A program made the translations under genes and the position numbers. A stretch of 64,000 nt of DNA from Lentzea guizhouensis (lineage in GTDB: Bacteria > Actinomycetota > Actinomycetes > Mycobacteriales > Pseudonocardiaceae), in the NCBI RefSeq assembly GCF_001701025.1, contig NZ_CP016793.1, positions 3,658,001 through 3,722,000 of the forward strand, in the 5' to 3' direction. Below, in pieces: positions 1-64,000 of this stretch (its first letter is position 1; each line of letters begins with the position of its first letter). The notes under the pieces are model-generated. The model made no database searches. It saw only the letters and a list, made by a program, of their open reading frames with translations, and was not told the DNA's origin.

Positions 1-7
1 CCTGGCG

Positions 8-465
8 TCAGATGAGTGAGGTGATCAGGCGTGGTGCGAGGGTGGTGAACTGCGACGAGCGGCTGACGGAGGCGCGCTGGTCGGCGAGGCCGTGCAGGCC
101 CAGCCACAACGTCAGGGCGCGGTCGGGGTCGGCGAGGACGCGGGTGAAGAGCCGCAGTGCCGGTTCGGAGAGGTCGGCGCACCGAACATCACGCGGTAGC
201 GGCGCGGGTGGGCGGCGGCGAAGTCCAGGTAGGCGATGCCTGCCGCGTAGGCGTCGGCCGCGGCGAGAACGGCGGCCTCGAGCTCGTGGAAGGACTCGTC
301 GCACACGGCCAGCAAGATCGCGGCCGAGGTGGGGAAGTGCTGGTAGATCGCTGAGGTGGGGACGTGCGCGGCACGGGACACGGCGCGCAGCGTCACCGGG
401 TGTTCCCGGTCGACCAGCGCGGTCGCTGCCGCCACGATGGCCCGGCGGCAGTCGGACCTGCTCAC
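8..465 (-). pseudogene. Degraded TetR-family regulator
   Basis: The N-terminal part encodes a TetR helix-turn-helix (residues resembling TLRAVSRAAHVPTSAIYQHF) and continues to a conserved YRVMFG motif. There the frame breaks, and a second frame carries the typical TetR tail (ALTLWLGLHGL). Compared with the intact paralogue at 1610, about 30 residues around the junction are missing as well as the frame. The presumed GTG start at 465 overlaps the stop of the oxidoreductase gene by four bases, so the two were once translationally coupled. I read it as a decayed local regulator; a sequencing indel alone would not explain the deletion. Confidence 0.7.
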
Positions 466-1514
466 GGCCCTGGGACGATGACGACCTTGCCCAGAACGGT
501 GCGGGACTCGGCCAGCTTCAGCGCGGCGGAAGCCTCGGTCAGCGGGACCCGTGCGGCGATCTGCGGCGTCAGCACGCCCTTGCCCACCAGCCGGAGCACC
601 TGCGTGAGGTCCTCGGCGAGGCGAGCGCGGAACGTCTCGGTGCGGAACCGCTTGCCCGCCCAGAAGTTGTAGAAGCCCGCGCGCTTGCCGTTGGGCAGCG
701 CGTTCCACACCATCAGCCGCGCGAACAGCTTGAGCACCGCCACCGTGCCGTTGCCCGGCTCGTCCTTCGTCGCGGCGGAGCCGTAGTTGACCAGCGCGCC
801 ACCACGGCGCAGCAGCTTCCACGACTCCTGCAGGCCCGCGCCGCCGACGTGGTCGAACACCGCGTCGACACCCTCGGGGGCGAGTTCGCGGATGCGGTCG
901 TACATGTCCGGGTCGCGGTAGTCGATCACCTCGGCGGCACCGAGCGCGCGCACCGCGTCGTGATGACGAGCGGACGCCGTGCCGATCACCTTGATGCCGG
1001 CGTGCCTGGCCAGCTGCACCAGCGTCGAGCCCACGCCGCCGTTCGCGCCGAGCACCACGATCGTGTCGCCGCGCTTCACCTTGGCGGTGCGGTACATCAT
1101 CTGCCACGCCGTGACGCCGTTGACCAGGACCGTCTCGGCGGCGGCGGGGTCGATGCCGTCCGGCACCGGCACGAGGTCGGCCGCGGCGACGGCCAGGTGG
1201 CTCGCCCAGCTGCCGACCTTGGTGACGGCGGCGAACCGGCGGCCCTTCATCAGCGGGTCGACCCCGGCGCCGACCGCGACCACCGTGCCGACCACGTCGT
1301 AACCGGGCACGAACGGGAACGCCGGCTGGTCGTAGTACTTGCCCAGGCGCATCTGCTGCTCGGCGAACGAGACCCCGGTGGCCTCCATCCGCAGCACCGC
1401 CTGTCCCTGCGCCGGCGCCGGCAGCTCGCGGACCTGCACGTGCAGGCCGTCCGGCTCGACCACACCGGGCAGGACGATCTCGGTGGCGCGGGTGGTGGCG
1501 GTGGTGGCGTTCAT
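462..1514 (-). CDS. MDR-superfamily zinc-type/quinone oxidoreductase
   Basis: A 350-residue medium-chain dehydrogenase/reductase. The N-terminal GroES-like domain contains PGYDVVGTVVAVGAGV, and the Rossmann domain carries the nucleotide loop GANGGVGS near residue 160. No structural-zinc cysteine cluster is visible, which points to the NADPH:quinone reductase / enoyl-reductase-like branch rather than a zinc alcohol dehydrogenase. The substrate cannot be read from sequence. It is divergent from the intact TetR gene at 1610, with three operator-like repeats between them, so TetR repression with relief by an electrophilic or quinone ligand is a reasonable inference. The start is ATG at 1514 with AGGAGCGAGC just upstream. 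Confidence 0.85.
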   Translation of the reverse strand: MNATTATTRATEIVLPGVVEPDGLHVQVRELPAPAQGQAVLRMEATGVSFAEQQMRLGKYYDQPAFPFVPGYDVVGTVVAVGAGVDPLMKGRRFAAVTKVGSWASHLAVAAADLVPVPDGIDPAAAETVLVNGVTAWQMMYRTAKVKRGDTIVVLGANGGVGSTLVQLARHAGIKVIGTASARHHDAVRALGAAEVIDYRDPDMYDRIRELAPEGVDAVFDHVGGAGLQESWKLLRRGGALVNYGSAATKDEPGNGTVAVLKLFARLMVWNALPNGKRAGFYNFWAGKRFRTETFRARLAEDLTQVLRLVGKGVLTPQIAARVPLTEASAALKLAESRTVLGKVVIVPGP

Positions 1515-1540
1515 CGTGCTCGCTCCTTCAGGTCGTTGTG

Positions 1541-1599
1541 CTTACGGCCATAAGCTAACGGCCGTAAGGGAATGGGCGCAAGGCCTAACGACCATAAAC
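1541..1599. promoter_or_regulatory. Three TetR operator-like repeats in divergent promoter
   Basis: Three copies of CT(T/A)ACG(G/A)CC(A/G)TAA(G/A) lie at 1541-1555, 1555-1569 and 1585-1599, between the divergent oxidoreductase and TetR genes. The first two form a larger inverted repeat, CTTACGGCC to GGCCGTAAG. The position and dyad symmetry fit binding sites for the TetR protein encoded at 1610, controlling both promoters. Binding is inferred, not shown. Confidence 0.65.
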
Positions 1600-1609
1600 T
1601 TTCAGGTGT

Positions 1610-2260
1610 ATGGTTACGAGCGTGACGAACACGGAGTCCGCAGCCCCCGCACGCAGGCGAAACCGTCGCGGCGAGGGGGGGAAACTGCGCGAAGAGATCA
1701 TCGCGGCGGCAGTGGCCCTGCTCGACGAGGGCGGCGACGAACGCGCGGTCACCCTGCGCTCGGTCGCGCGCAAGGCGGGCATCGCGGCCCCGTCCATCTA
1801 CGCGCACTTCGCGGACCAGCCCTCGATCATGCTGGCCGTGGTGCAACAGGAGATGGCCGTCCTGACCGCCGCCCTGCGCGAAGCCGACGCCGCCGCGGAC
1901 CGGAACGGGCGCTCACGGCTCTTCGCGGTGTGCAACGCCTACCTGGACTTCGCCCGGCAGCACCCGCAGCGCTACCGGATCATGTTCGGTGGCCTGTGGA
2001 CGCCGTCGGTGGAGGACACCTCGATCACCGACGCCGACCTCGAGTCGTTGGGCGTGGAGGCGTTCACCCTGCTCGTCGAGGTGCTCGGCGCGTGCATCGA
2101 GGAGGGGGTCGCGCATGCGAGCGACGACCTCTACGGCGACTCGGTGGCGTTGTGGCTCGGGCTGCACGGGCTGGCGCACCAGCGGGCGGTGGTGCGGAAG
2201 ATGCCGGGGCCGGAGGACGTGGCGGAGCGCCTGATCAAGGCGCTCGCGCACTTGAAGTAA
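1610..2260 (+). CDS. TetR-family transcriptional regulator
   Basis: A 216-residue TetR regulator. Residues about 25-70 form the HTH domain (EEIIAAAVALLDEGG then TLRSVARKAGIAAPSIYAHF), followed by an all-helical ligand domain of the TetR_C type with YRIMFGG and LWLGLHGLAHQRA. It is transcribed away from the oxidoreductase across the triple repeat at 1541-1599, the usual layout for a local repressor. The ATG at 1610 has no strong ribosome site; GTG at 1621 is a possible alternative start. The last codon lies only a few bases from the 3' end of the convergent PRPP-synthetase gene. Confidence 0.9.
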   Translation: MVTSVTNTESAAPARRRNRRGEGGKLREEIIAAAVALLDEGGDERAVTLRSVARKAGIAAPSIYAHFADQPSIMLAVVQQEMAVLTAALREADAAADRNGRSRLFAVCNAYLDFARQHPQRYRIMFGGLWTPSVEDTSITDADLESLGVEAFTLLVEVLGACIEEGVAHASDDLYGDSVALWLGLHGLAHQRAVVRKMPGPEDVAERLIKALAHLK

Positions 2261-2264
2261 CGGA

Positions 2265-3209
2265 CTACGGGGCCTCGAAGAGCGTCGACACCGACTCGCC
2301 GACGTTGATCCGCCTCATCGCCTCCGCCAGCGCCGGCGCGATCGACAGCACCTGCAGCTTCGGCACCTTCTTGTCCTCCGGGATCGGCACGGTGTTCGTC
2401 GCGACGATCTCCAGCACGTCGTCGAACGCCTGCAACCGGTCCAGCGCCCCGGCGGAGAACAACCCGTGCGTGCACGCCACCCGGATCGAGCCGGCACCGC
2501 GTTCGCGCAGCTTGTCCAGCAGCTCGATCACGGTGGAGCCCTTGGCGATCTCGTCGTCGAGCACGATCACGTCGCGGCCGGCCACGTCGCCGATCACCGT
2601 CGAGATCTGCACCTTGTCGTCAGCGAAGCGCTGCTTGGCGCCGGCGGCGACCGGGACGCCGAGGATGCGGGCGAAGTGCGCTGCCTCCTTGGCGTTGCCG
2701 AGGTCGGGGGAGACGACGACGGTGTTCGTGAGGTCGTGCTGGGAGAAGTGCGCGGCCAGTTCACGCAGGGCGTGCAGGTGGTCGACGGGGACGGAGAAGA
2801 AGCCGTGCACCTGCGGGGAGTGCAGTGTCATGGCGAGCACGCGAGAGGCACCCGCGGCGACCATCAGGTCGGCGACCAGGCGGCCGCCGATCGAGATGCG
2901 CGGTGCGTCCTTCTTGTCCGAGCGGGCGTAGGCGTAGTGCGGGAGGACGACGGTGGTGCGCGCGGCGGAGGCGCCGCGGGCGGCGTCGAGCATCAGGAGC
3001 AGCTCGACCAGGTGTTCCTGGACCGGCGGCACGAGCGGTTGGATCAGGAACACGTCCCGTTCACGGCAGTTCGCCTGCAACTGCACTTCGAGGCAGTCGT
3101 TGGCGAACCGCGTGACACGGCTGGGCGAGAGGTCGACGCCGAGATGGCGGCAGATCTCGGCAGCGAGCTCTGGATGGGCGGAACCGGTGAAGACAGCGAT
3201 GTCGCGCAC
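2265..3209 (-). CDS. Ribose-phosphate pyrophosphokinase paralogue
   Basis: A 314-residue PRPP synthetase-family protein, which makes 5-phosphoribosyl-1-pyrophosphate from ribose-5-phosphate and ATP. Family landmarks are the N-terminal IAVFTGSAHPELAAEI, VQEHLVELLLMLDAARGASA, LPHYAYARSDKKDAPRIS and VVVSPDLGNAKEA. The PRPP loop reads VIVLDDEIAKGST, where the classical enzyme has DDMIDTGGT, so this is a divergent paralogue rather than the textbook housekeeping form. It is the last gene of an apparent operon behind the PHP hydrolase and an unknown protein, with an 11-base gap. Catalytic activity is likely but not certain given the altered loop. Confidence 0.85.
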   Translation of the reverse strand: MRDIAVFTGSAHPELAAEICRHLGVDLSPSRVTRFANDCLEVQLQANCRERDVFLIQPLVPPVQEHLVELLLMLDAARGASAARTTVVLPHYAYARSDKKDAPRISIGGRLVADLMVAAGASRVLAMTLHSPQVHGFFSVPVDHLHALRELAAHFSQHDLTNTVVVSPDLGNAKEAAHFARILGVPVAAGAKQRFADDKVQISTVIGDVAGRDVIVLDDEIAKGSTVIELLDKLRERGAGSIRVACTHGLFSAGALDRLQAFDDVLEIVATNTVPIPEDKKVPKLQVLSIAPALAEAMRRINVGESVSTLFEAP

Positions 3210-3220
3210 GTGCGCAAACC

Positions 3221-3703
3221 CTAGTCGACGACCAGCACCAGCTTGCCGTCCTGGAAGAACGGGGTGAGGTTGCCGCGTGTGTCGACCGTGTGGGTGCCAC
3301 GCGGCAGCACAGCTTCTATCGCCGTGAACGCGAGGATGTCCGACACACCATGACGACCGCGCAACGACCGTTGGCCTTGGAAACGCAGAGCGCGCCCCTC
3401 GCGCCGGTACTGGTGTGCCTCAGCAGCAGTGGAAGCACCTGCTCGCAATGTTTCCGGGCCCACCAGACGTCCTGACGACGCGCCGCGCACGGCGACACCG
3501 AAGCCCTGTTGGACCAGCATGTTCACCACCGCGTCGGACGGGGGTACCGGTACGAGGAAGGACATCGCGTAGTGGCTGTCGACCTGGTGCACCACGACCG
3601 TGCGCGCGGTCGTCAATATCGTGTCGTGCAGCTCCAGCGCGATCTTCTCCGCTTCCCAGCGGTTTTCGTAACCGGCGTCGATGCCGATGAAGGTGCTGGT
3701 CAC
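3221..3703 (-). CDS. Protein of unknown function between PHP hydrolase and PRPP synthetase
   Basis: A 160-residue protein that I do not recognise. The chosen start is GTG at 3703, whose GTGA overlaps the stop codon of the upstream PHP gene and suggests translational coupling; a longer reading frame to 3751 would run inside that gene. Visible features are an N-terminal STFIGIDAGYENRWEAEKIALELHD segment and an alternating hydrophobic pattern, with no signal peptide or membrane helix. Its position between a phosphohydrolase-like gene and a PRPP-synthetase gene suggests a phosphoribosyl or nucleotide setting, but no activity can be assigned. Confidence 0.6.
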   Translation of the reverse strand: MTSTFIGIDAGYENRWEAEKIALELHDTILTTARTVVVHQVDSHYAMSFLVPVPPSDAVVNMLVQQGFGVAVRGASSGRLVGPETLRAGASTAAEAHQYRREGRALRFQGQRSLRGRHGVSDILAFTAIEAVLPRGTHTVDTRGNLTPFFQDGKLVLVVD

Positions 3704-5208
3704 CTGACCTCCACGAAGATCGGGTTGGTGTAGCACCACAGGTCCTCCCACGGGTTCGCGGCTCCCGGAGTGTCCGCCTGCGGTTCGAACGCGCCGCGGT
3801 TGCCGTCGGTTCCACGCAGTCTGAGGTAGAAGGGCTCCCGGACGTTGCGGAACGTGTGCGTGAAGACCGCATAGTGCCAGCGCGGCTCGAAGGACCGCTC
3901 GACGTTCACATGTGGCGTGGACAACGTTTCAGAAGTCGTGCGACCGGTGACCGCGCCCTTGACGAGGTCCAGCCTACGCAATCGGGGGATGAACCCGGCG
4001 CTGTTCGGGCGAGTTGCCAGACGCACCTTGACCAGCACCGTCACGTCCGAACCGCGGCGTACGCGGAGCCGTTCGCCCAGGCCGGCCGCGCCACCGGTGC
4101 CGTAGATCGCGAACCGCAGGTCGTCGACCAGGCCGCCGTGCGAGACCCACGCCCGGCCGGCCCGCAGTCCCTCCATCACCGCACCACGCGTGCGCCGGGT
4201 CGCGCCGACCACGGTCCGTGAAAATTCACAGGGGAAGAAGTCGACATAAGGCGGCAGGACCTGGGGCGGTCCGGTGTCGACCGGGTCGAGGTGCTTGCCG
4301 GTGACGTCGAACTGGTTCCCCGGCTCTGGCACGCGGACGATCGTGTCGCGCGAGTTGAAGTGCGAGTCGGAGTTCGACGTGATCCACCAGCCGAGGCCCT
4401 CGGCGAGCAGCGAGTCCCACACGCCGCCGAGCTTCGCGGTCATCCAGTCGAAACCGCCGTAGGTCCGGTAGGCCTCGGGCGGGTAGGCCGCGTAGGAGTT
4501 CGAACCGGGGCTGTTCGCATACCCACCGCGGTACCCGCCGGGTCCGCGCACCGGGTCGCCGTCGCCCTGCGCACCCGGTGCGCCCTCCATGCCGACAACG
4601 ATGTCCGGCGCCAGGTCGCGCATGTTCCGCAGCTCGTGCGGCGCCACCCGGCCGTTGCGCAGCGGGTGGTTCACGAACACCAGCGCCGACTTCATCGTGC
4701 CGTTGCGGATCTTGGTCTGGATCCACCGGATCGCGTCGAGGGCCTTGCGCTCATTCGCCGGGCTGGACGCCTCGGCGCCGTTGAGCCGCCAGTCGAACTG
4801 CCGCTCGAAGTCGCGCAGCACCCCGGCCTCGTCGCGGCAGTCCTCGAAGAACAACGTCGCGTGCTCGGCACCCGGAACGTTCCACTCCATGCCGTGCCAC
4901 AACAACAACTGCGGGAACTTCCGCTGTGCGCGCTTGATGTCCGCGGCCGTCGCCTCGACCGAATGCGCCTCGTGCGCCGCATGGCCGTGGTCCGTGATCA
5001 CCAGCCAGTCCGTGCCGTGCCGCAACGCACCGCGGATCTGCTGCTCGATCGTGTACATGCCGTCGTAGGAGTACTGCGTGTGCGCGTGGTGGTCGCCGGA
5101 AAGCCAGTGGTAGCGCGGGGAAGCGGCCGCGCGCCCGGTGCCCAGCGCTCCCGCCACGCCGAGCGCACCCGCTCCCTGCAGGAACCGTCTGCGGGCCACT
5201 TCGGACAT
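3700..5208 (-). CDS. Tat-exported PHP-domain metal-dependent hydrolase
   Basis: A 502-residue protein beginning with a twin-arginine signal (ARRRFLQGAGALGVAGALG). The PHP-type metal site follows: GDHHAHTQYSYDG near residue 40, VITDHGHAAH near 70, a GMEWN segment, VNHP, and SNSDSHF with flanking residues near 280. PHP proteins are metal-dependent phosphoesterases, and export means it acts outside the membrane; the substrate is unknown. The start is ATG at 5208 behind a strong GGAGG. It heads a three-gene operon with the unknown protein and the PRPP-synthetase paralogue. Confidence 0.8.
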   Translation of the reverse strand: MSEVARRRFLQGAGALGVAGALGTGRAAASPRYHWLSGDHHAHTQYSYDGMYTIEQQIRGALRHGTDWLVITDHGHAAHEAHSVEATAADIKRAQRKFPQLLLWHGMEWNVPGAEHATLFFEDCRDEAGVLRDFERQFDWRLNGAEASSPANERKALDAIRWIQTKIRNGTMKSALVFVNHPLRNGRVAPHELRNMRDLAPDIVVGMEGAPGAQGDGDPVRGPGGYRGGYANSPGSNSYAAYPPEAYRTYGGFDWMTAKLGGVWDSLLAEGLGWWITSNSDSHFNSRDTIVRVPEPGNQFDVTGKHLDPVDTGPPQVLPPYVDFFPCEFSRTVVGATRRTRGAVMEGLRAGRAWVSHGGLVDDLRFAIYGTGGAAGLGERLRVRRGSDVTVLVKVRLATRPNSAGFIPRLRRLDLVKGAVTGRTTSETLSTPHVNVERSFEPRWHYAVFTHTFRNVREPFYLRLRGTDGNRGAFEPQADTPGAANPWEDLWCYTNPIFVEVR

Positions 5209-5299
5209 GGCTGATCCTCCACACGACTGGTCGGGGTCCGTGGAGGTTAGACCGTTCGGGTGAGGCGGAGATGGCCGCCGGATGGACTGCCGGCGAACA

Positions 5300-6106
5300 T
5301 CAAATCGGCAGCAGGTCGAGCCAGTCCAGGAACGGCAACGCGCCCGTGGCCTGCAACGCGGCCAGCCCCAGCCACACCGACAGGATCGTCACGACCGGCC
5401 CGACGATCGCCATCTCGACCACGCCACCGGTCTTCATCCGCATGATCTTCGGCGGTGCCACCGGGTACCAGGTCTTGCCCATGATCGGCACCGGCCACAG
5501 GATCGGGCACCCCTGCTCGGTGATCGCATCACCGATGTAGTGCGCGAAGCACCCGACGCCGACCGCGATCCCGGCCGCCGCCGCGGACGCGCTCGTCTGC
5601 GAGGTCCACGCGATCATCGCCCACGTGATCCCCGCGGACACCACCGTGATCAGCAACGCGTCCTGCTTGGGGCACCAGTCGTTCATGATGCCGCGCACCG
5701 CGAGACCGGCGAACACGAACATGAGGACCGGTAACGCCCACTTCTGGCTGTTCTGCACGACCGCGGTGGTGAACACGGCCGCGAACAACGCGAAGACGAG
5801 CGTGTGGGTGAGCCCGCGGTGCCCGCCGTCCCGCTTGGAGTCCTTCTTCGTCCGCGTGGTCCGGTAGACGAAGCTGCTGAGCATGTTGATGCCGGCGGAC
5901 AGGCCACCGCTCAACGCGCCGAACGTGCGGGAGATGGTCGAACCGGGGTGGTCGAGGTCGGGCAGCAACGCCGCTCCGGTCGCCAGCACGGCACCCACGG
6001 CCCAGCTCTGCGGGCTCAGCTGGCCGATCGGGTGAGCGGAAGCGAACGCGGTGACGGCGGACCAGGCAAGCAAGCCGCTCATCGCATGTGTTGGCCCAGT
6101 CGACAC
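5300..6106 (-). CDS. YdjM-like membrane-bound metal-dependent hydrolase
   Basis: A 268-residue polytopic membrane protein of the YdjM / LexA-binding inner-membrane hydrolase family (DUF457). The diagnostic motifs are GPTHAMSGLLAW at the N terminus, LLPDLDHPGSTISR near residue 50, GGHRGLTHTLVF near residue 95 and YIGDAITEQG near residue 195; their histidines and aspartates form the presumed metal site between transmembrane helices. The physiological substrate is not known for the family. The GTG start at 6106 has GAAGGGGC upstream. It stands alone, divergent from icd. Confidence 0.85.
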   Translation of the reverse strand: MSTGPTHAMSGLLAWSAVTAFASAHPIGQLSPQSWAVGAVLATGAALLPDLDHPGSTISRTFGALSGGLSAGINMLSSFVYRTTRTKKDSKRDGGHRGLTHTLVFALFAAVFTTAVVQNSQKWALPVLMFVFAGLAVRGIMNDWCPKQDALLITVVSAGITWAMIAWTSQTSASAAAAGIAVGVGCFAHYIGDAITEQGCPILWPVPIMGKTWYPVAPPKIMRMKTGGVVEMAIVGPVVTILSVWLGLAALQATGALPFLDWLDLLPI

Positions 6107-6330
6107 TTACGCCCCTTCTCAAGATCACCCGACCGTGTTGACAGTAGTCGTAGCTATGACGCCTTCAGGGCCTGACTCGTTGACTCGGGGCGAGGGGACT
6201 AACGTTCGAACCAGTGGCGCAGTGCTCGAAGCGCCGGCCGAATCGATGTAACCAGGGTCGCAGGCACAGGGCGGCGGTTTACCAGTACGCTTGTCTTGCT
6301 TGCATCGTCGCGAGAGGAGCGCCCGGAGTT

Positions 6331-7554
6331 ATGGGCAAGATCAAGGTTCAGGGCACCGTCGTCGAGCTCGACGGCGACGAGATGACCCGGATCATCTGGC
6401 AGTTCATCAAGGACAAGCTGATCCACCCGTACCTGGACGTCACCCTTGAGTACTACGACCTGGGCATCGAGCACCGGGACGCGACCGACGACCAGGTCAC
6501 GATCGACGCCGCCAACGCCATCAAGAAGCACGGCGTCGGCGTCAAGTGCGCCACGATCACGCCGGACGAGGCGCGGGTCGAGGAGTTCGGCCTGAAGAAG
6601 ATGTGGGTCTCGCCGAACGGCACGATCCGCAACATCCTCGGCGGTGTCGTCTTCCGCGAGCCGATCATCATCTCGAACGTGCCGCGCCTGGTCCCGGGCT
6701 GGACGAAGCCGATCATCATCGGCCGTCACGCCCACGGCGACCAGTACAAGGCCACCAACTTCAAGGTGCCCGGCGCCGGCAAGCTCACGATCACGTTCCA
6801 GCCGGAGGACGGCTCGGACCCGATCGAGCACGTCGTCACCGAGTTCCCGGCGGAGGGCGGTGTGGCGATGGGCATGTACAACTACAACAAGTCCATCGAG
6901 GACTTCGCCCGCGCCTCGTTCTCCTACGGCCTGCAGCGGGGCTACCCCGTCTACATGTCCACGAAGAATACGATCCTGAAGGCCTACGACGGCCAGTTCA
7001 AGGACATCTTCGAGCGCGTGTTCAACGAGGAGTTCAAGGCGGAGTTCGACGCCAAGGGCCTCACCTACGAGCACCGCCTCATCGACGACATGGTCGCCGC
7101 TGCCATGAAGTGGGAGGGCGGCTACGTCTGGGCGTGCAAGAACTACGACGGTGACGTCCAGTCCGACACGGTCGCGCAGGGCTTCGGCTCGCTCGGCCTG
7201 ATGACGTCGGTCCTGATGACGCCGGACGGCAAGACCGTCGAGGCCGAGGCCGCCCACGGCACCGTGACGCGCCACTTCCGCCAGCACCAGGCCGGCAAGC
7301 CCACCTCCACGAACCCGATCGCCTCGATCTTCGCGTGGACCCGTGGCCTGATGCACCGCGGCAAGCTGGACGGCACGCCTGAGGTGATCCGCTTCGCCGA
7401 GGCGCTGGAGTCGGTCGTCATCGAGACGGTCGAGGCCGGTCAGATGACCAAGGACCTGGCCCTGCTGATCAGCAAGGACCAGGAGTGGCTGACCACCGAG
7501 GACTTCCTCGCCGCGCTGGACGAGAACCTCAAGAAGAAGATGGCGTCGTTCTGA
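6331..7554 (+). CDS. icd: NADP-dependent isocitrate dehydrogenase (dimeric, eukaryote-like type)
   Basis: A 407-residue enzyme converting isocitrate to 2-oxoglutarate and CO2 with NADP in the TCA cycle. The N terminus [19 protein letters not shown], the substrate loop [14 protein letters not shown] with its catalytic-site serine, and the NADP segment [11 protein letters not shown] are the landmarks of the homodimeric, eukaryote-like IDH class, not the monomeric class found in many actinomycetes. The chosen ATG at 6331 has GGAG seven bases upstream; an upstream open frame exists but lacks a ribosome site. It is monocistronic, ending at a strong hairpin. Confidence 0.95.
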
Positions 7555-7581
7555 CGTCCGCCTGACTCGCCAGTTCCGCAG

Positions 7582-7612
7582 AAGGCCACCCCGGTCACAC
7601 CGGGGTGGCCTT
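7582..7612 (+). terminator. Rho-independent-type terminator of icd
   Basis: A perfect 13-bp stem (AAGGCCACCCCGG with its complement) around a five-base loop, followed by a short T run. It lies 27 bases after the icd stop codon. Confidence 0.85.
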
Positions 7613-7732
7613 TCTCGTTGCGCGTCACCCGGTCGGTTCCTCTTGCGGGTGGTTGCCGCGCTTGGCCGTCCGCAGGGGACCTCCAGCCGCTATATCTGCA
7701 GATGGAAGGCAGTGCGGCGGTTGGAGGCGGCG

Positions 7733-8044
7733 ATGCTGGGTGTTCCGGTCAGGGGCATGATCGTGATGGGTGTGCTCGGGGTCGCCGGGGTGATGTTCGT
7801 CGCGAACGGCGGCAAGCCCATGGGCAGCGACAAGGGCGAGCAGGTGTGCAAGGTGACGGTGACCGCGGACATCCTCAACGTCCGCTCAGGTCCCGGCGAC
7901 ATGCAGCCGATCGTCTCCACCATGCCGCGCGACGCCGTGACCGAGGCGGCCGACCGGGTCGAGAACGGCTACCGCATGCTGGGCTACCGGCGCTGGGTGA
8001 GCACCCAGTTCGTGGCGCTGACGAGCGACTCCACCTGCGGGTGA
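7733..8044 (+). CDS. Small exported or membrane-anchored bacterial SH3-domain protein
   Basis: A 103-residue protein from ATG 7733 (TTGGAGG upstream). One hydrophobic segment near residues 8-22 (MIVMGVLGVAGVMFVA) acts as signal or anchor. An SH3_3-type domain follows, with the characteristic ILNVRSGPG and a late YRRWVSTQFV. Two cysteines (about residues 38 and 102) could pair outside the cell. SH3 domains of this class usually bind peptidoglycan or partner proteins at the envelope. A longer open frame from 7643 has no ribosome site and is not preferred. Confidence 0.7.
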   Translation: MLGVPVRGMIVMGVLGVAGVMFVANGGKPMGSDKGEQVCKVTVTADILNVRSGPGDMQPIVSTMPRDAVTEAADRVENGYRMLGYRRWVSTQFVALTSDSTCG

Positions 8045-8096
8045 GGCCCCGCGTTCCCGCTTCGCCGCAGGTCCGCCCTGTGGCAAACTTGAGGTC

Positions 8097-8315
8097 ATGC
8101 TGCGCAACGTGTTCCGGTGGGGCCGGGCCAAGGCCATGACCCAGTGCACCTGCACGCCGGAGTGGCAGGGCCTCTACACCGAGATGGACGGCCAACGCCA
8201 GCTCGCACTGCCCCGCGACGAGATGGCCACCCTCGTCGGCTACCTCGACCTGCGCGCCCACTGCGCGGGCTGCGGCGCCGAGTACCCCCACGCCTGGGGC
8301 CTGGCCTCTCAGTAG
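8097..8315 (+). CDS. Small Cys-pair protein, unknown function
   Basis: A 72-residue protein with two cysteine pairs, CTC near residue 17 and CAGC near residue 56, resembling a minimal zinc-ribbon. GAGG stands five bases before the ATG. It ends 11 bases before the exonuclease III gene in the same direction, so the two are probably cotranscribed. I do not recognise a named family. The codon use matches the host backbone. Confidence 0.55.
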   Translation: MLRNVFRWGRAKAMTQCTCTPEWQGLYTEMDGQRQLALPRDEMATLVGYLDLRAHCAGCGAEYPHAWGLASQ

Positions 8316-8326
8316 GCTCACCGCTC

Positions 8327-9130
8327 GTGCTCACGGTTTCCACGATCAACGTCAACGGCCTGCGCGCTGCCGCCAAGAAGGGCTACCTCTCGTGGCTCGC
8401 GTCCTCCTCCGCGGACGTCGTGTGCCTGCAGGAGGTCCGCGCCGAACCCTCCGAACTGCCCGCCGAGGTCCACTCCCCACCCGGCTGGCACGGCGTCTAC
8501 GCCCACTCGTCCCTCAAGGGCCGCGCCGGCGTAGCCATCCTCTCGCGCGTAGAACCGTCATCGGTCCGTGTGGGCTTCGGCGCCTCCGAGTTCGAGTCGA
8601 GCGGCCGCTACGTGGAAATCGAACTGCCCGACGTGGTCGTCGGCTCGCTGTACCTGCCCTCCGGCGACGTGGGCACCGAGAAGCAGGACGAGAAGGACCG
8701 CTTCATGGCCGCCTTCCTGCCGTACCTGGTGTCGTTGCGCGAAAAGGCCGCCGTCTCCGGCCGCGAGGTGCTGGTGTGCGGTGACTGGAACATCGCGCAC
8801 CGCGCCGAGGACCTGAAGGCCTGGAAGACCAACCAGAAGTCGTCCGGCTTCCTGCCTTACGAGCGGGAGTGGATGTCGTCGGTGTTCTCATCGGGCTACA
8901 CGGACGTGATGCGCGCGCTGCACCCCGATGCTGTCGGGCCGTACTCGTGGTGGTCGTACCGCGGGAAGGCGTTCGACAACGACTCGGGTTGGAGGATCGA
9001 CCTGGTTGTCACAACGGATCGCATCGCACAGACCGCCACCTCAGCAGTCGTAGAGCGTGCAGCCTCCTACCAGGAACGATGGTCAGATCATGCGCCTGTG
9101 ACGGTCACGTTCGACTGGCCCAAGCCGTAA
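8327..9130 (+). CDS. xth: Exodeoxyribonuclease III
   Basis: A 267-residue member of the exonuclease-endonuclease-phosphatase superfamily. It removes 3' blocks and cleaves at abasic sites in base excision repair. Landmarks are STINVNGLRAAAKKGY, the metal-binding glutamate in VCLQEVRAE, CGDWNIAHRAEDLK, WRIDLVVTTDRI and the final SDHAPVTVTF with the catalytic Asp-His. The GTG start at 8327 was chosen because the protein then begins at the family's first strand (MLTVSTINVNG). The last 40 or so codons, from about 9005, suddenly use many A/T-ending codons unlike the rest of the gene, as if the 3' end came from an inserted element. Confidence 0.92.
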   Translation: MLTVSTINVNGLRAAAKKGYLSWLASSSADVVCLQEVRAEPSELPAEVHSPPGWHGVYAHSSLKGRAGVAILSRVEPSSVRVGFGASEFESSGRYVEIELPDVVVGSLYLPSGDVGTEKQDEKDRFMAAFLPYLVSLREKAAVSGREVLVCGDWNIAHRAEDLKAWKTNQKSSGFLPYEREWMSSVFSSGYTDVMRALHPDAVGPYSWWSYRGKAFDNDSGWRIDLVVTTDRIAQTATSAVVERAASYQERWSDHAPVTVTFDWPKP

Positions 9131-9139
9131 GGGGCGGAC

Positions 9140-9880
9140 ATGGTTCCTGTGTGGGTGACTCTCGCGGTGGCCGGAGTTGGCGTGTTCGGCACCCTCATGG
9201 GCGCGGCCGTGACTCAGATCTTCACCAACCGGCGTGAGGCAGCAAGAGATCACCTCAAGTGGGAGCAAGAGAGGTACACGCGGGAGCTGGAAACACGGTC
9301 GACGGCGCTCTCTGCGGCCATATCAGCCATCAGCCGCTGGTACATGACCATGCACTCGTTCAACACCTATCTGAACTTCCAGGAACTTTCCCGTCCGATC
9401 ACATCAGACCTAGATGAACTTGCAAGGCAGGCCAGGGACTCCCTCGCATCCGTCCAACTCCACTGTTCGGCACAAGCGGCGGACACCACGTTGAAGGCTA
9501 TCCAGGCCCTAGAGCAGATGGCGTACGAGCTACAGGACGCATTCCAAGACTCAATCAACGACGGCACGCATTACGGCGCAGGCATCGACGTAACCCGGTT
9601 TGAGCAGGCCGTAGGTCGTCTACGCGACATCTACCATGTTGAACTGGCCGAACTGACTGCGTGGTCCACGTGGGAGCGAGTAGAGACCCGTCTTCGTGCG
9701 GCCAAGGTCGTGTCGGAGCGGAGCAAGCCAGACCTTCAAGAAATCCTGGAGACTCTGAAGGAAAGCGGCGCTGAACCTGTTGCTCAGCAAAGGGGAACTC
9801 GTAGTTGGCTGCGCCTGCCATGGCGTAGGACTGCTACACCAGCGACTCAACTAGACGTAGACGATCATCCGTCCGAGTAG
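9140..9880 (+). CDS. Membrane-anchored coiled-coil protein of unknown function (element-borne)
   Basis: A 246-residue protein. An N-terminal transmembrane segment (WVTLAVAGVGVFGTLMGAAV, residues 4-23) is followed by a charged helical body with probable coiled coil (residues about 30-60, ARDHLKWEQERYTRELETR) and a variable polar tail. This layout is common among hypothetical proteins of actinobacterial integrative elements, but no function is known to me. GGGGCG lies seven bases before the ATG. Codon use is clearly less GC-rich than the backbone, marking the start of the accessory island. Confidence 0.6.
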   Translation: MVPVWVTLAVAGVGVFGTLMGAAVTQIFTNRREAARDHLKWEQERYTRELETRSTALSAAISAISRWYMTMHSFNTYLNFQELSRPITSDLDELARQARDSLASVQLHCSAQAADTTLKAIQALEQMAYELQDAFQDSINDGTHYGAGIDVTRFEQAVGRLRDIYHVELAELTAWSTWERVETRLRAAKVVSERSKPDLQEILETLKESGAEPVAQQRGTRSWLRLPWRRTATPATQLDVDDHPSE

Positions 9881-9923
9881 ACGGCATCCGTGACGCGTAT
9901 ATACGCACCGGTCAGGAAGCGGA

Positions 9924-9944
9924 GGGGGAGGGGTTACCTCCCCC
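9924..9944 (+). terminator. Hairpin downstream of the coiled-coil gene
   Basis: An 8-bp stem (GGGGGAGG with CCTCCCCC) and a five-base loop, 44 bases after the preceding stop. It has no T tract, so termination is only suggested. The rest of 9881-10080 holds the 12-bp palindrome GCGTATATACGC at 9895-9906 and nothing else that I recognise. Confidence 0.4.
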
Positions 9945-10080
9945 AGGGTCAATCACAGGCGCGTCTAAATGCACTGTACGCCTCCCTGTGTCCTTAACTC
10001 AGTCCTCCCCTAGTTGCCCACTGTCAAGCGTGCACACGCACGCTCACAGCCTCTCTCAGGGGTCAGTACATGGAATGTGA

Positions 10081-10323
10081 TTACGTACTATTACCTGCAT
10101 TCCTGTGCTTATCCTCTGCAATTACTGCTGTCTTCCACAGATTCACGGCGTCCACCACGCCCAGCAAAGCGGATAGCTCTGCATGGGAAGCGTCTGTGTC
10201 CTTTCGTAGAGCAATAGCCACTTGCATGGCCAGGTTCTTGCGCAGTCCAGAGCAGCGCAGGTAATCGTCTGCCTTGGCGAAACCTGGGCACGTCTTCCTC
10301 CTGCATGGCGTCTTCCCGGTCAT
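10081..10323 (-). CDS. Small Cys-rich element protein
   Basis: An 80-residue protein with CRRKTC and YLRCSG at the N terminus, giving three cysteines that could form part of a small metal site, then a helical region. Its ATG overlaps the stop of the upstream minus-strand gene (ATGA), and AGAAAGGA precedes it, so translation looks coupled and genuine despite the short length. No family was recognised. The A/T-richer codon use belongs to the inserted island. Confidence 0.5.
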   Translation of the reverse strand: MTGKTPCRRKTCPGFAKADDYLRCSGLRKNLAMQVAIALRKDTDASHAELSALLGVVDAVNLWKTAVIAEDKHRNAGNST

Positions 10324-10508
10324 TGCTTGGTCCTTTCTCGGCTTTGCGTGGTCGCGCTTAGGTTCATGCGGATCAGGTGATGATGCTTGCTCCTTAACTT
10401 CACGTCATAGACGTACTCACGCGCCTCACGAACGGTTCGGGGTTCATCTGGGGAATGACCAGGGGGCATCCATTCAGGCCGCTTCTGCGGCATGCTTGCA
10501 GGGGACAT
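10320..10508 (-). CDS. Small basic element protein
   Basis: A 62-residue protein starting MSPASMPQKRPEWMPPGHSP. The start at 10508 is chosen over longer frames because AGAAAGGAG stands directly upstream, the best ribosome site in this region. It is rich in Arg, Lys and His with no membrane helix. It is the first gene of a two-gene unit with the Cys-rich protein and is divergent from the small plus-strand gene at 10551; the 42 bases between them must hold both promoters. Confidence 0.5.
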   Translation of the reverse strand: MSPASMPQKRPEWMPPGHSPDEPRTVREAREYVYDVKLRSKHHHLIRMNLSATTQSRERTKQ

Positions 10509-10550
10509 TGAGTGCTCCTTTCTGGAGTGAGGTAGGGGTAGGCTCTGCGC

Positions 10551-10790
10551 ATGGCAGACGATGAAAAGAAGCTCACCTTTACTGCGGTGAGGCAGGACAG
10601 AAATACGAGAGAGACGCCCAGTTGGCGTTTTGAAGTCAGGCCCGGTTGCTATGTGACATTGTTCGATGACGGGCGTACTCGGTTTCTGATGAACGAGACA
10701 GACGAGTACGAGGTGAAACCCAAGAACGCAGACGCCCGTTATCCGGGAACGAAGATGATCGAGCACAAGCCCAAGGGAGATGGTGTCTGA
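10551..10790 (+). CDS. Small conserved-looking element protein
   Basis: A 79-residue acidic-to-neutral protein starting MADDEKKLTFTAVRQDRN, with a predicted beta-rich middle (WRFEVRPGCYVTLFDDGRTRFLM). There is no signal peptide or membrane helix. GGGGTAGG lies upstream of the ATG, and a perfect hairpin follows 20 bases after the stop. I cannot assign a family; small proteins like this are typical of actinophage and integrative-element early regions. Confidence 0.5.
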   Translation: MADDEKKLTFTAVRQDRNTRETPSWRFEVRPGCYVTLFDDGRTRFLMNETDEYEVKPKNADARYPGTKMIEHKPKGDGV

Positions 10791-10810
10791 CGGCGGGAGA
10801 CGGGAGGCTG

Positions 10811-10835
10811 ACGACGGGAACGGCATTCCCGTCGT
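10811..10835 (+). terminator. Hairpin after the small element gene
   Basis: A perfect 10-bp inverted repeat (ACGACGGGAA and TTCCCGTCGT) around CGGCA, beginning 20 bases after the stop at 10790. The right arm TTCCCGTCGT occurs again at 10937-10946. It may be a terminator or a protein-binding site. Confidence 0.5.
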
Positions 10836-10836
10836 G

Positions 10837-10981
10837 GCCTATTTATGCAGGTCAACGGAGGGAATGTCTTGGGGGGGGGGGGGGGGGGGGGGGGGGGCTC
10901 CCAACTTCCCTTCATCGCAGTTCCTTTCGAAAAACGTTCCCGTCGTTCCCTTCGTCAACTTTGTAGCCTATTTAGGCAGGG
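10837..10981. repeat. Direct repeats flanking the poly-G tract
   Basis: GCCTATTTATGCAGG at 10837-10851 and GCCTATTTAGGCAGG at 10966-10980 differ by one base and flank the G tract. Each is preceded by TTCCCGTCGT (10826-10835 and 10937-10946). The pair looks like a duplicated regulatory or replication-associated block. Confidence 0.6.
10871..10897. repeat. Homopolymeric tract of 27 G residues
   Basis: Twenty-seven consecutive G bases in noncoding DNA between the small gene at 10551 and the AAA-ATPase remnant. This length is far beyond chance even in GC-rich DNA. It would be prone to slippage and to quadruplex formation, and its true length may be poorly resolved by sequencing. It is not in a gene I accept; reading frames through it give poly-Gly or poly-Trp-Gly and have no other support. 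Confidence 0.9.
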
Positions 10982-11449
10982 TCATGACCCCGCTGTCAGA
11001 GAACGGGTCAGACAGTCGCCATTCGCTGTCCCCCGTGGCTGCTGGGTACTCCCACAACGTGGCTGGGTTCCTGCCTTCCGTCTTCTCTGTGGTCTCCACC
11101 CATCCGTTAGCCGTGAGGCGATTACGAGCCGTCTTGGCGTCTACACCCAGCTCGCTAGCCACGTTCTTAGCAGTGAGCTTGTGCCCCCGACTTTCCAATA
11201 GGAATTGATCAGGGCTGTAACCGCTGTTCGACTCGATAGAATGTGCCTGGTTGCAGGGTCCTGGACAATCTGACGAGCTGGGAGCCTCACGTCACGACCG
11301 GTTGCACTGAACTTTCGGACAGCATCAAACGAGTCTCCCGACTTTGTGTAGTTCCATAGGGCTGTAGGCCAGTCCATAAAGGCGGAGGAACCCCTAGACC
11401 TACCAGCGTTCTCATGGCCTGAGTGGTGCGTCATGACAATTGCCTTGCA
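10968..11449 (-). pseudogene. Remnant of a RecA-like AAA ATPase (phage/AICE replication type)
   Basis: Two frames together give the C-terminal part of an AAA/RecA-fold replication ATPase. The first has AIVMTHHSGHENAGRSRGSS, then DWPTALWNY and GRDVRLPARQIVQDP. After a frame change near 11235, IESNSGYSPDQFL leads into a winged-helix tail (KLTAKNVASELGVDAKTARNRL). The Walker A half is missing, since the reading stops at the junction near 11449 with the HepT gene. The remnant resembles helicase-primase or RepA-like proteins of actinobacterial mobile elements. It is both truncated and frameshifted, so it is not functional. Confidence 0.65.
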
Positions 11450-11724
11450 ACGGTAAGACTTTCGATGACTACCTGGCCGACGCGATGCTGAGATCGGCGG
11501 TCGAGCGCCAGTTCGAGATCATCGGTGAGGCGTTGAACAACCTGTCGAAGGTTGACCCGGAGCTTGCCGCCTTGGTACCCGACCTGGCTCGGATCGTCGC
11601 GTTTCGCAACATTTTGATCCACGGCTACGCCAGCGTGGACGACGCTCTTGTGTGGCAGGTGCTCGCTGAGAAACGGCCACGGCTCGAAGAGCACCTTCGC
11701 CAACTGCTCGCTGGCCTGAGCTGA
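11440..11724 (+). pseudogene. 5'-truncated HepT-like ribonuclease toxin
   Basis: From about 11453 the frame matches HepT/DUF86 toxins: FDDYLADAMLRSAVERQFEIIGEALNNLS, then the catalytic signature RNILIHGY (R-x4-H-x-Y, about residues 55-62) and a normal C terminus. The usual first 25-30 residues are absent, and the upstream DNA is the AAA-ATPase remnant, so the insertion cut off its start. HepT toxins normally pair with an MNT nucleotidyltransferase antitoxin, and none is present here. A TTG at 11440 could still start a shortened protein, but I treat it as broken. Its GC-rich codons are host-like. Confidence 0.65.
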
Positions 11725-11902
11725 ACGACGGTCCCGGCAGCACGCCTCGTCCCGCACCGCCGCACGGCCCCTCACCGAGTCCGCCAACCGCCCCAGTCCG
11801 CCCAGCCTTTATCGCTCCTGTCGCCCCCGCGACCGCTCGATTTCACCCACCCGCTCCCCGAATATGAACACGATTCACCATCGATGAATCGGGGGCGGGC
11901 AC

Positions 11903-12352
11903 ATGGGTTTCAACCGGCGCAACTTCCTGCTGGCGATGGGCGTGGGCGCGGCGGGCGTCCCGTTGCTCCACCCGCAAGCGATGGCAAGCACTGCGGGCAC
12001 CACGCTCGAGACGACGGCGACCCCGGTCGGCGCCAGCGGCTACCGCAGGCTGACGGCCGGTCCGGGGTGGCCGACGGTCATCCGCGCCGACCTGGTCGCG
12101 GCGAAACCGAACCGGGAAGCCCGGCGTCAGGCGCTCGCCAGCTTCGTGCAGTTCAGCGACATGCACATCTGCGACGCCCAGAGCCCGCTGCGGTTCGAGT
12201 ACCTGCACCCGATCATGGGCTCCAGCGCGCACCGGCCCCAGGAGACGCTCACCGCGCAGGGCTCGACGGCGCTCGTCAAGCGGGTCAACGCGGTCAAGCA
12301 CGGGCCGTTGACCGGGCGGAAGTTCGACTTCCTCATGACGACCGTCAACTGA
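11903..12352 (+). pseudogene. Metallophosphoesterase, N-terminal half (split by integrated element)
   Basis: A 149-residue fragment with a twin-arginine signal (FNRRNFLLAMGVGAAGVP) and the first metal motif of calcineurin-type phosphoesterases, QFSDMHICDAQ (Asp-x-His). Host coding continues to the attL core at 12341-12344; the final Val-Asn-stop comes from the integrated element. Joined to 20515-21730 it makes a 551-codon protein reading FLMTTGDNTDN across the junction. The half alone lacks most metal ligands and should be inactive. Tat export implies that the intact enzyme acts outside the membrane. Confidence 0.9.
12341..12344. other. attL core of serine-integrase element
   Basis: The ACCG shared with attR at 20513-20516. 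Left of it is host metallophosphoesterase sequence; right of it is element DNA. The element arm AGACGTAACC at 12358-12367 is the inverted partner of GGTTACGTCT at 20488-20497, so the rebuilt attP is a dyad centred on the AC of this core. Confidence 0.8.
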
Positions 12353-12455
12353 GATGAAGACGTAACCAACCTTGACGCTTCGTGGAAGCGGCAGGCACGG
12401 CGTGAAAGTCAAGTGCACCAACGGTTTGAGGGTGCGGCGGTCACTCTAGCGCCAA

Positions 12456-12746
12456 CTACGCGCGATGATCGTCCTCTGCTCCGCCTGGGGCACCATCAGA
12501 CGCTGGTTCCTCGACTGATGGCTTGAGCACGTCCGACTCTGCGAGATAGAGACGCCCGAGATCAATGAGCAATACTCCAAGTTCACGAAAGTACTCCGCT
12601 CGCTCTGAGTCGGGAACCAGACTGCACGTGCGTACCGTGTGCAACGTGAGCGCATCACTGAACTCGGGATGAGACTTCGCGACTTCACGCGACAGCCGCA
12701 TTAGCGAAGCGCGCAACAGGTCTTCGGTTAGAACTTCCGCAGCCAC
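12456..12746 (-). CDS. Small helical element protein, unknown function
   Basis: A 96-residue protein from GTG 12746, with GAAAGG placed eight bases upstream. It is helical and acidic at the C terminus (SREVAKSHPEFSDALTLHTV, then LLIDLGRLYLAESDVL). No membrane helix and no recognised family. A strong hairpin at 12771-12796 separates it from the preceding minus-strand genes, so it probably has its own promoter. It is the leftmost gene of the element, about 110 bases from attL. Confidence 0.55.
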   Translation of the reverse strand: MAAEVLTEDLLRASLMRLSREVAKSHPEFSDALTLHTVRTCSLVPDSERAEYFRELGVLLIDLGRLYLAESDVLKPSVEEPASDGAPGGAEDDHRA

Positions 12747-12770
12747 GACGGCGGCCTTTCTTCAATTCGA

Positions 12771-12796
12771 GCGCCCCAAGGGTTCCCTTGGGGCGC
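12771..12796 (-). terminator. Perfect-stem hairpin between small minus-strand genes
   Basis: GCGCCCCAAGGG and its exact complement are separated by two bases, making a very stable stem. It lies downstream of the 66-residue gene (12844-13044) and upstream of the 96-residue gene, and fits termination of the Imm1 operon. Confidence 0.7.
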
Positions 12797-12843
12797 TGGT
12801 GGATCGCTTGCCGACTGGTTGCTGTCCAGCGCCTGAACCCTGG

Positions 12844-13044
12844 TCAGGGCTGAACCCAAGGACGTACATCGAATTCAGGCGGCTCGCGGGGCTCCTGCTG
12901 TTGCTGGAGAGATCTTTGTCGCAACTGGTGCAGCAGTTCGTCTCGCTCCTCATTGGTCAAGGCGAGCCACTTTTCTGCCATCGTGTGTGTGAACACGCCT
13001 TGAGGTGTTAGCTCGTATTGACGGGGGACCAGTTCGTTTGTCAC
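12844..13044 (-). CDS. Small element protein, unknown function
   Basis: A 66-residue protein starting at GTG 13044 with GAAGGAAGA upstream. The middle segment KWLALTNEERDELLHQLRQRSLQQQQ is amphipathic, glutamine-rich and probably a single helix, and the tail is proline-rich. It is the third gene of a minus-strand unit headed by the Imm1 protein and starts one base after the stop of the 40-residue membrane peptide. The function cannot be read from sequence. Confidence 0.5.
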   Translation of the reverse strand: MTNELVPRQYELTPQGVFTHTMAEKWLALTNEERDELLHQLRQRSLQQQQEPREPPEFDVRPWVQP

Positions 13045-13045
13045 G

Positions 13046-13168
13046 CTACGTCTTCCTTCGATTACTCAGGTGTGTAGACATGCGTCCCCACCAGTCGTAG
13101 TAATCTCCGATGATCCATGTCCACACGCCGACCGCGATAAGGCCGACGATTACGGTTATCGCCGTCAC
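13046..13168 (-). CDS. 40-residue single-span membrane peptide
   Basis: A frame of 40 codons starting at GTG 13168 with TAAGGGA upstream. The N-terminal half is one transmembrane helix (TAITVIVGLIAVGVWTWII), followed by an aromatic, acidic patch (GDYYDWWGR) and a basic tail (SNRRKT). It lies between the Imm1 gene and the 66-residue gene on the same strand with gaps of 25 and 1 bases, so it is plausibly the second gene of one transcript. Its small size makes the call tentative; a holin-like or immunity-accessory role is speculation. Confidence 0.45.
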   Translation of the reverse strand: MTAITVIVGLIAVGVWTWIIGDYYDWWGRMSTHLSNRRKT

Positions 13169-13193
13169 GGAATCCCTTAGGGGAAGGTTTTTG

Positions 13194-13634
13194 TCAGTAG
13201 TTGTCGTATGGGCGCCATTGAATGCATCTCGGGCGCTTGCGCGTTTGTATCCACTCGATCATCGCCGCGCGAGCATCGGTGATTGGTATCGATGCTGTGC
13301 GCGGAAATACTGCGCCGGTCTCCCCGTTGAATAGAAGACTGACCTCAGGCAGTGGCCGCGCTGGGTTGTATGAGTTGGCAATCACCATTTCCGGATCGTC
13401 ATGATCCATGTAGTTGAGTGCTGCAAGCCCCGCTGAGGGGCTGACGCTGACCCGTAGTTGATGGTCCGGTTGCGGGCCTTCCTTGGTACTGCGAAACTCG
13501 GCGTCCCCAACGAACATCGTCGTTTCCCACTTGGCGTGGTTTGTGCGCAGTACCTCATCGACCAATTGCTTAGATTGCTCAAGCCCGTTCGCAACTCGAA
13601 CAATTCCAGTCGTGAGCACGGCCGTCACGATCAT
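13194..13634 (-). CDS. Imm1-family immunity protein
   Basis: A 146-residue protein from ATG 13634; an upstream in-frame GTG at 13661 is possible but its GAAG sequence touches the start. The body matches the actinobacterial Imm1/DddI pattern: GDAEF, LRVSVSPSAGLAALNYMD, NPARPLPEVSLLFNGETG, then IPITDARAAMIEWIQTRKRPRCIQW. Imm1 proteins neutralise deaminase and other toxins of contact-dependent or secreted polymorphic systems. No cognate toxin gene is in the element, so it may protect the recipient against toxins of neighbours or be an orphan. It is divergent from the regulator at 13897 across the operator at 13736-13774. Confidence 0.7.
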   Translation of the reverse strand: MIVTAVLTTGIVRVANGLEQSKQLVDEVLRTNHAKWETTMFVGDAEFRSTKEGPQPDHQLRVSVSPSAGLAALNYMDHDDPEMVIANSYNPARPLPEVSLLFNGETGAVFPRTASIPITDARAAMIEWIQTRKRPRCIQWRPYDNY

Positions 13635-13735
13635 GCGTTCCCGCTGACTTTCGGGTGCCACCTTCGTAGATAAGAGTGGAAATGCGCTAACGGACTTCTT
13701 TCGCCTCTACCGTCGAACCTTGTCCGGCTGATGTC

Positions 13736-13774
13736 TATACCTGGATCTGCATGGCCCATGCAGATCCAGGTATA
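13736..13774. promoter_or_regulatory. 39-bp palindromic operator in divergent promoter of element
   Basis: TATACCTGGATCTGCATGG (19 bases) is followed by one base and its exact complement. Each arm contains the motif TATRCCTRGATCTRSAT, which occurs again at 15502-15518. It sits between the Imm1 operon and the HTH-TPR regulator gene, so it probably controls both. The remaining 13662-13896 holds GCGTATGTACGC at 13834-13845, which may be part of the regulator promoter. Confidence 0.75.
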
Positions 13775-13896
13775 ACGCCTGGTAAGCGGGCGCGAAGCCT
13801 CGATCGGCGCAACCCGATGGTGTCGCCTGCGGTGCGTATGTACGCTGGTCAGAGGCAGCGCATCCGCCGCAGACGCCTGACGGGGGAAGACACGAG

Positions 13897-15384
13897 ATGA
13901 CGACACCTGTCCCACAAGGTGGAAGCACTGGAGAAGCCCGTCGTTGTCAGGGTTGCGATGACAGGCTTCCTTCGGCCAACTCGGCGAATCTCTGCGCTCG
14001 CTGCCACAGAGATCAGCGTGACCAGCTTCGGACGCCGCCTGCCCAGTTGCGGCATGAGTTCTTTGAGACGGACGAGTTTCGCGCCGCGTTCGCGGAGCAG
14101 CACATCGGCCACGTATTCAAGGCCTACCGAAATCACCCGCGTCATTTGACGCTTTACGGTCGGGCGCTTACACAAGAACTACTTGCACGATGGTTGAACC
14201 TGACGCAGTCGAAGCTTAGTCGTATCGAGAACGGCCCAGCTGAGACAAATCTTTTCTGGCTTCAAAACTGGGCGCGAACTCTGCATCTTCCTCAACATCT
14301 TCTGTGGTTCGATCTTCCTGGGCAAAGTCGGCTTACTCCGCCTGTTTCGTCTGGTCGAGACGCGGCAGGGCTGATTGACGCTGATACGCACAACCAGATA
14401 CTGATTGCGAACACTGGTATAGACACCGCAGAGCTAGTGCAGCGTGTCCGTGCATCAGCAATTGATCAGCCGACAATTGATGCCTTGAGTATCACCGTAG
14501 AGCAGATGTGTTGTGACTACTCACATGCCGACGCGCGAGAACTCATGCGTAAGGGTCAGGCGTGGTTGAGAAAGGTCACGGAGCTGCTGGGTAAACAGTT
14601 GACCCTGCCTCAACACCGCGAGGTACTGCATAATGCGGGCCTGCTCGCGCTACTGGTTGGTTGTTTGGAATATGACCTTGGTGACCAGAAAGCCGCTCAG
14701 GCTACCCGAAAAATGGCGTTGCAACTTGGTACCGAGTCGGGTGATGCCTCGATTGTAGGTTGGGCACACGAAATGCTGGCCTGGTTCAACCTGACGGCAG
14801 GGAACTACAGGGCAGTCATTCCCCTTGCGCAAGCAGGGATCATCGCTGCCCCGTCGCAGTCTGTCGCTGTGCAACTTTATGGACAGCAGGCCAAAGCCTA
14901 CGCCCGCATGGGAATGGCGAATGAGGTCTATGAAGTATTGCAGCGTGGTAGTGAATTGTTGGGCGACCTGCCGTATCCAGAACGACCCGACAATCACTTC
15001 GTGGTAGACCCTGACAAGTTCGATTTCTACGCGATGGATACATACCGGATCGTTGGGCGCGACGATCTGGCCAAGCGAAACGCCGAGGAAGTGATCCGGC
15101 GCAGTGTGAACGCAGATGGCTTTGTTGTTTCGCCGATGCGTAGCACAGAAGCTCAACTCACTTTGGCTGTCGTGGCGGCGCGAGCAGGCGACATTGAAGA
15201 GGCCGCAGCGATGGGCGTAAAAGCCTTGGGGCACGGCCGTCAAAGTCGTCCTTCGCTTCTGATGGTCGCGTCAGAGTTGGACGACGAGCTAAGCGCGTAC
15301 GGCGCACGCGCGGGCGCTGACTTCCGGGACTTGTTCAAACTGGTTAAAGAAACCAAGGGTCAGCCTAGCGCTAGTGGTGACTGA
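13897..15384 (+). CDS. HTH-type regulator with N-terminal Cys-pair motif and TPR-like body
   Basis: A 495-residue regulator. Residues about 16-45 carry two CxxC pairs (RRCQGCDD and LCARCHRD), a possible zinc ribbon. An XRE-type HTH follows (ELLARWLNLTQSKLSRIENG, about residues 92-111). The remaining 350 residues are all-helical and TPR-like, as in quorum- or peptide-sensing actinobacterial regulators. It lies between two occurrences of the same operator motif and probably represses the transfer genes and its own divergent promoter. GGGGGAAG precedes the ATG. Lower GC use confirms its origin in the element. Confidence 0.7.
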   Translation: MTTPVPQGGSTGEARRCQGCDDRLPSANSANLCARCHRDQRDQLRTPPAQLRHEFFETDEFRAAFAEQHIGHVFKAYRNHPRHLTLYGRALTQELLARWLNLTQSKLSRIENGPAETNLFWLQNWARTLHLPQHLLWFDLPGQSRLTPPVSSGRDAAGLIDADTHNQILIANTGIDTAELVQRVRASAIDQPTIDALSITVEQMCCDYSHADARELMRKGQAWLRKVTELLGKQLTLPQHREVLHNAGLLALLVGCLEYDLGDQKAAQATRKMALQLGTESGDASIVGWAHEMLAWFNLTAGNYRAVIPLAQAGIIAAPSQSVAVQLYGQQAKAYARMGMANEVYEVLQRGSELLGDLPYPERPDNHFVVDPDKFDFYAMDTYRIVGRDDLAKRNAEEVIRRSVNADGFVVSPMRSTEAQLTLAVVAARAGDIEEAAAMGVKALGHGRQSRPSLLMVASELDDELSAYGARAGADFRDLFKLVKETKGQPSASGD

Positions 15385-15464
15385 CAGCCCGCTGATCAAC
15401 ATGTCAGTGATGAATATCCGTACGCCTGCTTAGTCAAACTCGGAATGTTGCCCCTGCGCGCACC

Positions 15465-15518
15465 CTGCCTGACCAGGCATATGCTGCCACGCCATATCGA
15501 TATCTAGATCTAGGCATA
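15465..15518. promoter_or_regulatory. Operator-like motif copies upstream of transfer operon
   Basis: On the minus strand, 15518-15502 reads TATGCCTAGATCTAGAT, matching the arms of the palindrome at 13736-13774. A weaker copy (TATGCCTGGTCAGGCAG) reads from 15481 to 15465, 37 bases away. Both lie 80-140 bases before the Xis-like gene and transfer operon. ATATCGATAT and CTAGATCTAG, two 10-bp palindromes, overlap the good copy. They are likely target sites of the element regulator. Confidence 0.6.
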
Positions 15519-15599
15519 GAGTTCGTCGTTGTGTTCCGGCGTACTTGATGCAGCGGCCCGCAAAACCGCGAGTCGCACATCAAGTAAGGAAACACAATC

Positions 15600-15791
15600 A
15601 TGAATTTGTCGCGTACAAACCTGCTTTCTATCAGGCAAGTGGCGTGGTTGACCGGTGGCAGCGTGGCGAGCGTGTGCCGCGCTATCCGTGTCGGCACGCT
15701 TCCCGTGGTGTGGCGGCGCGACCGGGTGTGGATTCCGGCCGACGCCGTGGCGCACCTGGCGGATTCGCCGATGGGCGGTGTTCGCCGATGA
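15600..15791 (+). CDS. Excisionase-like HTH protein
   Basis: A 63-residue protein with a winged-helix/MerR-type DNA-binding fold of the HTH_17 class: LLSIRQVAWLTGGSVASVCRAIRVGTLPVVWRRDRVWIPADAV. AAGGAAA precedes the ATG. Such proteins act as excisionases with tyrosine integrases; with a serine integrase it could instead be a recombination directionality factor or a simple regulator. It is the first gene of a tightly packed operon in which each stop overlaps the next start, continuing with WhiB, a membrane protein and the translocase. Confidence 0.7.
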   Translation: MNLSRTNLLSIRQVAWLTGGSVASVCRAIRVGTLPVVWRRDRVWIPADAVAHLADSPMGGVRR

Positions 15792-16132
15792 ACGAGCACT
15801 ACGAGCGGGTCGCCGCAGAACTTGACGAGTTCGCGGAGCTGGCTGACGAGGAGTTGGCGCACACGGTCCGCAACACGGGCCTGTGCGGGTGGTTGTCGAC
15901 CAGTGGTGAGTATCCCGAGTGGACCGGAGAGTTTCGGGCGGATCGTGAGCTGGCCGCGCGAGTGTGTGCGGCGTGCCCGGTGCAGCGTGAGTGTCTGGAA
16001 TGGGAGTTCCGCACCCGTGGTCACGCGACGTCGGGGGTATGGGGTCCCCTGCCCGAGGATGCGCGTCGTGCGATCTACAAGTGCTGGGAGGAACGCCGCG
16101 ACGGCGGCACTGTGGCGGGTGAGCGGCCATGA
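15788..16132 (+). CDS. WhiB-family iron-sulfur transcription factor
   Basis: A 114-residue protein from ATG 15788, which overlaps the previous stop (ATGA). The WhiB cluster-binding cysteines are seen as TGLCGW near residue 33 and VCAACPVQREC near residues 65-75 (C-x2-C-x5-C), followed by the GVWGPL turn that replaces the usual GVWGG. WhiB proteins bind a 4Fe-4S cluster and the primary sigma factor. One inside an integrative element may tie transfer or host expression to redox state. The basic C-terminal tail (KCWEERR) fits DNA contact. Confidence 0.85.
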   Translation: MNEHYERVAAELDEFAELADEELAHTVRNTGLCGWLSTSGEYPEWTGEFRADRELAARVCAACPVQRECLEWEFRTRGHATSGVWGPLPEDARRAIYKCWEERRDGGTVAGERP

Positions 16133-16464
16133 CTGGGATCGAGTTGTCCCCTCCGCTCATGCTGGCCGGGCTGGTTGCCGTGCTGCTGCTGTGGGTGGCA
16201 TGGCGTCTGTCAGTCCGGCGGGCACGCAAGGCCGCTGAGGCCACCCGTCGTGGCGGGCGGCTGCTGTCCCTGACTGGTCGGGTCCTTGTCGGCGCAGCGC
16301 TCATCTCCGGCGTGCAGTGGTTGGCACTCGCGCATCCGAACGCGTCGGGGTGGGCGAAGCTGGCCGCTCTGATGGTGCCCGCGCTGTTCGCGTCGTGGGT
16401 CTTGGTGCGGGCGCTGACGGTGGTCTCCAACGAAGATCAACTTCGGGGTCGGCGCCGGCGATGA
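16129..16464 (+). CDS. Small element membrane protein upstream of translocase
   Basis: A 111-residue protein with three hydrophobic segments: PPLMLAGLVAVLLLWVAW, LLSLTGRVLVGAALISGVQWLAL and LAALMVPALFASWVLV. Both ends are basic. Its start overlaps the WhiB stop (ATGA), and its own stop overlaps the translocase start, so it is strongly coupled to transfer. The position matches the small Spd- or TraA-like membrane proteins next to TraB in actinobacterial conjugative elements. The role as a translocase partner is inferred. Confidence 0.6.
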   Translation: MTGIELSPPLMLAGLVAVLLLWVAWRLSVRRARKAAEATRRGGRLLSLTGRVLVGAALISGVQWLALAHPNASGWAKLAALMVPALFASWVLVRALTVVSNEDQLRGRRRR

Positions 16465-18794
16465 CCCACCAAGATGATCATGAAAACCCGAGCGCCGAAC
16501 TTGTCCGTCAAGTCCTAGATGGAGAGTTCGTCAGCGACGAAGAAACTATTGCAGCACAACGTAAACCCTGTCCGTTGATCAAGCCTGCGGTGAGGTCGAT
16601 TGCGGATCTTGACGGGGTGGTTCGGGCGCGGTCGGTAATCGCCTATCGAGCACGTAACGCGCCGCGTGATCTCGCCCGCCTGGCGTGGTTCCTCACGAGG
16701 GGGACCGGGCGCTGGATCGCCCGTGGTTGGCGGTGGGCGTCGTACGCGGACCTTCGTGCCGACGCACGGGCGGCACGGATGGCCGGGGACGTGCAGGCGC
16801 GGCGCACGGCGCAGGAGTTGATCAGGTCCGACGCGCGGGCACGGTGGGCCAAGTTGGGGATCTTCCTCCGCAGGGCGCTTGTCGGCGCAGCGGGCGTGAC
16901 GGCGCTGCTGGTTCTCCTGGCGCTCGTAGAGGCGGTTCTGGACCGCTCGGGTATGCCGGGGTGGCTTCAGGCCGTCTACGCCGTCAGGGACGCTCTGACG
17001 GCCGCTGTGTCGGCGGTGTGGCCGTGGGTGCCCCCGGTCACCGTGGCGTGGCTCGTCGGCGCGGCCGTGTGGGAGGGCCGTGACCGCACACCGGGTGCGG
17101 GATGGCTGACACGGCCCGACCGCGACGATTCCGGTTCCTGGGTGGACGAAAGGATGATCACCAGGGCCCTTGCGCACCTCGGAATCGCCTCGCTGAACTC
17201 GTTCCTCAAAGGTGGCGGTGAACTCGTCTACACCGTTGCGGCGCGAAAGGACGGCGACGGAACTCAGGCGCAAATCCGCTTGCCGCTCGGGGTGACAGCC
17301 GAGATGGTGTCCGATCGACGAAAAGTGTTGGCAGCGAACCTAGGGCGTGCGTCATTGGAGACGTGGCCTACCACGGGCGAGGAAGACGGAGTTCTTGATC
17401 TGTGGGTGGCTGACAAGGGCACGCTTTCCGGTGGTGCAGGTGAATGGCCGTTGTTGCATGACGGGGCCGTCGACGTGTTCGAGGGTGTCCCGTTCGGCCT
17501 GACGCAACGCGGTTTGGTAATCAACGCGCCGCTGATCGGAAGTAACTGGTTAGTCGGCGGCCGACCGGGTCAGGGAAAGACGAACCTTCTCCGAGTGCTC
17601 ATGGTCGGCGCAGCCCTGGATCCGACCGCCGAACTCTGGGCGTTCGTGATGGGTGAAAGCCCGGATTTCGAACCGCTGGCACCGCGCCTGAGTCGCTACC
17701 GAATGGGAATGGATGACTCGGTTGCGGCTGACGCCGTTCAGGATCTCGAAGATCTACTCAACGAAATGGAGCGACGCGGACGCGTTCTCGGGGAGCAGTC
17801 GGGCCGACCGCCGAAGGTTTCCCGCAGGCTCGCTGACAATCCCCGGTTGGGCCTGCACCCCATCATCTTGTCGGTCGACGAGTGTCACGAACTCTTCCAG
17901 CATCCGAAGCATGGAAAGCGCGCGGCGGAACTCGCGGTCAAGCTGATCAAGCGCGGTCGCAAGTACGCAATCATTCTCCTGTTGGCCACCCAGTCGCCGA
18001 CAAAGGACAGTATCCCCAAGGAGATCACGCGGAACGTGTCGTGCGGCGCGGCGTTCGCTGTAGCGGACCACATCGCCAATGACGGGCTGCTGGGATCGGG
18101 AAAGTATCGCGCGGGTGTGCGCGCAACCGAACTGAGGATGCACACCGATCGGGGAACCTGTGTTGCCGTCGGCGTCACCCATAATGCGTTCGAACTTGTC
18201 CGCACGTTCTATCTTCCATTTGAAGACGGCGTTGATGAAGTCACCCCCATCATTGCTCGTGCGCTGGCAAATCTGGAGATATTGCCGGTCGCGGCCGGCT
18301 GGACCTTGAAAGAAATTGAGAATTCCGCGGCTGTCGATCAACTGACTGATATCCAAGGTGTGCTTGAAGGGGAATCCCGTGTTCGCACTCAAACTGTTCT
18401 CGCTCGACTCGTCGCGCTCAATTCCAGGGAGTATGAACCGTGGACGGCGCGCGACCTTCGCGCCGCACTTCTCGGGTTCGGAATTCGGCCGCGAAAGTCT
18501 GACGGTTCGATGGTGGTCCGCAGTGAGGACGTGGCGGATGCAATCGCTCGCAGGAACCGTGAGGGTGTTGACTCTCAGGCCACAGTGGACGGCGGGGAGG
18601 CGTCAGGGAGTCAGGGAGCTTTCCCTGTCGCCTCCCTGGGGCTGACTCCCTCTGCTGATCAGCGGGAACGTCCTACGGGGAGGATAGACAGCGGGTCTGA
18701 GCCTGGCGCGTCAACTAGCCGGAATCGGGCCGTTCACTGGGACGACGGTGGCTCCCTCCCTGAGGGTGAGGAGGTGTCGCCGGACAGTGAATGA
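16461..18794 (+). CDS. FtsK/SpoIIIE-family conjugative DNA translocase (TraB-like)
   Basis: A 777-residue protein. Two membrane helices lie near residues 138-205. The motor has Walker A GGRPGQGKTN near residue 366, Walker B IILSVDECHEL near residue 467, and an ATQSPTKD sensor segment, as in FtsK-HerA ATPases of actinobacterial elements. A winged-helix-like region follows (WTARDLRAALLGFGIRPRKSDGS), where FtsK carries its DNA-recognition gamma domain, then a low-complexity tail. TraB proteins move double-stranded DNA between mycelial cells, so one such protein can suffice for conjugation. The start is ATG 16461, overlapping the previous stop. Confidence 0.85.
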   Translation: MTHQDDHENPSAELVRQVLDGEFVSDEETIAAQRKPCPLIKPAVRSIADLDGVVRARSVIAYRARNAPRDLARLAWFLTRGTGRWIARGWRWASYADLRADARAARMAGDVQARRTAQELIRSDARARWAKLGIFLRRALVGAAGVTALLVLLALVEAVLDRSGMPGWLQAVYAVRDALTAAVSAVWPWVPPVTVAWLVGAAVWEGRDRTPGAGWLTRPDRDDSGSWVDERMITRALAHLGIASLNSFLKGGGELVYTVAARKDGDGTQAQIRLPLGVTAEMVSDRRKVLAANLGRASLETWPTTGEEDGVLDLWVADKGTLSGGAGEWPLLHDGAVDVFEGVPFGLTQRGLVINAPLIGSNWLVGGRPGQGKTNLLRVLMVGAALDPTAELWAFVMGESPDFEPLAPRLSRYRMGMDDSVAADAVQDLEDLLNEMERRGRVLGEQSGRPPKVSRRLADNPRLGLHPIILSVDECHELFQHPKHGKRAAELAVKLIKRGRKYAIILLLATQSPTKDSIPKEITRNVSCGAAFAVADHIANDGLLGSGKYRAGVRATELRMHTDRGTCVAVGVTHNAFELVRTFYLPFEDGVDEVTPIIARALANLEILPVAAGWTLKEIENSAAVDQLTDIQGVLEGESRVRTQTVLARLVALNSREYEPWTARDLRAALLGFGIRPRKSDGSMVVRSEDVADAIARRNREGVDSQATVDGGEASGSQGAFPVASLGLTPSADQRERPTGRIDSGSEPGASTSRNRAVHWDDGGSLPEGEEVSPDSE

Positions 18795-18960
18795 GCCGTT
18801 CGGTCCGGGCGACGCTAGAACGTCGCTAGGTAAAGCTCAGACCCGTGCGGTAGACGACGCCTACACCCTGACGAGAGCGGCGCGCATTATCCGTCTTGCG
18901 CTTGCCAGGCGGAGGATTGCTAGGGAGCGAATCGAGCAAGGTTCGGAGGACAGTCGGTAG
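18787..18960 (+). CDS. Small basic protein at end of transfer operon
   Basis: A 57-residue protein from GTG 18787, overlapping the end of the translocase gene by eight bases, with GAGGAGG upstream in the translocase coding region. It is strongly basic and helical in its second half (IIRLALARRRIARERIEQG), compatible with nucleic-acid or membrane-surface binding. No family was recognised. It closes the transfer operon just before a strong bidirectional hairpin. Confidence 0.5.
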   Translation: MNEPFGPGDARTSLGKAQTRAVDDAYTLTRAARIIRLALARRRIARERIEQGSEDSR

Positions 18961-18972
18961 TTCTCGAAAAAG

Positions 18973-19004
18973 CAACGGCCCTCTCCGTTCGGAGAGGGCC
19001 GTTG
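18973..19004. terminator. Bidirectional terminator between transfer operon and integrase
   Basis: A perfect 14-bp stem (CAACGGCCCTCTCC and complement) with a GTTC loop. It is flanked by an A run on the left and GTGTTT on the right, so it can serve both convergent transcripts. Confidence 0.85.
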
Positions 19005-19015
19005 GTGTTTGGTTC

Positions 19016-20470
19016 TTATGCGTAGCGCCACTTGATGTCTAGGCGGTCACCGTCGAAGCTACGGGTTCCCGGACGTGCTCTGTAGAGAACGACCTTGTCA
19101 ATGAACAGCCGAAGGAACTCCCGCTTCTCGTCGAGCGTCATCTCAGGCCACGCTTCGCGGGCTCCCTCAATGTCGATATTCACAACCGGAGGTGGAAGCT
19201 CCGTTAGCTCATTGCGCAGCGTTTGTTCGTGTTCGCCTAGAGCGCTACGTGCAGCCTGCCATTCCCCGAACGTCAGTTCGCCGGGCTTAGCCCAGAGGGT
19301 AGCCAACTCGCCGCGTTGCTTCTCGATCGCGTCCAGTGCGTCAATGATTTCCATCCTGCGCGGCCCGTGCTCATCGGCTCCGATCGCGTTCAGGAATTCA
19401 GGCTTGTCCAACTCTGCGAACAAGCGCTCGGCTACGTACTCCTCGCTTTCTTTGAGCATGATGCCGGTGCAAGCGCGCCCGCCTTTGGTGGTGTGGCAAA
19501 GCAGGTAGGGAATCTTTCCGCGCTTGCCGACGCGATGGATGGTTCCGGAAAGTGGGTTTCCGCAGACACCGCATACGGCCAGTCCTCCCGTGAGGAGGTA
19601 TTTCCTGCCGGGTGCAGTGCTGCGCTTTGGGTTCAGGATCTTGTGCTCGGTGCCGTCAGCCTTGCGAACGTTGCGCGGTTCGGAGAGCTTTAGGCGGCAG
19701 GCTTGCCATGTGTCATCGGTCAGGATTGGCTCCCAGTTTCCTCGCCCGATCACGCGTCCTTGGCGAACGAGATAACCGGCAATGGCAGGCCTGGTTACCA
19801 TGCTGCGTACCGTGTTCACGGTAACCGCGCCTCCTTTCGCGCCGCGAAACCCTTGCTCTTTCAGCTGCGCTGCGATGTTGCCCAGCGACCAACCGGACAA
19901 CACCAACTCTGCGGCGCGTCGTACCGCGTTCGCCTCTTCCGGATGCTGTACGTAAGTTTTCACGCCATCGTCACGCGTGGCGTGCCTAAAGCCGAAGCTA
20001 GGCCCGCCTGGTGGCTCTCCGCGTGCCGCTTTCGCGTCGAATTTGTCCTGAATTCGCCTCTTGATGATGCGTACTTCCTCGGCGTTCAGTACGGCCTTGA
20101 TTCCCGCCACTGCCGTGCGCACGTGGACGATGCCGTCACGTTTAGTGTGCAGCTCCGAAATGCCTGCCCCATCCATCAACGCGGCGAACTCGAACCACTG
20201 CACCTCGCGCCGCTCAATACGCGACTGCTCAATGGCCCACACGTGAGCCACCTCGCAGCGTTCGAGTGCCTGACGTAGTGCGTTGTAGTCGGGACGAACC
20301 ACGTCGTCCTTCGCTGCTGACAGGTCGTTGTCGGAGAACACCCTCACGGGCACACCAGGCCACGTCTGCGCCGCGTACTCGCGACCGTAGGTCTCCTGAG
20401 TCTTGACCCCCTCCTTCCGGCCTGCGCGGTCGATCGAGATGCGGCAATACAGTGCTACGTACCTGGTCAT
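19016..20470 (-). CDS. int: Large serine recombinase (integrase)
   Basis: A 484-residue large serine integrase. The N-terminal resolvase domain begins RYVALYCRIS with the nucleophile Ser12, followed by FSDNDLSAAKDDVVRPDY, the conserved EQSRIERR and GGPSFGFRH. The recombinase domain continues to a zinc ribbon (CGVCGNPLSG ... LLCHTTKGGRACTG) and a coiled-coil segment around residues 400-440. It integrates the element at the metallophosphoesterase attB; the start lies 42 bases inside attR, where attP normally sits for this family. ATG 20470 is chosen because the N terminus then fits the family. An upstream in-frame extension crosses attR antisense to the host gene and is spurious. Confidence 0.93.
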   Translation of the reverse strand: MTRYVALYCRISIDRAGRKEGVKTQETYGREYAAQTWPGVPVRVFSDNDLSAAKDDVVRPDYNALRQALERCEVAHVWAIEQSRIERREVQWFEFAALMDGAGISELHTKRDGIVHVRTAVAGIKAVLNAEEVRIIKRRIQDKFDAKAARGEPPGGPSFGFRHATRDDGVKTYVQHPEEANAVRRAAELVLSGWSLGNIAAQLKEQGFRGAKGGAVTVNTVRSMVTRPAIAGYLVRQGRVIGRGNWEPILTDDTWQACRLKLSEPRNVRKADGTEHKILNPKRSTAPGRKYLLTGGLAVCGVCGNPLSGTIHRVGKRGKIPYLLCHTTKGGRACTGIMLKESEEYVAERLFAELDKPEFLNAIGADEHGPRRMEIIDALDAIEKQRGELATLWAKPGELTFGEWQAARSALGEHEQTLRNELTELPPPVVNIDIEGAREAWPEMTLDEKREFLRLFIDKVVLYRARPGTRSFDGDRLDIKWRYA

Positions 20471-20487
20471 GGGACCGATCGTGCGCC

Positions 20488-20516
20488 GGTTACGTCTAGC
20501 CTGCAAACCGCAACCG
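20488..20516. other. attR of serine-integrase element
   Basis: The shared core ACCG is at 20513-20516, with host coding resuming as GGT GAC AAC (Gly-Asp-Asn). The element arm GGTTACGTCT at 20488-20497 is the inverted partner of AGACGTAACC at 12358-12367. In the rebuilt attP the arms are 32 bases apart and symmetric about the AC of the core. Confidence 0.8.
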
Positions 20517-21730
20517 GTGACAACACCGACAACCACGAGCACGTCGAGCTCGACTGGTTCCTCACCGTCCTCAACGGCGGCAGCATCACGCCGAACACCG
20601 GCGACGCGCGGTACGAAGGCGTGCAGAACGCGGCCATCAGCACGTTCTGGCAGCCGGACCTCAGCGGCACCGACGACTACAAGAGCAAGGGCTTCCCGCG
20701 GCTGCCAGGGCTCCTCGACGCCGCCGTCAGCACGTTCACCAGCCCCGGCCTCGACATCCCCTGGTACTCCACGATCGGCAACCACGACGACAGCGTGGTC
20801 GGCGCGCTGCCCGACGGGTTGCTCGACAGCTGGTACACCGGGCGCAAGAAGATCGTCGGGTTCGGTGACCCGGTGCAGAACGCGAAGGTGGCCAAGGCGT
20901 TCAACGACCCCACGGCCATCCCCGAGGCGATGGCGATCCTCGCGAGTGGCGGCGTCGTCCGCACCGTGACGCCCGATGACCGTCGCAGGCTGTTCACCAC
21001 CGGCGAGTACGTGCGCAAGCATCTGCAGACGGGCGGACACGGCTACACGGACGCCAACGCGGACGGTGTGGACGTGTTCTACACGTTCCGGATGGCGCCG
21101 GGCGTCACCGGCATCAGCATGGACACCACCAACCTCGCCGGGTTCTCCACCGGCTCGATCGGGCTGCACCAGCTCAACTGGATCGAGCGGACCCTCCGGC
21201 GCAACAGCTCGCTCTACTACGACTGGCTCGGGCGGCCGACCAGGCAGAACGTCAGCGACGAGCTGTTCGTGCTGTTCAGCCACCACACCAGCGGGTCGAT
21301 GGGCAACGTCCTGCCCGACCGCCGCCGGCCGCTCGACCCGCGGATGAACGGCGACGCGCTGGTCAACCTGTTGCACCGATTCCCGAACGTGCTGGCGTGG
21401 GTCAACGGGCACACGCACCGCAACGTGATCACGCCGCACCGGCACGACACCCCGTCCCGCGGCTTCTGGGAGATCAACACCGCGGCGCACGTCGACTACC
21501 CGCAGCACGCCCGCGTGATCGAGGTGGCCGACAACGGCGACGGCACGTTGTCGCTGTTCACGACCCTCCTCGAAGCCGATGCGCCGTACCAGGTCGACTA
21601 CGACGACAGGTCGGACCCGGCGCTCGCCAGCCTCTGCCGCGAGTTCACCTACAACGACATCCACTCCCGGACGGATCCGCTGGGCACACCGCTCGACCGG
21701 AACACCGAACTGCTCGTCTCGGTGCGCTGA
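20515..21730 (+). pseudogene. Metallophosphoesterase, C-terminal half (split by integrated element)
   Basis: This fragment carries most of the calcineurin-type metal motifs: GDNTDNHEHVELDWF at its start, GNHDDS near 20780, FSHHTSG near 21280 and NGHTHRN near 21408. It continues in frame from the N-terminal half at 11903 once the 8.17-kb element is removed. The whole protein resembles the Tat-exported TIGR03767-type metallophosphoesterases of actinomycetes. Without the signal peptide and the first Asp-x-His motif the fragment should be inactive. Excision could restore the gene, so the insertion may act as a reversible switch. Confidence 0.9.
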
Positions 21731-21794
21731 CGAGTGGGATGTCCCACAGCCCGTCACAAGTGATCAGGAATTTCGGCGGCCTAAGGTCGTTGAC

Positions 21795-24317
21795 GTGGCA
21801 GTGGACATCTCTCTAACCCCACCGCAGCCCCGTCCGAGCGCTGCGGCCGTGCGGCGTGCGTTGCGCCGGGCCGCTGACGGTGCCGTGCTCGACGCGACCG
21901 AGGCCGCCGTGTTGCTGCACGCGCGCGGCGAGGACCTGGACGTGCTGCTGACCGCGGCGGGCAAGGTGCGGGACGCGCACCTGCTCGCCGAGGGGCGTCC
22001 CGGGGTCGTCACGTACAGCCGGTCGGTGTTCATCCCGCTGACCAGGTTGTGCCGGGACAGGTGCCACTACTGCACGTTCGCGACCGTGCCGCACAAGCTG
22101 CCCGCCGCGTTCCTGGAGCGCGACGAGGTGCTGGCGATCGCGCGCGCGGGTGCCGAACAGGGCTGCAAGGAGGCGCTCTTCACGCTCGGGGACCGGCCGG
22201 AGGACCGGTGGCCCGCCGCGAAGGAGTGGCTGGAGGCGCGCGGCTACGAGTCCACTTTGGACTACGTGCGGGCGAGCGCCATCGCGGTGCTGGAGGAGAC
22301 CGGTCTGCTGCCGCACCTCAACCCCGGCGTGCTGAGCTGGGAGGAGCTGCAGCGGCTGCGCCCGGTCGCGTCCAGCATGGGCATGATGCTGGAGACCACG
22401 GCGGAACGGCTGTTCAGCGAGAAGGGCGGCCCGCACTACGGCAGCCCGGACAAGGACCCGGCGGTCCGGCTGCGCGTGCTCACCGACGCGGGCCGCGTCA
22501 ACGTGCCGTTCACGACCGGGATCCTCATCGGCATCGGCGAGAACCTGACCGAGCGCGCCGAGTCGCTGCTCGCGATGCGGCAGGTCGCCAAGCAGTACGG
22601 GCACATCCAGGAAGTCATCATCCAGAACTTCCGCGCGAAGCCGGACACGGCGATGCGCGGCATGCCCGACGCCGACCTGACCGAGCTCGCGGCGACGATC
22701 GCCGTCGCACGCCTCGTCATGCCGTCGACGGTCAGCGTGCAGGCGCCGCCGAACCTGGTCGGCGAGGAGTTCGACCTGATGCTGCGCGCCGGCGTCGACG
22801 ACTGGGGCGGCGTCTCGCCGATCACGCCGGACCACGTGAACCCCGAGAAGCCGTGGCCGCAGGTCGACAGGCTTGCCGACATCACCCGTGAAGCCGGTTT
22901 CTCCTTGCAGGAGCGGCTGAACGTCTACCCGCGCTACGTCCGCGCCGCGGCCGGGCAGTGGATCGACACCCGGCTCACCGCGCACGTTTCCGCGCTGTCG
23001 CTGGAGAACGGCCTCGCGAACCCGGACGCCCCCGTCGTCGGCCGCGAGTGGCAGGAGCCCGACGGCGGGCTCGACACGTTCGGCCGCGCCGACCTGAACA
23101 CCGCGATCGACACCGAAGGCCGCACCGGCGACCGGCGCGGCGACTTCGACGAGGTCTACGGCGACTGGGCCGAGCTCAAGGTTCCCGTTGCGCCGCACCG
23201 GCTTCCCGAGGACGTCCAACGCGGACTGAAGATCGCCTCGAACGACCCCGCCGCGTTGCTCGACGACACCGACGCCGCGATGGCGCTGCTGACCGCGGAC
23301 GGCGACGCGCTGGAGGAGGTGGTCCGCCTCGCCGACGAGCTGCGCCGCGAGGTGGTCGGCGACGACGTCACCTACGTGGTCAACCGGAACATCAACTTCT
23401 CGAACGTCTGCTACGTCGGCTGCCGCTTCTGCGCCTTCGCCCAGCGGGAACGCGACGCGGACGCGTTCCGGCTCTCCGCGGAGGAGGTCGCCGACCGCGC
23501 GCAGGAGGCGTGGGACGCGGGCGCCACCGAGGTCTGCATGCAGGGCGGCATCGACCCCAAGCTACCGGTGACGTACTACGCCGACGTGGTGCGCGCGATC
23601 AAGAAGCGGCTGCCGGGGATGCACGTGCACGCGTTCAGCCCGATGGAGATCGTCTCCGGCGCGGCCAAGGCGGGCGTGAGCGTGCGCGAGTGGCTGACCG
23701 ACCTGAAGGAAGCCGGCCTCGACACCATCCCCGGCACGGCCGCCGAGATCCTCGACGACGACGTGCGCTGGGTGCTGACCAAGGGCAAGCTGCCGACCGC
23801 GACCTGGCTCGACGTCGTCGGCACGGCGCACGAGCTGGGCATCCGCTCGTCGTCGACGATGATGTACGGCCACGTGGACCACCCCGGCCACTGGCTCAGC
23901 CACTTCCGGGTGCTGGCGCAGCTGCAGGACCGGACCGGCGGGCTCACCGAGTTCGTGGCGCTGCCGTTCGTGCACCGCAACGCCCCGATCTACCTGGCCG
24001 GCGTCGCCCGTCCCGGCCCGACCCGGCGCGACAACCGGGCCGTGCACGCGTTCGCGCGGCTGGCGTTGCACGGGCGCATCGACAACATCCAGTGCTCCTG
24101 GGTCAAGCTCGGCGACCAGGGCACCGCGGAGATCCTCAACGGCGGCGCGAACGACCTCGGCGGCACGCTGATGGAGGAGACGATCTCCCGCATGGCCGGG
24201 TCCGAACACGGGTCCGCGCGCACTGTGAGTGAGCTCGTTGCCATGGCTTCACTAGCAGGGCGTAACGCCCGTCAGCGAACTACGACATATGGGCGAGTGC
24301 GATCCGATCAAGAGTGA
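21795..24317 (+). CDS. fbiC: FO synthase (bifunctional CofG-CofH)
   Basis: An 840-residue fused enzyme of coenzyme F420 biosynthesis, making 7,8-didemethyl-8-hydroxy-5-deazariboflavin from tyrosine and a ribityl-pyrimidine precursor. Two radical-SAM domains are visible: [10 protein letters not shown] near residue 86 (CofG half) and [10 protein letters not shown] near residue 540 (CofH half), each with the CxxxCxxC iron-sulfur motif. The GTG at 21795 is the preferred start, since the protein then begins shortly before the conserved [15 protein letters not shown] at 21801 is equally possible. It is monocistronic. F420 supports low-potential redox enzymes typical of actinobacteria. Confidence 0.93.
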
Positions 24318-24431
24318 CCGATAGTCTGACTTGGCGCATGGACGCTACCGGTCCTCGGTAGCTTGGCGGCCAATCAGTCAGCAAGGTTCACCCGTTCCGG
24401 GGTGGGCTGTGCTCTTGGGGAGGCTCGGCAA

Positions 24432-24629
24432 GTGCAAGGCGTGAGTTTTGTACTGAGTGCTGCTGTTGAGAGCAGTGTCTCGGGCGCTGGACCGGTCGGT
24501 TTGATCGCGGTCACGGCAGGAGTCGGCGGTCTGGTCTACGGCTTCGTGAAGCAGCGCCGCAAGCCGGCGACGGTCTGCGCGCAGAACCAGCGCGTCGACC
24601 TGGCCCAGCAGGACACCCCGCTGAGCTGA
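24432..24629 (+). CDS. Small membrane protein, unknown function
   Basis: A 65-residue protein from GTG 24432, with GGGGAGG nine bases upstream. There is one membrane helix (GPVGLIAVTAGVGGLVYGF) followed by a basic stretch (VKQRRKP) and a polar tail containing a single cysteine. It is likely anchored with the C terminus in the cytoplasm. It precedes trpS by 26 bases and may share its transcript. No family was recognised. Confidence 0.55.
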   Translation: MQGVSFVLSAAVESSVSGAGPVGLIAVTAGVGGLVYGFVKQRRKPATVCAQNQRVDLAQQDTPLS

Positions 24630-24643
24630 TTTCGCTGGTCTGA

Positions 24644-25681
<1,038 letters not shown>

Positions 25682-25706
25682 TGCACGTGCACTAGCGTTT
25701 TAGCTC

Positions 25707-26693
25707 GTGGACAAGTGGCGCCGGAAGTACAAGTGGCTGGACCATCTCGTGCTGGCCTACGAGCGCTACACGGAGAGGTACGGCGCCCACTACGCGGCCG
25801 CGGTGACGTACTTCAGCGTGCTGTCGCTGGTGCCGATGTTGATGATCGGCTTCGCGGTCGCCGGCTTCGTGCTGCAGTCCCAGCCCGACCTGCTGGCGTC
25901 ACTGCGCGCCAGCATCGCCGAGGCGGTGCCGGACAGGCAGCTGAGCGAGCAGATCAACGAGGCCGTGAACACCGCCCTGGACTCCAAGGGCACGGTCGGC
26001 ATCATCGGCCTGCTGGGCGCGGCCTACTCGGGCCTGGGGTGGATGAGCAACCTGCGTGACGCGTTGACGGCGCAGTGGGGCCACGCCAAGGAGAACCTGC
26101 CGTTCCTGGGGACGTTGTGGCGCGACCTGCTGTCCCTCGTTGGGCTGGGACTGGCGATCGTGCTGTCGTTCGGCATCACGGCGGCGGGTTCGGGGTTCGC
26201 CGAGCAGTTGCTGGAGTGGATGGGGTTCGAGAACGCCGGCTGGGCGCACGTGCTGCTGCGGATCGGGTCGATCCTCCTGTCGCTGCTGGCGAACTGGATG
26301 GTGTTCCTGTGGGTGCTGGCTCGGTTGCCCCGGAAGCCGGTGGGGTGGCGGAGTGCTTTGCGCGGGGCTTTTGCGGCGGCTGTCGGGTTTGAGATCTTGA
26401 AGCAGGCTGCGACGTTGTTCCTGTCTTTTGTGACTTCTTCGCCGACGTCGGCTGCTTTCGGGTCGGTGGTCGGTGTGCTGGTCTTTGCGAACTTGGTTGC
26501 TCAGTTCATGTTGTTCATCACGGCTTGGACGGCGACGGCTCGGGAGAATCGGGAGCCGGAGGTGGTGCAGGCGCCGCCGCCTGCCGTGATCCAGCCGGTT
26601 GTTTCGGTGAGGTCGGGGCCGTCGCCATCGTTGATGGTGGGGGTTGGGGCTGTGGTGGGAGCGATGTTGGGGGTGCGGTGGAGGAGGCGGTAG
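25707..26693 (+). CDS. YihY/YhjD (BrkB-like) inner-membrane protein
   Basis: A 328-residue polytopic protein of the YihY/virulence factor BrkB family. The early motif RYGAHYAAAVTYFSVLSLVPMLMIGFAVAGF and about six membrane helices are typical, as is LGAAYSGLGWMSNLRDALTAQWG. In actinobacteria this gene commonly follows trpS, and its role is uncertain; it was once thought to be RNase BN. A basic C terminus (GVRWRRR) ends the protein. GTG 25707 starts it, 25 bases after trpS. Codons become less GC-strict after about 26340. Confidence 0.88.
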   Translation: MDKWRRKYKWLDHLVLAYERYTERYGAHYAAAVTYFSVLSLVPMLMIGFAVAGFVLQSQPDLLASLRASIAEAVPDRQLSEQINEAVNTALDSKGTVGIIGLLGAAYSGLGWMSNLRDALTAQWGHAKENLPFLGTLWRDLLSLVGLGLAIVLSFGITAAGSGFAEQLLEWMGFENAGWAHVLLRIGSILLSLLANWMVFLWVLARLPRKPVGWRSALRGAFAAAVGFEILKQAATLFLSFVTSSPTSAAFGSVVGVLVFANLVAQFMLFITAWTATARENREPEVVQAPPPAVIQPVVSVRSGPSPSLMVGVGAVVGAMLGVRWRRR

Positions 26694-26855
26694 CTGGGGG
26701 CGGCGGTAGCGGGCGCGATCTCACGGCAGCGCCTAGACGGCGCGATTCGTGATAGCGCCTGGACGGCGCGTTCAGACCGTGGTCGATCACCTTGGCACCG
26801 GGGTTGAGCGGGCACTGGCCGAGATTTTGGAGTTCATCGCCGCTCCGCGACGATT

Positions 26856-26980
26856 GCGATTGGGGCTTGACTTCGAGCCTCTGGCGGGGCGATGCATCGG
26901 CCTTAAAAAGCCGGGCATAAAGAGCCCGGCCGTTCCGAACCAAGCGTATCGCCCCGCACTCAAAGTCAAGCCCCAATCGC
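26856..26980. repeat. Nested inverted repeat in a 0.7-kb gene-free region
   Basis: Within the gene-free stretch 26694-27411, GCGATTGGGGCTTGACTT (26856-26873) pairs with its complement at 26963-26980. A second arm pair CGGGGCGAT/ATCGCCCCG (26885-26893 and 26948-26956) and an inner GCCGGGC/GCCCGGC hairpin lie inside. The nested pairing suggests a folded RNA or a MITE/REP-like element. No protein coding in the region is credible. Confidence 0.65.
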
Positions 26981-27114
26981 GATGCCGGTGGGTGTTACCG
27001 CTGCCCGTCGCTGAAGGTCGAAAAGCCTCGCCTTCGGCTCGATGGGCTCGCCTGGGGTGCATGGGCTTTTCGGCTCGCTTCGCTCGATCACCTCGCAGCG
27101 CCTGACCTCGCCCA

Positions 27115-27345
27115 TGCCAGCCCGGGATGGCCGAGCCCGGCTGCATGCCCGGCTGGCCAGGTCCGGCCCAACCTTGGTCAGCTCACCCCGCTCAGCGCAG
27201 CCCGCCAAGCCAGGCTCGGTCCAGCCAAGGCCAGCCCAGGCCCAACCCAGCCAGGCCCAAGCCCGGCCCAGCCAAGCCCGGCCCGGCCCGGCCCAGCCAA
27301 GCCCGGCCCAGCCACCTCGCCCGGCCTCGCCAGACCCAGCACTCC
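27115..27345. repeat. C-rich degenerate tandem repeat
   Basis: Low-complexity DNA built from variants of CCCGGCCCAGCCAAG, strongest at 27225-27320. The minus strand is G-rich with many GGG runs. Reading frames through it (Pro-Ala-Gln or Gly-Trp-Ala repeats) look like artefacts. It precedes the 3' end of the convergent gene at 27412. Confidence 0.75.
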
Positions 27346-27411
27346 TCACCCCACCCGCGCCGCGCTCCCACCTCGCCTCCCACGGCCCACCGCTCACCCG
27401 CCCGCGCCGCC

Positions 27412-28326
27412 CTACCTCACCTCCACCATCCGGATCGGCGGACGAGGTCGAGCCGCCGCTGCCCGGTGTGCCTGCTTCAACTCCCGCGCCACCTGCTCCG
27501 GCTGGTCCCGCAGCCGGGTTGGCAGGGTTTGGACGACGAGGATCCCCGCTGCGGCGTACCTGCTGTTGCGGGCGAGGGTTCTCTCGTAGTCGCGGGGGCC
27601 GTAGTGGAAGGCGCGCGAGTCGATTTCCCAGGCGAGGGCGACGTCGTCGAACCAGGCGTCCGGGCGGCCGATGACGAGGCCGGTGGAGTCGGCGATCGTG
27701 ACGTTCCAGTGCGGGGTGGTCAGGCGGATGCGGTGGGAGAGGCGGCGGGCGTCGCGTTCGGCTACCGATTCGGCTCGGCCGAGGTCTTTGAGGACTGTGC
27801 GGGCGAGTTTCGTGCCGAAGCGGTTGGTGCGGGCCTCCTCGCGGAGGGAGGTGGGGGTGCAGAGGCCGCGTTGGATTGAGGCGGCTATCAGGGCGGTGGC
27901 CTCGTCGGGGGAGCGCATCTGGCGGCAGGCGTCCACCACGGCGCGGGCTGCTGGCACCACCGGGAAGCCGTCGATGGTGTGCACGGGTGGCATGGGGCGG
28001 CAGCGTTCGATGATCAGGGGGCCGGTGCCGCGCACGGAAGCTGGGGAGAGCAGGTGGAGTTCGCGGCCGTGGGCCGGGAGGCCGTGGCGGCGGCAGGCTT
28101 CGGCGCCCGTCACGGCGGAGGAGGGGCCGGCGCGCAGGAGGGCGGCGGTGAGGTGCTGGTCTGGGGTGGGCGGGCCGTTGTGCAGCAGTACCACGCCGGG
28201 GTACATGCGTTGCCACGGCCCGCCCGCGGTGCATTTGCGCCATGGGTTGGCGATGCCCAGTGACTTCAGGGTGGTGGCGCTGATGACGCCGAGATCGCTG
28301 CGTTCGCGCAGGTGTTCGATTCGCAC
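27412..28326 (-). CDS. AbiEi-antitoxin-like N terminus with DUF559/Vsr-fold C terminus
   Basis: A 304-residue protein. The N-terminal 90 residues resemble the AbiEi-type winged-helix domain (ISATTLKSLGI, WQRMYPGVVLLHNGPPTPDQHLTAALLRAG). The C terminus resembles the DUF559 nuclease-like fold, with PDAWFDDVALAWEIDSRAFHY followed by RTLARNSRYAAAGILVVQTLPTRLRDQP. Asp-x-n-Glu-x-Asp there could be nuclease residues. Many copies of this architecture exist in actinobacterial genomes without a demonstrated function, and no partner AbiEii toxin is adjacent. ATG or GTG near 28326 starts the gene. Confidence 0.7.
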   Translation of the reverse strand: MRIEHLRERSDLGVISATTLKSLGIANPWRKCTAGGPWQRMYPGVVLLHNGPPTPDQHLTAALLRAGPSSAVTGAEACRRHGLPAHGRELHLLSPASVRGTGPLIIERCRPMPPVHTIDGFPVVPAARAVVDACRQMRSPDEATALIAASIQRGLCTPTSLREEARTNRFGTKLARTVLKDLGRAESVAERDARRLSHRIRLTTPHWNVTIADSTGLVIGRPDAWFDDVALAWEIDSRAFHYGPRDYERTLARNSRYAAAGILVVQTLPTRLRDQPEQVARELKQAHRAAAARPRPPIRMVEVR

Positions 28327-28365
28327 GTCACCAGTGTGACGAGCACCACCGACAATTCTTGACGG

Positions 28366-28941
28366 TCAGCGGCGGGCGGGGCGGTGGGTGCGGTCCAGCA
28401 GGAGCAGGAGTGCGCCCGTGGCGGCCAGGAGGACGCCGAGTGCGGTCAGCCAGCCGGTGGACGCACCGGTGTTGGCCAGGTCGTTGTGCTGGCGCGGTGG
28501 GGCGGCGACGGGCTTGGTGGTGACGACCGTTGGCTTGGTGGTGGTCACCGGTGGGGTGGTCGTGCTCGACGAGCCGGTCGTGGTGACCGGTGGCGTGGTG
28601 GTCGAGCTCGACGTGGACGACGTGCTCGACGAGCCCGTCGTGGTCGTGGTCGAAGAAGTGGTCGTCGTCGTGGAGGACGACGACGTGCTGGTCGATGTGG
28701 TCGTTGTGGGCTTGGTGTAGGTGGACGTGGTCGTCGACGGCGTGGTCGTCCAGGTGGTCTTCGTCGTGTGGTCGCCTCTTTCCGAAGCGGCGACCCCTCC
28801 TGGACGTTCCTTCGGGCACCACGCGGCGGCGCAAACCCGGTCCTCGCCGGAGGCGGAGGCTGCCGGGCTCGCGCCGTGCAGTCCGATGAGCGTCAACACC
28901 GCGCCCGCGGTGAGCACACCGATGTAGGCGATACGTGACAT
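28366..28941 (-). CDS. Sortase-anchored (LANTG) Thr/Ser-rich surface protein
   Basis: A 191-residue exported protein. It has an N-terminal signal peptide (YIGVLTAGAVLTLIGLHGASPAASAS), a short domain with two cysteines (VCAAAWCPKERPGG), then about 90 residues almost entirely Thr and Ser with a few Pro, a likely glycosylated stalk. The C terminus has LANTG, a hydrophobic helix and a basic tail (RTHRPARR), the class E sortase LAXTG signal found in high-GC actinobacteria. It is probably covalently attached to peptidoglycan. The ligand or role is unknown. Confidence 0.75.
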   Translation of the reverse strand: MSRIAYIGVLTAGAVLTLIGLHGASPAASASGEDRVCAAAWCPKERPGGVAASERGDHTTKTTWTTTPSTTTSTYTKPTTTTSTSTSSSSTTTTTSSTTTTTGSSSTSSTSSSTTTPPVTTTGSSSTTTPPVTTTKPTVVTTKPVAAPPRQHNDLANTGASTGWLTALGVLLAATGALLLLLDRTHRPARR

Positions 28942-29023
28942 GCCCGCGATGGTCGCGCCCGGTGCGGCAGGCCGCGCGTGAACTGGGCGGACGTCACCCG
29001 GCAGTGATCACGACATCCCTCGA

Positions 29024-29374
29024 TCAGGTCCAGAAGACCGCGATGCCGACGTTCAGCACGACCAGCGAGGCGGCCGTCGGCAGGAGCCAGGACGGGGCCT
29101 TCGGCTTGTTCACGTTGATCGCGACGACCACGGCGATGGCGACGACGACCAGCAGCTTGACGCCGATCTTGATGTGGTCGTACTTCACCGCGTCGACGAG
29201 CGGGTCGATGCCGACCAGCGCCAGGCCGGTGAGCAGCTGCAGCGCCGCACCGTGCAGCCAGCCCTTGTTCACGGGGGCGTCCTTGCCGGCCTTCGCCTGC
29301 AACATGATCATCGCGACGAGCATGCCCATGCCCAGCAGGTGCAGGAAGACCAGCACCAGGCGTACGAACTCCAC
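29024..29374 (-). CDS. Integral membrane protein, unknown function
   Basis: A 116-residue protein with four hydrophobic helices (FVRLVLVFLHLLGMGMLVAMIML, LQLLTGLALVGI, IKIGVKLLVVVAIAVVVAI and LPTAASLVVLNVGIAVFW). The early histidine and glycine pattern resembles small DUF2269-like membrane proteins, but the match is by eye only. It lies nine bases after the SCO4848-like gene on the same strand and is probably cotranscribed with it. Confidence 0.65.
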   Translation of the reverse strand: MEFVRLVLVFLHLLGMGMLVAMIMLQAKAGKDAPVNKGWLHGAALQLLTGLALVGIDPLVDAVKYDHIKIGVKLLVVVAIAVVVAINVNKPKAPSWLLPTAASLVVLNVGIAVFWT

Positions 29375-29383
29375 AGCGTTTCC

Positions 29384-29611
29384 TTATCGACGTCGGGTGG
29401 CCAGGAAACCCCGCACGCCCAGCACGCCGATGACGGTGCCGAACACGAGCGAGGCGATCACGAGCACCAGGTGCACCGTGAAGAACGGGGTCGGTCCGTC
29501 GCTGAACGAACGGGGGTCGTTCCAGATGTTCTTCAGGAACGTGGGCCAGATCACCCACGACCACACACCGAAAGCCACCAGGAAGAGTGACATCGGGCGC
29601 GAGAGCTTCAC
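29384..29611 (-). CDS. SCO4848-family membrane protein
   Basis: A 75-residue membrane protein from GTG 29611. It begins KLSRPMSLFLVAFGVWSWVIW and contains TPFFTVHLVLVIASLVFGTVIGVLGVRG, the pattern of the SCO4848 family, which is conserved in actinobacteria and usually found beside a D-alanyl-D-alanine carboxypeptidase, as here. Two membrane helices; function unknown, with an envelope role suggested by the conserved neighbourhood. The longer open frame upstream lacks a plausible start and would cover the divergent promoter. Confidence 0.8.
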   Translation of the reverse strand: MKLSRPMSLFLVAFGVWSWVIWPTFLKNIWNDPRSFSDGPTPFFTVHLVLVIASLVFGTVIGVLGVRGFLATRRR

Positions 29612-29672
29612 GGCGACCAGTATCGGACGTGGTGCGTGCAAGACGTCGAACGGGGGTGGATAGCCTGGGGGC

Positions 29673-30935
29673 GTGCCCTTCACCCATCGGCTCATCGTCG
29701 CCCTGGTCCTAGCACTGGCCACAGCCGCGTTCGCCGCACCGGCCGGCACGGCACAGCAGAACCTGGCGGCCCAGTGCGCCAACCGCGAGACCCCGCCCCC
29801 ACCGGTGGACACCTCGGAGCAGCCGGCGCCCGGTCAGAAGGTGCCGCCGCCCCTCGAGGTCCCCGAGAAGCCGATCGGTGGTGACAGGCTGGGCGAGTGC
29901 GGCCTGGTCCTGCCGCCGAACTCGGCGCAGCCCCCGAGCGGCAACACCGCGGCCACCTGGCTGCTGGCGGACATGGACAGCGGCGCCGTCATCGCCGCGT
30001 ACGACCCGCACGGCCGGCAGCGCCCCGCGAGCGTCATGAAGGTCCTGCTCGCGCTCGTCGTGGCCAAGGAGCTGCGCGGCGACATGGTGGTGACCGCCTC
30101 CGCCGAGGACACGCAGCAGGAGTGCACCTGCGTCGGCCTGCGCGACGGCGGCCAGTACACGGTCCGCCAGCTGCTGCACGGCCTGTTGCTCACCTCCGGC
30201 AACGACGTCGCGCACACCCTCGCCCGCCAGCTCGGCGGCGTGCCGAACGCGGTGCGCAAGATGAACGCCATGGCCCGCGAGCTCGGCGCCCTCGACACCC
30301 GCGCGGCGACCCCGTCCGGCCTCGACGCCCCCGGCACCAGCACGTCGGCCTACGACGTCGCCCTGATCTTCCGCGGCGCGATGAAGTACGACGAGTTCGC
30401 CAGCGCCATCAAGCTGAAGCAGTCGCAGTTCCCCGGCCGCAACGGCGGCACGATCATGCTGACCAACGACAACCGCCTCCTCACGAACTACGAGGGCGCG
30501 CTCGGTGGCAAGACCGGCTTCACCGACGACTCCCAGCACACCTACGTGGGCGCCGCCGAACGCAACGGCCGCCGCCTCGTCGTCGTGCTGCTGCGCGGCC
30601 AGCAGACCCCGACCCCGATCACCACCCAGGCGGCGAAGCTCCTCGACTACGGCTTCGCGATGGGCCCCGGCGGCGTCGGCAAGCTCGTCGACGGCGCCCC
30701 GCAGCCCAAGCCGAAGGTCACCTCGACCCAGGAGTCCGGCGCAGCCGACGCGGCCGCCCCCGGCGACACCGCCAACGGCCGCCCCGCGCCCACGATGTTC
30801 GGCACCGTCGGCCTCCCCATCACCGCCATCGCCGTGGTGGGCCTGCTGGCCGCTGTGTTCCTCTACATCCGCAACAAACGGGCCAAGGCGGCTCGGGCAC
30901 GCCGCCAGGCCGCTCAGGCGGCACAGGGCTTCTGA
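29673..30935 (+). CDS. D-alanyl-D-alanine carboxypeptidase (peptidase S11)
   Basis: A 420-residue penicillin-binding protein that trims the terminal D-Ala of peptidoglycan stem peptides. A signal peptide occupies residues 1-30. The catalytic motifs are SVMK near residue 119 (SxxK), SGN near residue 175 (SxN) and KTG near residue 280. A linker and a C-terminal membrane helix (LPITAIAVVGLLAAVFLYIR) with a basic tail anchor it to the membrane, facing the wall. GTG 29673 starts it. The divergent SCO4848-type gene is its usual companion. Confidence 0.92.
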   Translation: MPFTHRLIVALVLALATAAFAAPAGTAQQNLAAQCANRETPPPPVDTSEQPAPGQKVPPPLEVPEKPIGGDRLGECGLVLPPNSAQPPSGNTAATWLLADMDSGAVIAAYDPHGRQRPASVMKVLLALVVAKELRGDMVVTASAEDTQQECTCVGLRDGGQYTVRQLLHGLLLTSGNDVAHTLARQLGGVPNAVRKMNAMARELGALDTRAATPSGLDAPGTSTSAYDVALIFRGAMKYDEFASAIKLKQSQFPGRNGGTIMLTNDNRLLTNYEGALGGKTGFTDDSQHTYVGAAERNGRRLVVVLLRGQQTPTPITTQAAKLLDYGFAMGPGGVGKLVDGAPQPKPKVTSTQESGAADAAAPGDTANGRPAPTMFGTVGLPITAIAVVGLLAAVFLYIRNKRAKAARARRQAAQAAQGF

Positions 30936-30957
30936 GAGCGTTTCCGAACGGGTACAG

Positions 30958-30992
30958 CGAGGCCCCCGGCGCACACCGCGCCGGGGGCCTCG
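30958..30992 (+). terminator. Terminator after the D,D-carboxypeptidase gene
   Basis: A 15-bp perfect stem (CGAGGCCCCCGGCGC and complement) with a five-base loop, 22 bases after the stop. It also lies close to the 3' end of the convergent sdhB gene. Confidence 0.8.
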
Positions 30993-31064
30993 TCCGTCAC
31001 CTGGCGCACAAGCAGAAGCGCCGCGCCCCCGAACGGGAACGCGGCGCCTCGGCCGAACGAGAAC

Positions 31065-31843
31065 TCAGGTGCGCTTGAACAGCAGCGCCCGCTTCACTTC
31101 CTGGATCGCCTTGGTCACCTGGATCCCACGCGGGCAGGCGTCCGTGCAGTTGAACGTCGTCCGGCAGCGCCACACGCCGTCGATGTCGTTGAGGATGTCG
31201 AGCCGCTCCTCAGCGCCCTCGTCGCGCGAGTCGAAGATGAACCGGTGCGCGTTCACGATCGCGGCCGGGCCGAAGTACGAGCCCTCCGTCCAGTACACCG
31301 GGCACGAGGTCGTGCAGCAGGCGCACAGGATGCACTTGGTGGTGTCGTCGAAGCGCTCGCGGTCGGCGACCGACTGGATGCGTTCGCGCGTCGGCTCGTT
31401 GCCGTAGGTCACCAGGTACGGCTTGACGGCGCGGAAGGCCTCGAAGAACGGCTCCATGTCGACGAGCAGGTCCTTGTTCACCGGCAGGCCCTTGATGGGC
31501 TCGATGGTGATGGTGGTCTGCTTGTCCTTGAGCAGCAGGTCCTTCAGCAGGACCTTGCAGGCCAGGCGGTTCACGCCGTTGATGCGCATGGCGTCCGAAC
31601 CGCAGATGCCGTGCGCGCAGGAGCGGCGGAACGTCAGCGTGCCGTCCACGTACCACTTGATGTGGTGCAGCAGGTTCAGCACGCGGTCCGACGGGAGGGC
31701 CGGGATGTCGAACGAGTCCCAGCGCGGCTCGTCGTCGAACTCCGGGTTGAAGCGCCGGATCTTGACGGTGACCGTGACAGCGCCGTCCGGAACCGGCGGC
31801 TGGGAGCCGCGCGAGCCAGCAGTGGTTTCAGCGGTGGCGGTCA

Positions 31844-31844
<1 letters not shown>
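31065..31844 (-). CDS. sdhB: Succinate dehydrogenase iron-sulfur subunit
   Basis: A 259-residue subunit of respiratory complex II. The N-terminal 2Fe-2S domain has SCAHGICGSDAMRINGVNRLAC, and the C-terminal ferredoxin-like part has CILCACCTTSCP and CRTTFNCTDACPRGI for the 4Fe-4S and 3Fe-4S clusters. It passes electrons from SdhA flavin to the membrane quinone site. Its ATG at 31844 overlaps the sdhA stop (ATGA), so translation is coupled. Last gene of sdhCDAB. Confidence 0.96.
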
Positions 31845-33598
<1,754 letters not shown>

Positions 33599-33620
33599 TG
33601 TGGTGGGCTCCCCGCGCGGG

Positions 33621-34028
33621 TCAGTTCGAGATGTTCGGGTCGAAGGTGAAGATCACGAACGTGCCGAGCGAGACGATGAGGACCATCGACACGTAGAGCA
33701 GCATCTTCAACCAGAACCGGGTGGAGTCCTTGCGCGCGTAGTCGTTGATGACGGTGCGCAGGCCGTTGCCGCCGTGCAGCTGCGCGAGCCAGAGCATCGA
33801 GAGGTCCCAGAACTGCCAGAACGGGGACGACCAGCGGCCGGCGACGAAGGCGAAGTTGATCTTGTGGACGCCACCGTCCAGGATGTTCATGATGAACAGG
33901 TGGCCCAGGACCAGGACCACGAGCAGCAGGCCCGAGAGGCGCATGAACAGCCAGCTGTAGAGCTCGCCGTTGCCGCGGCGGGCAGCGGGGCGGCGGGGCG
34001 AACGGGGCTTGTCGAGTGCGAGTGACAT
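33621..34028 (-). CDS. sdhD: Succinate dehydrogenase membrane anchor subunit D
   Basis: A 135-residue hydrophobic subunit with three membrane helices (LYSWLFMRLSGLLLVVLVLGHLFIM, FWDLSMLWLAQLHGGNGLRTVIND, LLYVSMVLIVSLGTFVIF). The heme-ligand-region histidine in LVLGHLFIM and HGGNGLRTVINDY are typical of actinobacterial SdhD. ATG 34028 lies two bases after the sdhC stop, and the longer upstream frame overlaps sdhC and is not real. Confidence 0.9.
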   Translation of the reverse strand: MSLALDKPRSPRRPAARRGNGELYSWLFMRLSGLLLVVLVLGHLFIMNILDGGVHKINFAFVAGRWSSPFWQFWDLSMLWLAQLHGGNGLRTVINDYARKDSTRFWLKMLLYVSMVLIVSLGTFVIFTFDPNISN

Positions 34029-34030
34029 GG

Positions 34031-34453
34031 TCAGTGACCCCCCACCAGGTTGGAGATCGTGCGCTCCATCATGAAGTAGAAGCCGGGGATCATCACGACG
34101 ACCCAGACGGCCAGCACGGTCCACAGCATGACCCGCTGGTACTTGGCGCCCTTCTCCCAGAAGTCGACCAGCATGACCCGGATGCCGTTCAGCGCGTGGT
34201 AGAGCACCGCGCCGACGAGGCCGACCTCGAAGAGGTTCACGACCGGGTTCTTGTAGGTCTCGATCACCGCGTCGTAGGCGTTGGGGGACACCCGCACGAG
34301 AGCGGTGTCGAGCACGTGGGTGAACAGGAAGAAGAACGTGAGGACACCGGTGATCCGGTGGGCGACCCAGGACCACATGCCCAGATCACCGCGGTAGAGC
34401 GTCCCACCCCCTCGGGTGGTGCCCGACCGCTCGGGTGCGCCTGCGCTGGTCAT
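34031..34453 (-). CDS. sdhC: Succinate dehydrogenase cytochrome b subunit C
   Basis: A 140-residue cytochrome b556 subunit. The N-terminal GGGTLYRGDLGMWSWVAHRITGVLTFFFLFTHVLDTAL has the family's HRxTG helix-I signature and heme-region histidines; YHALNGIRVMLVDF carries the second. Three membrane helices anchor SdhAB and form the quinone site. It is the first gene of sdhCDAB; the promoter must lie in 34454-34922. Confidence 0.92.
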   Translation of the reverse strand: MTSAGAPERSGTTRGGGTLYRGDLGMWSWVAHRITGVLTFFFLFTHVLDTALVRVSPNAYDAVIETYKNPVVNLFEVGLVGAVLYHALNGIRVMLVDFWEKGAKYQRVMLWTVLAVWVVVMIPGFYFMMERTISNLVGGH

Positions 34454-34922
34454 GCGCCGCGGCCTCCAACGTCAGTGGTGGTGGTCGGCGAAACGGTTCA
34501 TTCCGACCATGACCGGAAAAGCGTAGTCCTGCACGTTGGGACGGACCCAGCAGGCGCACCCGCTCTGTGATCGATGAGACACGCTGTCGATCGGCCAAGC
34601 GGTCTGGATCGATCCGGAAATGCGGTCCACGCCACAGCTACCGGCCGGTACGGCAGTCGAACGCTCGTGGACGGTTCGGGTCGCTCGGTGTGCGCTGCTG
34701 GGCCGTTCGGGCGACTGTCAACGCTGAACCACCGCGAAACGTGACGAATCGCAACGCGCCGAACACGAGTGATCACCACTGGTGCGGCCAAAGCGTCGAA
34801 TGCGTAACCGATAGGGGTCTTTGTAGGTGCTGGCGGCAACGGGGTTGGTTACTAAGAGGTACGGTGCCGCGTCTAGGACCCAACAATGTCGTTGGGGAGG
34901 AACCTCAGGGAGGAGACGAGCC
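34454..34922. promoter_or_regulatory. 469-bp divergent promoter region of sdhCDAB and the nucleoside ABC operon
   Basis: Gene-free DNA between two divergent operons. It has a lower GC than its flanks and several AT-richer patches (for example GGTTGGTTACTAAGAGGTACGG at 34842-34863), compatible with promoters. I see no riboswitch-like structure or clear operator dyad. GGGAGGAG at 34911-34918 is the ribosome site of the lipoprotein gene. Confidence 0.45.
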
Positions 34923-36068
34923 GTGCGTCGTCGTATGCGTGGTGTCGCGGTCGCCGCGATCGCGTTGACCAGCGTGATGACTATGGCCGCCTGCGCGAAG
35001 GACTCGGGTGGCGGGAACAACAACTCGAGCGCCGGTACCGGCGCGGCTTGCGAGTTCGCCCAGCCCCCGACCGCGCCTGCTACCTCGAGCACCAGTGCCG
35101 CGGCCGGCGCCAAGGTGGACGCGAGCGCGCTGAAGATCGGCCTGGCCTACGACATCGGTGGCCGTGGCGACGCGTCGTTCAACGACTCCGCCGCCGCCGG
35201 TCTGGACAAGGCCATCGCGGACATGGGCGTGAAGAAGGAGAACACGCGCGAGCTGTCCGCCGCTCCGAACGAGGACGAGTCCGCCAAGCAGACCCGGCTG
35301 CGCCAGCTGGCCTCCGAGGGCTTCAGCCCGATCATCGGTGTCGGCTTCGCCTACGCCGAGTCGATGAAGCTCGTCGCCGCCGAGTTCCCGAACGTCAAGT
35401 TCGGCCTGGTCGACGGTTCCGTCGAGGGCGCGGCCAACGTCACGCCGCTGCTGTTCGCCGAGCAGGAGGGCTCCTTCCTCGCCGGTGTCATCGCCGCGTA
35501 CCAGAGCAAGAAGTGCCACGTGGGCTTCGTCGGCGGCGTCGAGATCCCGCTGATCCAGAAGTTCGAGGCCGGCTACTTCCAGGGTGCGCAGGCCGCCGCG
35601 CCGAAGATCAAGGTCGAGAAGTCGTACATCACCCCGGCCGGTGACTTCACCGGTTTCCAGGACGCCCCGAAGGGCCTGGAGTCCGCCAAGGGCCAGATCG
35701 AGAAGGGTGCCGACGTCATCTACCAGGCCGCCGGCGCCTCCGGCAAGGGCATCTTCTCGGCCGCCAAGCAGGGCAACGCGCTGGCCATCGGCGTCGACTC
35801 CGACCAGTACAACCAGGCGACCGTCGCCGACACCAAGGACGTCATCGTGTCGTCCATGCTCAAGCGCGTCGACGTCGCGGTCTACGACTTCATCGCCGCC
35901 GTCGCGAAGAACGACATCGCGTCGCTGCCGAAGGTCTTCGACCTGAAGGTCAACGGTGTCGGTTACGCCACGTCGGGTGGCAAGATCGACGCGAAGCTGC
36001 AGGGCATCCTCGAGGGCTACAAGGCCCAGATCATCGAGGGCAAGATCACGGTCAAGGACAAGCCGTAG
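34923..36068 (+). CDS. BMP-family substrate-binding lipoprotein (nucleoside ABC importer)
   Basis: A 381-residue lipoprotein of the basic membrane protein (PnrA/BmpA) family, the substrate-binding part of purine/pyrimidine nucleoside ABC importers. The signal peptide ends in a lipobox with Cys at TMAACAKD, followed by a Ser/Gly-rich linker. Family landmarks are DIGGRGDASFNDSAAAGLDKA, GVGFAYAESMKLVA, VGFVGGVEIPLIQKFEAGYFQGA and the later GVDSDQYN. It starts at GTG 34923 with GGAGGAG upstream. The hairpin after it probably lets it be made in excess over the permease genes. Confidence 0.9.
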   Translation: MRRRMRGVAVAAIALTSVMTMAACAKDSGGGNNNSSAGTGAACEFAQPPTAPATSSTSAAAGAKVDASALKIGLAYDIGGRGDASFNDSAAAGLDKAIADMGVKKENTRELSAAPNEDESAKQTRLRQLASEGFSPIIGVGFAYAESMKLVAAEFPNVKFGLVDGSVEGAANVTPLLFAEQEGSFLAGVIAAYQSKKCHVGFVGGVEIPLIQKFEAGYFQGAQAAAPKIKVEKSYITPAGDFTGFQDAPKGLESAKGQIEKGADVIYQAAGASGKGIFSAAKQGNALAIGVDSDQYNQATVADTKDVIVSSMLKRVDVAVYDFIAAVAKNDIASLPKVFDLKVNGVGYATSGGKIDAKLQGILEGYKAQIIEGKITVKDKP

Positions 36069-36089
36069 TCCGGAAGCCACAAAACACCG

Positions 36090-36126
36090 CCGGGCCCTGT
36101 GAGGTTTTAGCCCTCACAGGGCCCGG
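36090..36126 (+). terminator. Attenuating hairpin between lipoprotein and ATPase genes
   Basis: A perfect 15-bp stem (CCGGGCCCTGTGAGG and complement) with loop TTTTAGC, 21 bases after the lipoprotein stop and 25 bases before the ATPase start. It has no T tract downstream, so partial termination or mRNA-end protection is likely; such sites raise binding-protein levels over the membrane components. Confidence 0.65.
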
Positions 36127-36151
36127 TGCGTGGTAGGAGGAGCACTCGACG

Positions 36152-37731
<1,580 letters not shown>

Positions 37732-37732
<1 letters not shown>

Positions 37733-38805
37733 TGGGACACCTGCGCGGCAAACTCCTGCCGCCCGCGTTGGCGATCGTCTTCTCGATGCTGTTGTGCGGC
37801 GCGGCGCTCGTCATCTCCGGCGCGAACCCGCTCAGCGCGTTCGGTGCGATGGTGACGCAGGTCGGCAAGGGCACGACGTTCGTCGACATCATCAACTCGA
37901 CGGGCATCTACTACATCGCGGCGCTCGCGGTGGCGATCGGGTTCCAGATGAACCTGTTCAACATCGGTGTCGAGGGCCAGTACCGGGTCGCGGCCGTGGT
38001 CGCCGCGGTCGTCGGCGGCTCGATCGCGCTGCCACCCGGCATCCACACGCTGGTGATCATCATCGTCGCCGCGCTCGCCGGTGCCGCCTGGGCCGCGATC
38101 CCCGCGATCCTCAAGGTGACCCGCGGCGTCAACGAGGTCATCTCGACGATCATGATGAACGGCCTGGCGATCGGCCTGTCCGCCTACCTGATCCGCCGGG
38201 ACGTCTTCGGTGAGCTGCGGGGCAACAACATCCGCACCGCCGAGATCCCGGAGAGCGGCTGGATGCCCGGCATCTCGTTCGGTGGCGGCGGCACGATGTT
38301 CGGCTTCATCTTCGTGGCCGTCGCCCTGGGCGTCGGCTACTGGGTGATGATGAACAGGACCCGGTTCGGCTTCGAGCTGCGCGCGTCCGGCGAGTCCTCG
38401 ACCGCCGCGTCGGCCGGTGGCGTCAACGCCAAGAAGATGGTGCTGGTCTCGATGCTGCTCTCGGGCGCCATCGCGGGCCTGATCTCGCTGCCGGAACTGC
38501 TCGGCCGCGACCACACCTTCAGCCTGAACTTCACCGCGGGCATCGGCTTCTCGGGCATCGCGATCGCGCTGCTCGGCCGCAACCACCCCGGTGGCATCGC
38601 GTTCGGCGCACTGCTCTGGGCGTTCCTCGACAAGTCCGGCCTCGCGCTCGACAACGTCGGTGTGCCCAGGGAGATCGTCACCATCATGCAGGGCTCGATC
38701 GTCCTGTCGGTCGTCGTCGCGTACGAGGTGGTGCGCCGCTTCGAGCTCGCCTCCGAGCAGCGTCGCGTCGGCCGTGAGCTCGGAACTGTCGGAGGTGCCG
38801 CGTGA
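37732..38805 (+). CDS. Nucleoside ABC transporter permease 1
   Basis: A 357-residue polytopic permease (about eight or nine helices) of the YufP type. FQMNLFNIGVEGQYRVAAVVAAVVGG and TRGVNEVISTIMMNGLAIGLSAYLIRR are characteristic, with GFELRASGESSTAASAGGVNAKKMVL as the cytoplasmic coupling loop. It pairs with the next permease to form a heterodimeric channel. Start ATG 37732 overlaps the ATPase stop, and its stop overlaps the next start (GTGA). Confidence 0.9.
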
Positions 38806-40055
38806 TCAGCACGATGGAGGAGAAGCCGCACGTCCCCGCGGCGCCTCGCAAGCGCAAGATCCCCGGCTGGGCCGTCGGCATGCTCGGTGTCGCGGGCGCG
38901 ATCGCGTTGCTGTCGATCACGTCGATGCAGACCGGGTTCCCGCAGCTCACCTCGTCCGGCACCACCCAGACGGCGGTGCGGCTCGCGTTGCCGATCCTGC
39001 TCGCCGGTCTCGGCGGTCTGTGGGCGGAACGCGCCGGCGTGGTCAACATCGGCCTCGAAGGCATGATGATCATGGGCACCTGGGGCGCGGCGTGGGCCGG
39101 CTACCAGTGGGGTCCCTGGGCCGCGCTGGTGGCAGCGGTCGTCTTCGGGTCGCTCGGCGGCCTGCTGCACGCGATCGCCACGGTCACGTTCGGCGTCAAC
39201 CACATCGTCTCCGGTGTGGCGATCAACCTGCTCGGCGCCGGTCTGACGAAGTACCTGTCGACGCTGATCTTCCTGCCGCTGTCGAACAACCCGCGGCAGT
39301 CGCCGCCGGTGCAGCCGTTCGACACGTTCTCCGCGGCCGGGCTGGGCGACTGGCTCGGCGAGCTGGAGGCGGGCCAGCGCCTGTTCATCTCCGACGTCGC
39401 GGGCATCCTGCGCGGCCTGGTCACCGGTGTCTCGCCGTTGACGATGCTCGCGATCCTGCTGCTGCCGCTGTCGTACTTCCTGCTCTGGCGCACCCGCTTC
39501 GGCCTGCGCCTGCGCTCGGTCGGCGAGAACCCGCACGCCGCGGACTCGCTGGGCGTGAAGGTGTACTTCCACAAGTACGTCGCCGTGATCGTCTCCGGTG
39601 GTCTCGCCGGCCTGGGTGGCGCCGCGCTGGTGCTCAACCCCGGTCAGCTGTCCTACCTGGAGGGCCAGACCGGCGGGCGCGGCTACATCGGCCTCGCCGC
39701 GATGATCTTCGGCAACTGGCGGCCGGGCGGTCTGCTGGGTGGTGCGGCGCTGTTCGGTTACGCCGACGGCCTGCAGCTGCGTTCGGGTGGCGAGACGGTG
39801 CTGGCGCTGGTCTACGGCGTGGTGCTGCTGCTCGGCGTGATCGTGGTGTGGCAGCTGATCCGCCGCAAGTGGTTCTCCGCCGCCGCGGCGATCGTCGTGG
39901 CCGTGCTGATGTACCTGCTGTACATCAGCCTCGACGAGATCCCCAGCGAGTTCGTGTCGTACGCGCCGCACATGGTGACGCTGGCCGTGCTCGCCGTTGC
40001 GTCACAGCGGTTGCGCATGCCGGCCGCCGACGGTCTGGTGTACCGCCGTGGCTGA
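38802..40055 (+). CDS. Nucleoside ABC transporter permease 2
   Basis: A 417-residue YufQ-type permease. It contains GLWAERAGVVNIGLEGMMIMGTWGA and FGVNHIVSGVAINLLGAGLTKYL, and the coupling loop GLRLRSVGENPHAADSLGVKVYFHKY. The N terminus is extended and basic compared with shorter family members, and the C terminus adds two helices. GTG 38802 is used because GTGA overlaps the previous stop; an internal ATG four codons later is an alternative. Its end overlaps the cdd start by eight bases. Confidence 0.9.
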   Translation: MISTMEEKPHVPAAPRKRKIPGWAVGMLGVAGAIALLSITSMQTGFPQLTSSGTTQTAVRLALPILLAGLGGLWAERAGVVNIGLEGMMIMGTWGAAWAGYQWGPWAALVAAVVFGSLGGLLHAIATVTFGVNHIVSGVAINLLGAGLTKYLSTLIFLPLSNNPRQSPPVQPFDTFSAAGLGDWLGELEAGQRLFISDVAGILRGLVTGVSPLTMLAILLLPLSYFLLWRTRFGLRLRSVGENPHAADSLGVKVYFHKYVAVIVSGGLAGLGGAALVLNPGQLSYLEGQTGGRGYIGLAAMIFGNWRPGGLLGGAALFGYADGLQLRSGGETVLALVYGVVLLLGVIVVWQLIRRKWFSAAAAIVVAVLMYLLYISLDEIPSEFVSYAPHMVTLAVLAVASQRLRMPAADGLVYRRG

Positions 40056-40437
40056 GGTCGACTGGGACCTGCTCCGGACACGGGCGGTGGAAGCGGCGGC
40101 GTCCGCCTACTGCCCGTACTCGGGGCTGCAGGTCGGATCCGCGGCGTTGTGCGATGACGGCCGCATCGTCGTCGGGTGCAACGTCGAGAACGCTTCTTAT
40201 GGCGTCGGGTTGTGCGCTGAGTGCGCGATGGCCGGGCAGTTGCAGCTGACAGGCGGTGGCCGGTTCGTCGCGGTCGCCTGCCGTTCCGGTGCCGGTGAGC
40301 TGCTGATGCCGTGCGGGCGGTGCCGTCAGGTGCTGTACGAGCTGGGCGGTCCGTCGTGCCTGGTCGACACGCCTTCCGGGGTGCTGCCGATGTCGTCGGT
40401 GCTGCCGGACGCGTTCGGGCCGGAGGACCTGCCGTGA
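40048..40437 (+). CDS. cdd: Cytidine deaminase
   Basis: A 129-residue homotetrameric-type cytidine deaminase converting cytidine and deoxycytidine to uridine and deoxyuridine. The zinc and catalytic residues are in GCNVENASYGVGLCAECAM (Cys-Ala-Glu) and MPCGRCRQVL (Pro-Cys-x-x-Cys). CPYSGLQVGSAAL is the nucleoside-binding start. GTG 40048 sits inside the end of the permease gene, giving coupled translation; thymidine phosphorylase follows with a GTGA overlap. The enzyme acts on imported nucleosides. Confidence 0.95.
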   Translation: MAEVDWDLLRTRAVEAAASAYCPYSGLQVGSAALCDDGRIVVGCNVENASYGVGLCAECAMAGQLQLTGGGRFVAVACRSGAGELLMPCGRCRQVLYELGGPSCLVDTPSGVLPMSSVLPDAFGPEDLP

Positions 40438-41714
40438 GCTTCTCGGCGGTGGACGTCATCCGGGCCAAGCGCGACGGTGCTGAGCTGTCTCCTGCCCAGA
40501 TCGACTGGGTGATCGACGCCTACACGCGCGGTGCGGTCGCGGACGAGCAGATGTCCGCGCTGGCGATGGCGATCTTCCTGAACGGGATGACCGCCGCGGA
40601 GACCGCGCGGTGGACGCAGGCGATGATCGAGTCGGGTGAGCGGTTGTCGTTGCAGGTCTCCCGGCCGACGGTGGACAAGCACTCGACGGGCGGGGTCGGC
40701 GACAAGATCACGCTTCCGCTGGCGCCCCTGGTCGCAGCGTGCGGTGCCGCGGTGCCGCAGCTGTCCGGCCGCGGTCTCGGGCACACCGGCGGGACGCTGG
40801 ACAAGCTGGAGTCGATCCCGGGGTGGCGGGCCGCACTGTCCACTTCGGAGATCCTTTCTCAGCTCTCCTCGGTCGGTGCGGTGGTGTGCGCGGCGACTTC
40901 CGGGCTGGCTCCGGCTGATCGCAAGCTGTACGCGCTGCGGGATGTCACCGGGACCGTCGAGGCGATTCCGCTGATCGCTTCTTCGATCATGTCGAAGAAG
41001 ATCGCGGAGGGCGCCGAGTCACTGGTGCTGGACGTGAAGGTCGGCTCCGGGGCGTTCATGAAGGACCTGGAGTCGGCGCGTGCGCTGGCTTCGGCGCTGG
41101 TGTCGATCGGGGTCGAGCACGGGGTGCGGATCTCGGCTCTGCTGACCGACATGTCCGTGCCTCTCGGACGCGCGGTCGGCAACGCGGTCGAGGTGGCCGA
41201 GTCCGTCGACGTGCTGCGCGGCGGCGGACCGGCGGACGTGGTCGAGCTGACCGTGGCCCTGGCCCGCGAGATGCTGTCGCTGGCCGGGATTTCGGCTGAT
41301 CCGGCGGCGGTTTTGGCTTCGGGCGAGGCTTACGAGGTGTGGGCACGGATGATCCGGGCTCAGGGCGGCGATCCGGACGCGGCTCTGCCCGTCGCGTCGC
41401 ACAAGCACGTCGTGGTGGCGCCTTCGGCCGGTGTCTTGTCCACTTTGGACGCTTACGGCATCGGGGTGGCGGCGTGGCGGCTCGGTGCGGGCCGGGCGCG
41501 CAAGGAGGACCCGGTGCAGGCCGGTGCCGGCGTGCTCTGCCTGGCCAAGCCCGGCGACGTCGTCGAGGCCGGGCAACCGTTGCTGGAGCTGCACACCGAC
41601 ACCCCGGACGCGGTGGCCGGAGCCCTGCAGGCGCTGGAAGGCGCCTACAGCGTCACGGACTCGGCGCCGTCGCGTTCGCCGCTGGTGATCGACACGATCC
41701 GCGGCCCGGCTTGA
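40434..41714 (+). CDS. deoA: Thymidine / pyrimidine-nucleoside phosphorylase
   Basis: A 426-residue enzyme that phosphorolyses thymidine or deoxyuridine to base plus deoxyribose-1-phosphate. The anion-binding signature KHSTGGVGDKITLPLAPLVAACG near residue 80, SGRGLGHTGGTLDKLESIPG near residue 110, and a C-terminal biotin-like barrel domain are complete. GTG 40434 overlaps the cdd stop. It closes the import-salvage operon; deoC at 61826 would consume the deoxyribose phosphate. Confidence 0.94.
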   Translation: MSFSAVDVIRAKRDGAELSPAQIDWVIDAYTRGAVADEQMSALAMAIFLNGMTAAETARWTQAMIESGERLSLQVSRPTVDKHSTGGVGDKITLPLAPLVAACGAAVPQLSGRGLGHTGGTLDKLESIPGWRAALSTSEILSQLSSVGAVVCAATSGLAPADRKLYALRDVTGTVEAIPLIASSIMSKKIAEGAESLVLDVKVGSGAFMKDLESARALASALVSIGVEHGVRISALLTDMSVPLGRAVGNAVEVAESVDVLRGGGPADVVELTVALAREMLSLAGISADPAAVLASGEAYEVWARMIRAQGGDPDAALPVASHKHVVVAPSAGVLSTLDAYGIGVAAWRLGAGRARKEDPVQAGAGVLCLAKPGDVVEAGQPLLELHTDTPDAVAGALQALEGAYSVTDSAPSRSPLVIDTIRGPA

Positions 41715-41754
41715 CCCGGCGGTTCGCCCGCCGGATCCATCGCTGGTTCGACCG

Positions 41755-43248
41755 CTAGTTCACGAGCGAGCCCGCCAGGGGCGACCTGTCCTGCTTCCAC
41801 AGCACGCACAGGACCTCCTGGCGGCCCGGCGTGGCGGCGTCGTTGTAGGCCTCCCACTCCTTCTGCGTGGGCACGAGCCCGGTGAAGCCGAGGACCTCAC
41901 CCGACTTCGGTTTGATGGCCTTGAACTGCTCGGTGCAGTAGTTCTTCGTGAAGTCGGCGAGCCACTTCGTGCCGGGGTACGCGGTGTCCTTCGGCTTGTC
42001 CCACAACGGGGTCGCCGCGGAGAACAGCTGGATCCCGTGCGGCTGGTCGCACGGCACGTTCGTCCGCACCGGCGACCCCTGCGTCAGGAAGTCCTTCGCG
42101 CACTGCGTCCCGGAGATGTTCCACTCGGGCACGTCCCCACCCCGCCCGAACGTCGCGATCCGCCTCGACGGCAACGGCGCCCCGACCGGCAACGCCGAGC
42201 TCTCGGTCCACTCGGTCCCGCCGTCCGCGCTCGACCCGTTGCTCGGCGCGGTGCTCTGCCCGGTGTTCTGCCCGGCGTTGGAGTCATCGGGCGTGAAGGC
42301 CTGGTACCCGGCGAACGCGGCCCCCGCGAGCACCGCAACCCCCACGACCACCGCGGCGACCTTGACAGCCGTGCCCTTGCTCTTGCCCCCGCCTTTGCTG
42401 CTCCCGTTGCGCGGCAACGGAACCGGCGGCGCCCCCTGCACGATCGCCACCAGCATCTGCCGCGCCTGGCCCGCCGTCAGCCGCCGCGAGGGGTCCACCG
42501 TCAGCAACCCGCGGATCACGTCCGCCAGCGCGGGCGACGCCAGCCGCAGCACCGGCGGCTCGTTCATGATCGCGTGCAACGTCGACGCCGTCGACGTCCG
42601 CTCGAACGGGCTGATCCCCTCGACCGCGTGCGCCATCGTCACGCCCAAGGCCCACAGGTCGGAGGCGGGCGAGGCCTCCCACCCGCTCAACCGGTCCGGT
42701 GACATGTACGCGGGCGACCCGACGATGCCGCCGTTGTGGGTGAGCCGCGGGTCGTCCACGGCCTGCGCGATGCCGAAGTCGGTCAGCTTCACCGCACCGT
42801 CCGGCCGCACCATGATGTTGCTGGGCTTGACGTCCCGGTGCACCACACCCGCCGAGTGCGCGGTCTCCAGCGCCCCGAGCACCTGCAGCGCCACCCCGGC
42901 CATCCACACCGAGTCGCGCGGGCCGTGCTGCTTCACGACGGTGGCCAGGTCGAGCGCGTCGACCAGTTCCATGGCGAGGTAGGTGTGCCCGTTCTCGCGG
43001 ACGATGTCGTAGACGGTGACCACGGCCGGGTGGTTCAGCCGGCCTGCCGTGCGCGCCTCCCGGAGCATCCGCTCCTCCAGCACGGCGAACTCCTCGGCCG
43101 CGATGCCCTGCGGCGGGTGCAGCTCCTTGAGCGCGACCGCGCGGCCGAGCAGCTGGTCCTGGGCGCGCCACACGACACCCATCGCACCCCGGCCGAGCTC
43201 GGCGAGCAGTGCGTAGCGGTTGGCGACGAGTCGCTGTTGCTGCTGCAC
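41755..43248 (-). CDS. Receptor-type serine/threonine protein kinase with extracellular septum-formation-like domain
   Basis: A 497-residue PknB-type kinase. The N-terminal kinase domain has the P-loop GRGAMGVVW, the invariant lysine in AVALKEL, HRDVKPSN, TDFGIA and SPAYMSPDRL in place of the usual APE motif. A Gly-Ser-Lys linker and one membrane helix (VKVAAVVVGVAVLAGAAFAGY) lead to an outside domain with paired cysteines (QCAKDF, VPCDQPHG, NYCTEQF, EVLCVLW) resembling the Septum_form fold. It may sense an envelope signal linked to division. The convergent deoA ends 40 bases away. Confidence 0.88.
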   Translation of the reverse strand: MQQQQRLVANRYALLAELGRGAMGVVWRAQDQLLGRAVALKELHPPQGIAAEEFAVLEERMLREARTAGRLNHPAVVTVYDIVRENGHTYLAMELVDALDLATVVKQHGPRDSVWMAGVALQVLGALETAHSAGVVHRDVKPSNIMVRPDGAVKLTDFGIAQAVDDPRLTHNGGIVGSPAYMSPDRLSGWEASPASDLWALGVTMAHAVEGISPFERTSTASTLHAIMNEPPVLRLASPALADVIRGLLTVDPSRRLTAGQARQMLVAIVQGAPPVPLPRNGSSKGGGKSKGTAVKVAAVVVGVAVLAGAAFAGYQAFTPDDSNAGQNTGQSTAPSNGSSADGGTEWTESSALPVGAPLPSRRIATFGRGGDVPEWNISGTQCAKDFLTQGSPVRTNVPCDQPHGIQLFSAATPLWDKPKDTAYPGTKWLADFTKNYCTEQFKAIKPKSGEVLGFTGLVPTQKEWEAYNDAATPGRQEVLCVLWKQDRSPLAGSLVN

Positions 43249-43639
43249 GGACTATCCCTTCTGGACGCCCCCAGATTCCGGCGAGCATAGCCACGATCGT
43301 GTGAGCGCTCTCTTCATGGTCACCTGTGCCGCCTCTTCCTCGGTCACGTGTGCCGCGGCGTTCTGGTTCGAGCCGTCGGTGTGGCGTGAGCGGGCCCACA
43401 GAGCGAGGGCAGGCGGTGGACGGGGCCGGGCCGGCGCGGGATCGGCAGGTTCGACGGGTGGGGCGGCCCCTTGCGCGTTTCCTCATTTGCGGACGCGGGA
43501 GCGGCGGGATCAGGACATGTGTTCGGGTCATGCCTGAGAGACGAGGGCGGGACAGGATCAGGACCGCATTCACCCGATCGGGTCGCGCGGATCCGCGCCG
43601 AGGCGGACTGACCAGGCGAAACAGGCGTCGTGAGCGCAC
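43249..43639. other. Gene-free interval upstream of the kinase
   Basis: Between the kinase start and the coding remnant at 43640. Frames on both strands are open but show no consistent codon bias, ribosome site or recognisable product. It must hold the kinase promoter; no clear operator was seen. Confidence 0.4.
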
Positions 43640-43840
43640 GTAGCGGAGATCCCGCTCGAAGATCTCGGCCAGGTCCAGCGTGACCGCTCTGAGCGGCGCG
43701 CCGATGGACGGCCGGTCCTTGGCGTAGACGCTCGGCTTGGACTGGAACCGCCGGTTGAACTCGTCCCACACCCGCCGGTGGTGCGAACCGGTGATCTCCT
43801 CCCATGCGGCCTTCAGCCATGTGCCGAGCGGACGGTCCGG
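43640..43840 (-). pseudogene. Coding remnant of unknown origin
   Basis: About 65 codons on the minus strand with strong GC3 bias, reading IPDRPLGTWLKAAWEEITG, then VWDEFNRRFQSKPSVYAKDRP and LDLAEIFERDLRYV. No ATG or GTG with a ribosome site opens the frame, which begins in the terminator of the upstream gene, and codon bias disappears after about 43640. It looks like the leftover middle of a deleted gene. I do not recognise the family. Confidence 0.35.
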
Positions 43841-43850
43841 GATGCGGAAC

Positions 43851-43878
43851 GGCCCCGGAGCTGGGCAGCTCCGGGGCC
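43851..43878 (-). terminator. Terminator of the coiled-coil gene
   Basis: A perfect 12-bp stem (GGCCCCGGAGCT and complement) around GGGC, located 20 bases past the stop of the minus-strand gene at 43898. Confidence 0.8.
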
Positions 43879-43897
43879 GGTCGACGAGCGTTGACGA

Positions 43898-45367
43898 TCA
43901 GGCGCCTTCGGCGGCCAGGTCGTCGTCGTCCATGTCCTTGCCACCGTTCGCCGGCTTCGGGCCGCCGTTCTTGCGGGTGCGGCGCTGCGGGCGGGGCAGG
44001 GCGGTGGGCGGCGGGGGAGGCGTGGGCGAGCCGCCGCCGAGGATGAGCTCGGCGAAGGTGGCCATGGCCTCGTCGAGCTGGCCGCCGATGCGGAGCTCCG
44101 ACTCCTGGTTCGACTTGCGGACCAGGGACTGCAGGGCGTCGGTGTCCGGGCGGGCGCCGACGGTCTCCGCGACCTTGGTGAGGCTCGCGTCGACGTTGCC
44201 GCCGAGCTCGGAGATCCGGGCGGCGAAGCCGTCCTCGACCTTGTCCAGGCGGTTGGTCATGGTGTCGAGCTGCGAGGTGACGAGCTCCAGGCGGCGGGCC
44301 AGGGACTCGAGGCGGTCGGCGGCGTCGACCTGGTCGCGGGACTGCTCGATGGCCGCGTACAGGGCGGTGCGGGCCTCGTCGAGCTTGCCGTCGAGGGTGT
44401 TGCGGGTCTCGGCGAGCGAGCCGGCCAGCTGGTCGCGGGTCTCGGCGAGCGAACCGGCCAGCGACTCGCGGGTCTCGACGAGGGAGCCCGTCAGCTGGTC
44501 GCGGGTCTCGGCGAGGGAGCCTGCCAGGGAGTCGCGGGTCTCCACCACGGCGCCGGCGAGCTCGGAACGCGTCTCGGACAGGGAACCGGCGAGGGCGTCG
44601 CGGGTCTCGGCCAGGGATGTGGAGATCTGGGTGGTGCGGTCGGCCAGCGAGCCGTTGATCGAGTCGCGCGACTCGGTGATGGCGGCGGCCAGCTCGGCGC
44701 GCGCGGCGGCGAGGGTGTCGCGCTGCTCGTCGGCGCGGCCGTGCAGGCCGGAGAACGACTCGGCGAGGATCTTCTGCAGGGCCTCGCGGGTGCCGTCGAG
44801 GTGCTCGTGCACGCCCTCGTCGACCTCGTCGAGGCGGCCGCGCAGAGCGGCTTCGAGGGTCTCGATGCGCTCGCGCAGCGGGGTGGTGACCGCGCCCGGG
44901 ATCGAGTCGACCTTGCCGTCCTGCTTGTCCAGGTGGCCGTCGAGGTCGTCGATGCGCTTGTGGATGCTCGCGAGCTTGTCCTCCAGGCCGTCCATGCGGC
45001 CGGCGACACCCTCGAAGCGGCCCGCGACGCCGTCGAGACGGCCGTCCAGCTGGGCGAAGGGCTTGGCGAGCTTGTCGACCAGGCCGTCGACCGCGCGGCC
45101 GATGTCCGCGACGGCGTTGTCCTGGGCCTCCAGCTTGGCGAGGGCCTCGTCGAGGCGCTCAGCGAGAACGCTGACCTCGGTGCGGTCCGGCAGCTCTGAC
45201 AGGCGCTTGCGGACCGAACCCAGCGACTCCAGAGGCGACATCCGGGCGTGGATCTCGTCCAACGCGTCGAAGATCTGCTGCTGCTCGCTCTCACGGATCT
45301 CCGCGGCGCGCGTGAGCATGTTGCGCATCCGATCGAAGGACATCGTGGAGTTGTTGTTCTCTGTCAC
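43898..45367 (-). CDS. Long coiled-coil protein with 11-residue repeats
   Basis: A 489-residue soluble, acidic protein predicted to be almost entirely helical. The middle holds seven tandem 11-residue units of consensus SLAETRDxLAG, an amphipathic apolipoprotein-like periodicity, preceded by LDG/V-rich heptads (GRLDGVAGRFEGVAGRMDGLEDK). The C terminus is a Pro-rich linker and a basic then acidic tail (RRTRKNGG, DMDDDD). No membrane helix or signal is present. It could be a cytoskeletal or membrane-surface scaffold. GTG 45367 (MTENNNS) is preferred to the longer frame because it follows the Pro/Ser noncoding stretch. It precedes the kinase gene on the same strand. Confidence 0.7.
   Translation of the reverse strand: MTENNNSTMSFDRMRNMLTRAAEIRESEQQQIFDALDEIHARMSPLESLGSVRKRLSELPDRTEVSVLAERLDEALAKLEAQDNAVADIGRAVDGLVDKLAKPFAQLDGRLDGVAGRFEGVAGRMDGLEDKLASIHKRIDDLDGHLDKQDGKVDSIPGAVTTPLRERIETLEAALRGRLDEVDEGVHEHLDGTREALQKILAESFSGLHGRADEQRDTLAAARAELAAAITESRDSINGSLADRTTQISTSLAETRDALAGSLSETRSELAGAVVETRDSLAGSLAETRDQLTGSLVETRESLAGSLAETRDQLAGSLAETRNTLDGKLDEARTALYAAIEQSRDQVDAADRLESLARRLELVTSQLDTMTNRLDKVEDGFAARISELGGNVDASLTKVAETVGARPDTDALQSLVRKSNQESELRIGGQLDEAMATFAELILGGGSPTPPPPPTALPRPQRRTRKNGGPKPANGGKDMDDDDLAAEGA
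44387..44617. repeat. Seven tandem 33-bp coding repeats
   Basis: Within the coiled-coil gene, seven units of 33 bases encode SLAETRDALAG and variants (TRSELAG, TRDSLAG, TRDQLTG, TRESLAG, TRDQLAG, TRNTLDG). The units are well conserved in DNA, so copy number may vary between strains. Confidence 0.85.
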
Positions 45368-45702
45368 GGCTGAGTGCCTTCGTCCAGGGGAGGGGGAGAC
45401 CACGGGAGCCTATCCGCGTCACGGGACGCCTCTGTACCACCCCCGCCGGAAAAAGGCCGGGCGCGGACAGGCAACTGACCTGATCGGACTACTCGACTAC
45501 TCTGAACGCCAAGTCACTGGCCGAAAGCGTGCGGTAGTGACCGGTGATGTTCCTACCTTGGGGTGACTCAAGCCTCGCGGTGGTTGCAGAAAGTTGCTGA
45601 TCACGGATCTGCAACGACGTTGATCGAGCAAATGATCATACCGGGCACAAGATCGATTCTGCTCGCACCGAGGCGGCGTGTCGCCTGGAGTAACGTGTAG
45701 CA
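45368..45702. promoter_or_regulatory. 335-bp divergent region between coiled-coil gene and adenosine deaminase
   Basis: No coding seen. GTTGCAGA at 45583-45590 and its complement TCTGCAAC at 45608-45615 form an 8-bp inverted repeat spaced by 17 bases, a possible operator about 90 bases before add. AGTCAC/GTGAC arms at 45511-45541 make a second weak dyad. Promoter elements are not obvious. Confidence 0.4.
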
Positions 45703-46794
45703 ATGAGTACGCCGCTTACCTTGGAGACCATCCGCAGCGCGCCGAAGGTGCTGCTGCACGACCACCTCGACGGTGGCCTCCGCCCGCAGACGGTGATCGA
45801 ACTCGCCGATGCCACCGGCTACCAGGGCCTGCCCACCACTGACGCGGGCGTCCTCGGCGGCTGGTTCCGCGACAACGCGAACTCCGGCTCGCTCGTCCGC
45901 TACCTGGAGGGCTTCGCCCACACGTGCGGTGTCATGCAGGACGAGGCCTCCCTGGTCCGCGTCGCCGCCGAGGCGGTCGAGGACCTCGCCGCCGACGGTG
46001 TCGTCTACGCCGAGATCCGTTACGCGCCCGAGCTGAACACCGAGAAGGGCCTTTCGCTGGAGCAGGTCGTCGAGGCTGTCCAAGAGGGCTTCCGGGTCGG
46101 CGCCGCCCGCGTCGCGGAGACCGGCCGCAAGATCCGCGTCGGCACCCTGCTGTGCGCCATGCGCCAGAACGAGGGCTGGCTGCGCATCGCCGAGCTGGCC
46201 GTGCGCTACCGCGACCTCGGCGTCGTCGGGTTCGACATCGCGGGCCCGGAGGCCGGCTTCCCTCCCACCAGGGGCCTCGACACGTTCGAGTACCTGCGCC
46301 AGCAGAACGCGCACTTCACCATCCACGCCGGTGAGGCGTTCGGCCTGCCGTCGATCTGGGAGGCGATCCAGCACTGCGGTGCCGAACGCCTCGGCCACGG
46401 CGTGCGCATCGTCGACGACATCAAGGTGTCCGGCGACGGGGACGTGCAGCTGGGCCGCCTGGCCGCCTACGTGCGCGACCGCCGCATCCCGCTGGAGATG
46501 TGCCCGACCTCGAACCTGCAGACCGGCGCCGCCCCGACGCTCGCCGACCACCCGATCGGCCTGCTCGCCAAGCTGCGCTTCCGGGTCACCGTCAACACCG
46601 ACAACCGGTTGATGAGCGACTGCTCGCTGTCGAGCGAGTTCGCCGCGCTGGCCGAGACGTTCGGCTACGGCTGGGCGGACCTGCAGTGGTTCACGATCAA
46701 CGCCATGAAGTCGGCGTTCATCGGGTTCGACGAGCGGCTCGCGATCATCAACGAGCTCGTCAAGCCGGGGTACGCGGCGCTGACGGCGCGGTAG
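45703..46794 (+). CDS. add: Adenosine deaminase
   Basis: A 363-residue zinc enzyme converting adenosine and deoxyadenosine to inosine forms. Zinc and substrate residues are in [33 protein letters not shown] and [10 protein letters not shown]; the last reads NTDN where many homologues have NTDDP. GGAG lies 12 bases before the ATG. It extends the nucleoside salvage set encoded 5-10 kb upstream. Its last 35 bases overlap, tail to tail, the convergent dTDP-glucose dehydratase-like gene. Confidence 0.93.
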
Positions 46795-47761
46795 TCGCCC
46801 AGGAGTTCTCGTCGATCGGGCTGAGTGCGCGCAACGGCTCCCACCACGCGCGGTTGGCCGCGTACCAGCGGATGGTGTCCCGGACGCCGGCCTCGAAGCC
46901 GACCTCCGGGCGCCATCCGAGCTCGCGCGCGATCCGCGTCGAGTCGAGCAGGTAGCGGCGGTCGTGTCCCGGCCGGTCCGGCACGACCGTCTTGCGTGAC
47001 TGAGGCAGGCCCAGCTCGTCCAGCACCAGGTCGGCGATCTCGTCGACGCTGGCCTCGACACCTGTGCCCACGTGGTAGGTCCTGCCGATCTCGCCCTCCA
47101 GCAGCACGGCCTCGATCGCCCGGCAGTGGTCCCGCACGTGGATCCACTCCCGGCGGTTGTCGCTCGACGCGTAGACGGGCAGCTGTTCGCCGTCCAGGGC
47201 GCGGGTGGTGAACAGCGGCAGCACCTTCTCCGGGAACTGGTTCGGGCCGTAGTTGTTGGCGCAGTTGGTGATCGTGACCGGCAGCTCGAACGTCTCGAAG
47301 TACGACCGCACCGCGTGGTCCGCGCCGGCCTTCGACGCGTTGTACGGGGTGCGCGGGCGGTAGGGCGAGTCCTCGTGGAACGCCTCCGCCGCGTCCAGGG
47401 CGAGATCGCCGTAGACCTCGCAGGTCGACACGTGGTGGAACCGCCGCACGCCCGCCCGCCGGCACGCCTCCAGCAACGCCTGGGTGCCGAGCACGTTGGT
47501 GCGGAAGAACCGGGCCGGGTCCAGCAGCGCCAGGCTGTTGTGCGACTCGGCCGCGAAGTTCACCACCACGTCCACACCCTCGACGTCGGCCTCCGCGATG
47601 TCCGCGTGCACCAACGGCACGTCGGCGGGCAGGTTCGCGCTGACACCGCTGTAGGTCAACGCGTCGAGTGCGACCACCTCGTCGGACGGGTGTGCGGCGA
47701 GCCAGTGGCGGGTGAAGTGCGAGCCGATGAAACCGGCCGCACCGGTGACGAGCACGCGCAC
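46760..47761 (-). CDS. dTDP-glucose 4,6-dehydratase-like NDP-sugar dehydratase
   Basis: A 333-residue extended short-chain dehydrogenase. NAD-binding [14 protein letters not shown] is at the N terminus; the catalytic set is STCEVYGD (Thr and acidic residue) and YNASKAGAD (Tyr-x3-Lys); [16 protein letters not shown] and [16 protein letters not shown] match RmlB enzymes. It would make a 4-keto-6-deoxy sugar nucleotide for deoxysugar or wall polysaccharide. No other rml gene is adjacent; instead a GntR regulator lies three bases upstream, so its pathway partner is elsewhere. Confidence 0.85.
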
Positions 47762-47764
47762 GGG

Positions 47765-48511
47765 TCAGTCCTCCAGAGGAATCGGTGCGACACCAGGGGG
47801 TTCGGCGCCGGGCCAGCCGCGGAACTCGACCTCCAGCCGGAACCGGTGGCCCAGGTAGTGGTGCTCGGACAGGGCGATCGGCTGCTCGGCGCCGTCCAAC
47901 GCGATGCGGCGCACCAACAACAACGGCACACCGACCGAGACCCCGAGCAGTGACGCGACCTGCTCGCCCGCCGCCGTCGCCGCGATGCTCTGCCGCACCA
48001 GGGCGATCTGGTTCCCGTTGCGCCGCAACGTCTCCCAGGTTCCCGGCGACTCGGCGTCAGCGCGGCTCACCGGAGCGGCCAGCGCCAGCGGCACCCACTC
48101 GGTCACCACGTCCAGCGGCGCGTTCCCCGTGCGCCGCAACGAACGCACCCGCAACACCTCGCCCGCGCCGAACGTCAGCGCCACGCTCGACGGCGGCGGG
48201 CGGTAGCCGTACTCGACAACGGTCCGCACGAGCGGAAGCCCGGCCTCGGCGACCGCGGACTCCGCGTGCTGGAAGGTGCCCAGCGCCAACGGTTGCGCGA
48301 ACGACACCACGTACCAGCCGGCGCCCTTCCGCGACGCGAGCAGGCCTTCGTCGCGCAGCTGTTCGAGTGCGCGCCGCACGGTCACGCGACTCACCTCGTG
48401 CCGGCGGCCGAGCTCGGCCTCGCTCTCCAGCGCCCCGGCCGGGCCGTAGTCGCCGAGCACGATGCGTTCGCGCAGCTCAGCGGCAAGGCGCTGAGACCGG
48501 GAACCTGTCAT
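47765..48511 (-). CDS. GntR/HutC-family transcriptional regulator
   Basis: A 248-residue regulator. The N-terminal winged helix has SQRLAAELRERIVLGDYGPAGALESEAELGRRHEVSRVTVRRALEQLRDEGLL, followed by a UTRA ligand domain (LRVRSLRRTGNAPLDVVTEWVPL ... PLLLVRRIALDGAEQPIALSEHHYLG). UTRA domains often bind sugar phosphates or amino sugars, which fits the RmlB-like gene directly downstream in the same operon. A TGTATCATACA dyad overlaps the start region and suggests autoregulation. Confidence 0.88.
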   Translation of the reverse strand: MTGSRSQRLAAELRERIVLGDYGPAGALESEAELGRRHEVSRVTVRRALEQLRDEGLLASRKGAGWYVVSFAQPLALGTFQHAESAVAEAGLPLVRTVVEYGYRPPPSSVALTFGAGEVLRVRSLRRTGNAPLDVVTEWVPLALAAPVSRADAESPGTWETLRRNGNQIALVRQSIAATAAGEQVASLLGVSVGVPLLLVRRIALDGAEQPIALSEHHYLGHRFRLEVEFRGWPGAEPPGVAPIPLED

Positions 48512-48516
48512 AAACC

Positions 48517-48527
48517 TGTATCATACA
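48517..48527. promoter_or_regulatory. GntR-type operator dyad
   Basis: TGTATCATACA is a perfect 5-bp inverted repeat around one base, located six bases before the GntR gene start. GntR proteins commonly bind such short AT-containing dyads, so autorepression of the regulator-dehydratase operon is likely. Confidence 0.55.
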
Positions 48528-48600
48528 AGCGTGCGCAACCGGTTGTGGTTCCGGTCCGGAACGACAGCTGGCCGACAGCTGTGACTGCCACAGTGGACTC

Positions 48601-48930
48601 ATGCGACCTGCACTGATGGCCGGCGGACTCGCCGTGCTGGCCTCGATGGCCCTCGCCCTGCCCGCCCACGCCTCGGGTGAACACGCCGAGTTCTTCAGCG
48701 GCACCAACCTGACCGGCGTCAAGCACGAGGTCGACCTCGCGAACAAGGGGTGCGTGAACATCGCGCCCGCGAGGTCCGCCGGCAACATCTCCTCAGCCGA
48801 CATCGAGGTCTTCTTCAACGCGGACTGCCGGAAGGGCTGGCCCGGCCAGTCCGGCGACACCTACTACGTCCTCGGCAGCCTGCACCAGGCCACCTACCCG
48901 TTCGCCGCGGTCAGCTACCGCGTCCGGTGA
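48601..48930 (+). CDS. Small secreted crystallin/inhibitor-I36-like protein
   Basis: A 109-residue exported protein with a clear signal peptide (LMAGGLAVLASMALALPAHASG). The mature part, about 83 residues, has two cysteines (KGCVNI and ADCRKGW) and beta-rich motifs (HAEFFSGTNLTG, TYPFAAVSYRVR) like the peptidase-inhibitor I36 / beta-gamma-crystallin group common in actinomycetes. Protease inhibition or calcium binding is possible but unproven. It stands alone with its own strong terminator. Confidence 0.7.
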   Translation: MRPALMAGGLAVLASMALALPAHASGEHAEFFSGTNLTGVKHEVDLANKGCVNIAPARSAGNISSADIEVFFNADCRKGWPGQSGDTYYVLGSLHQATYPFAAVSYRVR

Positions 48931-48935
48931 GCAGC

Positions 48936-48971
48936 AAAAGGGCCACCCACTTCGAAGTGGGTGGCCCTTTT
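48936..48971. terminator. Bidirectional terminator
   Basis: A perfect 18-bp inverted repeat with no spacer (AAAAGGGCCACCCACTTC and complement), giving A and T tracts on both sides. It serves the secreted-protein gene and the convergent gene at 48984. Confidence 0.9.
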
Positions 48972-48983
48972 CGTGCCGAAACC

Positions 48984-50204
48984 TCAGTTGGCGTGCAGCC
49001 GGTCCTCGAACTTGGCCTGCAGCTCGCGGAACGCCGCCACCTCCGCGTCGTACGGCGCGGACGGCGCGAGGCGCGTCGGGTCCGGGGCGACGACGAACGA
49101 GACCAGCCAGCCCAGCGACTCCGAGGTGGCCAGCGCCTCCTTCACGGACTCGTCGCCGGCCCACTCGCCGGCGTCCTCGAACAGTTCGACGGCGAGGTCG
49201 AGCTGCTGCGGGTCGAGGGCGTCGGGGCCCTCCTCCATGTCCTCGGCGATGCCGGTGAGCACGTAGACGTTCTCGTCGTCCACGTCGACGTCGAGCTCGC
49301 CCGCGGTGGCCTTGACCTTGACGTCGTTCCACGTCTCGACCTCGGCCAGGTCGTGGTCGTCGTTCTCGGCGACGAAACGCGAAAGGGCGCGCTGCGAGGT
49401 GAAGACCTCGATCTTGCCGCGGCGGCCCAGGAACAGCGGGTCGTCGCCGAGGTAGCAGCGCAGCGTGTAGAACTCGCCGGCGGACGTGATGATCTTGATG
49501 GGGTCGATGCCCGCCTCGGCCCAGAAGCCGGTGGGCTCCGCCTTCTCCTCACCGGAGGCGGCGTCGGAGTCGGCGACGTCGTCGACCTCGGCCGGCCGGG
49601 AGGCCTCGAGCTCGGCGAGCTCCTCCTGCGCGACGGTGAGCTCCTTCTCCGGCACCTCCGGCGTGTTGACCACGCTGTCGATGGCGTCGAGGACCTCGTC
49701 CCACTTCTCCGAGACGACCGAGGACAGCTCGTCCCACAGCTTCGCTCCGTCACGGCCGCTGAACGGCAGCGTGCCCTGCGGCAGCAGCGAGAAGCCCTCC
49801 GCGGAGTCGAGCACCTCGTGGATCTTCTCGAGGTCGCAGACGTCCGCGAGCGAACGGACGATCGCGATCACGTCGGCGAGCTCGCCGATGGTCCACGTGT
49901 CCGGGTCCTCCGCGACCAGCTCGGGCACGCCGACCAGGTCGAACTGGTGGTTGTCGTCCGGTGAGAGGTCCGCGATGCCGAGCTTCGGCACGATCGGCCA
50001 CGCCGGGTGGTCGACCAGGTCGTGCTCGTCCGCGGTGCGCACGAAGGCGGCGAGGTGCGCGGCGTCGGGGAAGACGAAGAGGTCCTCCTCGTCACCCAGG
50101 AACGCCTCCCACTCCTCACCCTCCTCACGCCACCGGGGTGCCCACAGCGTGACCACGTCACCCTGCGTCAGCCCCAGTTCGATGGGGACGATGTCCTGCG
50201 CCAT
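48984..50204 (-). CDS. Acidic conserved actinobacterial protein, unknown function
   Basis: A 406-residue strongly acidic cytosolic protein. ATG 50204 (AQDIVPIELGLTQGDVVTLWAPRWRE) is the chosen start. Two similar halves can be seen: each has a LG-D-(E)DLFVF / LGRRGKIEVF strand followed by AAHLAAFVRTADEHDL / QRALSRFVAENDDHDL, so it probably arose by internal duplication. A charged linker (residues about 180-230) joins them. Homologues are sometimes labelled primosomal protein, for which I see no basis in the sequence. No membrane helix. Confidence 0.65.
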   Translation of the reverse strand: MAQDIVPIELGLTQGDVVTLWAPRWREEGEEWEAFLGDEEDLFVFPDAAHLAAFVRTADEHDLVDHPAWPIVPKLGIADLSPDDNHQFDLVGVPELVAEDPDTWTIGELADVIAIVRSLADVCDLEKIHEVLDSAEGFSLLPQGTLPFSGRDGAKLWDELSSVVSEKWDEVLDAIDSVVNTPEVPEKELTVAQEELAELEASRPAEVDDVADSDAASGEEKAEPTGFWAEAGIDPIKIITSAGEFYTLRCYLGDDPLFLGRRGKIEVFTSQRALSRFVAENDDHDLAEVETWNDVKVKATAGELDVDVDDENVYVLTGIAEDMEEGPDALDPQQLDLAVELFEDAGEWAGDESVKEALATSESLGWLVSFVVAPDPTRLAPSAPYDAEVAAFRELQAKFEDRLHAN

Positions 50205-50259
50205 CACTGACCTCCCGGTCACGCCTGCCGAATGCCGTGGGCGAGCCTAACGGTGCTGA

Positions 50260-50706
50260 TCACCGGCGCCCAAAGGGGTTCTCGAAGAAAGCGTCCTCGT
50301 CCGGGTCCTCGACGGGGTGCGTCCTGCGCTGCCTGGGCGCTGCTGCCTCAGGAGCTGCAACGACCGGGGGCGCCACGGGGTTCCACGTCGACCGGAAAGG
50401 GGAGTCGCCGGCGATCGCCTCGACGTTGATGGCCATGCCGTCGCCCAGCGCCAGCGCCATCTTGTTGAAGCTCGTCTGCACCGCGGCGTTCGTCGCGAGC
50501 CGCGCGGTCTCGGTGACCACCTGGCCGACCGCCTGCGGACCCTGGCCCAGCAGCGCCGGGTGCAGGTGCACGGCCCTGAGCTCCCCGCTCGCCGTCGCCG
50601 TGACCATGCACAGGCCGTTCGGGTGCTCGACCGTCTCCGCCGTCACCGCGAGGTCGCGCTGGAGCTGCTCGACGGCCTGCAAGCGTTCCTCGTTCACCGC
50701 AGCCAC
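50260..50706 (-). CDS. YbaB/EbfC-family protein (second copy)
   Basis: A 148-residue protein. The first 100 residues follow the YbaB/EbfC pattern: a helix, then GLCMVTATASGELRAVHLHPALLGQGPQAVGQVVTETARLATNAA. The C-terminal 45 residues are a Pro-rich and acidic tail. YbaB proteins bind DNA in general, but paralogues of this kind in actinobacteria sit beside type VII secretion genes with an unknown role. Its GTG overlaps the end of the preceding YbaB gene by 13 bases. Confidence 0.7.
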   Translation of the reverse strand: MAAVNEERLQAVEQLQRDLAVTAETVEHPNGLCMVTATASGELRAVHLHPALLGQGPQAVGQVVTETARLATNAAVQTSFNKMALALGDGMAINVEAIAGDSPFRSTWNPVAPPVVAAPEAAAPRQRRTHPVEDPDEDAFFENPFGRR

Positions 50707-51053
50707 CCCTGCTGCTGCGGTTCGTCGTCCTGGCCGCGCTCGAAGCCCAGCGCGGTCAGCTCGCGCGGGTCCACGACCCGCTCCAGCGTCTCGTGGAGCC
50801 GCGAACCGGCGTTGCGTCGCGCCTTCTCGGCGATGCGCATGATCTCGGCGGCCAGCCCCTGCGGACCCATCCGCAGCGCGGCGGCGCTCACCGTGATCTC
50901 CTGCGGCGGACCGCCCGGCGTCGCGACCACCGTCACCGCGCCGTCCGGTGAGGACGCCCGTCCGGTGATGGGACCACTGCGTGCGACGTGCTTCGACACG
51001 ACCTGCCCGACATCGCGCACCTTCCGCGCGGCGCGCTCGACGTCGTCGTCCAC
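50694..51053 (-). CDS. YbaB/EbfC-family protein (first copy)
   Basis: A 119-residue protein from GTG 51053, chosen because AGGGGGTGATC precedes it; an ATG at 51089 is possible but would overlap the divergent ynfA start. It contains SPDGAVTVVATPGGPPQEITVSAAALRMGPQGLAAEIMRIAEKARRNA, the YbaB core. The protein is helix-strand-helix and likely dimeric with the downstream copy. The pair precedes the type VII-type target and NlpC/P60 genes found 1 kb further on. Confidence 0.65.
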   Translation of the reverse strand: MDDDVERAARKVRDVGQVVSKHVARSGPITGRASSPDGAVTVVATPGGPPQEITVSAAALRMGPQGLAAEIMRIAEKARRNAGSRLHETLERVVDPRELTALGFERGQDDEPQQQGWLR

Positions 51054-51087
51054 CTGATCACCCCCTGGTACTGCGACAGTGTGCCGC

Positions 51088-51414
51088 ATGATCCTGCGTT
51101 CGGTCGCGTTGTTCGCACTTGCCGCCCTGATGGAGATCGGCGGCGCCTGGCTCGTGTGGCAGGGCGTGCGGGAGAACCGCGGCTGGTTGTGGATCGGCGG
51201 CGGTGTCATCGCGCTCGGGATCTACGGGTTCGTCGCCACGCTGCAGCCCGACGCGAACTTCGGCCGGATCCTCGCCGCCTACGGCGGGGTGTTCGTGGCG
51301 GGCTCGTTGGTCTGGGGCATGGTGCTCGACGGGTTCCGGCCGGACCGGTACGACGTCGTCGGCGCGGTGATCTGCCTCGTGGGCGTGGCCGTGATCATGT
51401 ACGCGCCTCGCTAA
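51088..51414 (+). CDS. YnfA/UPF0060 family small membrane protein
   Basis: A 108-residue protein with four membrane helices. The N terminus [37 protein letters not shown] with the conserved membrane glutamate, and the final [21 protein letters not shown], define the YnfA family, distant relatives of small multidrug resistance transporters. The physiological substrate is not established. The ATG at 51088 fits the family N terminus; an in-frame GTG at 51079 adds three residues. Confidence 0.88.
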
Positions 51415-51424
51415 CGTCGTCGGT

Positions 51425-51859
51425 GTGACGAACCCCAGCGAAGTTGTCCTGGCCCTGCTGCGCGCCACCGAGACCCTCGACGAGGCCGCGGTCGTGCGGC
51501 ACATGGGCGAGAAGGTGGTGTGGCGGAACATGCCGTTCCCCGCCGCCCGCGGCAAGAAGACGGTCGAGCGGCACCTGGGTCTGATGAACAGGGCGGTCAC
51601 CGGGGTCGAGGTGCGCGTGCACCACATCGCGGCCACCGGCAACGTGGTGCTGACCCAGCGGACCGACGTCATCCGGCGCGGTGGGTTCGAGGCGGCGTTC
51701 TGGGTGTGCGGCACGTTCGTGGTCAAGGACGGCAAGGTCGTGCTCTGGCGCGACCACTACGACCACGCGTACGTGGCCGGTGCCTTCCTGAAGGGCCTGG
51801 CCAAGCTGGCACTCGGCGCCCTCAGGAAGGCGGTCTTCGCTCAGCCGGTCGGGCGGTAG
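51425..51859 (+). CDS. Limonene-1,2-epoxide hydrolase-like protein
   Basis: A 144-residue protein with the cone-shaped NTF2-like fold of limonene-1,2-epoxide hydrolase. The catalytic trio of that family is present: Asn in VVWRNMPFP, Arg-x-Asp in TQRTDVI, and Asp in LWRDHYDH. It should open epoxides with water, or act on related small hydrophobic substrates. The gene begins ten bases after ynfA and may be cotranscribed. Its end overlaps the convergent NlpC/P60 gene by 19 bases. Confidence 0.82.
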   Translation: MTNPSEVVLALLRATETLDEAAVVRHMGEKVVWRNMPFPAARGKKTVERHLGLMNRAVTGVEVRVHHIAATGNVVLTQRTDVIRRGGFEAAFWVCGTFVVKDGKVVLWRDHYDHAYVAGAFLKGLAKLALGALRKAVFAQPVGR

Positions 51860-53022
51860 AAGCCGTAGAACGACATGCCGGAGTTCGTGGTGCGGATCGG
51901 CTGCACCTGCACGGGGTCGCCGGCCTCGACCATCTGGCCGTTGCCGATCACCATCGCGACGTGGCCGTCCCACACCACCAGGTCGCCCGGCAGCACCTGG
52001 CCCGGCGGCACCGAGGCGCCCATCGCCTGGTCGCAGGCCGGGCGCGGGATGTCGAAGCCCGCGCCCTTGTAGGCCCACTGCGTGAGACCGGAGCAGTCGG
52101 TGCCCTGGGGCGGGTTCGCGCCGCCCCACACGTACGGGGTGCCCAGCGCCGACAGCGCGTTGCGGACGGCCTGGGCGGCGGTCTCGTTCGGGGCCTCGGC
52201 GCTGCTGCCGTCGGGCAGGTTCACGCCGACGCCGTCGCCGGGCTGCGGCGGGATCGCGACCGGGAGCCGGGGCCGGAACCGCCGCCGCCGGAACCACCGC
52301 CGCCTCCCCTCCGCCGCCACACCGCCACCGCCGGAACCAACGCCGCCTCCGCCACCGGACCCGCCGGAGCCGTTGTTGGACGGAGCGGACTCCTGCTTGG
52401 TGGAGTCACTCGCACCGGCCGTGGAGGTCGTGCCACCCTCGTCACCGCCCAGCGGCTCGCCGAGCTTGCCGAGCGCGCCGGTGTCGGGCTTCTGCATGCC
52501 GTTGAGCTGCCCGACGAGCTGGCTGAGCTGGTCGCGCACCTTCTGGATCTCGGCCGCGGTCTTGGCCTGGTAGCCGCTGGCCATCCCGGCCAGGTCGGCG
52601 AGCGCGGCCAGCACGGCACCGGGACCCGCGATCAGGCTGGCGGCGACGGCGGCCGCGAGCCGGGGCGTGGCCTTGGCGGTGAACTCGTCGATGAGGCCCT
52701 GGATCGCGGTGCGGCCGCTGGTCACGACCGACACCCCGGTGGAGGCCACCGTCTTGGCCGTGGAGGCGTTCTGCACCAGCACGTTCGTGGCCGCGGTGAA
52801 CGCCGACACGCGGCCGGTGAACGCGTTGGCCTTGTCGCCGGACCACGTGTTCAGCACGGCGGTCGACGCCGAGGTGTGCCTGCCGCCGATGTCGGCCAGC
52901 GCGGTCTGGGCGCGGTTGAACGCGTCACCCGCGCGCTGGGCGCCGCCGGTGTCGCCGTCCAGCTTCGCCAGGTCTTCCTTCATGGGCGCGATGAACTGGC
53001 CCAGCAGCCCCTCGACGCTCAC
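51841..53022 (-). CDS. NlpC/P60 peptidoglycan hydrolase with WXG-like N-terminal domain
   Basis: A 393-residue protein. Residues 1-190 are helical and WXG100/ESX-like (TWSGDKANAFTGRVSAF gives a WSG turn). A Gly-rich and then Arg-rich linker follows (residues about 220-255). The C-terminal NlpC/P60 domain carries the catalytic Cys in GTDCSGLTQWAY and His in WDGHVAMVIG. There is no Sec signal; with the T7-target gene just upstream (ATGA overlap) it is probably exported by a type VII system and cleaves peptidoglycan of its own or rival cells. The linker shows a local frame anomaly. Confidence 0.83.
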   Translation of the reverse strand: MSVEGLLGQFIAPMKEDLAKLDGDTGGAQRAGDAFNRAQTALADIGGRHTSASTAVLNTWSGDKANAFTGRVSAFTAATNVLVQNASTAKTVASTGVSVVTSGRTAIQGLIDEFTAKATPRLAAAVAASLIAGPGAVLAALADLAGMASGYQAKTAAEIQKVRDQLSQLVGQLNGMQKPDTGALGKLGEPLGGDEGGTTSTAGASDSTKQESAPSNNGSGGSGGGGGVGSGGGGVAAEGRRRWFRRRRFRPRLPVAIPPQPGDGVGVNLPDGSSAEAPNETAAQAVRNALSALGTPYVWGGANPPQGTDCSGLTQWAYKGAGFDIPRPACDQAMGASVPPGQVLPGDLVVWDGHVAMVIGNGQMVEAGDPVQVQPIRTTNSGMSFYGFYRPTG

Positions 53023-53345
53023 GTGCGGGCCGCCTTGTTCAGCGCCGCCGCGTTGCTCTCCTCCTGCGCGATGTAGGCCTCACGCGCCTTGGTGACCGCG
53101 GTCCCAAGCCCGGCCAGACCGGTCGACGCCGCCTTGAGCGCGTCCAGCTGGACCTGGGCGGCCTGCTGGAACGCCGCGTTGAGCCCGACCTCGTTGCCGA
53201 TCTTGCCGAAGCAGTCGCCCGGCAACGACGTGGTGCCGTTCAACGTCCCGGTGCCGACCGTGCCGACCTCGCTCGCCAATCCGCCGACCGCCGACGCATA
53301 TGCCGTCAACGCGTCGAGATCGACCTTGAGCCCTTGTTCTGCCAT
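53019..53345 (-). CDS. Type VII secretion target (EspC/WXG-like) protein
   Basis: A 108-residue helical hairpin protein without a signal peptide. It begins QGLKVDLDALTAYASAVGGLASEVGTVG and ends with YIAQEESNAAALNKAA, resembling the T7SS ESX-target family. It has a single cysteine (LPGDCFGKIG). Such proteins are secreted or act as partners for larger effectors, here the NlpC/P60 protein whose start overlaps its stop. No secretion machinery gene lies in the window. Confidence 0.68.
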   Translation of the reverse strand: MAEQGLKVDLDALTAYASAVGGLASEVGTVGTGTLNGTTSLPGDCFGKIGNEVGLNAAFQQAAQVQLDALKAASTGLAGLGTAVTKAREAYIAQEESNAAALNKAART

Positions 53346-53436
53346 CTGAAGTCGCTTCCCCCAGTGTGACCTGTTCGCCTTGATCCTGCCCCGATGGGCG
53401 GTACCTCGCCCGTCGTTCCGCCAAGATCATGGACCC

Positions 53437-53973
53437 GTGGGCGTGATCGAGCACTGGAACCGGATCCTGGCATGGCTGGCGGAACACGCACCCGCCACCC
53501 GAGCCGTGCTCCGTCCGAGGTACGACGCACTGCCTGAGCTCCGGGTTCCCGACGACCTGCAGCACTGGTGGAGCGTTTACGGAGGCACCGAACCGGAGCT
53601 CTTCGCCGAGATCCTGCCGCCCTTTTACACCCCGTTGGGTGCCGATCGCGCTTTTGTCCTGAGGGAAACCCTCGTGACGAAGTCCGCGGATTCTTCGGAA
53701 GCGGGTTCGCCGACTATCGGATTCCACTCGGAATGGCTTCCGATCGCCTTCGACGGCACCGGTGACGTCCTCGCGGTCGACCTGCGTCCCGGCGTGCTGC
53801 GCGGCTGCGTGGTCGAGTGGGACAAGGAGCGCAACGAGATGACCAAGCCGGAGTGGACGTCGCTCGTGGAGATGTTCGACCAGGTCGCCACGGCCCTGGA
53901 GAACCGCAGCGCGATCGGGCACTGCCTCGCCGAGGTGAACTCCGCCGGCGAGCTCGGCTGGCGGACCAGCTGA
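53437..53973 (+). CDS. SMI1/KNR4 (SUKH-type) family protein
   Basis: A 178-residue SUKH-like protein. LRVPDDLQHWWSVYGGTEPELFAEILPPFYTPLG, IGFHSEWLPIAFDGTGDVLAVDLRPG and VVEWDKERNE are the family pattern. SUKH proteins often serve as immunity factors against polymorphic toxins. Its place, divergent from the T7 target and NlpC/P60 pair, makes an immunity role for a secreted effector plausible. GTG 53437 or 53443 starts it. It converges on the vanZ-like gene, with 23 bases between stops. Confidence 0.78.
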   Translation: MGVIEHWNRILAWLAEHAPATRAVLRPRYDALPELRVPDDLQHWWSVYGGTEPELFAEILPPFYTPLGADRAFVLRETLVTKSADSSEAGSPTIGFHSEWLPIAFDGTGDVLAVDLRPGVLRGCVVEWDKERNEMTKPEWTSLVEMFDQVATALENRSAIGHCLAEVNSAGELGWRTS

Positions 53974-53996
53974 CGCACGGGAGAAGCTCCCGTCCG

Positions 53997-54518
53997 TCAC
54001 CGCACGCCGGCGAGTGAACGCTGCGGCACGGCCGTGGCCTTCGCCCGCGTGAAGACCTTCACCGCGGCCAGCGCACCGAGCCAGCCCAGCGCGGTGCCCG
54101 TGGTGTTGGTGATCAGGTCGTCCACGTCGAAGATCCGGTTCGCCCACACCAGCTGCGAGCCCTCGATGACCAGCGAGACGCCGTAACCGATGAGCGCGCT
54201 CTGCCCGAGGCTGCGCTTGCCCCAGAACATCAGCATCGCGCCGAGGGGCACGAACAGCAGCACGTTCAACGTCATCTGGTCGAACGCGATCTGCCCGTCG
54301 CGGAGCGTGTCGGCGACCCACTGGAACGGGACCGGCTGCACGGACTGGCGCGGCGGCACGGTCTGCATCGGCAGGAAGGTCGCGGCGAACAGCATGCTCG
54401 CGTAGCCGGTGATGATCGCGCTGCGCCAGGTGAGCTGGCGGAACAACAGCTGCGGCGCCAGGAAAACGACCGAGAGGAAAAGGCCCCACTGGATGCTCGC
54501 GAGCTGTGCGTTCGTCAT
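53997..54518 (-). CDS. VanZ-family membrane protein
   Basis: A 173-residue protein with four or five helices. NVLLFVPLGAMLMFWGKRSLGQSALIGYGVSLVIEGSQLVWANRIFDVDDLITNTTGTALGWL is the VanZ core. VanZ proteins are linked to teicoplanin resistance and membrane or envelope effects, but the precise activity is unknown. ATG 54518 starts it. It is preceded on the same strand by the ABC exporter genes but separated by a terminator. Confidence 0.85.
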   Translation of the reverse strand: MTNAQLASIQWGLFLSVVFLAPQLLFRQLTWRSAIITGYASMLFAATFLPMQTVPPRQSVQPVPFQWVADTLRDGQIAFDQMTLNVLLFVPLGAMLMFWGKRSLGQSALIGYGVSLVIEGSQLVWANRIFDVDDLITNTTGTALGWLGALAAVKVFTRAKATAVPQRSLAGVR

Positions 54519-54536
54519 GGTTCAAAACTAGGAAAA

Positions 54537-54567
54537 TGGCCCTCGGCGCACATCGCGCTGAGGGCCA
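54537..54567 (-). terminator. Terminator of the ABC exporter operon
   Basis: A 13-bp stem with one G-U pair (TGGCCCTCGGCGC with GCGCTGAGGGCCA) and a five-base loop. On the minus strand it is followed by TTTTCC. It separates the permease gene from vanZ. Confidence 0.75.
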
Positions 54568-54595
54568 GTTCCCGTCTCGTTCTTATGGCCGAGAA

Positions 54596-56770
54596 CTACT
54601 CCGCCGCGTAATCCCGCGGGCTGATGCCGCGTAGTACCGGACCGCACGCCAAGGCCGCTACCAGCGCGACCACCACGCCGACACCGACAGGCGCGACGAC
54701 CCACGGCGTGAGCGGCATTTCCCCGTGACCCACCAGGCCGCGGGCGAGAGTGAGCAGTCCGAGGCCTACGACAATGCCCGCTCCGCACGCCGCCACTGTG
54801 ACGGCGAACACCGGCAACACCACTTCCCGACGCAATGCGTGGCTCAGCACCCGAATTGGTGTGCCGGCCGCGATCAACGCACCGAAAGTGCGCCTGCGGT
54901 CGATCACCGAACCGGCTGCCGCCACCGCCGCGCCGATGCCGCCGAGCACCGCCGCGATCGACAGGCCGATGACCGTGGCGCGCCGCAGGTCCGCCATCAG
55001 CGTGTCGCCGTGGAGGCCGCGCTGCTCGCCGTCGACGAGCCGCACGCCGGGCAGGGTGCCGATCAACGCGGTGTGCACGACCTCGCGGTTCTCCGCCGTG
55101 GTCGGCACGCCGACCATCGACACCCGGCCCGCGAGCGACGGCAGGACCTCCGGGTCGATCACCGCCTGGACGCGTCCGGCACCGTCGAACTCCCGCACCT
55201 CGTACTGCTCCGGCAGCGTGAGCCGCACCTCGTCGGGCCCGGTCGTGCGGAACTGGTCCTCGCGCAGCTTCTCGTGGGAGTAGACGGCGGGTCCCGGCCG
55301 GCAGTCCAGGCCGGTGAGCACCGTGGCGACCTCGGCGCACCTGCCGACGACCACGTAGTAGCTGTAGCCGCTTTCCGCGCCGTTGCTCACGTAGCCCTCC
55401 AGCATCGGCACGACCGGCGCCGAGGTGGCCGCGCGCAGCGGTGCGAGGCCGGTCGTCACCTGCTGGGCGACGATCGCGTCCTCCCGCCACGTCGAGTCGC
55501 GGTACGGCACCTGGCTCTCCAGGCCCGGCAGCATCGTCAGTGCCATCGAACCGGTGAACACCGCGATCACCACGCCGGCCGAGCCGCGGAACGCCGCCAC
55601 CGGGTCACCGGCCAGCCTCCGCCCGGCGAGCAGCGTCGAGGGCTTGCGCCACCGGCCGACGAAGAACCGGCCGACCCACGCCGTGACCACCGGACCGGCC
55701 AGCACCAGTGCGAACGCCACCGCGCCCAAGCCCAGCAGCACCACGGTGAACTGGCTGTCGCCGCCGGCCTGCTGCGCGTACACGATCCCGAGGAAGAACA
55801 CGCCCAGCGCACCGGCGATCGACACCAGCCGCCACGACCGCACCCTCCGCTGCTCCTCGGCGGCGAGCGGGCGGCTCACCACGCGGCGCAGTCCCATGAT
55901 CGCGGCCCCGATGACCAGCACCGGCGCGAGCACGGCCACCGCGGTCACCACGGCGGGCGAGGGCACGAAGTCGCCGGGGTACCAGGTCCCGCCCTCCCAC
56001 GGGATCTCCGCGGTGAGGTGGCTGAACGGCTGCGCGAGCACCACGCCCAGGACGCTGCCGACGACCGCGCCGACCGCCGTCTCCACCGCCGTCATCACGA
56101 TCACCTGCCTCGGTGACGCACCGGCGAGCCGGAGCGCGGCGAGCCTGCGTTCGCGTTTCGCCGCGGTCAGCCGGGCGGCGGAGGCGACCAGCACCAGGCA
56201 CGGCACCACCAGCACCACGAGCCCGACACGGGTGAGCAGGTAGAGCATGCCGTGGTAGTCGTCGCGGTAGGAGCCGCCGGAGCCGGCCAGCCCGGCGGTG
56301 CGCAAGCCGTCGACCTCGGTGCGGCCGACGACGGCGACGAGCTCGCCGGGGTACTTGAGCGCTTCCTGGCCGAGCTCGCCGATCACCTTGCCGGGGAAGC
56401 GGTTGCCGAGCTTCTCCGGCGGTGTCGTGCGCACCAGTTCGGCCAGCGCGGGGGACAGCAGGACCTCGCCCGCCTCGGGGAACCTGCCCAGTCCGGCCGC
56501 GACCGGCACGTCACCAGGCTCGTCGCGGGCGACGTCGAACCGTTCGACGAGCCGGTCGCGGAACGAGTCGGTGGTCTGGTCGACGGAGATCCGGCTGCCC
56601 TGGTCCACCGCGTCCCGCCAGGCGGTGCGGTCGGCGCGGGCCTGCAGGCCGTTCGGTGCGGCGACGAGCCACAGCACCAGTGACACGGCGATCATCACGC
56701 CGAGCGCGACGAGGACCGTGGCGACCTGGCTGCGGCGGTCGCGGCGCAGCACCGCGAGCGCGATCCTCAT
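54596..56770 (-). CDS. FtsX/MacB-type ABC exporter permease
   Basis: A 724-residue permease. It starts at ATG 56770, which overlaps the ATPase stop; a much longer open frame upstream is antisense and out-of-frame noise. The layout is one N-terminal helix (VATVLVALGVMIAVSLVLWLV), a large extracellular domain, two FtsX bundles (LARRLVVL-type helices near residues 185, 265, 310; TVIGLSIAAVLGGIGAAVAAAG and the last three helices). KRERRLAALRLAGASPRQVI is the coupling helix. It probably exports or senses a cell-wall antibiotic or peptide with the adjacent ATPase and two-component system. Confidence 0.85.
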   Translation of the reverse strand: MRIALAVLRRDRRSQVATVLVALGVMIAVSLVLWLVAAPNGLQARADRTAWRDAVDQGSRISVDQTTDSFRDRLVERFDVARDEPGDVPVAAGLGRFPEAGEVLLSPALAELVRTTPPEKLGNRFPGKVIGELGQEALKYPGELVAVVGRTEVDGLRTAGLAGSGGSYRDDYHGMLYLLTRVGLVVLVVPCLVLVASAARLTAAKRERRLAALRLAGASPRQVIVMTAVETAVGAVVGSVLGVVLAQPFSHLTAEIPWEGGTWYPGDFVPSPAVVTAVAVLAPVLVIGAAIMGLRRVVSRPLAAEEQRRVRSWRLVSIAGALGVFFLGIVYAQQAGGDSQFTVVLLGLGAVAFALVLAGPVVTAWVGRFFVGRWRKPSTLLAGRRLAGDPVAAFRGSAGVVIAVFTGSMALTMLPGLESQVPYRDSTWREDAIVAQQVTTGLAPLRAATSAPVVPMLEGYVSNGAESGYSYYVVVGRCAEVATVLTGLDCRPGPAVYSHEKLREDQFRTTGPDEVRLTLPEQYEVREFDGAGRVQAVIDPEVLPSLAGRVSMVGVPTTAENREVVHTALIGTLPGVRLVDGEQRGLHGDTLMADLRRATVIGLSIAAVLGGIGAAVAAAGSVIDRRRTFGALIAAGTPIRVLSHALRREVVLPVFAVTVAACGAGIVVGLGLLTLARGLVGHGEMPLTPWVVAPVGVGVVVALVAALACGPVLRGISPRDYAAE

Positions 56771-57447
56771 GCCGGCACCTGCCCCGGCACGGCGATCCGG
56801 CCGTCCTGGATGTCGACGATGCGGTGCGCCCGGTCGGCGATCGCCTTGTCGTGCGTGACGATCACGACCGCGGCGTTCGTGTCCCGCGCGGCCTGCAGCA
56901 GCGCGGTCATCATCTCCTGGCCGGTGCGGGTGTCGAGCGCGCCGGTCGGTTCGTCCGCGAAGACCACCCGCGGCCGGTGCGCCAGGGCCCGTGCGATCGC
57001 GACCCGCTGGGCCTGACCGCCGGAGAGCTCTCCCGGCCTGCGCTTCTCCATGCCCTGCAGACCGAGTCTGGTCAGCCACAACCGGGCGGCGCCCAGCGAC
57101 TCCTCCCGTGACCGCCCGGCGAGCAGCATCGGCAGCGCCGCGTTCTCCTCGGCCGTGAGCTCGGCGACGAGCATCCCCGACTGGAACACGAACCCGAACG
57201 CGGTGCGCCGCAGCTCGCTGCGCCCCGTCTCGGACAGCTCCCCGATCGCGCGCCCGTCGAGGAACACCTCACCGCCGTCGGCCCTCAGGATCCCGGACAG
57301 CACGTGCAGCAGCGTCGTCTTGCCGGAACCGGACGGGCCGACGACCGCCAGCACGTCCCCCGGGCTGATGTCGATGTCCACCCCGGCGAGCGCGTGCACG
57401 TCGCCGTAGGTCTTGACGAGGCCACGAGCGGCCAGAACCGAATTCAT
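56767..57447 (-). CDS. MacB/LolD-type ABC transporter ATPase
   Basis: A 226-residue ATPase. Walker A GPSGSGKTTLLHVLSG is near residue 35, the signature ELSGGQAQRVAIARAL near residue 135 and Walker B VVFADEPTGALDTRTG follows. VFQSGMLVAELTAEENAALPMLL is the Q-loop region typical of MacB/LolD exporters. ATG 57447 fits the family N terminus (NSVLAARGLVKTYG). It is divergent from the histidine kinase gene, with about 110 bases between. Confidence 0.92.
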   Translation of the reverse strand: MNSVLAARGLVKTYGDVHALAGVDIDISPGDVLAVVGPSGSGKTTLLHVLSGILRADGGEVFLDGRAIGELSETGRSELRRTAFGFVFQSGMLVAELTAEENAALPMLLAGRSREESLGAARLWLTRLGLQGMEKRRPGELSGGQAQRVAIARALAHRPRVVFADEPTGALDTRTGQEMMTALLQAARDTNAAVVIVTHDKAIADRAHRIVDIQDGRIAVPGQVPA

Positions 57448-57556
57448 GCCGTTGACGATGCTGGGTCCGGCCTGCGGAAACCTCAGCCTTGACGACACAC
57501 CGGATCGGCCGGATGACCGAGGCCGGGAAGGTGTGGTGGTCCTACCGTTGTCTCCC

Positions 57557-58687
57557 GTGGACAGTCATCGGGGCCAATGGCCGATCGCCGCGGCGCTCGC
57601 GCTGCTGATGCTCGCGGAGCTCATCTTCATGTCGGGGCCGTCCAGCTCGGAGGCACTGGTGTGGCTGCTGAGCGTGCCGCCGTGCATCGCGGCGGTGGCG
57701 TCGTTCAAGTCCCGCGCCTTCACGATCCCGGTGACCGTGGCGTCGATCTTCGTGGCGTCGTTCGTCGTCCGGCTGTTCGGCGTGAGCCTGCCGACGATCC
57801 TGAGCCCGCTCACCGTCGCCGAGACCGCCGCGTGCCTGGTGCTCACCGCCATGGTCGTGCGCGAGGAACCGCGCCGCTCGGCCACCTGGTCGGTCGGCTC
57901 GCTGATGGCCGTGAGCGTGTTCGCCGCGATCATCCGCGACAACTGGCTCTCCTCCGGCAACTACAACGAGGTGCTCGGCTCCCTGGTCCTCGGCTTCCTC
58001 GCCGTCGGCACCGGCCTGTACTTCCGCGCCCGCGACTCCGAGAGCGGCCGCCTGATCGCCGCCGCCGTGACCGACGCGCAGAAGGAGGAGCGCATCATCC
58101 TGGCCCGCGAGCTGCACGACGTCGTCGCCCATCACGTGACCGGCATGCTCATCCAGGCCCAGGCGGCCCTGGAGGTCTCCGACGACGACCCGCGCGCCGC
58201 CCACCGCCTGCTCCCCGGCATCGTCCGCAGCGGCACCGAGGCACTGGGCGCGATGCGCCGCCTGGTCGGCACCCTGCGCCAGGGCGAGAACGACGTCGCC
58301 ACCACCGACCTCGCCGCCGACGTCATCTCCACCGTCGAACGCACCCGCGAGCTCGGCTTCGAGACCCGCCTGCGCATGGACCTGCCCGAGGTCGTGCCAC
58401 CCGAGCTCGGCCGCTCGGTGCTGCGCCTGGTCCAGGAGTCGCTCACCAACGTGCACAAACACGCCCATACCCCGACCCTGGTCGACGTGGAGATCACCAG
58501 GACACCCGCCGGCGCCCTGCGCGTCGTGGTCGCCGACGACGGCCGCCCCGGCGAGCTGAACCAGGGTGGGTACGGTCTGGTGGGCATGCGTGAGCGGGTC
58601 GACCTGCTCGGCGGGCTCTTCTCCGCCGGCCCGCGCGAGAACGGCTGGCAGGTGCTCGCGGAACTGCCACTGGAGGGGAAGAAGTGA
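57557..58687 (+). CDS. Sensor histidine kinase (NarL-type, HisKA_3)
   Basis: A 376-residue membrane kinase. The N-terminal half has about five helices with short loops and so senses within the membrane; no large outside domain is present. The HisKA_3 phosphoacceptor is ILARELHDVVAHHVTGML near residue 190, and the ATPase domain has QESLTNVHKHAHTP, VVADDGRPGE and GGYGLVGMRERVDLLGG. GTG 57557 is the probable start, with earlier GTGs possible. It pairs with the regulator at 58684 and likely controls the divergent ABC exporter, a bacitracin-module-like layout. Confidence 0.88.
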   Translation: MDSHRGQWPIAAALALLMLAELIFMSGPSSSEALVWLLSVPPCIAAVASFKSRAFTIPVTVASIFVASFVVRLFGVSLPTILSPLTVAETAACLVLTAMVVREEPRRSATWSVGSLMAVSVFAAIIRDNWLSSGNYNEVLGSLVLGFLAVGTGLYFRARDSESGRLIAAAVTDAQKEERIILARELHDVVAHHVTGMLIQAQAALEVSDDDPRAAHRLLPGIVRSGTEALGAMRRLVGTLRQGENDVATTDLAADVISTVERTRELGFETRLRMDLPEVVPPELGRSVLRLVQESLTNVHKHAHTPTLVDVEITRTPAGALRVVVADDGRPGELNQGGYGLVGMRERVDLLGGLFSAGPRENGWQVLAELPLEGKK

Positions 58688-59313
58688 TCTCGGTCCTCAT
58701 CGCCGACGACCAGGAGATGGTCCGCGTCGGGTTTCGGATGATCCTGGAGAAGCAGCCGGACATCACCGTGGTGGCCGACGTGCCGGACGGGGTGGCGGCG
58801 GTGTCGGTGGCTCGGGAGTTGCGGCCGGATGTGGCGTTGCTGGACATCCGGATGCCTGGATTGGACGGGTTGGAAGTCACGAAGAAGCTGGCCGGGTCGG
58901 TTACGAAGGTTGTTGTGGTGACGACCTTCGACCTGGACGAGTATGTGCACACGGCGTTGGAGAACGGGGCGTCCGGGTTTTTGACCAAGGATGCCGGGCC
59001 GGCGTTGCTGGTCGAGGCGGTGCGGGCGGCTGCTGCGGGGAACGCGTTGATTTCACCGCAGGTCACGGTGAGGATGTTGGAGCATTTTGCTCGGCCTGCT
59101 TCGCGGCCGGATCTTGGGCTGTTGACTGCTCGGGAGCAGGATGTGGTGCGGGAGGTGGCCCGGGGGTTGAGCAATCAGGAGATTGCTGGGGTGCTGTACC
59201 TGTCGTTGTCGACGGTGAAGACTCATTTGGCGTCGGTGCAGACGAAGTTGAACGTGAAGAACCGGGTGGGGATCGCTTCTTGGGCTTGGCGGGCGGGGTT
59301 GGTGAACTCGTGA
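58684..59313 (+). CDS. NarL/LuxR-family response regulator
   Basis: A 209-residue regulator. The receiver domain has IADDQEMVRVGF, the phosphorylated Asp in LLDIRMPGLDG near residue 54, Thr in VVVTTFD and Lys in LTKDAGP. The C-terminal LuxR HTH reads LTAREQDVVREVARGLSNQEIAGVLYLSLSTVKTHLASVQTKL. GTG 58684 overlaps the kinase stop (GTGA). Codons from about 58850 are unusually rich in TTG and GGG, a shift from the strict C-ending use of the kinase gene. Confidence 0.92.
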   Translation: MISVLIADDQEMVRVGFRMILEKQPDITVVADVPDGVAAVSVARELRPDVALLDIRMPGLDGLEVTKKLAGSVTKVVVVTTFDLDEYVHTALENGASGFLTKDAGPALLVEAVRAAAAGNALISPQVTVRMLEHFARPASRPDLGLLTAREQDVVREVARGLSNQEIAGVLYLSLSTVKTHLASVQTKLNVKNRVGIASWAWRAGLVNS

Positions 59314-59516
59314 GCGAGCAGCCCGAGACCGAGTTCCCGCGTTCCATCGGCAAAGTCGCCGCCCGTGAGCTGGCCGCCCACGGCTACACGACCTTCGACT
59401 CCCTGACCGAGGTGTCCGCGAAGACCCTGCTGAGCATCCACGGGGTCGGGCCCAAGTCGGTTCGGATTCTCGGTGAGGAGCTGGCGGCGCAGGGCAAGGC
59501 CTACGCCGCCGACTAA
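59310..59516 (+). CDS. Small helix-hairpin-helix DNA-binding protein
   Basis: A 68-residue protein from GTG 59310, overlapping the regulator stop (GTGA). It reads FPRSIGKVAARELAAHGYTTFDSLTEVSAKTLLSIHGVGPKSVRILGEEL; the IHGVGPKSV turn is the HhH motif that contacts the DNA backbone. Similar tiny HhH proteins follow other genes in actinobacteria without a known role. Cotranscription with the two-component system is likely. Confidence 0.7.
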   Translation: MSEQPETEFPRSIGKVAARELAAHGYTTFDSLTEVSAKTLLSIHGVGPKSVRILGEELAAQGKAYAAD

Positions 59517-59538
59517 AGCGACTCCGGTGCAGCGGGGG

Positions 59539-60402
59539 TCAGACGCCCATCGGGTGCCAGACCGTCTTCGTCTCCAGGTACGCCCGCAGCCGCGACATGT
59601 CCGGCTCGCGGGTGAAGTCCTCACTCGGTCGCGCCCGCAGCACCCGCTTCACGGTCCCGGCCGCGGACCGTTCGAGGTCTGCCCGGAGCGAGTCGGGGGC
59701 GCCGGTCAGGTCCAGGGCGTTGACGTCGCCGTGGGAGGCGAGCCACGGGGCGATCTCGGCCGTGCGGCCCGTGATGATGTTGACGACGCCGCCGGGGAGG
59801 TCGGAGGTGGCCATGACCTCGGACAGGGTGATCGCCGGGAGCGGGCGGTCCTGCGAGGTGATGACCACGCAGGTGTTGCCCGAGGCGATGACCGGGGCGA
59901 TCACCGACACGAGTCCGAGCAGCGAGGACTGCTGGGGGGCGAGGACGGCCACCACGCCGGTGGGTTCCGGGGTGGAGAAGGAGAAGTAAGGGCCCGCGAC
60001 CGGGTTCGAGGAGCCCAGGACGGCGGCGAGCTTGTCGGTCCAGCCCGCGTACCAGACCCAGCGGTCGATGGCGGTGTCCACGAGTGACTGGGCCTTCTTC
60101 ACCGCGATGCCCTCGGAGGCGGCTACCTCCGAGATGAACTGCTCGCGGCGGCCCTCCAGGACTTCTGCCACGCGGTACAGGACCTGGCCGCGGTTGTAGG
60201 CGGTGGCGCCGGACCACGAGGAGAAGGCCTTGCGGGCGGCCGTTACGGCGTCGCGGGCGTCTTTGCGGGAGCCTTGGGCCGCGTTGGCGAGGAACGTGCC
60301 CTTCGAGTCGGTGACCGGGTAGGAGCGGCCCGACTCGGAGCGGGGGAAGGCGCCGCCGATGTAGAGCTTGTAGGTCTTCGCGACCGAGATGCGATCAGAC
60401 AT
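59539..60402 (-). CDS. Shortened aldehyde-dehydrogenase-family protein lacking the catalytic domain
   Basis: A 287-residue protein that follows aldehyde dehydrogenases from the N terminus (YKLYIGGAFPRSESGRSYPVTDSKG) through the NAD-binding domain (LAPQQSSLLGLVSVIAPVIASGNTCVV, SDLPGGVVNIITG), then goes directly to a typical C-terminal end (LRAYLETKTVWHPMGV). The catalytic Cys and Glu segments are missing, so it is unlikely to oxidise aldehydes alone. It overlaps the full-length enzyme gene by eight bases. A structural or regulatory partner role, forming a hetero-oligomer, is a reasonable inference. Confidence 0.78.
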   Translation of the reverse strand: MSDRISVAKTYKLYIGGAFPRSESGRSYPVTDSKGTFLANAAQGSRKDARDAVTAARKAFSSWSGATAYNRGQVLYRVAEVLEGRREQFISEVAASEGIAVKKAQSLVDTAIDRWVWYAGWTDKLAAVLGSSNPVAGPYFSFSTPEPTGVVAVLAPQQSSLLGLVSVIAPVIASGNTCVVITSQDRPLPAITLSEVMATSDLPGGVVNIITGRTAEIAPWLASHGDVNALDLTGAPDSLRADLERSAAGTVKRVLRARPSEDFTREPDMSRLRAYLETKTVWHPMGV

Positions 60403-61822
60403 CGAGGTAGGCCTCCAGACCGGTGCGGCCGCCCTCGCGGCCGAAGCCCGACTCCTGGTAGCCGCCGAACGGGGCGGTGGGGTCGAAGCGGTTGAACGTG
60501 TTGGACCAGACGACGCCGGCGCGCATCTTCTGCGCCATCCAGAGGATGCGGGAGCCCTTTTCGGTCCAGACGCCGGCGGAGAGGCCGTACGGGGTGTTGT
60601 TCGCCTTCGCCACGGCCTCGTCGGGGGTGCGGAAGGTGAGGACGGACAGGACCGGGCCGAAGATCTCCTCGCGGGCGATGCGCATGGCCTGCGAGACGTT
60701 CGAGAACACGGTCGGGGCGAAGTAGAAGCCCTTGTCCGGCAACGGGCAGGAGGAGGTCCAGCGGGACGCGCCCTCGGCCTCGCCGGCCGCGGTCAGCTCC
60801 TGGATCTTGGTGAGCTGCTCGCGGGAGTTGATGGCGCCGACGTCGGTGTTCTTGTCGAGCGGGTCGCCGACGCGCAGGGTGGAGACGCGGGCGTGCAGCT
60901 TTTCGAGGAGCTCGTCCGCCACGGACTCCTGGACCAGCAGGCGGGAGCCCGCGCAGCAGACGTGGCCCTGGTTGAAGAAGATGCCGTTGACGATGCCCTC
61001 GACGGCCTGGTCGAGCGGGGCGTCGTCGAACACGATGTTCGCCGCCTTGCCGCCGAGCTCCAGGGTGAGCTTCTTCGACGTGCCGGCCAGGTTGCCCTGG
61101 ATGATCTTGCCGACGTCGGTGGAGCCGGTGAAGGCCACCTTGTTCACGTCCGGGTGGCCCACCAGCTCGGCACCCACGTCGCCGGCGCCGGGGAGGATGT
61201 TGACCACGCCCGGCGGGAGGTCGCACTGCTGGATGATGTCGGCGAGCACCAGCGCGGTGAGCGGGGTGGTCTCGGCCGGCTTCAGCACGACGGTGTTGCC
61301 GCAGGCCAGGGCCGGGGCGATCTTCCACGCGGCCATCAGCAGCGGGAAGTTCCACGGGATGACCTGGCCGGCCACGCCCAGCGGGCGCGGGTCGGGGCCG
61401 TAGCCCGCGTAGGAGAGCTTGTCCGCCCAGCCCGCGTGGTAGAAGAAGTGCGCGGCGGCCGTGGGGACGTCGACGTCGCGCGACTCCTTGATCGGCTTGC
61501 CGTTGTCCAGCGACTCCAGCACCGCGAGCTCACGGCCGCGTTCCTGGATCTGGCGCGCGATCCGGTAGATGTACTTGGCGCGCTCGGAGCCGGGCATCTT
61601 CGACCACACCCGGTCGTAGGCGCGGCGCGCGGCCTTGACCGCGGTGTCCACATCGGACTTCGACGCCGTGGAGACCTCGGCCAGCACCTCCTCGGTGCCG
61701 GGGTTGATGCTCTTGAGCGGTTCGCCGGAGCCCTCGACGAACTCGCCGTCGACGAACATCCGGTAGTTCGGCTTGAGGTTCGCGATGTCCCGCGACTCGG
61801 GCGCGGGGGCGTATTCCCACAT
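60395..61822 (-). CDS. NAD(P)-dependent aldehyde dehydrogenase
   Basis: A 475-residue full-length aldehyde dehydrogenase. The nucleotide site includes GSTDVGKIIQ, catalytic Glu lies in TLELGGKAANIVFDDA near residue 250, and the nucleophile is in FFNQGHVCCAGSRLLVQ near residues 284-285. VIPWNFPLLMAAWKIAPALACGNTVVLKPAE is the fold signature. Next to deoC, it probably oxidises the acetaldehyde released by deoxyribose-phosphate aldolase, completing deoxynucleoside catabolism. The ATG at 61822 lies three bases after the deoC stop. Confidence 0.92.
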   Translation of the reverse strand: MWEYAPAPESRDIANLKPNYRMFVDGEFVEGSGEPLKSINPGTEEVLAEVSTASKSDVDTAVKAARRAYDRVWSKMPGSERAKYIYRIARQIQERGRELAVLESLDNGKPIKESRDVDVPTAAAHFFYHAGWADKLSYAGYGPDPRPLGVAGQVIPWNFPLLMAAWKIAPALACGNTVVLKPAETTPLTALVLADIIQQCDLPPGVVNILPGAGDVGAELVGHPDVNKVAFTGSTDVGKIIQGNLAGTSKKLTLELGGKAANIVFDDAPLDQAVEGIVNGIFFNQGHVCCAGSRLLVQESVADELLEKLHARVSTLRVGDPLDKNTDVGAINSREQLTKIQELTAAGEAEGASRWTSSCPLPDKGFYFAPTVFSNVSQAMRIAREEIFGPVLSVLTFRTPDEAVAKANNTPYGLSAGVWTEKGSRILWMAQKMRAGVVWSNTFNRFDPTAPFGGYQESGFGREGGRTGLEAYLDV

Positions 61823-61825
61823 GTG

Positions 61826-62782
61826 TCAGTCCACCGTCACGTAGTCCGGGCCGCTGTAGTGGCCGTCCAACTGGGTCCGCCGCTGCATGAGCAGGTCGTT
61901 CAGCAACGTCGACGCGCCGAACCGGAAGAGGCTCGGGTCGAGCCACTCCGGGCCCGCCACCTCGTGCACGGCCACCAGGTACTTGATCGCGTCCTTGGTC
62001 GTGCGGATGCCGCCGGCGGGCTTGACCCCGCGCAGCTCGCCGGTCTGGGTCTGCCAGTCCCGCACGGCCTGCAGCATCACGTGCGTGACCGGCAGCGTCG
62101 CCGCCGGCTGCACCTTGCCGGTCGAGGTCTTGATGAAGTCGCCACCGGCGAGCAACGCGAGCCACGAGGCGCGGCGGACGTTGTCGTAGGTCACCAGCTC
62201 ACCGGTCTCCAGGATGACCTTGAGGTGCGCGTCTCCACAGGCTTGTTTGACCTGGACGATCTCCTCGAACACCTGCCCGTAGCGGCCGGAGAGGAACGCG
62301 CCGCGGTCGATCACCATGTCGACCTCGGAGGCGCCCTGCTCGACGGCGAACCGGGTGTCGGCCAGCTTGATGTCGAGCGTGCTGCGGCCGCTGGGGAACG
62401 CCGTCGCGACGCTGGCGACGCCGATCCCGGTGCCCTGCAGCTCGTCGGCGGCCGTCTTCACCATGTCCGGGTAGACGCAGACCGCGGCGACCCTGGGCAC
62501 GTCCGGCCGGTCGGGGTCGGGCCTGCGCGCCTTCGCGGCGAGCGAGCGGACCTTGCCGGGGGTGTCGGCGCCTTCGAGCGTGGTGAGGTCGACCATGCTG
62601 ATCGCCAGGTCGATGGCGTGCAGCTTGCTGGCCTTCTTGATGCTGCGCGTGCCGAGGCCCGCGGCTCGTTGCTCGACGCCGACCTGGTCGACGCCGGGGA
62701 GCCCGTGCAGGAAACGCCGCAGCGACGATTCGTCGCGCACGGCGTCCGCCAGGGCCGACGGCAGTGTCGTAGGAGCAGCCAT
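61826..62782 (-). CDS. deoC: Deoxyribose-phosphate aldolase
   Basis: A 318-residue class I aldolase splitting 2-deoxyribose-5-phosphate into glyceraldehyde-3-phosphate and acetaldehyde. The Schiff-base lysine is in GGDFIKTSTGKVQ, the second active-site lysine in GVKPAGGIRTTKDA, and EVDMVIDRGAFLSG is the DeoC signature. It is longer than E. coli DeoC because of an N-terminal extension of about 60 residues, as in other actinobacteria. It heads an operon with both aldehyde dehydrogenase genes and links to deoA, cdd and add in this window. Confidence 0.93.
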   Translation of the reverse strand: MAAPTTLPSALADAVRDESSLRRFLHGLPGVDQVGVEQRAAGLGTRSIKKASKLHAIDLAISMVDLTTLEGADTPGKVRSLAAKARRPDPDRPDVPRVAAVCVYPDMVKTAADELQGTGIGVASVATAFPSGRSTLDIKLADTRFAVEQGASEVDMVIDRGAFLSGRYGQVFEEIVQVKQACGDAHLKVILETGELVTYDNVRRASWLALLAGGDFIKTSTGKVQPAATLPVTHVMLQAVRDWQTQTGELRGVKPAGGIRTTKDAIKYLVAVHEVAGPEWLDPSLFRFGASTLLNDLLMQRRTQLDGHYSGPDYVTVD

Positions 62783-62867
62783 GGTTCGGAGTCTAAGCGG
62801 AATGGGACGCCCGTCCTAAGTGAGCGGGTTCTCCCTGGTCAGCGCGGTTGCGGCAAGCTCGGGTGAC

Positions 62868-63746
62868 ATGGGGAGGAAGCTCGTTGGGGTCGCAGTGGTG
62901 GTGGTCGCGCTCACGGCGGCGGTGCTGGTGCTGAGGAGCCCTGCGCCGGAGCCTGAACCGGAACGGGTGGAGCGGGTCACCGGGAGCTCGTCCGGCTGGC
63001 GGCAGGTCACCGTGTCCGGCGGCGACGCGCGGCGGACGTTCGTCGACGGCGACCTCGTGTTCGTGGGGGACGGCCTGCTGGGGTCTCGCCGGGTCGAACG
63101 CAACCAGACCACGCTGTCCACTGTGGAGCGTGACGTCGAGCTGTCCGCGTCCGGGCACGTGGCCTCCGGACCCATCGCGGTGACCCCGGCGGTCTTCGTG
63201 CTGCAGGACGGAACGCGCTGCCTGGAGGTCGTGGACCCGGACGAGCTCACCGAACGGGGCCGGCACTGCGCGGGTGAGAACGCCGAGATCTCGTTGCTGA
63301 GCGCGGAGGACGACGGCGTGCAGTGGCGGGAGACCGTGCCGGGGGAGAAGTGCGCGGTGTGGTTCCGGCTCAGCGAAGGCGTTGTACCGCAACGACTCCC
63401 GGTCAGCGAGTCGGCGTGCCGCTCGGCGGTGCTGGTGCGCGCGGACGGCTGGGAGCTGACCGCGGACTTCCCGCCGTACCAGACGGGTGCGGCGCATCCG
63501 GGGTCGTTGGTGGCGCGCAAGGACGGCCGCGAGATCCTCCTCGACCACTCCGCCGCCGACGTCCGGGAGTGCGGCGAGGACGTGTACTGGCTCAGCGGGA
63601 CCGGTCTGGGAACGCTGGTGCGCTGGCGGCCGGGCACGATCCGCGCGGAGGTGACCGAGCTGGTCGAGCCGAAGTGGCTGCGGTGCGTCAACGGCGCGGT
63701 GAACGCCGTCGGGCCTACGGCTTTGTGGTTGCCGGAGGAGCGTTGA
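62868..63746 (+). CDS. Membrane-anchored extracytoplasmic protein, unknown function
   Basis: A 292-residue protein from ATG 62868. One N-terminal helix (KLVGVAVVVVALTAAVLVL) serves as signal-anchor; a Pro-Glu linker (PAPEPEPERVERV) and a beta-rich outside domain follow. Six cysteines in the outside part (TRCLEV, RHCAGE, EKCAVW, SACRSA, RECGED, LRCVNG) suggest three disulfides. It looks like a propeller or repeat fold but has no family I recognise. Its last 32 bases overlap the convergent gene at 63715. Confidence 0.65.
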   Translation: MGRKLVGVAVVVVALTAAVLVLRSPAPEPEPERVERVTGSSSGWRQVTVSGGDARRTFVDGDLVFVGDGLLGSRRVERNQTTLSTVERDVELSASGHVASGPIAVTPAVFVLQDGTRCLEVVDPDELTERGRHCAGENAEISLLSAEDDGVQWRETVPGEKCAVWFRLSEGVVPQRLPVSESACRSAVLVRADGWELTADFPPYQTGAAHPGSLVARKDGREILLDHSAADVRECGEDVYWLSGTGLGTLVRWRPGTIRAEVTELVEPKWLRCVNGAVNAVGPTALWLPEER

Positions 63747-64000
63747 GCACCCGGTCGTAGCCGTCGAGCAGGCACGCGTCGAGGGTCGGGTAGTCGTCGC
63801 GCTGCACCCCGGTGGCGGTCAACCTCCACCGGGTCTCGGGGCGGTGGTCGACGAGCAGCACCGCGCCCGTCGCTCCGATCTCCTCCATGACGTCCGCGAA
63901 CCCGTCGGCGTCCTCGACGGGCTCGTCCAGCCACTCGTGCTCGCCCAGCTGCGTGATCAGTTGGCGGCGCAGGAAGTCCAGCACCTGGTCGATGCGGTCG
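63715..64000 (-). CDS. Conserved cytosolic protein, 5' end beyond the window
   Basis: At least 95 codons, open to the window edge; the visible part reads LDFLRRQLITQLGEHEWLDEPVEDADGFADVMEEIGATGAVLLVDHRPETRWRLTATG, an acidic alpha-beta protein without a membrane helix. GTG at 63984 could be a start, but the frame continues upstream with DRIDQV, so the true start is probably outside. No family was recognised. It overlaps the 3' end of the preceding gene tail to tail. Confidence 0.5.
   Translation of the reverse strand, partial: DRIDQVLDFLRRQLITQLGEHEWLDEPVEDADGFADVMEEIGATGAVLLVDHRPETRWRLTATGVQRDDYPTLDACLLDGYDRVLNAPPATTKP

Follow-up and report, generated by a model that had tools for sequence, protein, structure and literature searches.

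Within the window, the 64,000-nucleotide stretch of the Lentzea guizhouensis contig NZ_CP016793.1 that was analysed, an element of 8,172 bp (12343-20514) interrupts a single-copy metallophosphoesterase gene of the TIGR03767 family. The 5′ fragment (11903..12342) and the 3′ fragment (20515..21730), both on the forward strand, were recognised by their joined frame and by matches to the TIGR03767 profile. Joined, they give 1,656 bases, or 552 codons including the stop (551 amino acids), with no internal stop and with FLMTTGDNTDN across the seam. The left half covers profile positions 1-102 and the right half 103-494, so that the match is continuous over the seam, which confirmed the sequence-only reading of two halves with ACCG at both junctions and an in-frame join. 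The right half alone scored 487.1 bits, above the cut-off of 330.75, and qualifies for the family by itself; the left half, as a piece, scored 141.8 bits and lies under that cut-off. An RR signal-like N-terminus and FSDMH are carried by the left half, and GDNTDN, GNHDD, SHHTS and GHTH by the right half; we take these to be phosphoesterase motifs and the N-terminus to be a candidate Tat-like signal. The present-day 5′ ORF (11903-12352) encodes 149 amino acids and ends in MTT-VN-stop, the VN codons and the stop being supplied mainly by the element. In the 3′ fragment, which is without the signal and the first motif, the earliest listed in-frame start is a GTG at 20621. The gene for the bifunctional FO synthase CofGH (FbiC; 21795..24317, forward strand) follows 64 bp past the phosphoesterase, and it adjoins the phosphoesterase gene in all 23 relatives.

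Gene content and class of the element

The element has a G+C content of 60.7%, against 67.9% for the whole window. An assembly chimera or contamination could account for this difference, and the chance of it is practically negligible, given that the locus lies on a single 10-Mb contig with an exact in-frame seam and that a protein of another strain breaks at the same junction codon. Three ORFs at the left end lie on the reverse strand and encode a 96-aa protein with no assigned function (12456..12746), a 66-aa product without a match (12844..13044) and an Imm1-family immunity-like protein (13194..13661). They are followed on the forward strand by an NsdA-family HTH/TPR-like regulator (13897..15384; 101.9 bits, cut-off 75), a 63-aa small protein that looks helix-turn-helix-like by eye (15600..15791; no Pfam match), a WhiB-like protein (15788..16132), a 111-aa protein that is hydrophobic by eye (16129..16464), an FtsK/SpoIIIE-type DNA translocase, presumably the transfer protein (16461..18794), and a 70-aa ORF without a match (18748..18960). 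The 63-aa and 111-aa proteins have counterparts at the integrase locus L049 (38% identity over 58 aa and 40% over 99 aa, respectively), and the former is a candidate DNA-binding or excision factor. The FtsK-type protein scored 24.9 bits with PF01580, just above the cut-off of 24, and its homologues numbered 534 among 7,995 scored candidates; plasmid FtsK proteins matched it in part, with 80% coverage in none of 48 records.

A large serine integrase of 484 amino acids is encoded on the reverse strand at 19016..20470. Its Resolvase, Recombinase and zinc-ribbon domains all scored above the curated cut-offs within one complete frame, and Ser12 is invariant in the 17 sequences aligned; a serine near the N-terminus is catalytic in large serine integrases, and the three domains with the conserved Ser12 place the protein in this class. 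Phage integrases are related to it only distantly: all 333 records fell below 60%, and the best among the 20 listed reached 28.8%. No match to a replication gene (RepSA, RepAM or Prim-Pol) was found among the ORFs judged to be plausible genes, in a search that had no RepSA profile, that a divergent RepSA could escape and in which some ORFs were compared with only part of the libraries (18748-18960 with libraries other than Pfam). Rfam searches at gathering scores gave no match within 11500-22200. PADLOC matches to HTH_VI (E 4e-7), mad8 (E 3e-9), and HerA and SspH (E 4e-4 to 7e-3) were taken to reflect common HTH and ATPase folds.

According to PMC3218068, AICEs are defined by a tyrosine or serine integrase, a Tra protein with an FtsK/SpoIIIE domain and a replication protein, together with excision and conjugative transfer. 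The element has the first two, the FtsK/SpoIIIE domain by a score just above the cut-off, and no replication protein was found in it; it therefore resembles an AICE yet fails one defining feature, and autonomous AICE-type conjugation is doubtful because the replication gene was not found. The same paper describes Faln2929 of Frankia, an AICE with a serine integrase that disrupts a putative endonuclease gene. In common with Faln2929-type AICEs, the element has a serine integrase, an FtsK/SpoIIIE transfer-type protein, a site inside a protein-coding gene and an actinomycete host; unlike them, it has no RepSA, RepAM or Prim-Pol gene that we could find, occupies another target gene and carries Imm1 cargo. 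An immobile remnant that no longer excises or moves, the phosphoesterase being simply lost, would also fit the missing replication gene and the lack of a proven excision factor, and for Frankia elements that lack tra or rep two possibilities have been given, namely remnants and mobilizable integrating elements (PMC3218068). We regard a remnant as unlikely, since the integrase frame is complete, the attP arms described below are perfect, and an integrase 97-98% identical occurs with the same broken phosphoesterase end in another Lentzea, which argues for recent mobility.

Attachment sites

The four bases ACCG are common to both ends and mark the junctions as the attL core (12341..12344) and the attR core (20513..20516). 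Judged from the centre of the dyad, the likeliest crossover dinucleotide is AC (12341-12342 and 20513-20514). Around this core, the predicted attP shows perfect dyad symmetry over 10 bp, with a right arm AGACGTAACC (12358..12367, forward strand; +17 to +26 from the centre) and a left arm GGTTACGTCT (20488..20497, forward strand), its reverse complement. Such a dyad was matched in 1 of 5,000 shuffles, and together with the complete integrase it bears out the proposal of a serine-integrase element. The arms AGACGTAACC match at all 10 positions on each side of the centre (+17..+26), both in the window and in a Streptomyces relative (L048), whose integrase is 51% identical to that of the window; in the related element L041, with the centre as set by us, the arms match the motif 9/10 and 3/10.

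At attB, the best offset for the attP-arm motif among offsets 8-23 was +12, 5 bp nearer the centre than in attP, with a weak match of 9/20 that was equalled by 8,232 of 200,000 random centres. The attP dyad is thus clear and the attB symmetry weak, and the short core flanked by dyad half-sites is that of large serine integrases. In large serine integrases such as A118/LI, the attB motif is likewise shifted about 5 bp inwards relative to attP (PMC3783163). The window's integrase shares with A118/LI the domains, attP arms outside the core and, weakly, this inward attB motif, and differs from it in sequence specificity (PMC3783163).

Occupied and empty sites

All 23 other genomes of the genus that were searched have one uninterrupted copy of the phosphoesterase gene, with open frames of 554-589 codons. 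The alignments run through the seam at a nucleotide identity of 83.9-89.2% in 22 of them and 70.9% in the remaining one, so that, of these 24 genomes, only the window's carries the insertion in this gene. Neither of the results that would have refuted the sequence-only reading, the two halves lacking the element or an empty site at another position, turned up in a search of the same 24 genomes. A TIGR03767 search covered 397 genomes of the order, an even sample of a larger group; 76 of them matched at E 1e-30, and the halves lay apart only in the window's genome. Partial matches were seen in G214, G040 (residues 76-548) and G200. The gene is truncated in G214, and within its 10 kb, the phosphoesterase aside, element proteins matched no better than E 0.09.

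The MTT-VN end recurs in two other proteins, P0122 and P0126, at the same junction codon as in the window; this recurrence and the whole gene in 23 of 23 relatives bear out the suggestion that the gene serves as attB. P0122 belongs to Lentzea sp. BCCO 10_0798 and is a phosphoesterase cut short at this very end; it is 94.6% identical to L021 and 84.9% to the window's phosphoesterase. An integrase, P0001, that is 97-98% identical to the window's carries the same strain name, and a contig of 308,227 is recorded for both, so that the two appear to share one contig. The element presumably follows the broken end in the organisms of P0122 and P0126, the comparison being of proteins and not of flanking DNA. 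Because the MTT-VN end occurs in both proteins and P0122 is accompanied by so similar an integrase, the phosphoesterase gene is, as judged from protein ends, probably the regular target of this integrase, and the element probably moves between hosts. With the integrase used as a single query, no locus was confirmed in genome_contigs or viral_contigs, in which records very near the window's genome are possibly absent; an alignment of 17 integrase sequences recovered 10 loci in genome_contigs. The DNA pattern of the attL junction had no match in viral_contigs.

We collected 19 distinct integrase loci including that of the window, from 23 rows in which second copies (L038, L040, L083 and L084) were merged. 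Nine of the 18 related loci adjoin a VOC/glyoxalase gene by tblastn and nine have no identified target, two of which (L081 and L082) look VOC-like by eye. The sister element L041 of Lentzea albidocapillata subsp. violacea DSM 44796 is similar in size (8,443 bp) and encodes an integrase (64% identity), an NsdA-type regulator (63%), an Imm1 protein (60%) and a counterpart of the 96-aa protein (67% over 76 aa). Unlike the window's element, it disrupts a VOC/glyoxalase gene, at VPE-GK, and its 768-aa FtsK-like ORF matches the window's FtsK protein only over a short stretch. The closest VOC gene in the window's genome, L054, is uninterrupted, and since 9 of 18 relatives adjoin such a gene, target choice differs between related integrases.

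These VOC neighbours raise the question of a one-off insertion at a pseudo-attB, the VOC/glyoxalase gene being the true target. Against a VOC half-site profile built from eight half-sites, in which L050 was kept although it lies roughly a base out of register, the right half-site of the phosphoesterase ranked 927 among 127,940, which puts it in the top 0.7% of positions in the window, and the left half-site fared worse, with 5,401 positions as good or better. As a test of whether similar attB sites account for the different target, this gave weak likeness between the phosphoesterase and VOC sites in the right half and none in the left. The recurrent MTT-VN end indicates a recurrent target, L054 stands uninterrupted despite a full-scoring site (35.6, compared with 31.5-37.3 for seven VOC sites in register), and by our reading the core dinucleotide is AC at the phosphoesterase gene and GA in the VOC sense strand. 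We consider a pseudo-attB insertion very unlikely.

Integration, gene loss and significance

We propose, as highly likely, that the 8.2-kb locus is an AICE-like element sitting at a phosphoesterase attB that is probably its regular target, and that loss of the gene is a by-product; we stop short of greater confidence because the regular target is read from protein ends only. The proposal builds on the observed junctions, empty sites, att symmetry, complete integrase frame, recurrent broken end and relatives at another gene. The element, with its own large serine integrase and FtsK-type translocase, would have entered the conserved single-copy TIGR03767 gene through attP x attB recombination at ACCG, directly ahead of the gene's GDN codons. 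The insertion cuts the protein after residue 147, with the VN-stop supplied by attP ending the product, and very probably inactivates the phosphoesterase. The integrase and an excision factor would excise the element with exact restoration of the gene, as conservative serine-integrase elements do, which makes the insertion reversible in principle; the joined frame bears out the predicted in-frame restoration. The FtsK protein would transfer the element.

The sequence-only reading had gone on to suggest that excision would turn the exported phosphatase back on, possibly as a regulated event of the kind known from other gene-interrupting elements. Known models are skin in sigK and the comK prophage of Listeria, in which timed excision restores the gene; here, excision in development or stress would switch the exported phosphoesterase on. 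Consistent with this, excision would restore the frame, the element encodes NsdA-family and WhiB-like regulators, families known from actinomycete development, and the host halves are not decaying (3 private amino-acid changes versus 11 private synonymous codons). However, any excision of the conservative type would restore the frame, so that a restored frame is no evidence of regulation, and a recent insertion alone would also leave the halves undecayed. The private-change ratio of the window's gene ranks fifth highest among 23 sequences (ratios 0 to 1.31), counted without L029, a much more distant sequence. The rarity of the insertion in the genus also speaks against regulation, as does the L041 element, which carries its NsdA-type regulator into the unrelated VOC gene. 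The two Lentzea insertions lie in divergent host genes with integrases 97-98% identical and look recent and separate, which indicates spread between hosts and not a fixed switch. The suggestion thus found no support, and we rate a regulated element as very improbable. A development-linked version, in which the NsdA-like and WhiB-like proteins time excision so that a subpopulation (e.g. sporulating hyphae) regains the phosphoesterase and normal read-through into fbiC and vegetative hyphae do without it, would be a shade less probable still.

In Clostridioides difficile, a known directionality factor sets the developmental timing of skin excision from sigK, and several C. difficile strains are without skin (PMC5025042). 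The window shares with skin a serine recombinase element in a coding gene that is restored, by prediction for the window, on excision (PMC5025042). Unlike skin, its insertion is rare in the genus and not kept across strains, a feature taken as a test of the skin type and not as a strict definition. The element looks like an ordinary hitch-hiker, with the lost gene a by-product of its parking place and not a shown control device.

No report of a metallophosphoesterase attB for a serine integrase was found in the literature searched, outside of which most subscription journals lie. The locus offers a possible integration tool, namely a well-delimited Lentzea serine integrase whose attP and attB are both predicted. 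If excision did turn out to be regulated, the element would switch an uncharacterised enzyme, predicted to be exported, that is encoded beside fbiC. The window's element and L048 provide a natural case of related integrases with the same attP arms at different genes, phosphoesterase versus VOC, and comparing pairs of this kind helps to show what determines the choice of attB.

The split phosphoesterase gene and its uninterrupted relatives

In the Lentzea guizhouensis genome, a single contig of 9,997,872 bp, the TIGR03767 metallophosphoesterase gene lies in two pieces (11903-12342 and 20515-21730) on either side of an AICE-like element of 8,172 bp (12343-20514), whose G+C content is 60.7% versus 67.9% for the window. 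The motif ACCG is present at each junction (12341-12344 and 20513-20516), and joining the fragments leaves the frame unchanged and gives a 551-aa protein with no stop, across whose seam the TIGR03767 profile, searched with the fragments, continues from position 102 to 103. These results bore out the sequence-only reading that an element splits this gene and that the two halves join in frame; the integrated element is correctly observed, cleanly delimited and ordinary. Directly upstream lies a HepT-like ribonuclease gene (11440-11724); in the short loci of 12 of the 23 relatives, tblastn found matches to it close to the phosphoesterase.

The comparison with related genomes that the same reading had proposed revealed a gene whole through the seam in all 23 other genomes of the genus, and the joined sequence aligned across it with every one (83.9-89.2% in 22, 70.9% in one). 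The 3′ part was matched once in each of the 24 genus genomes, the open frames being 554-589 codons in the 23 relatives versus 469 in the window's genome, and the insertion was present in 1 of the 24. Of 397 genomes of the order, 76 had a family match at a threshold of E 1e-30; among the matches listed, the halves were apart in the window's genome alone. An N-terminally truncated TIGR03767 gene was also observed in genome G214 (locus L078, 6722-7714), where no integrase relative was found within the 10 kb fetched.

Gene content and attachment sites of the element

The serine integrase comprises Resolvase, Recombinase and zinc-ribbon domains. The element also encodes an NsdA-family regulator (101.9 bits, cut-off 75), a WhiB-like protein, an FtsK/SpoIIIE protein (24.9 bits versus a cut-off of 24; 534 homologues out of 7,995 candidates), an Imm1 protein and small unknown proteins. 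No replication protein was found in the ORFs judged plausible, each of which was run against some or all of Pfam, NCBIfam and PHROGs; the element thus lacks one AICE module by the criteria in excerpts of PMC3218068. A sister element in Lentzea albidocapillata subsp. violacea DSM 44796 (locus L041) has counterparts of the integrase (64%), the NsdA-type regulator (63%), a 96-aa protein (67%) and Imm1 (60%). Because this identity is retained, the Imm1-family immunity-like gene (13194-13661) is perhaps useful cargo; no matching toxin gene was recognised among the scanned ORFs of the element. Four more serine recombinase genes occur in the same genome (G000:C1 2163380, 7527779, 1005168 and 1844904).

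With its centre placed between A and C of ACCG, the predicted attP, built from both ends of the element, carries AGACGTAACC in each arm (+17 to +26 from that centre), and an equally long dyad appeared at this position in 1 of 5,000 shuffles. The attP arms of a Streptomyces relative (locus L048, integrase 51% identical) were identical to these at 10/10 positions on each side, and those of L041 matched at 9/10 and just 3/10, given the centre that we set. Excerpts of PMC3783163 place the zinc-ribbon motif of attB 5 bp closer to the centre than its attP counterpart. Among attB offsets 8-23, the best was +12 with 9/20 matches, a score reached by 8,232 of 200,000 random centres, so it lends weak support to such a shift.

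Target genes of the integrase and its relatives

A search with the truncated 149-aa phosphoesterase, its returns limited to sequences of comparable length, yielded 10 proteins from 124 candidates, the window's own among them. P0122 (150 aa, Lentzea sp. BCCO 10_0798) ends in MTT-VN where intact proteins read MTT-GDN; P0123, P0124, P0125, P0127 and P0130, five of the seven remaining besides P0126 (P0128 and P0129 being outside this count), have no such end. The closest named relative of the integrase comes from Lentzea; one relative, P0001 (98% by BLASTP, 97% by alignment), has its strain and a longest contig of 308,227 bp in common with P0122. As P0122 is also nearer to an intact relative's protein (L021, 94.6%) than to the window's (84.9%), these proteins suggest that two different Lentzea lineages have the gene broken at one and the same codon by a nearly identical integrase. 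P0126 (90 aa, from a 638-bp contig) likewise ends in MTT-VN, and a third organism probably has the same interruption.

The elements at L041 (about 8440-16890) and L048 (about 9955-18585), 8.4-8.6 kb in size, each split a VOC/glyoxalase gene with both halves visible; both interrupt it at the VPE codon, and the two elements are oppositely oriented. By tblastn, VOC sequence adjoined 9 of 18 distinct related integrase loci (19 with the window's), and no target gene was identified for the other 9. The window's genome gave 31 VOC-family matches, with the searched motif in 2 of the 20 loci fetched; the closest of these to the L041 and L048 targets, L054, is whole and has a site on a par in score with the used ones, and the target of the window's integrase is thus different from that of its relatives. 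The right half-site of the phosphoesterase bears only a mild resemblance to the VOC sites, its score being matched at 927 of 127,940 window positions, and the left bears none (5,401 score as well). Excerpts of PMC10083194 describe integrases of this kind in their thousands: 82.8-88.3% of clusters insert into 1-3 target gene clusters, and there are also clusters whose close orthologues occupy different genes. A difference in target at 36% divergence is therefore unsurprising.

The switch question and consequences for the host

The sequence-only reading had further suggested that excision might be a regulated event switching the exported phosphatase back on. The NsdA-type and WhiB-type regulators leave room for such a switch, but the restored frame is no evidence for it, since any precise excision restores a gene. 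No decay is evident in the host fragments, which have 3 private amino-acid changes and 11 private synonymous codons (the ratio being fifth highest of 23 sequences, range 0-1.31). This is compatible with both a recent insertion and a maintained gene; the insertion seems recent. This apparent recency, the rarity in the genus and the disruption of an unrelated gene by the L041 element argue against the switch, and whereas the skin element of C. difficile, a known switch, has a timed directionality factor (excerpts of PMC5025042), none was identified in the window's element. The proposal was therefore not upheld, and we regard it as improbable.

The phosphoesterase, present as a single copy in the genus search, has very probably lost its activity in this strain. 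It directly precedes fbiC (bifunctional CofGH, FO synthase) in 23/23 relatives, with a gap of 64 bp (21731-21794) in the window, and the insertion may exert polarity on fbiC and lower F420 biosynthesis.
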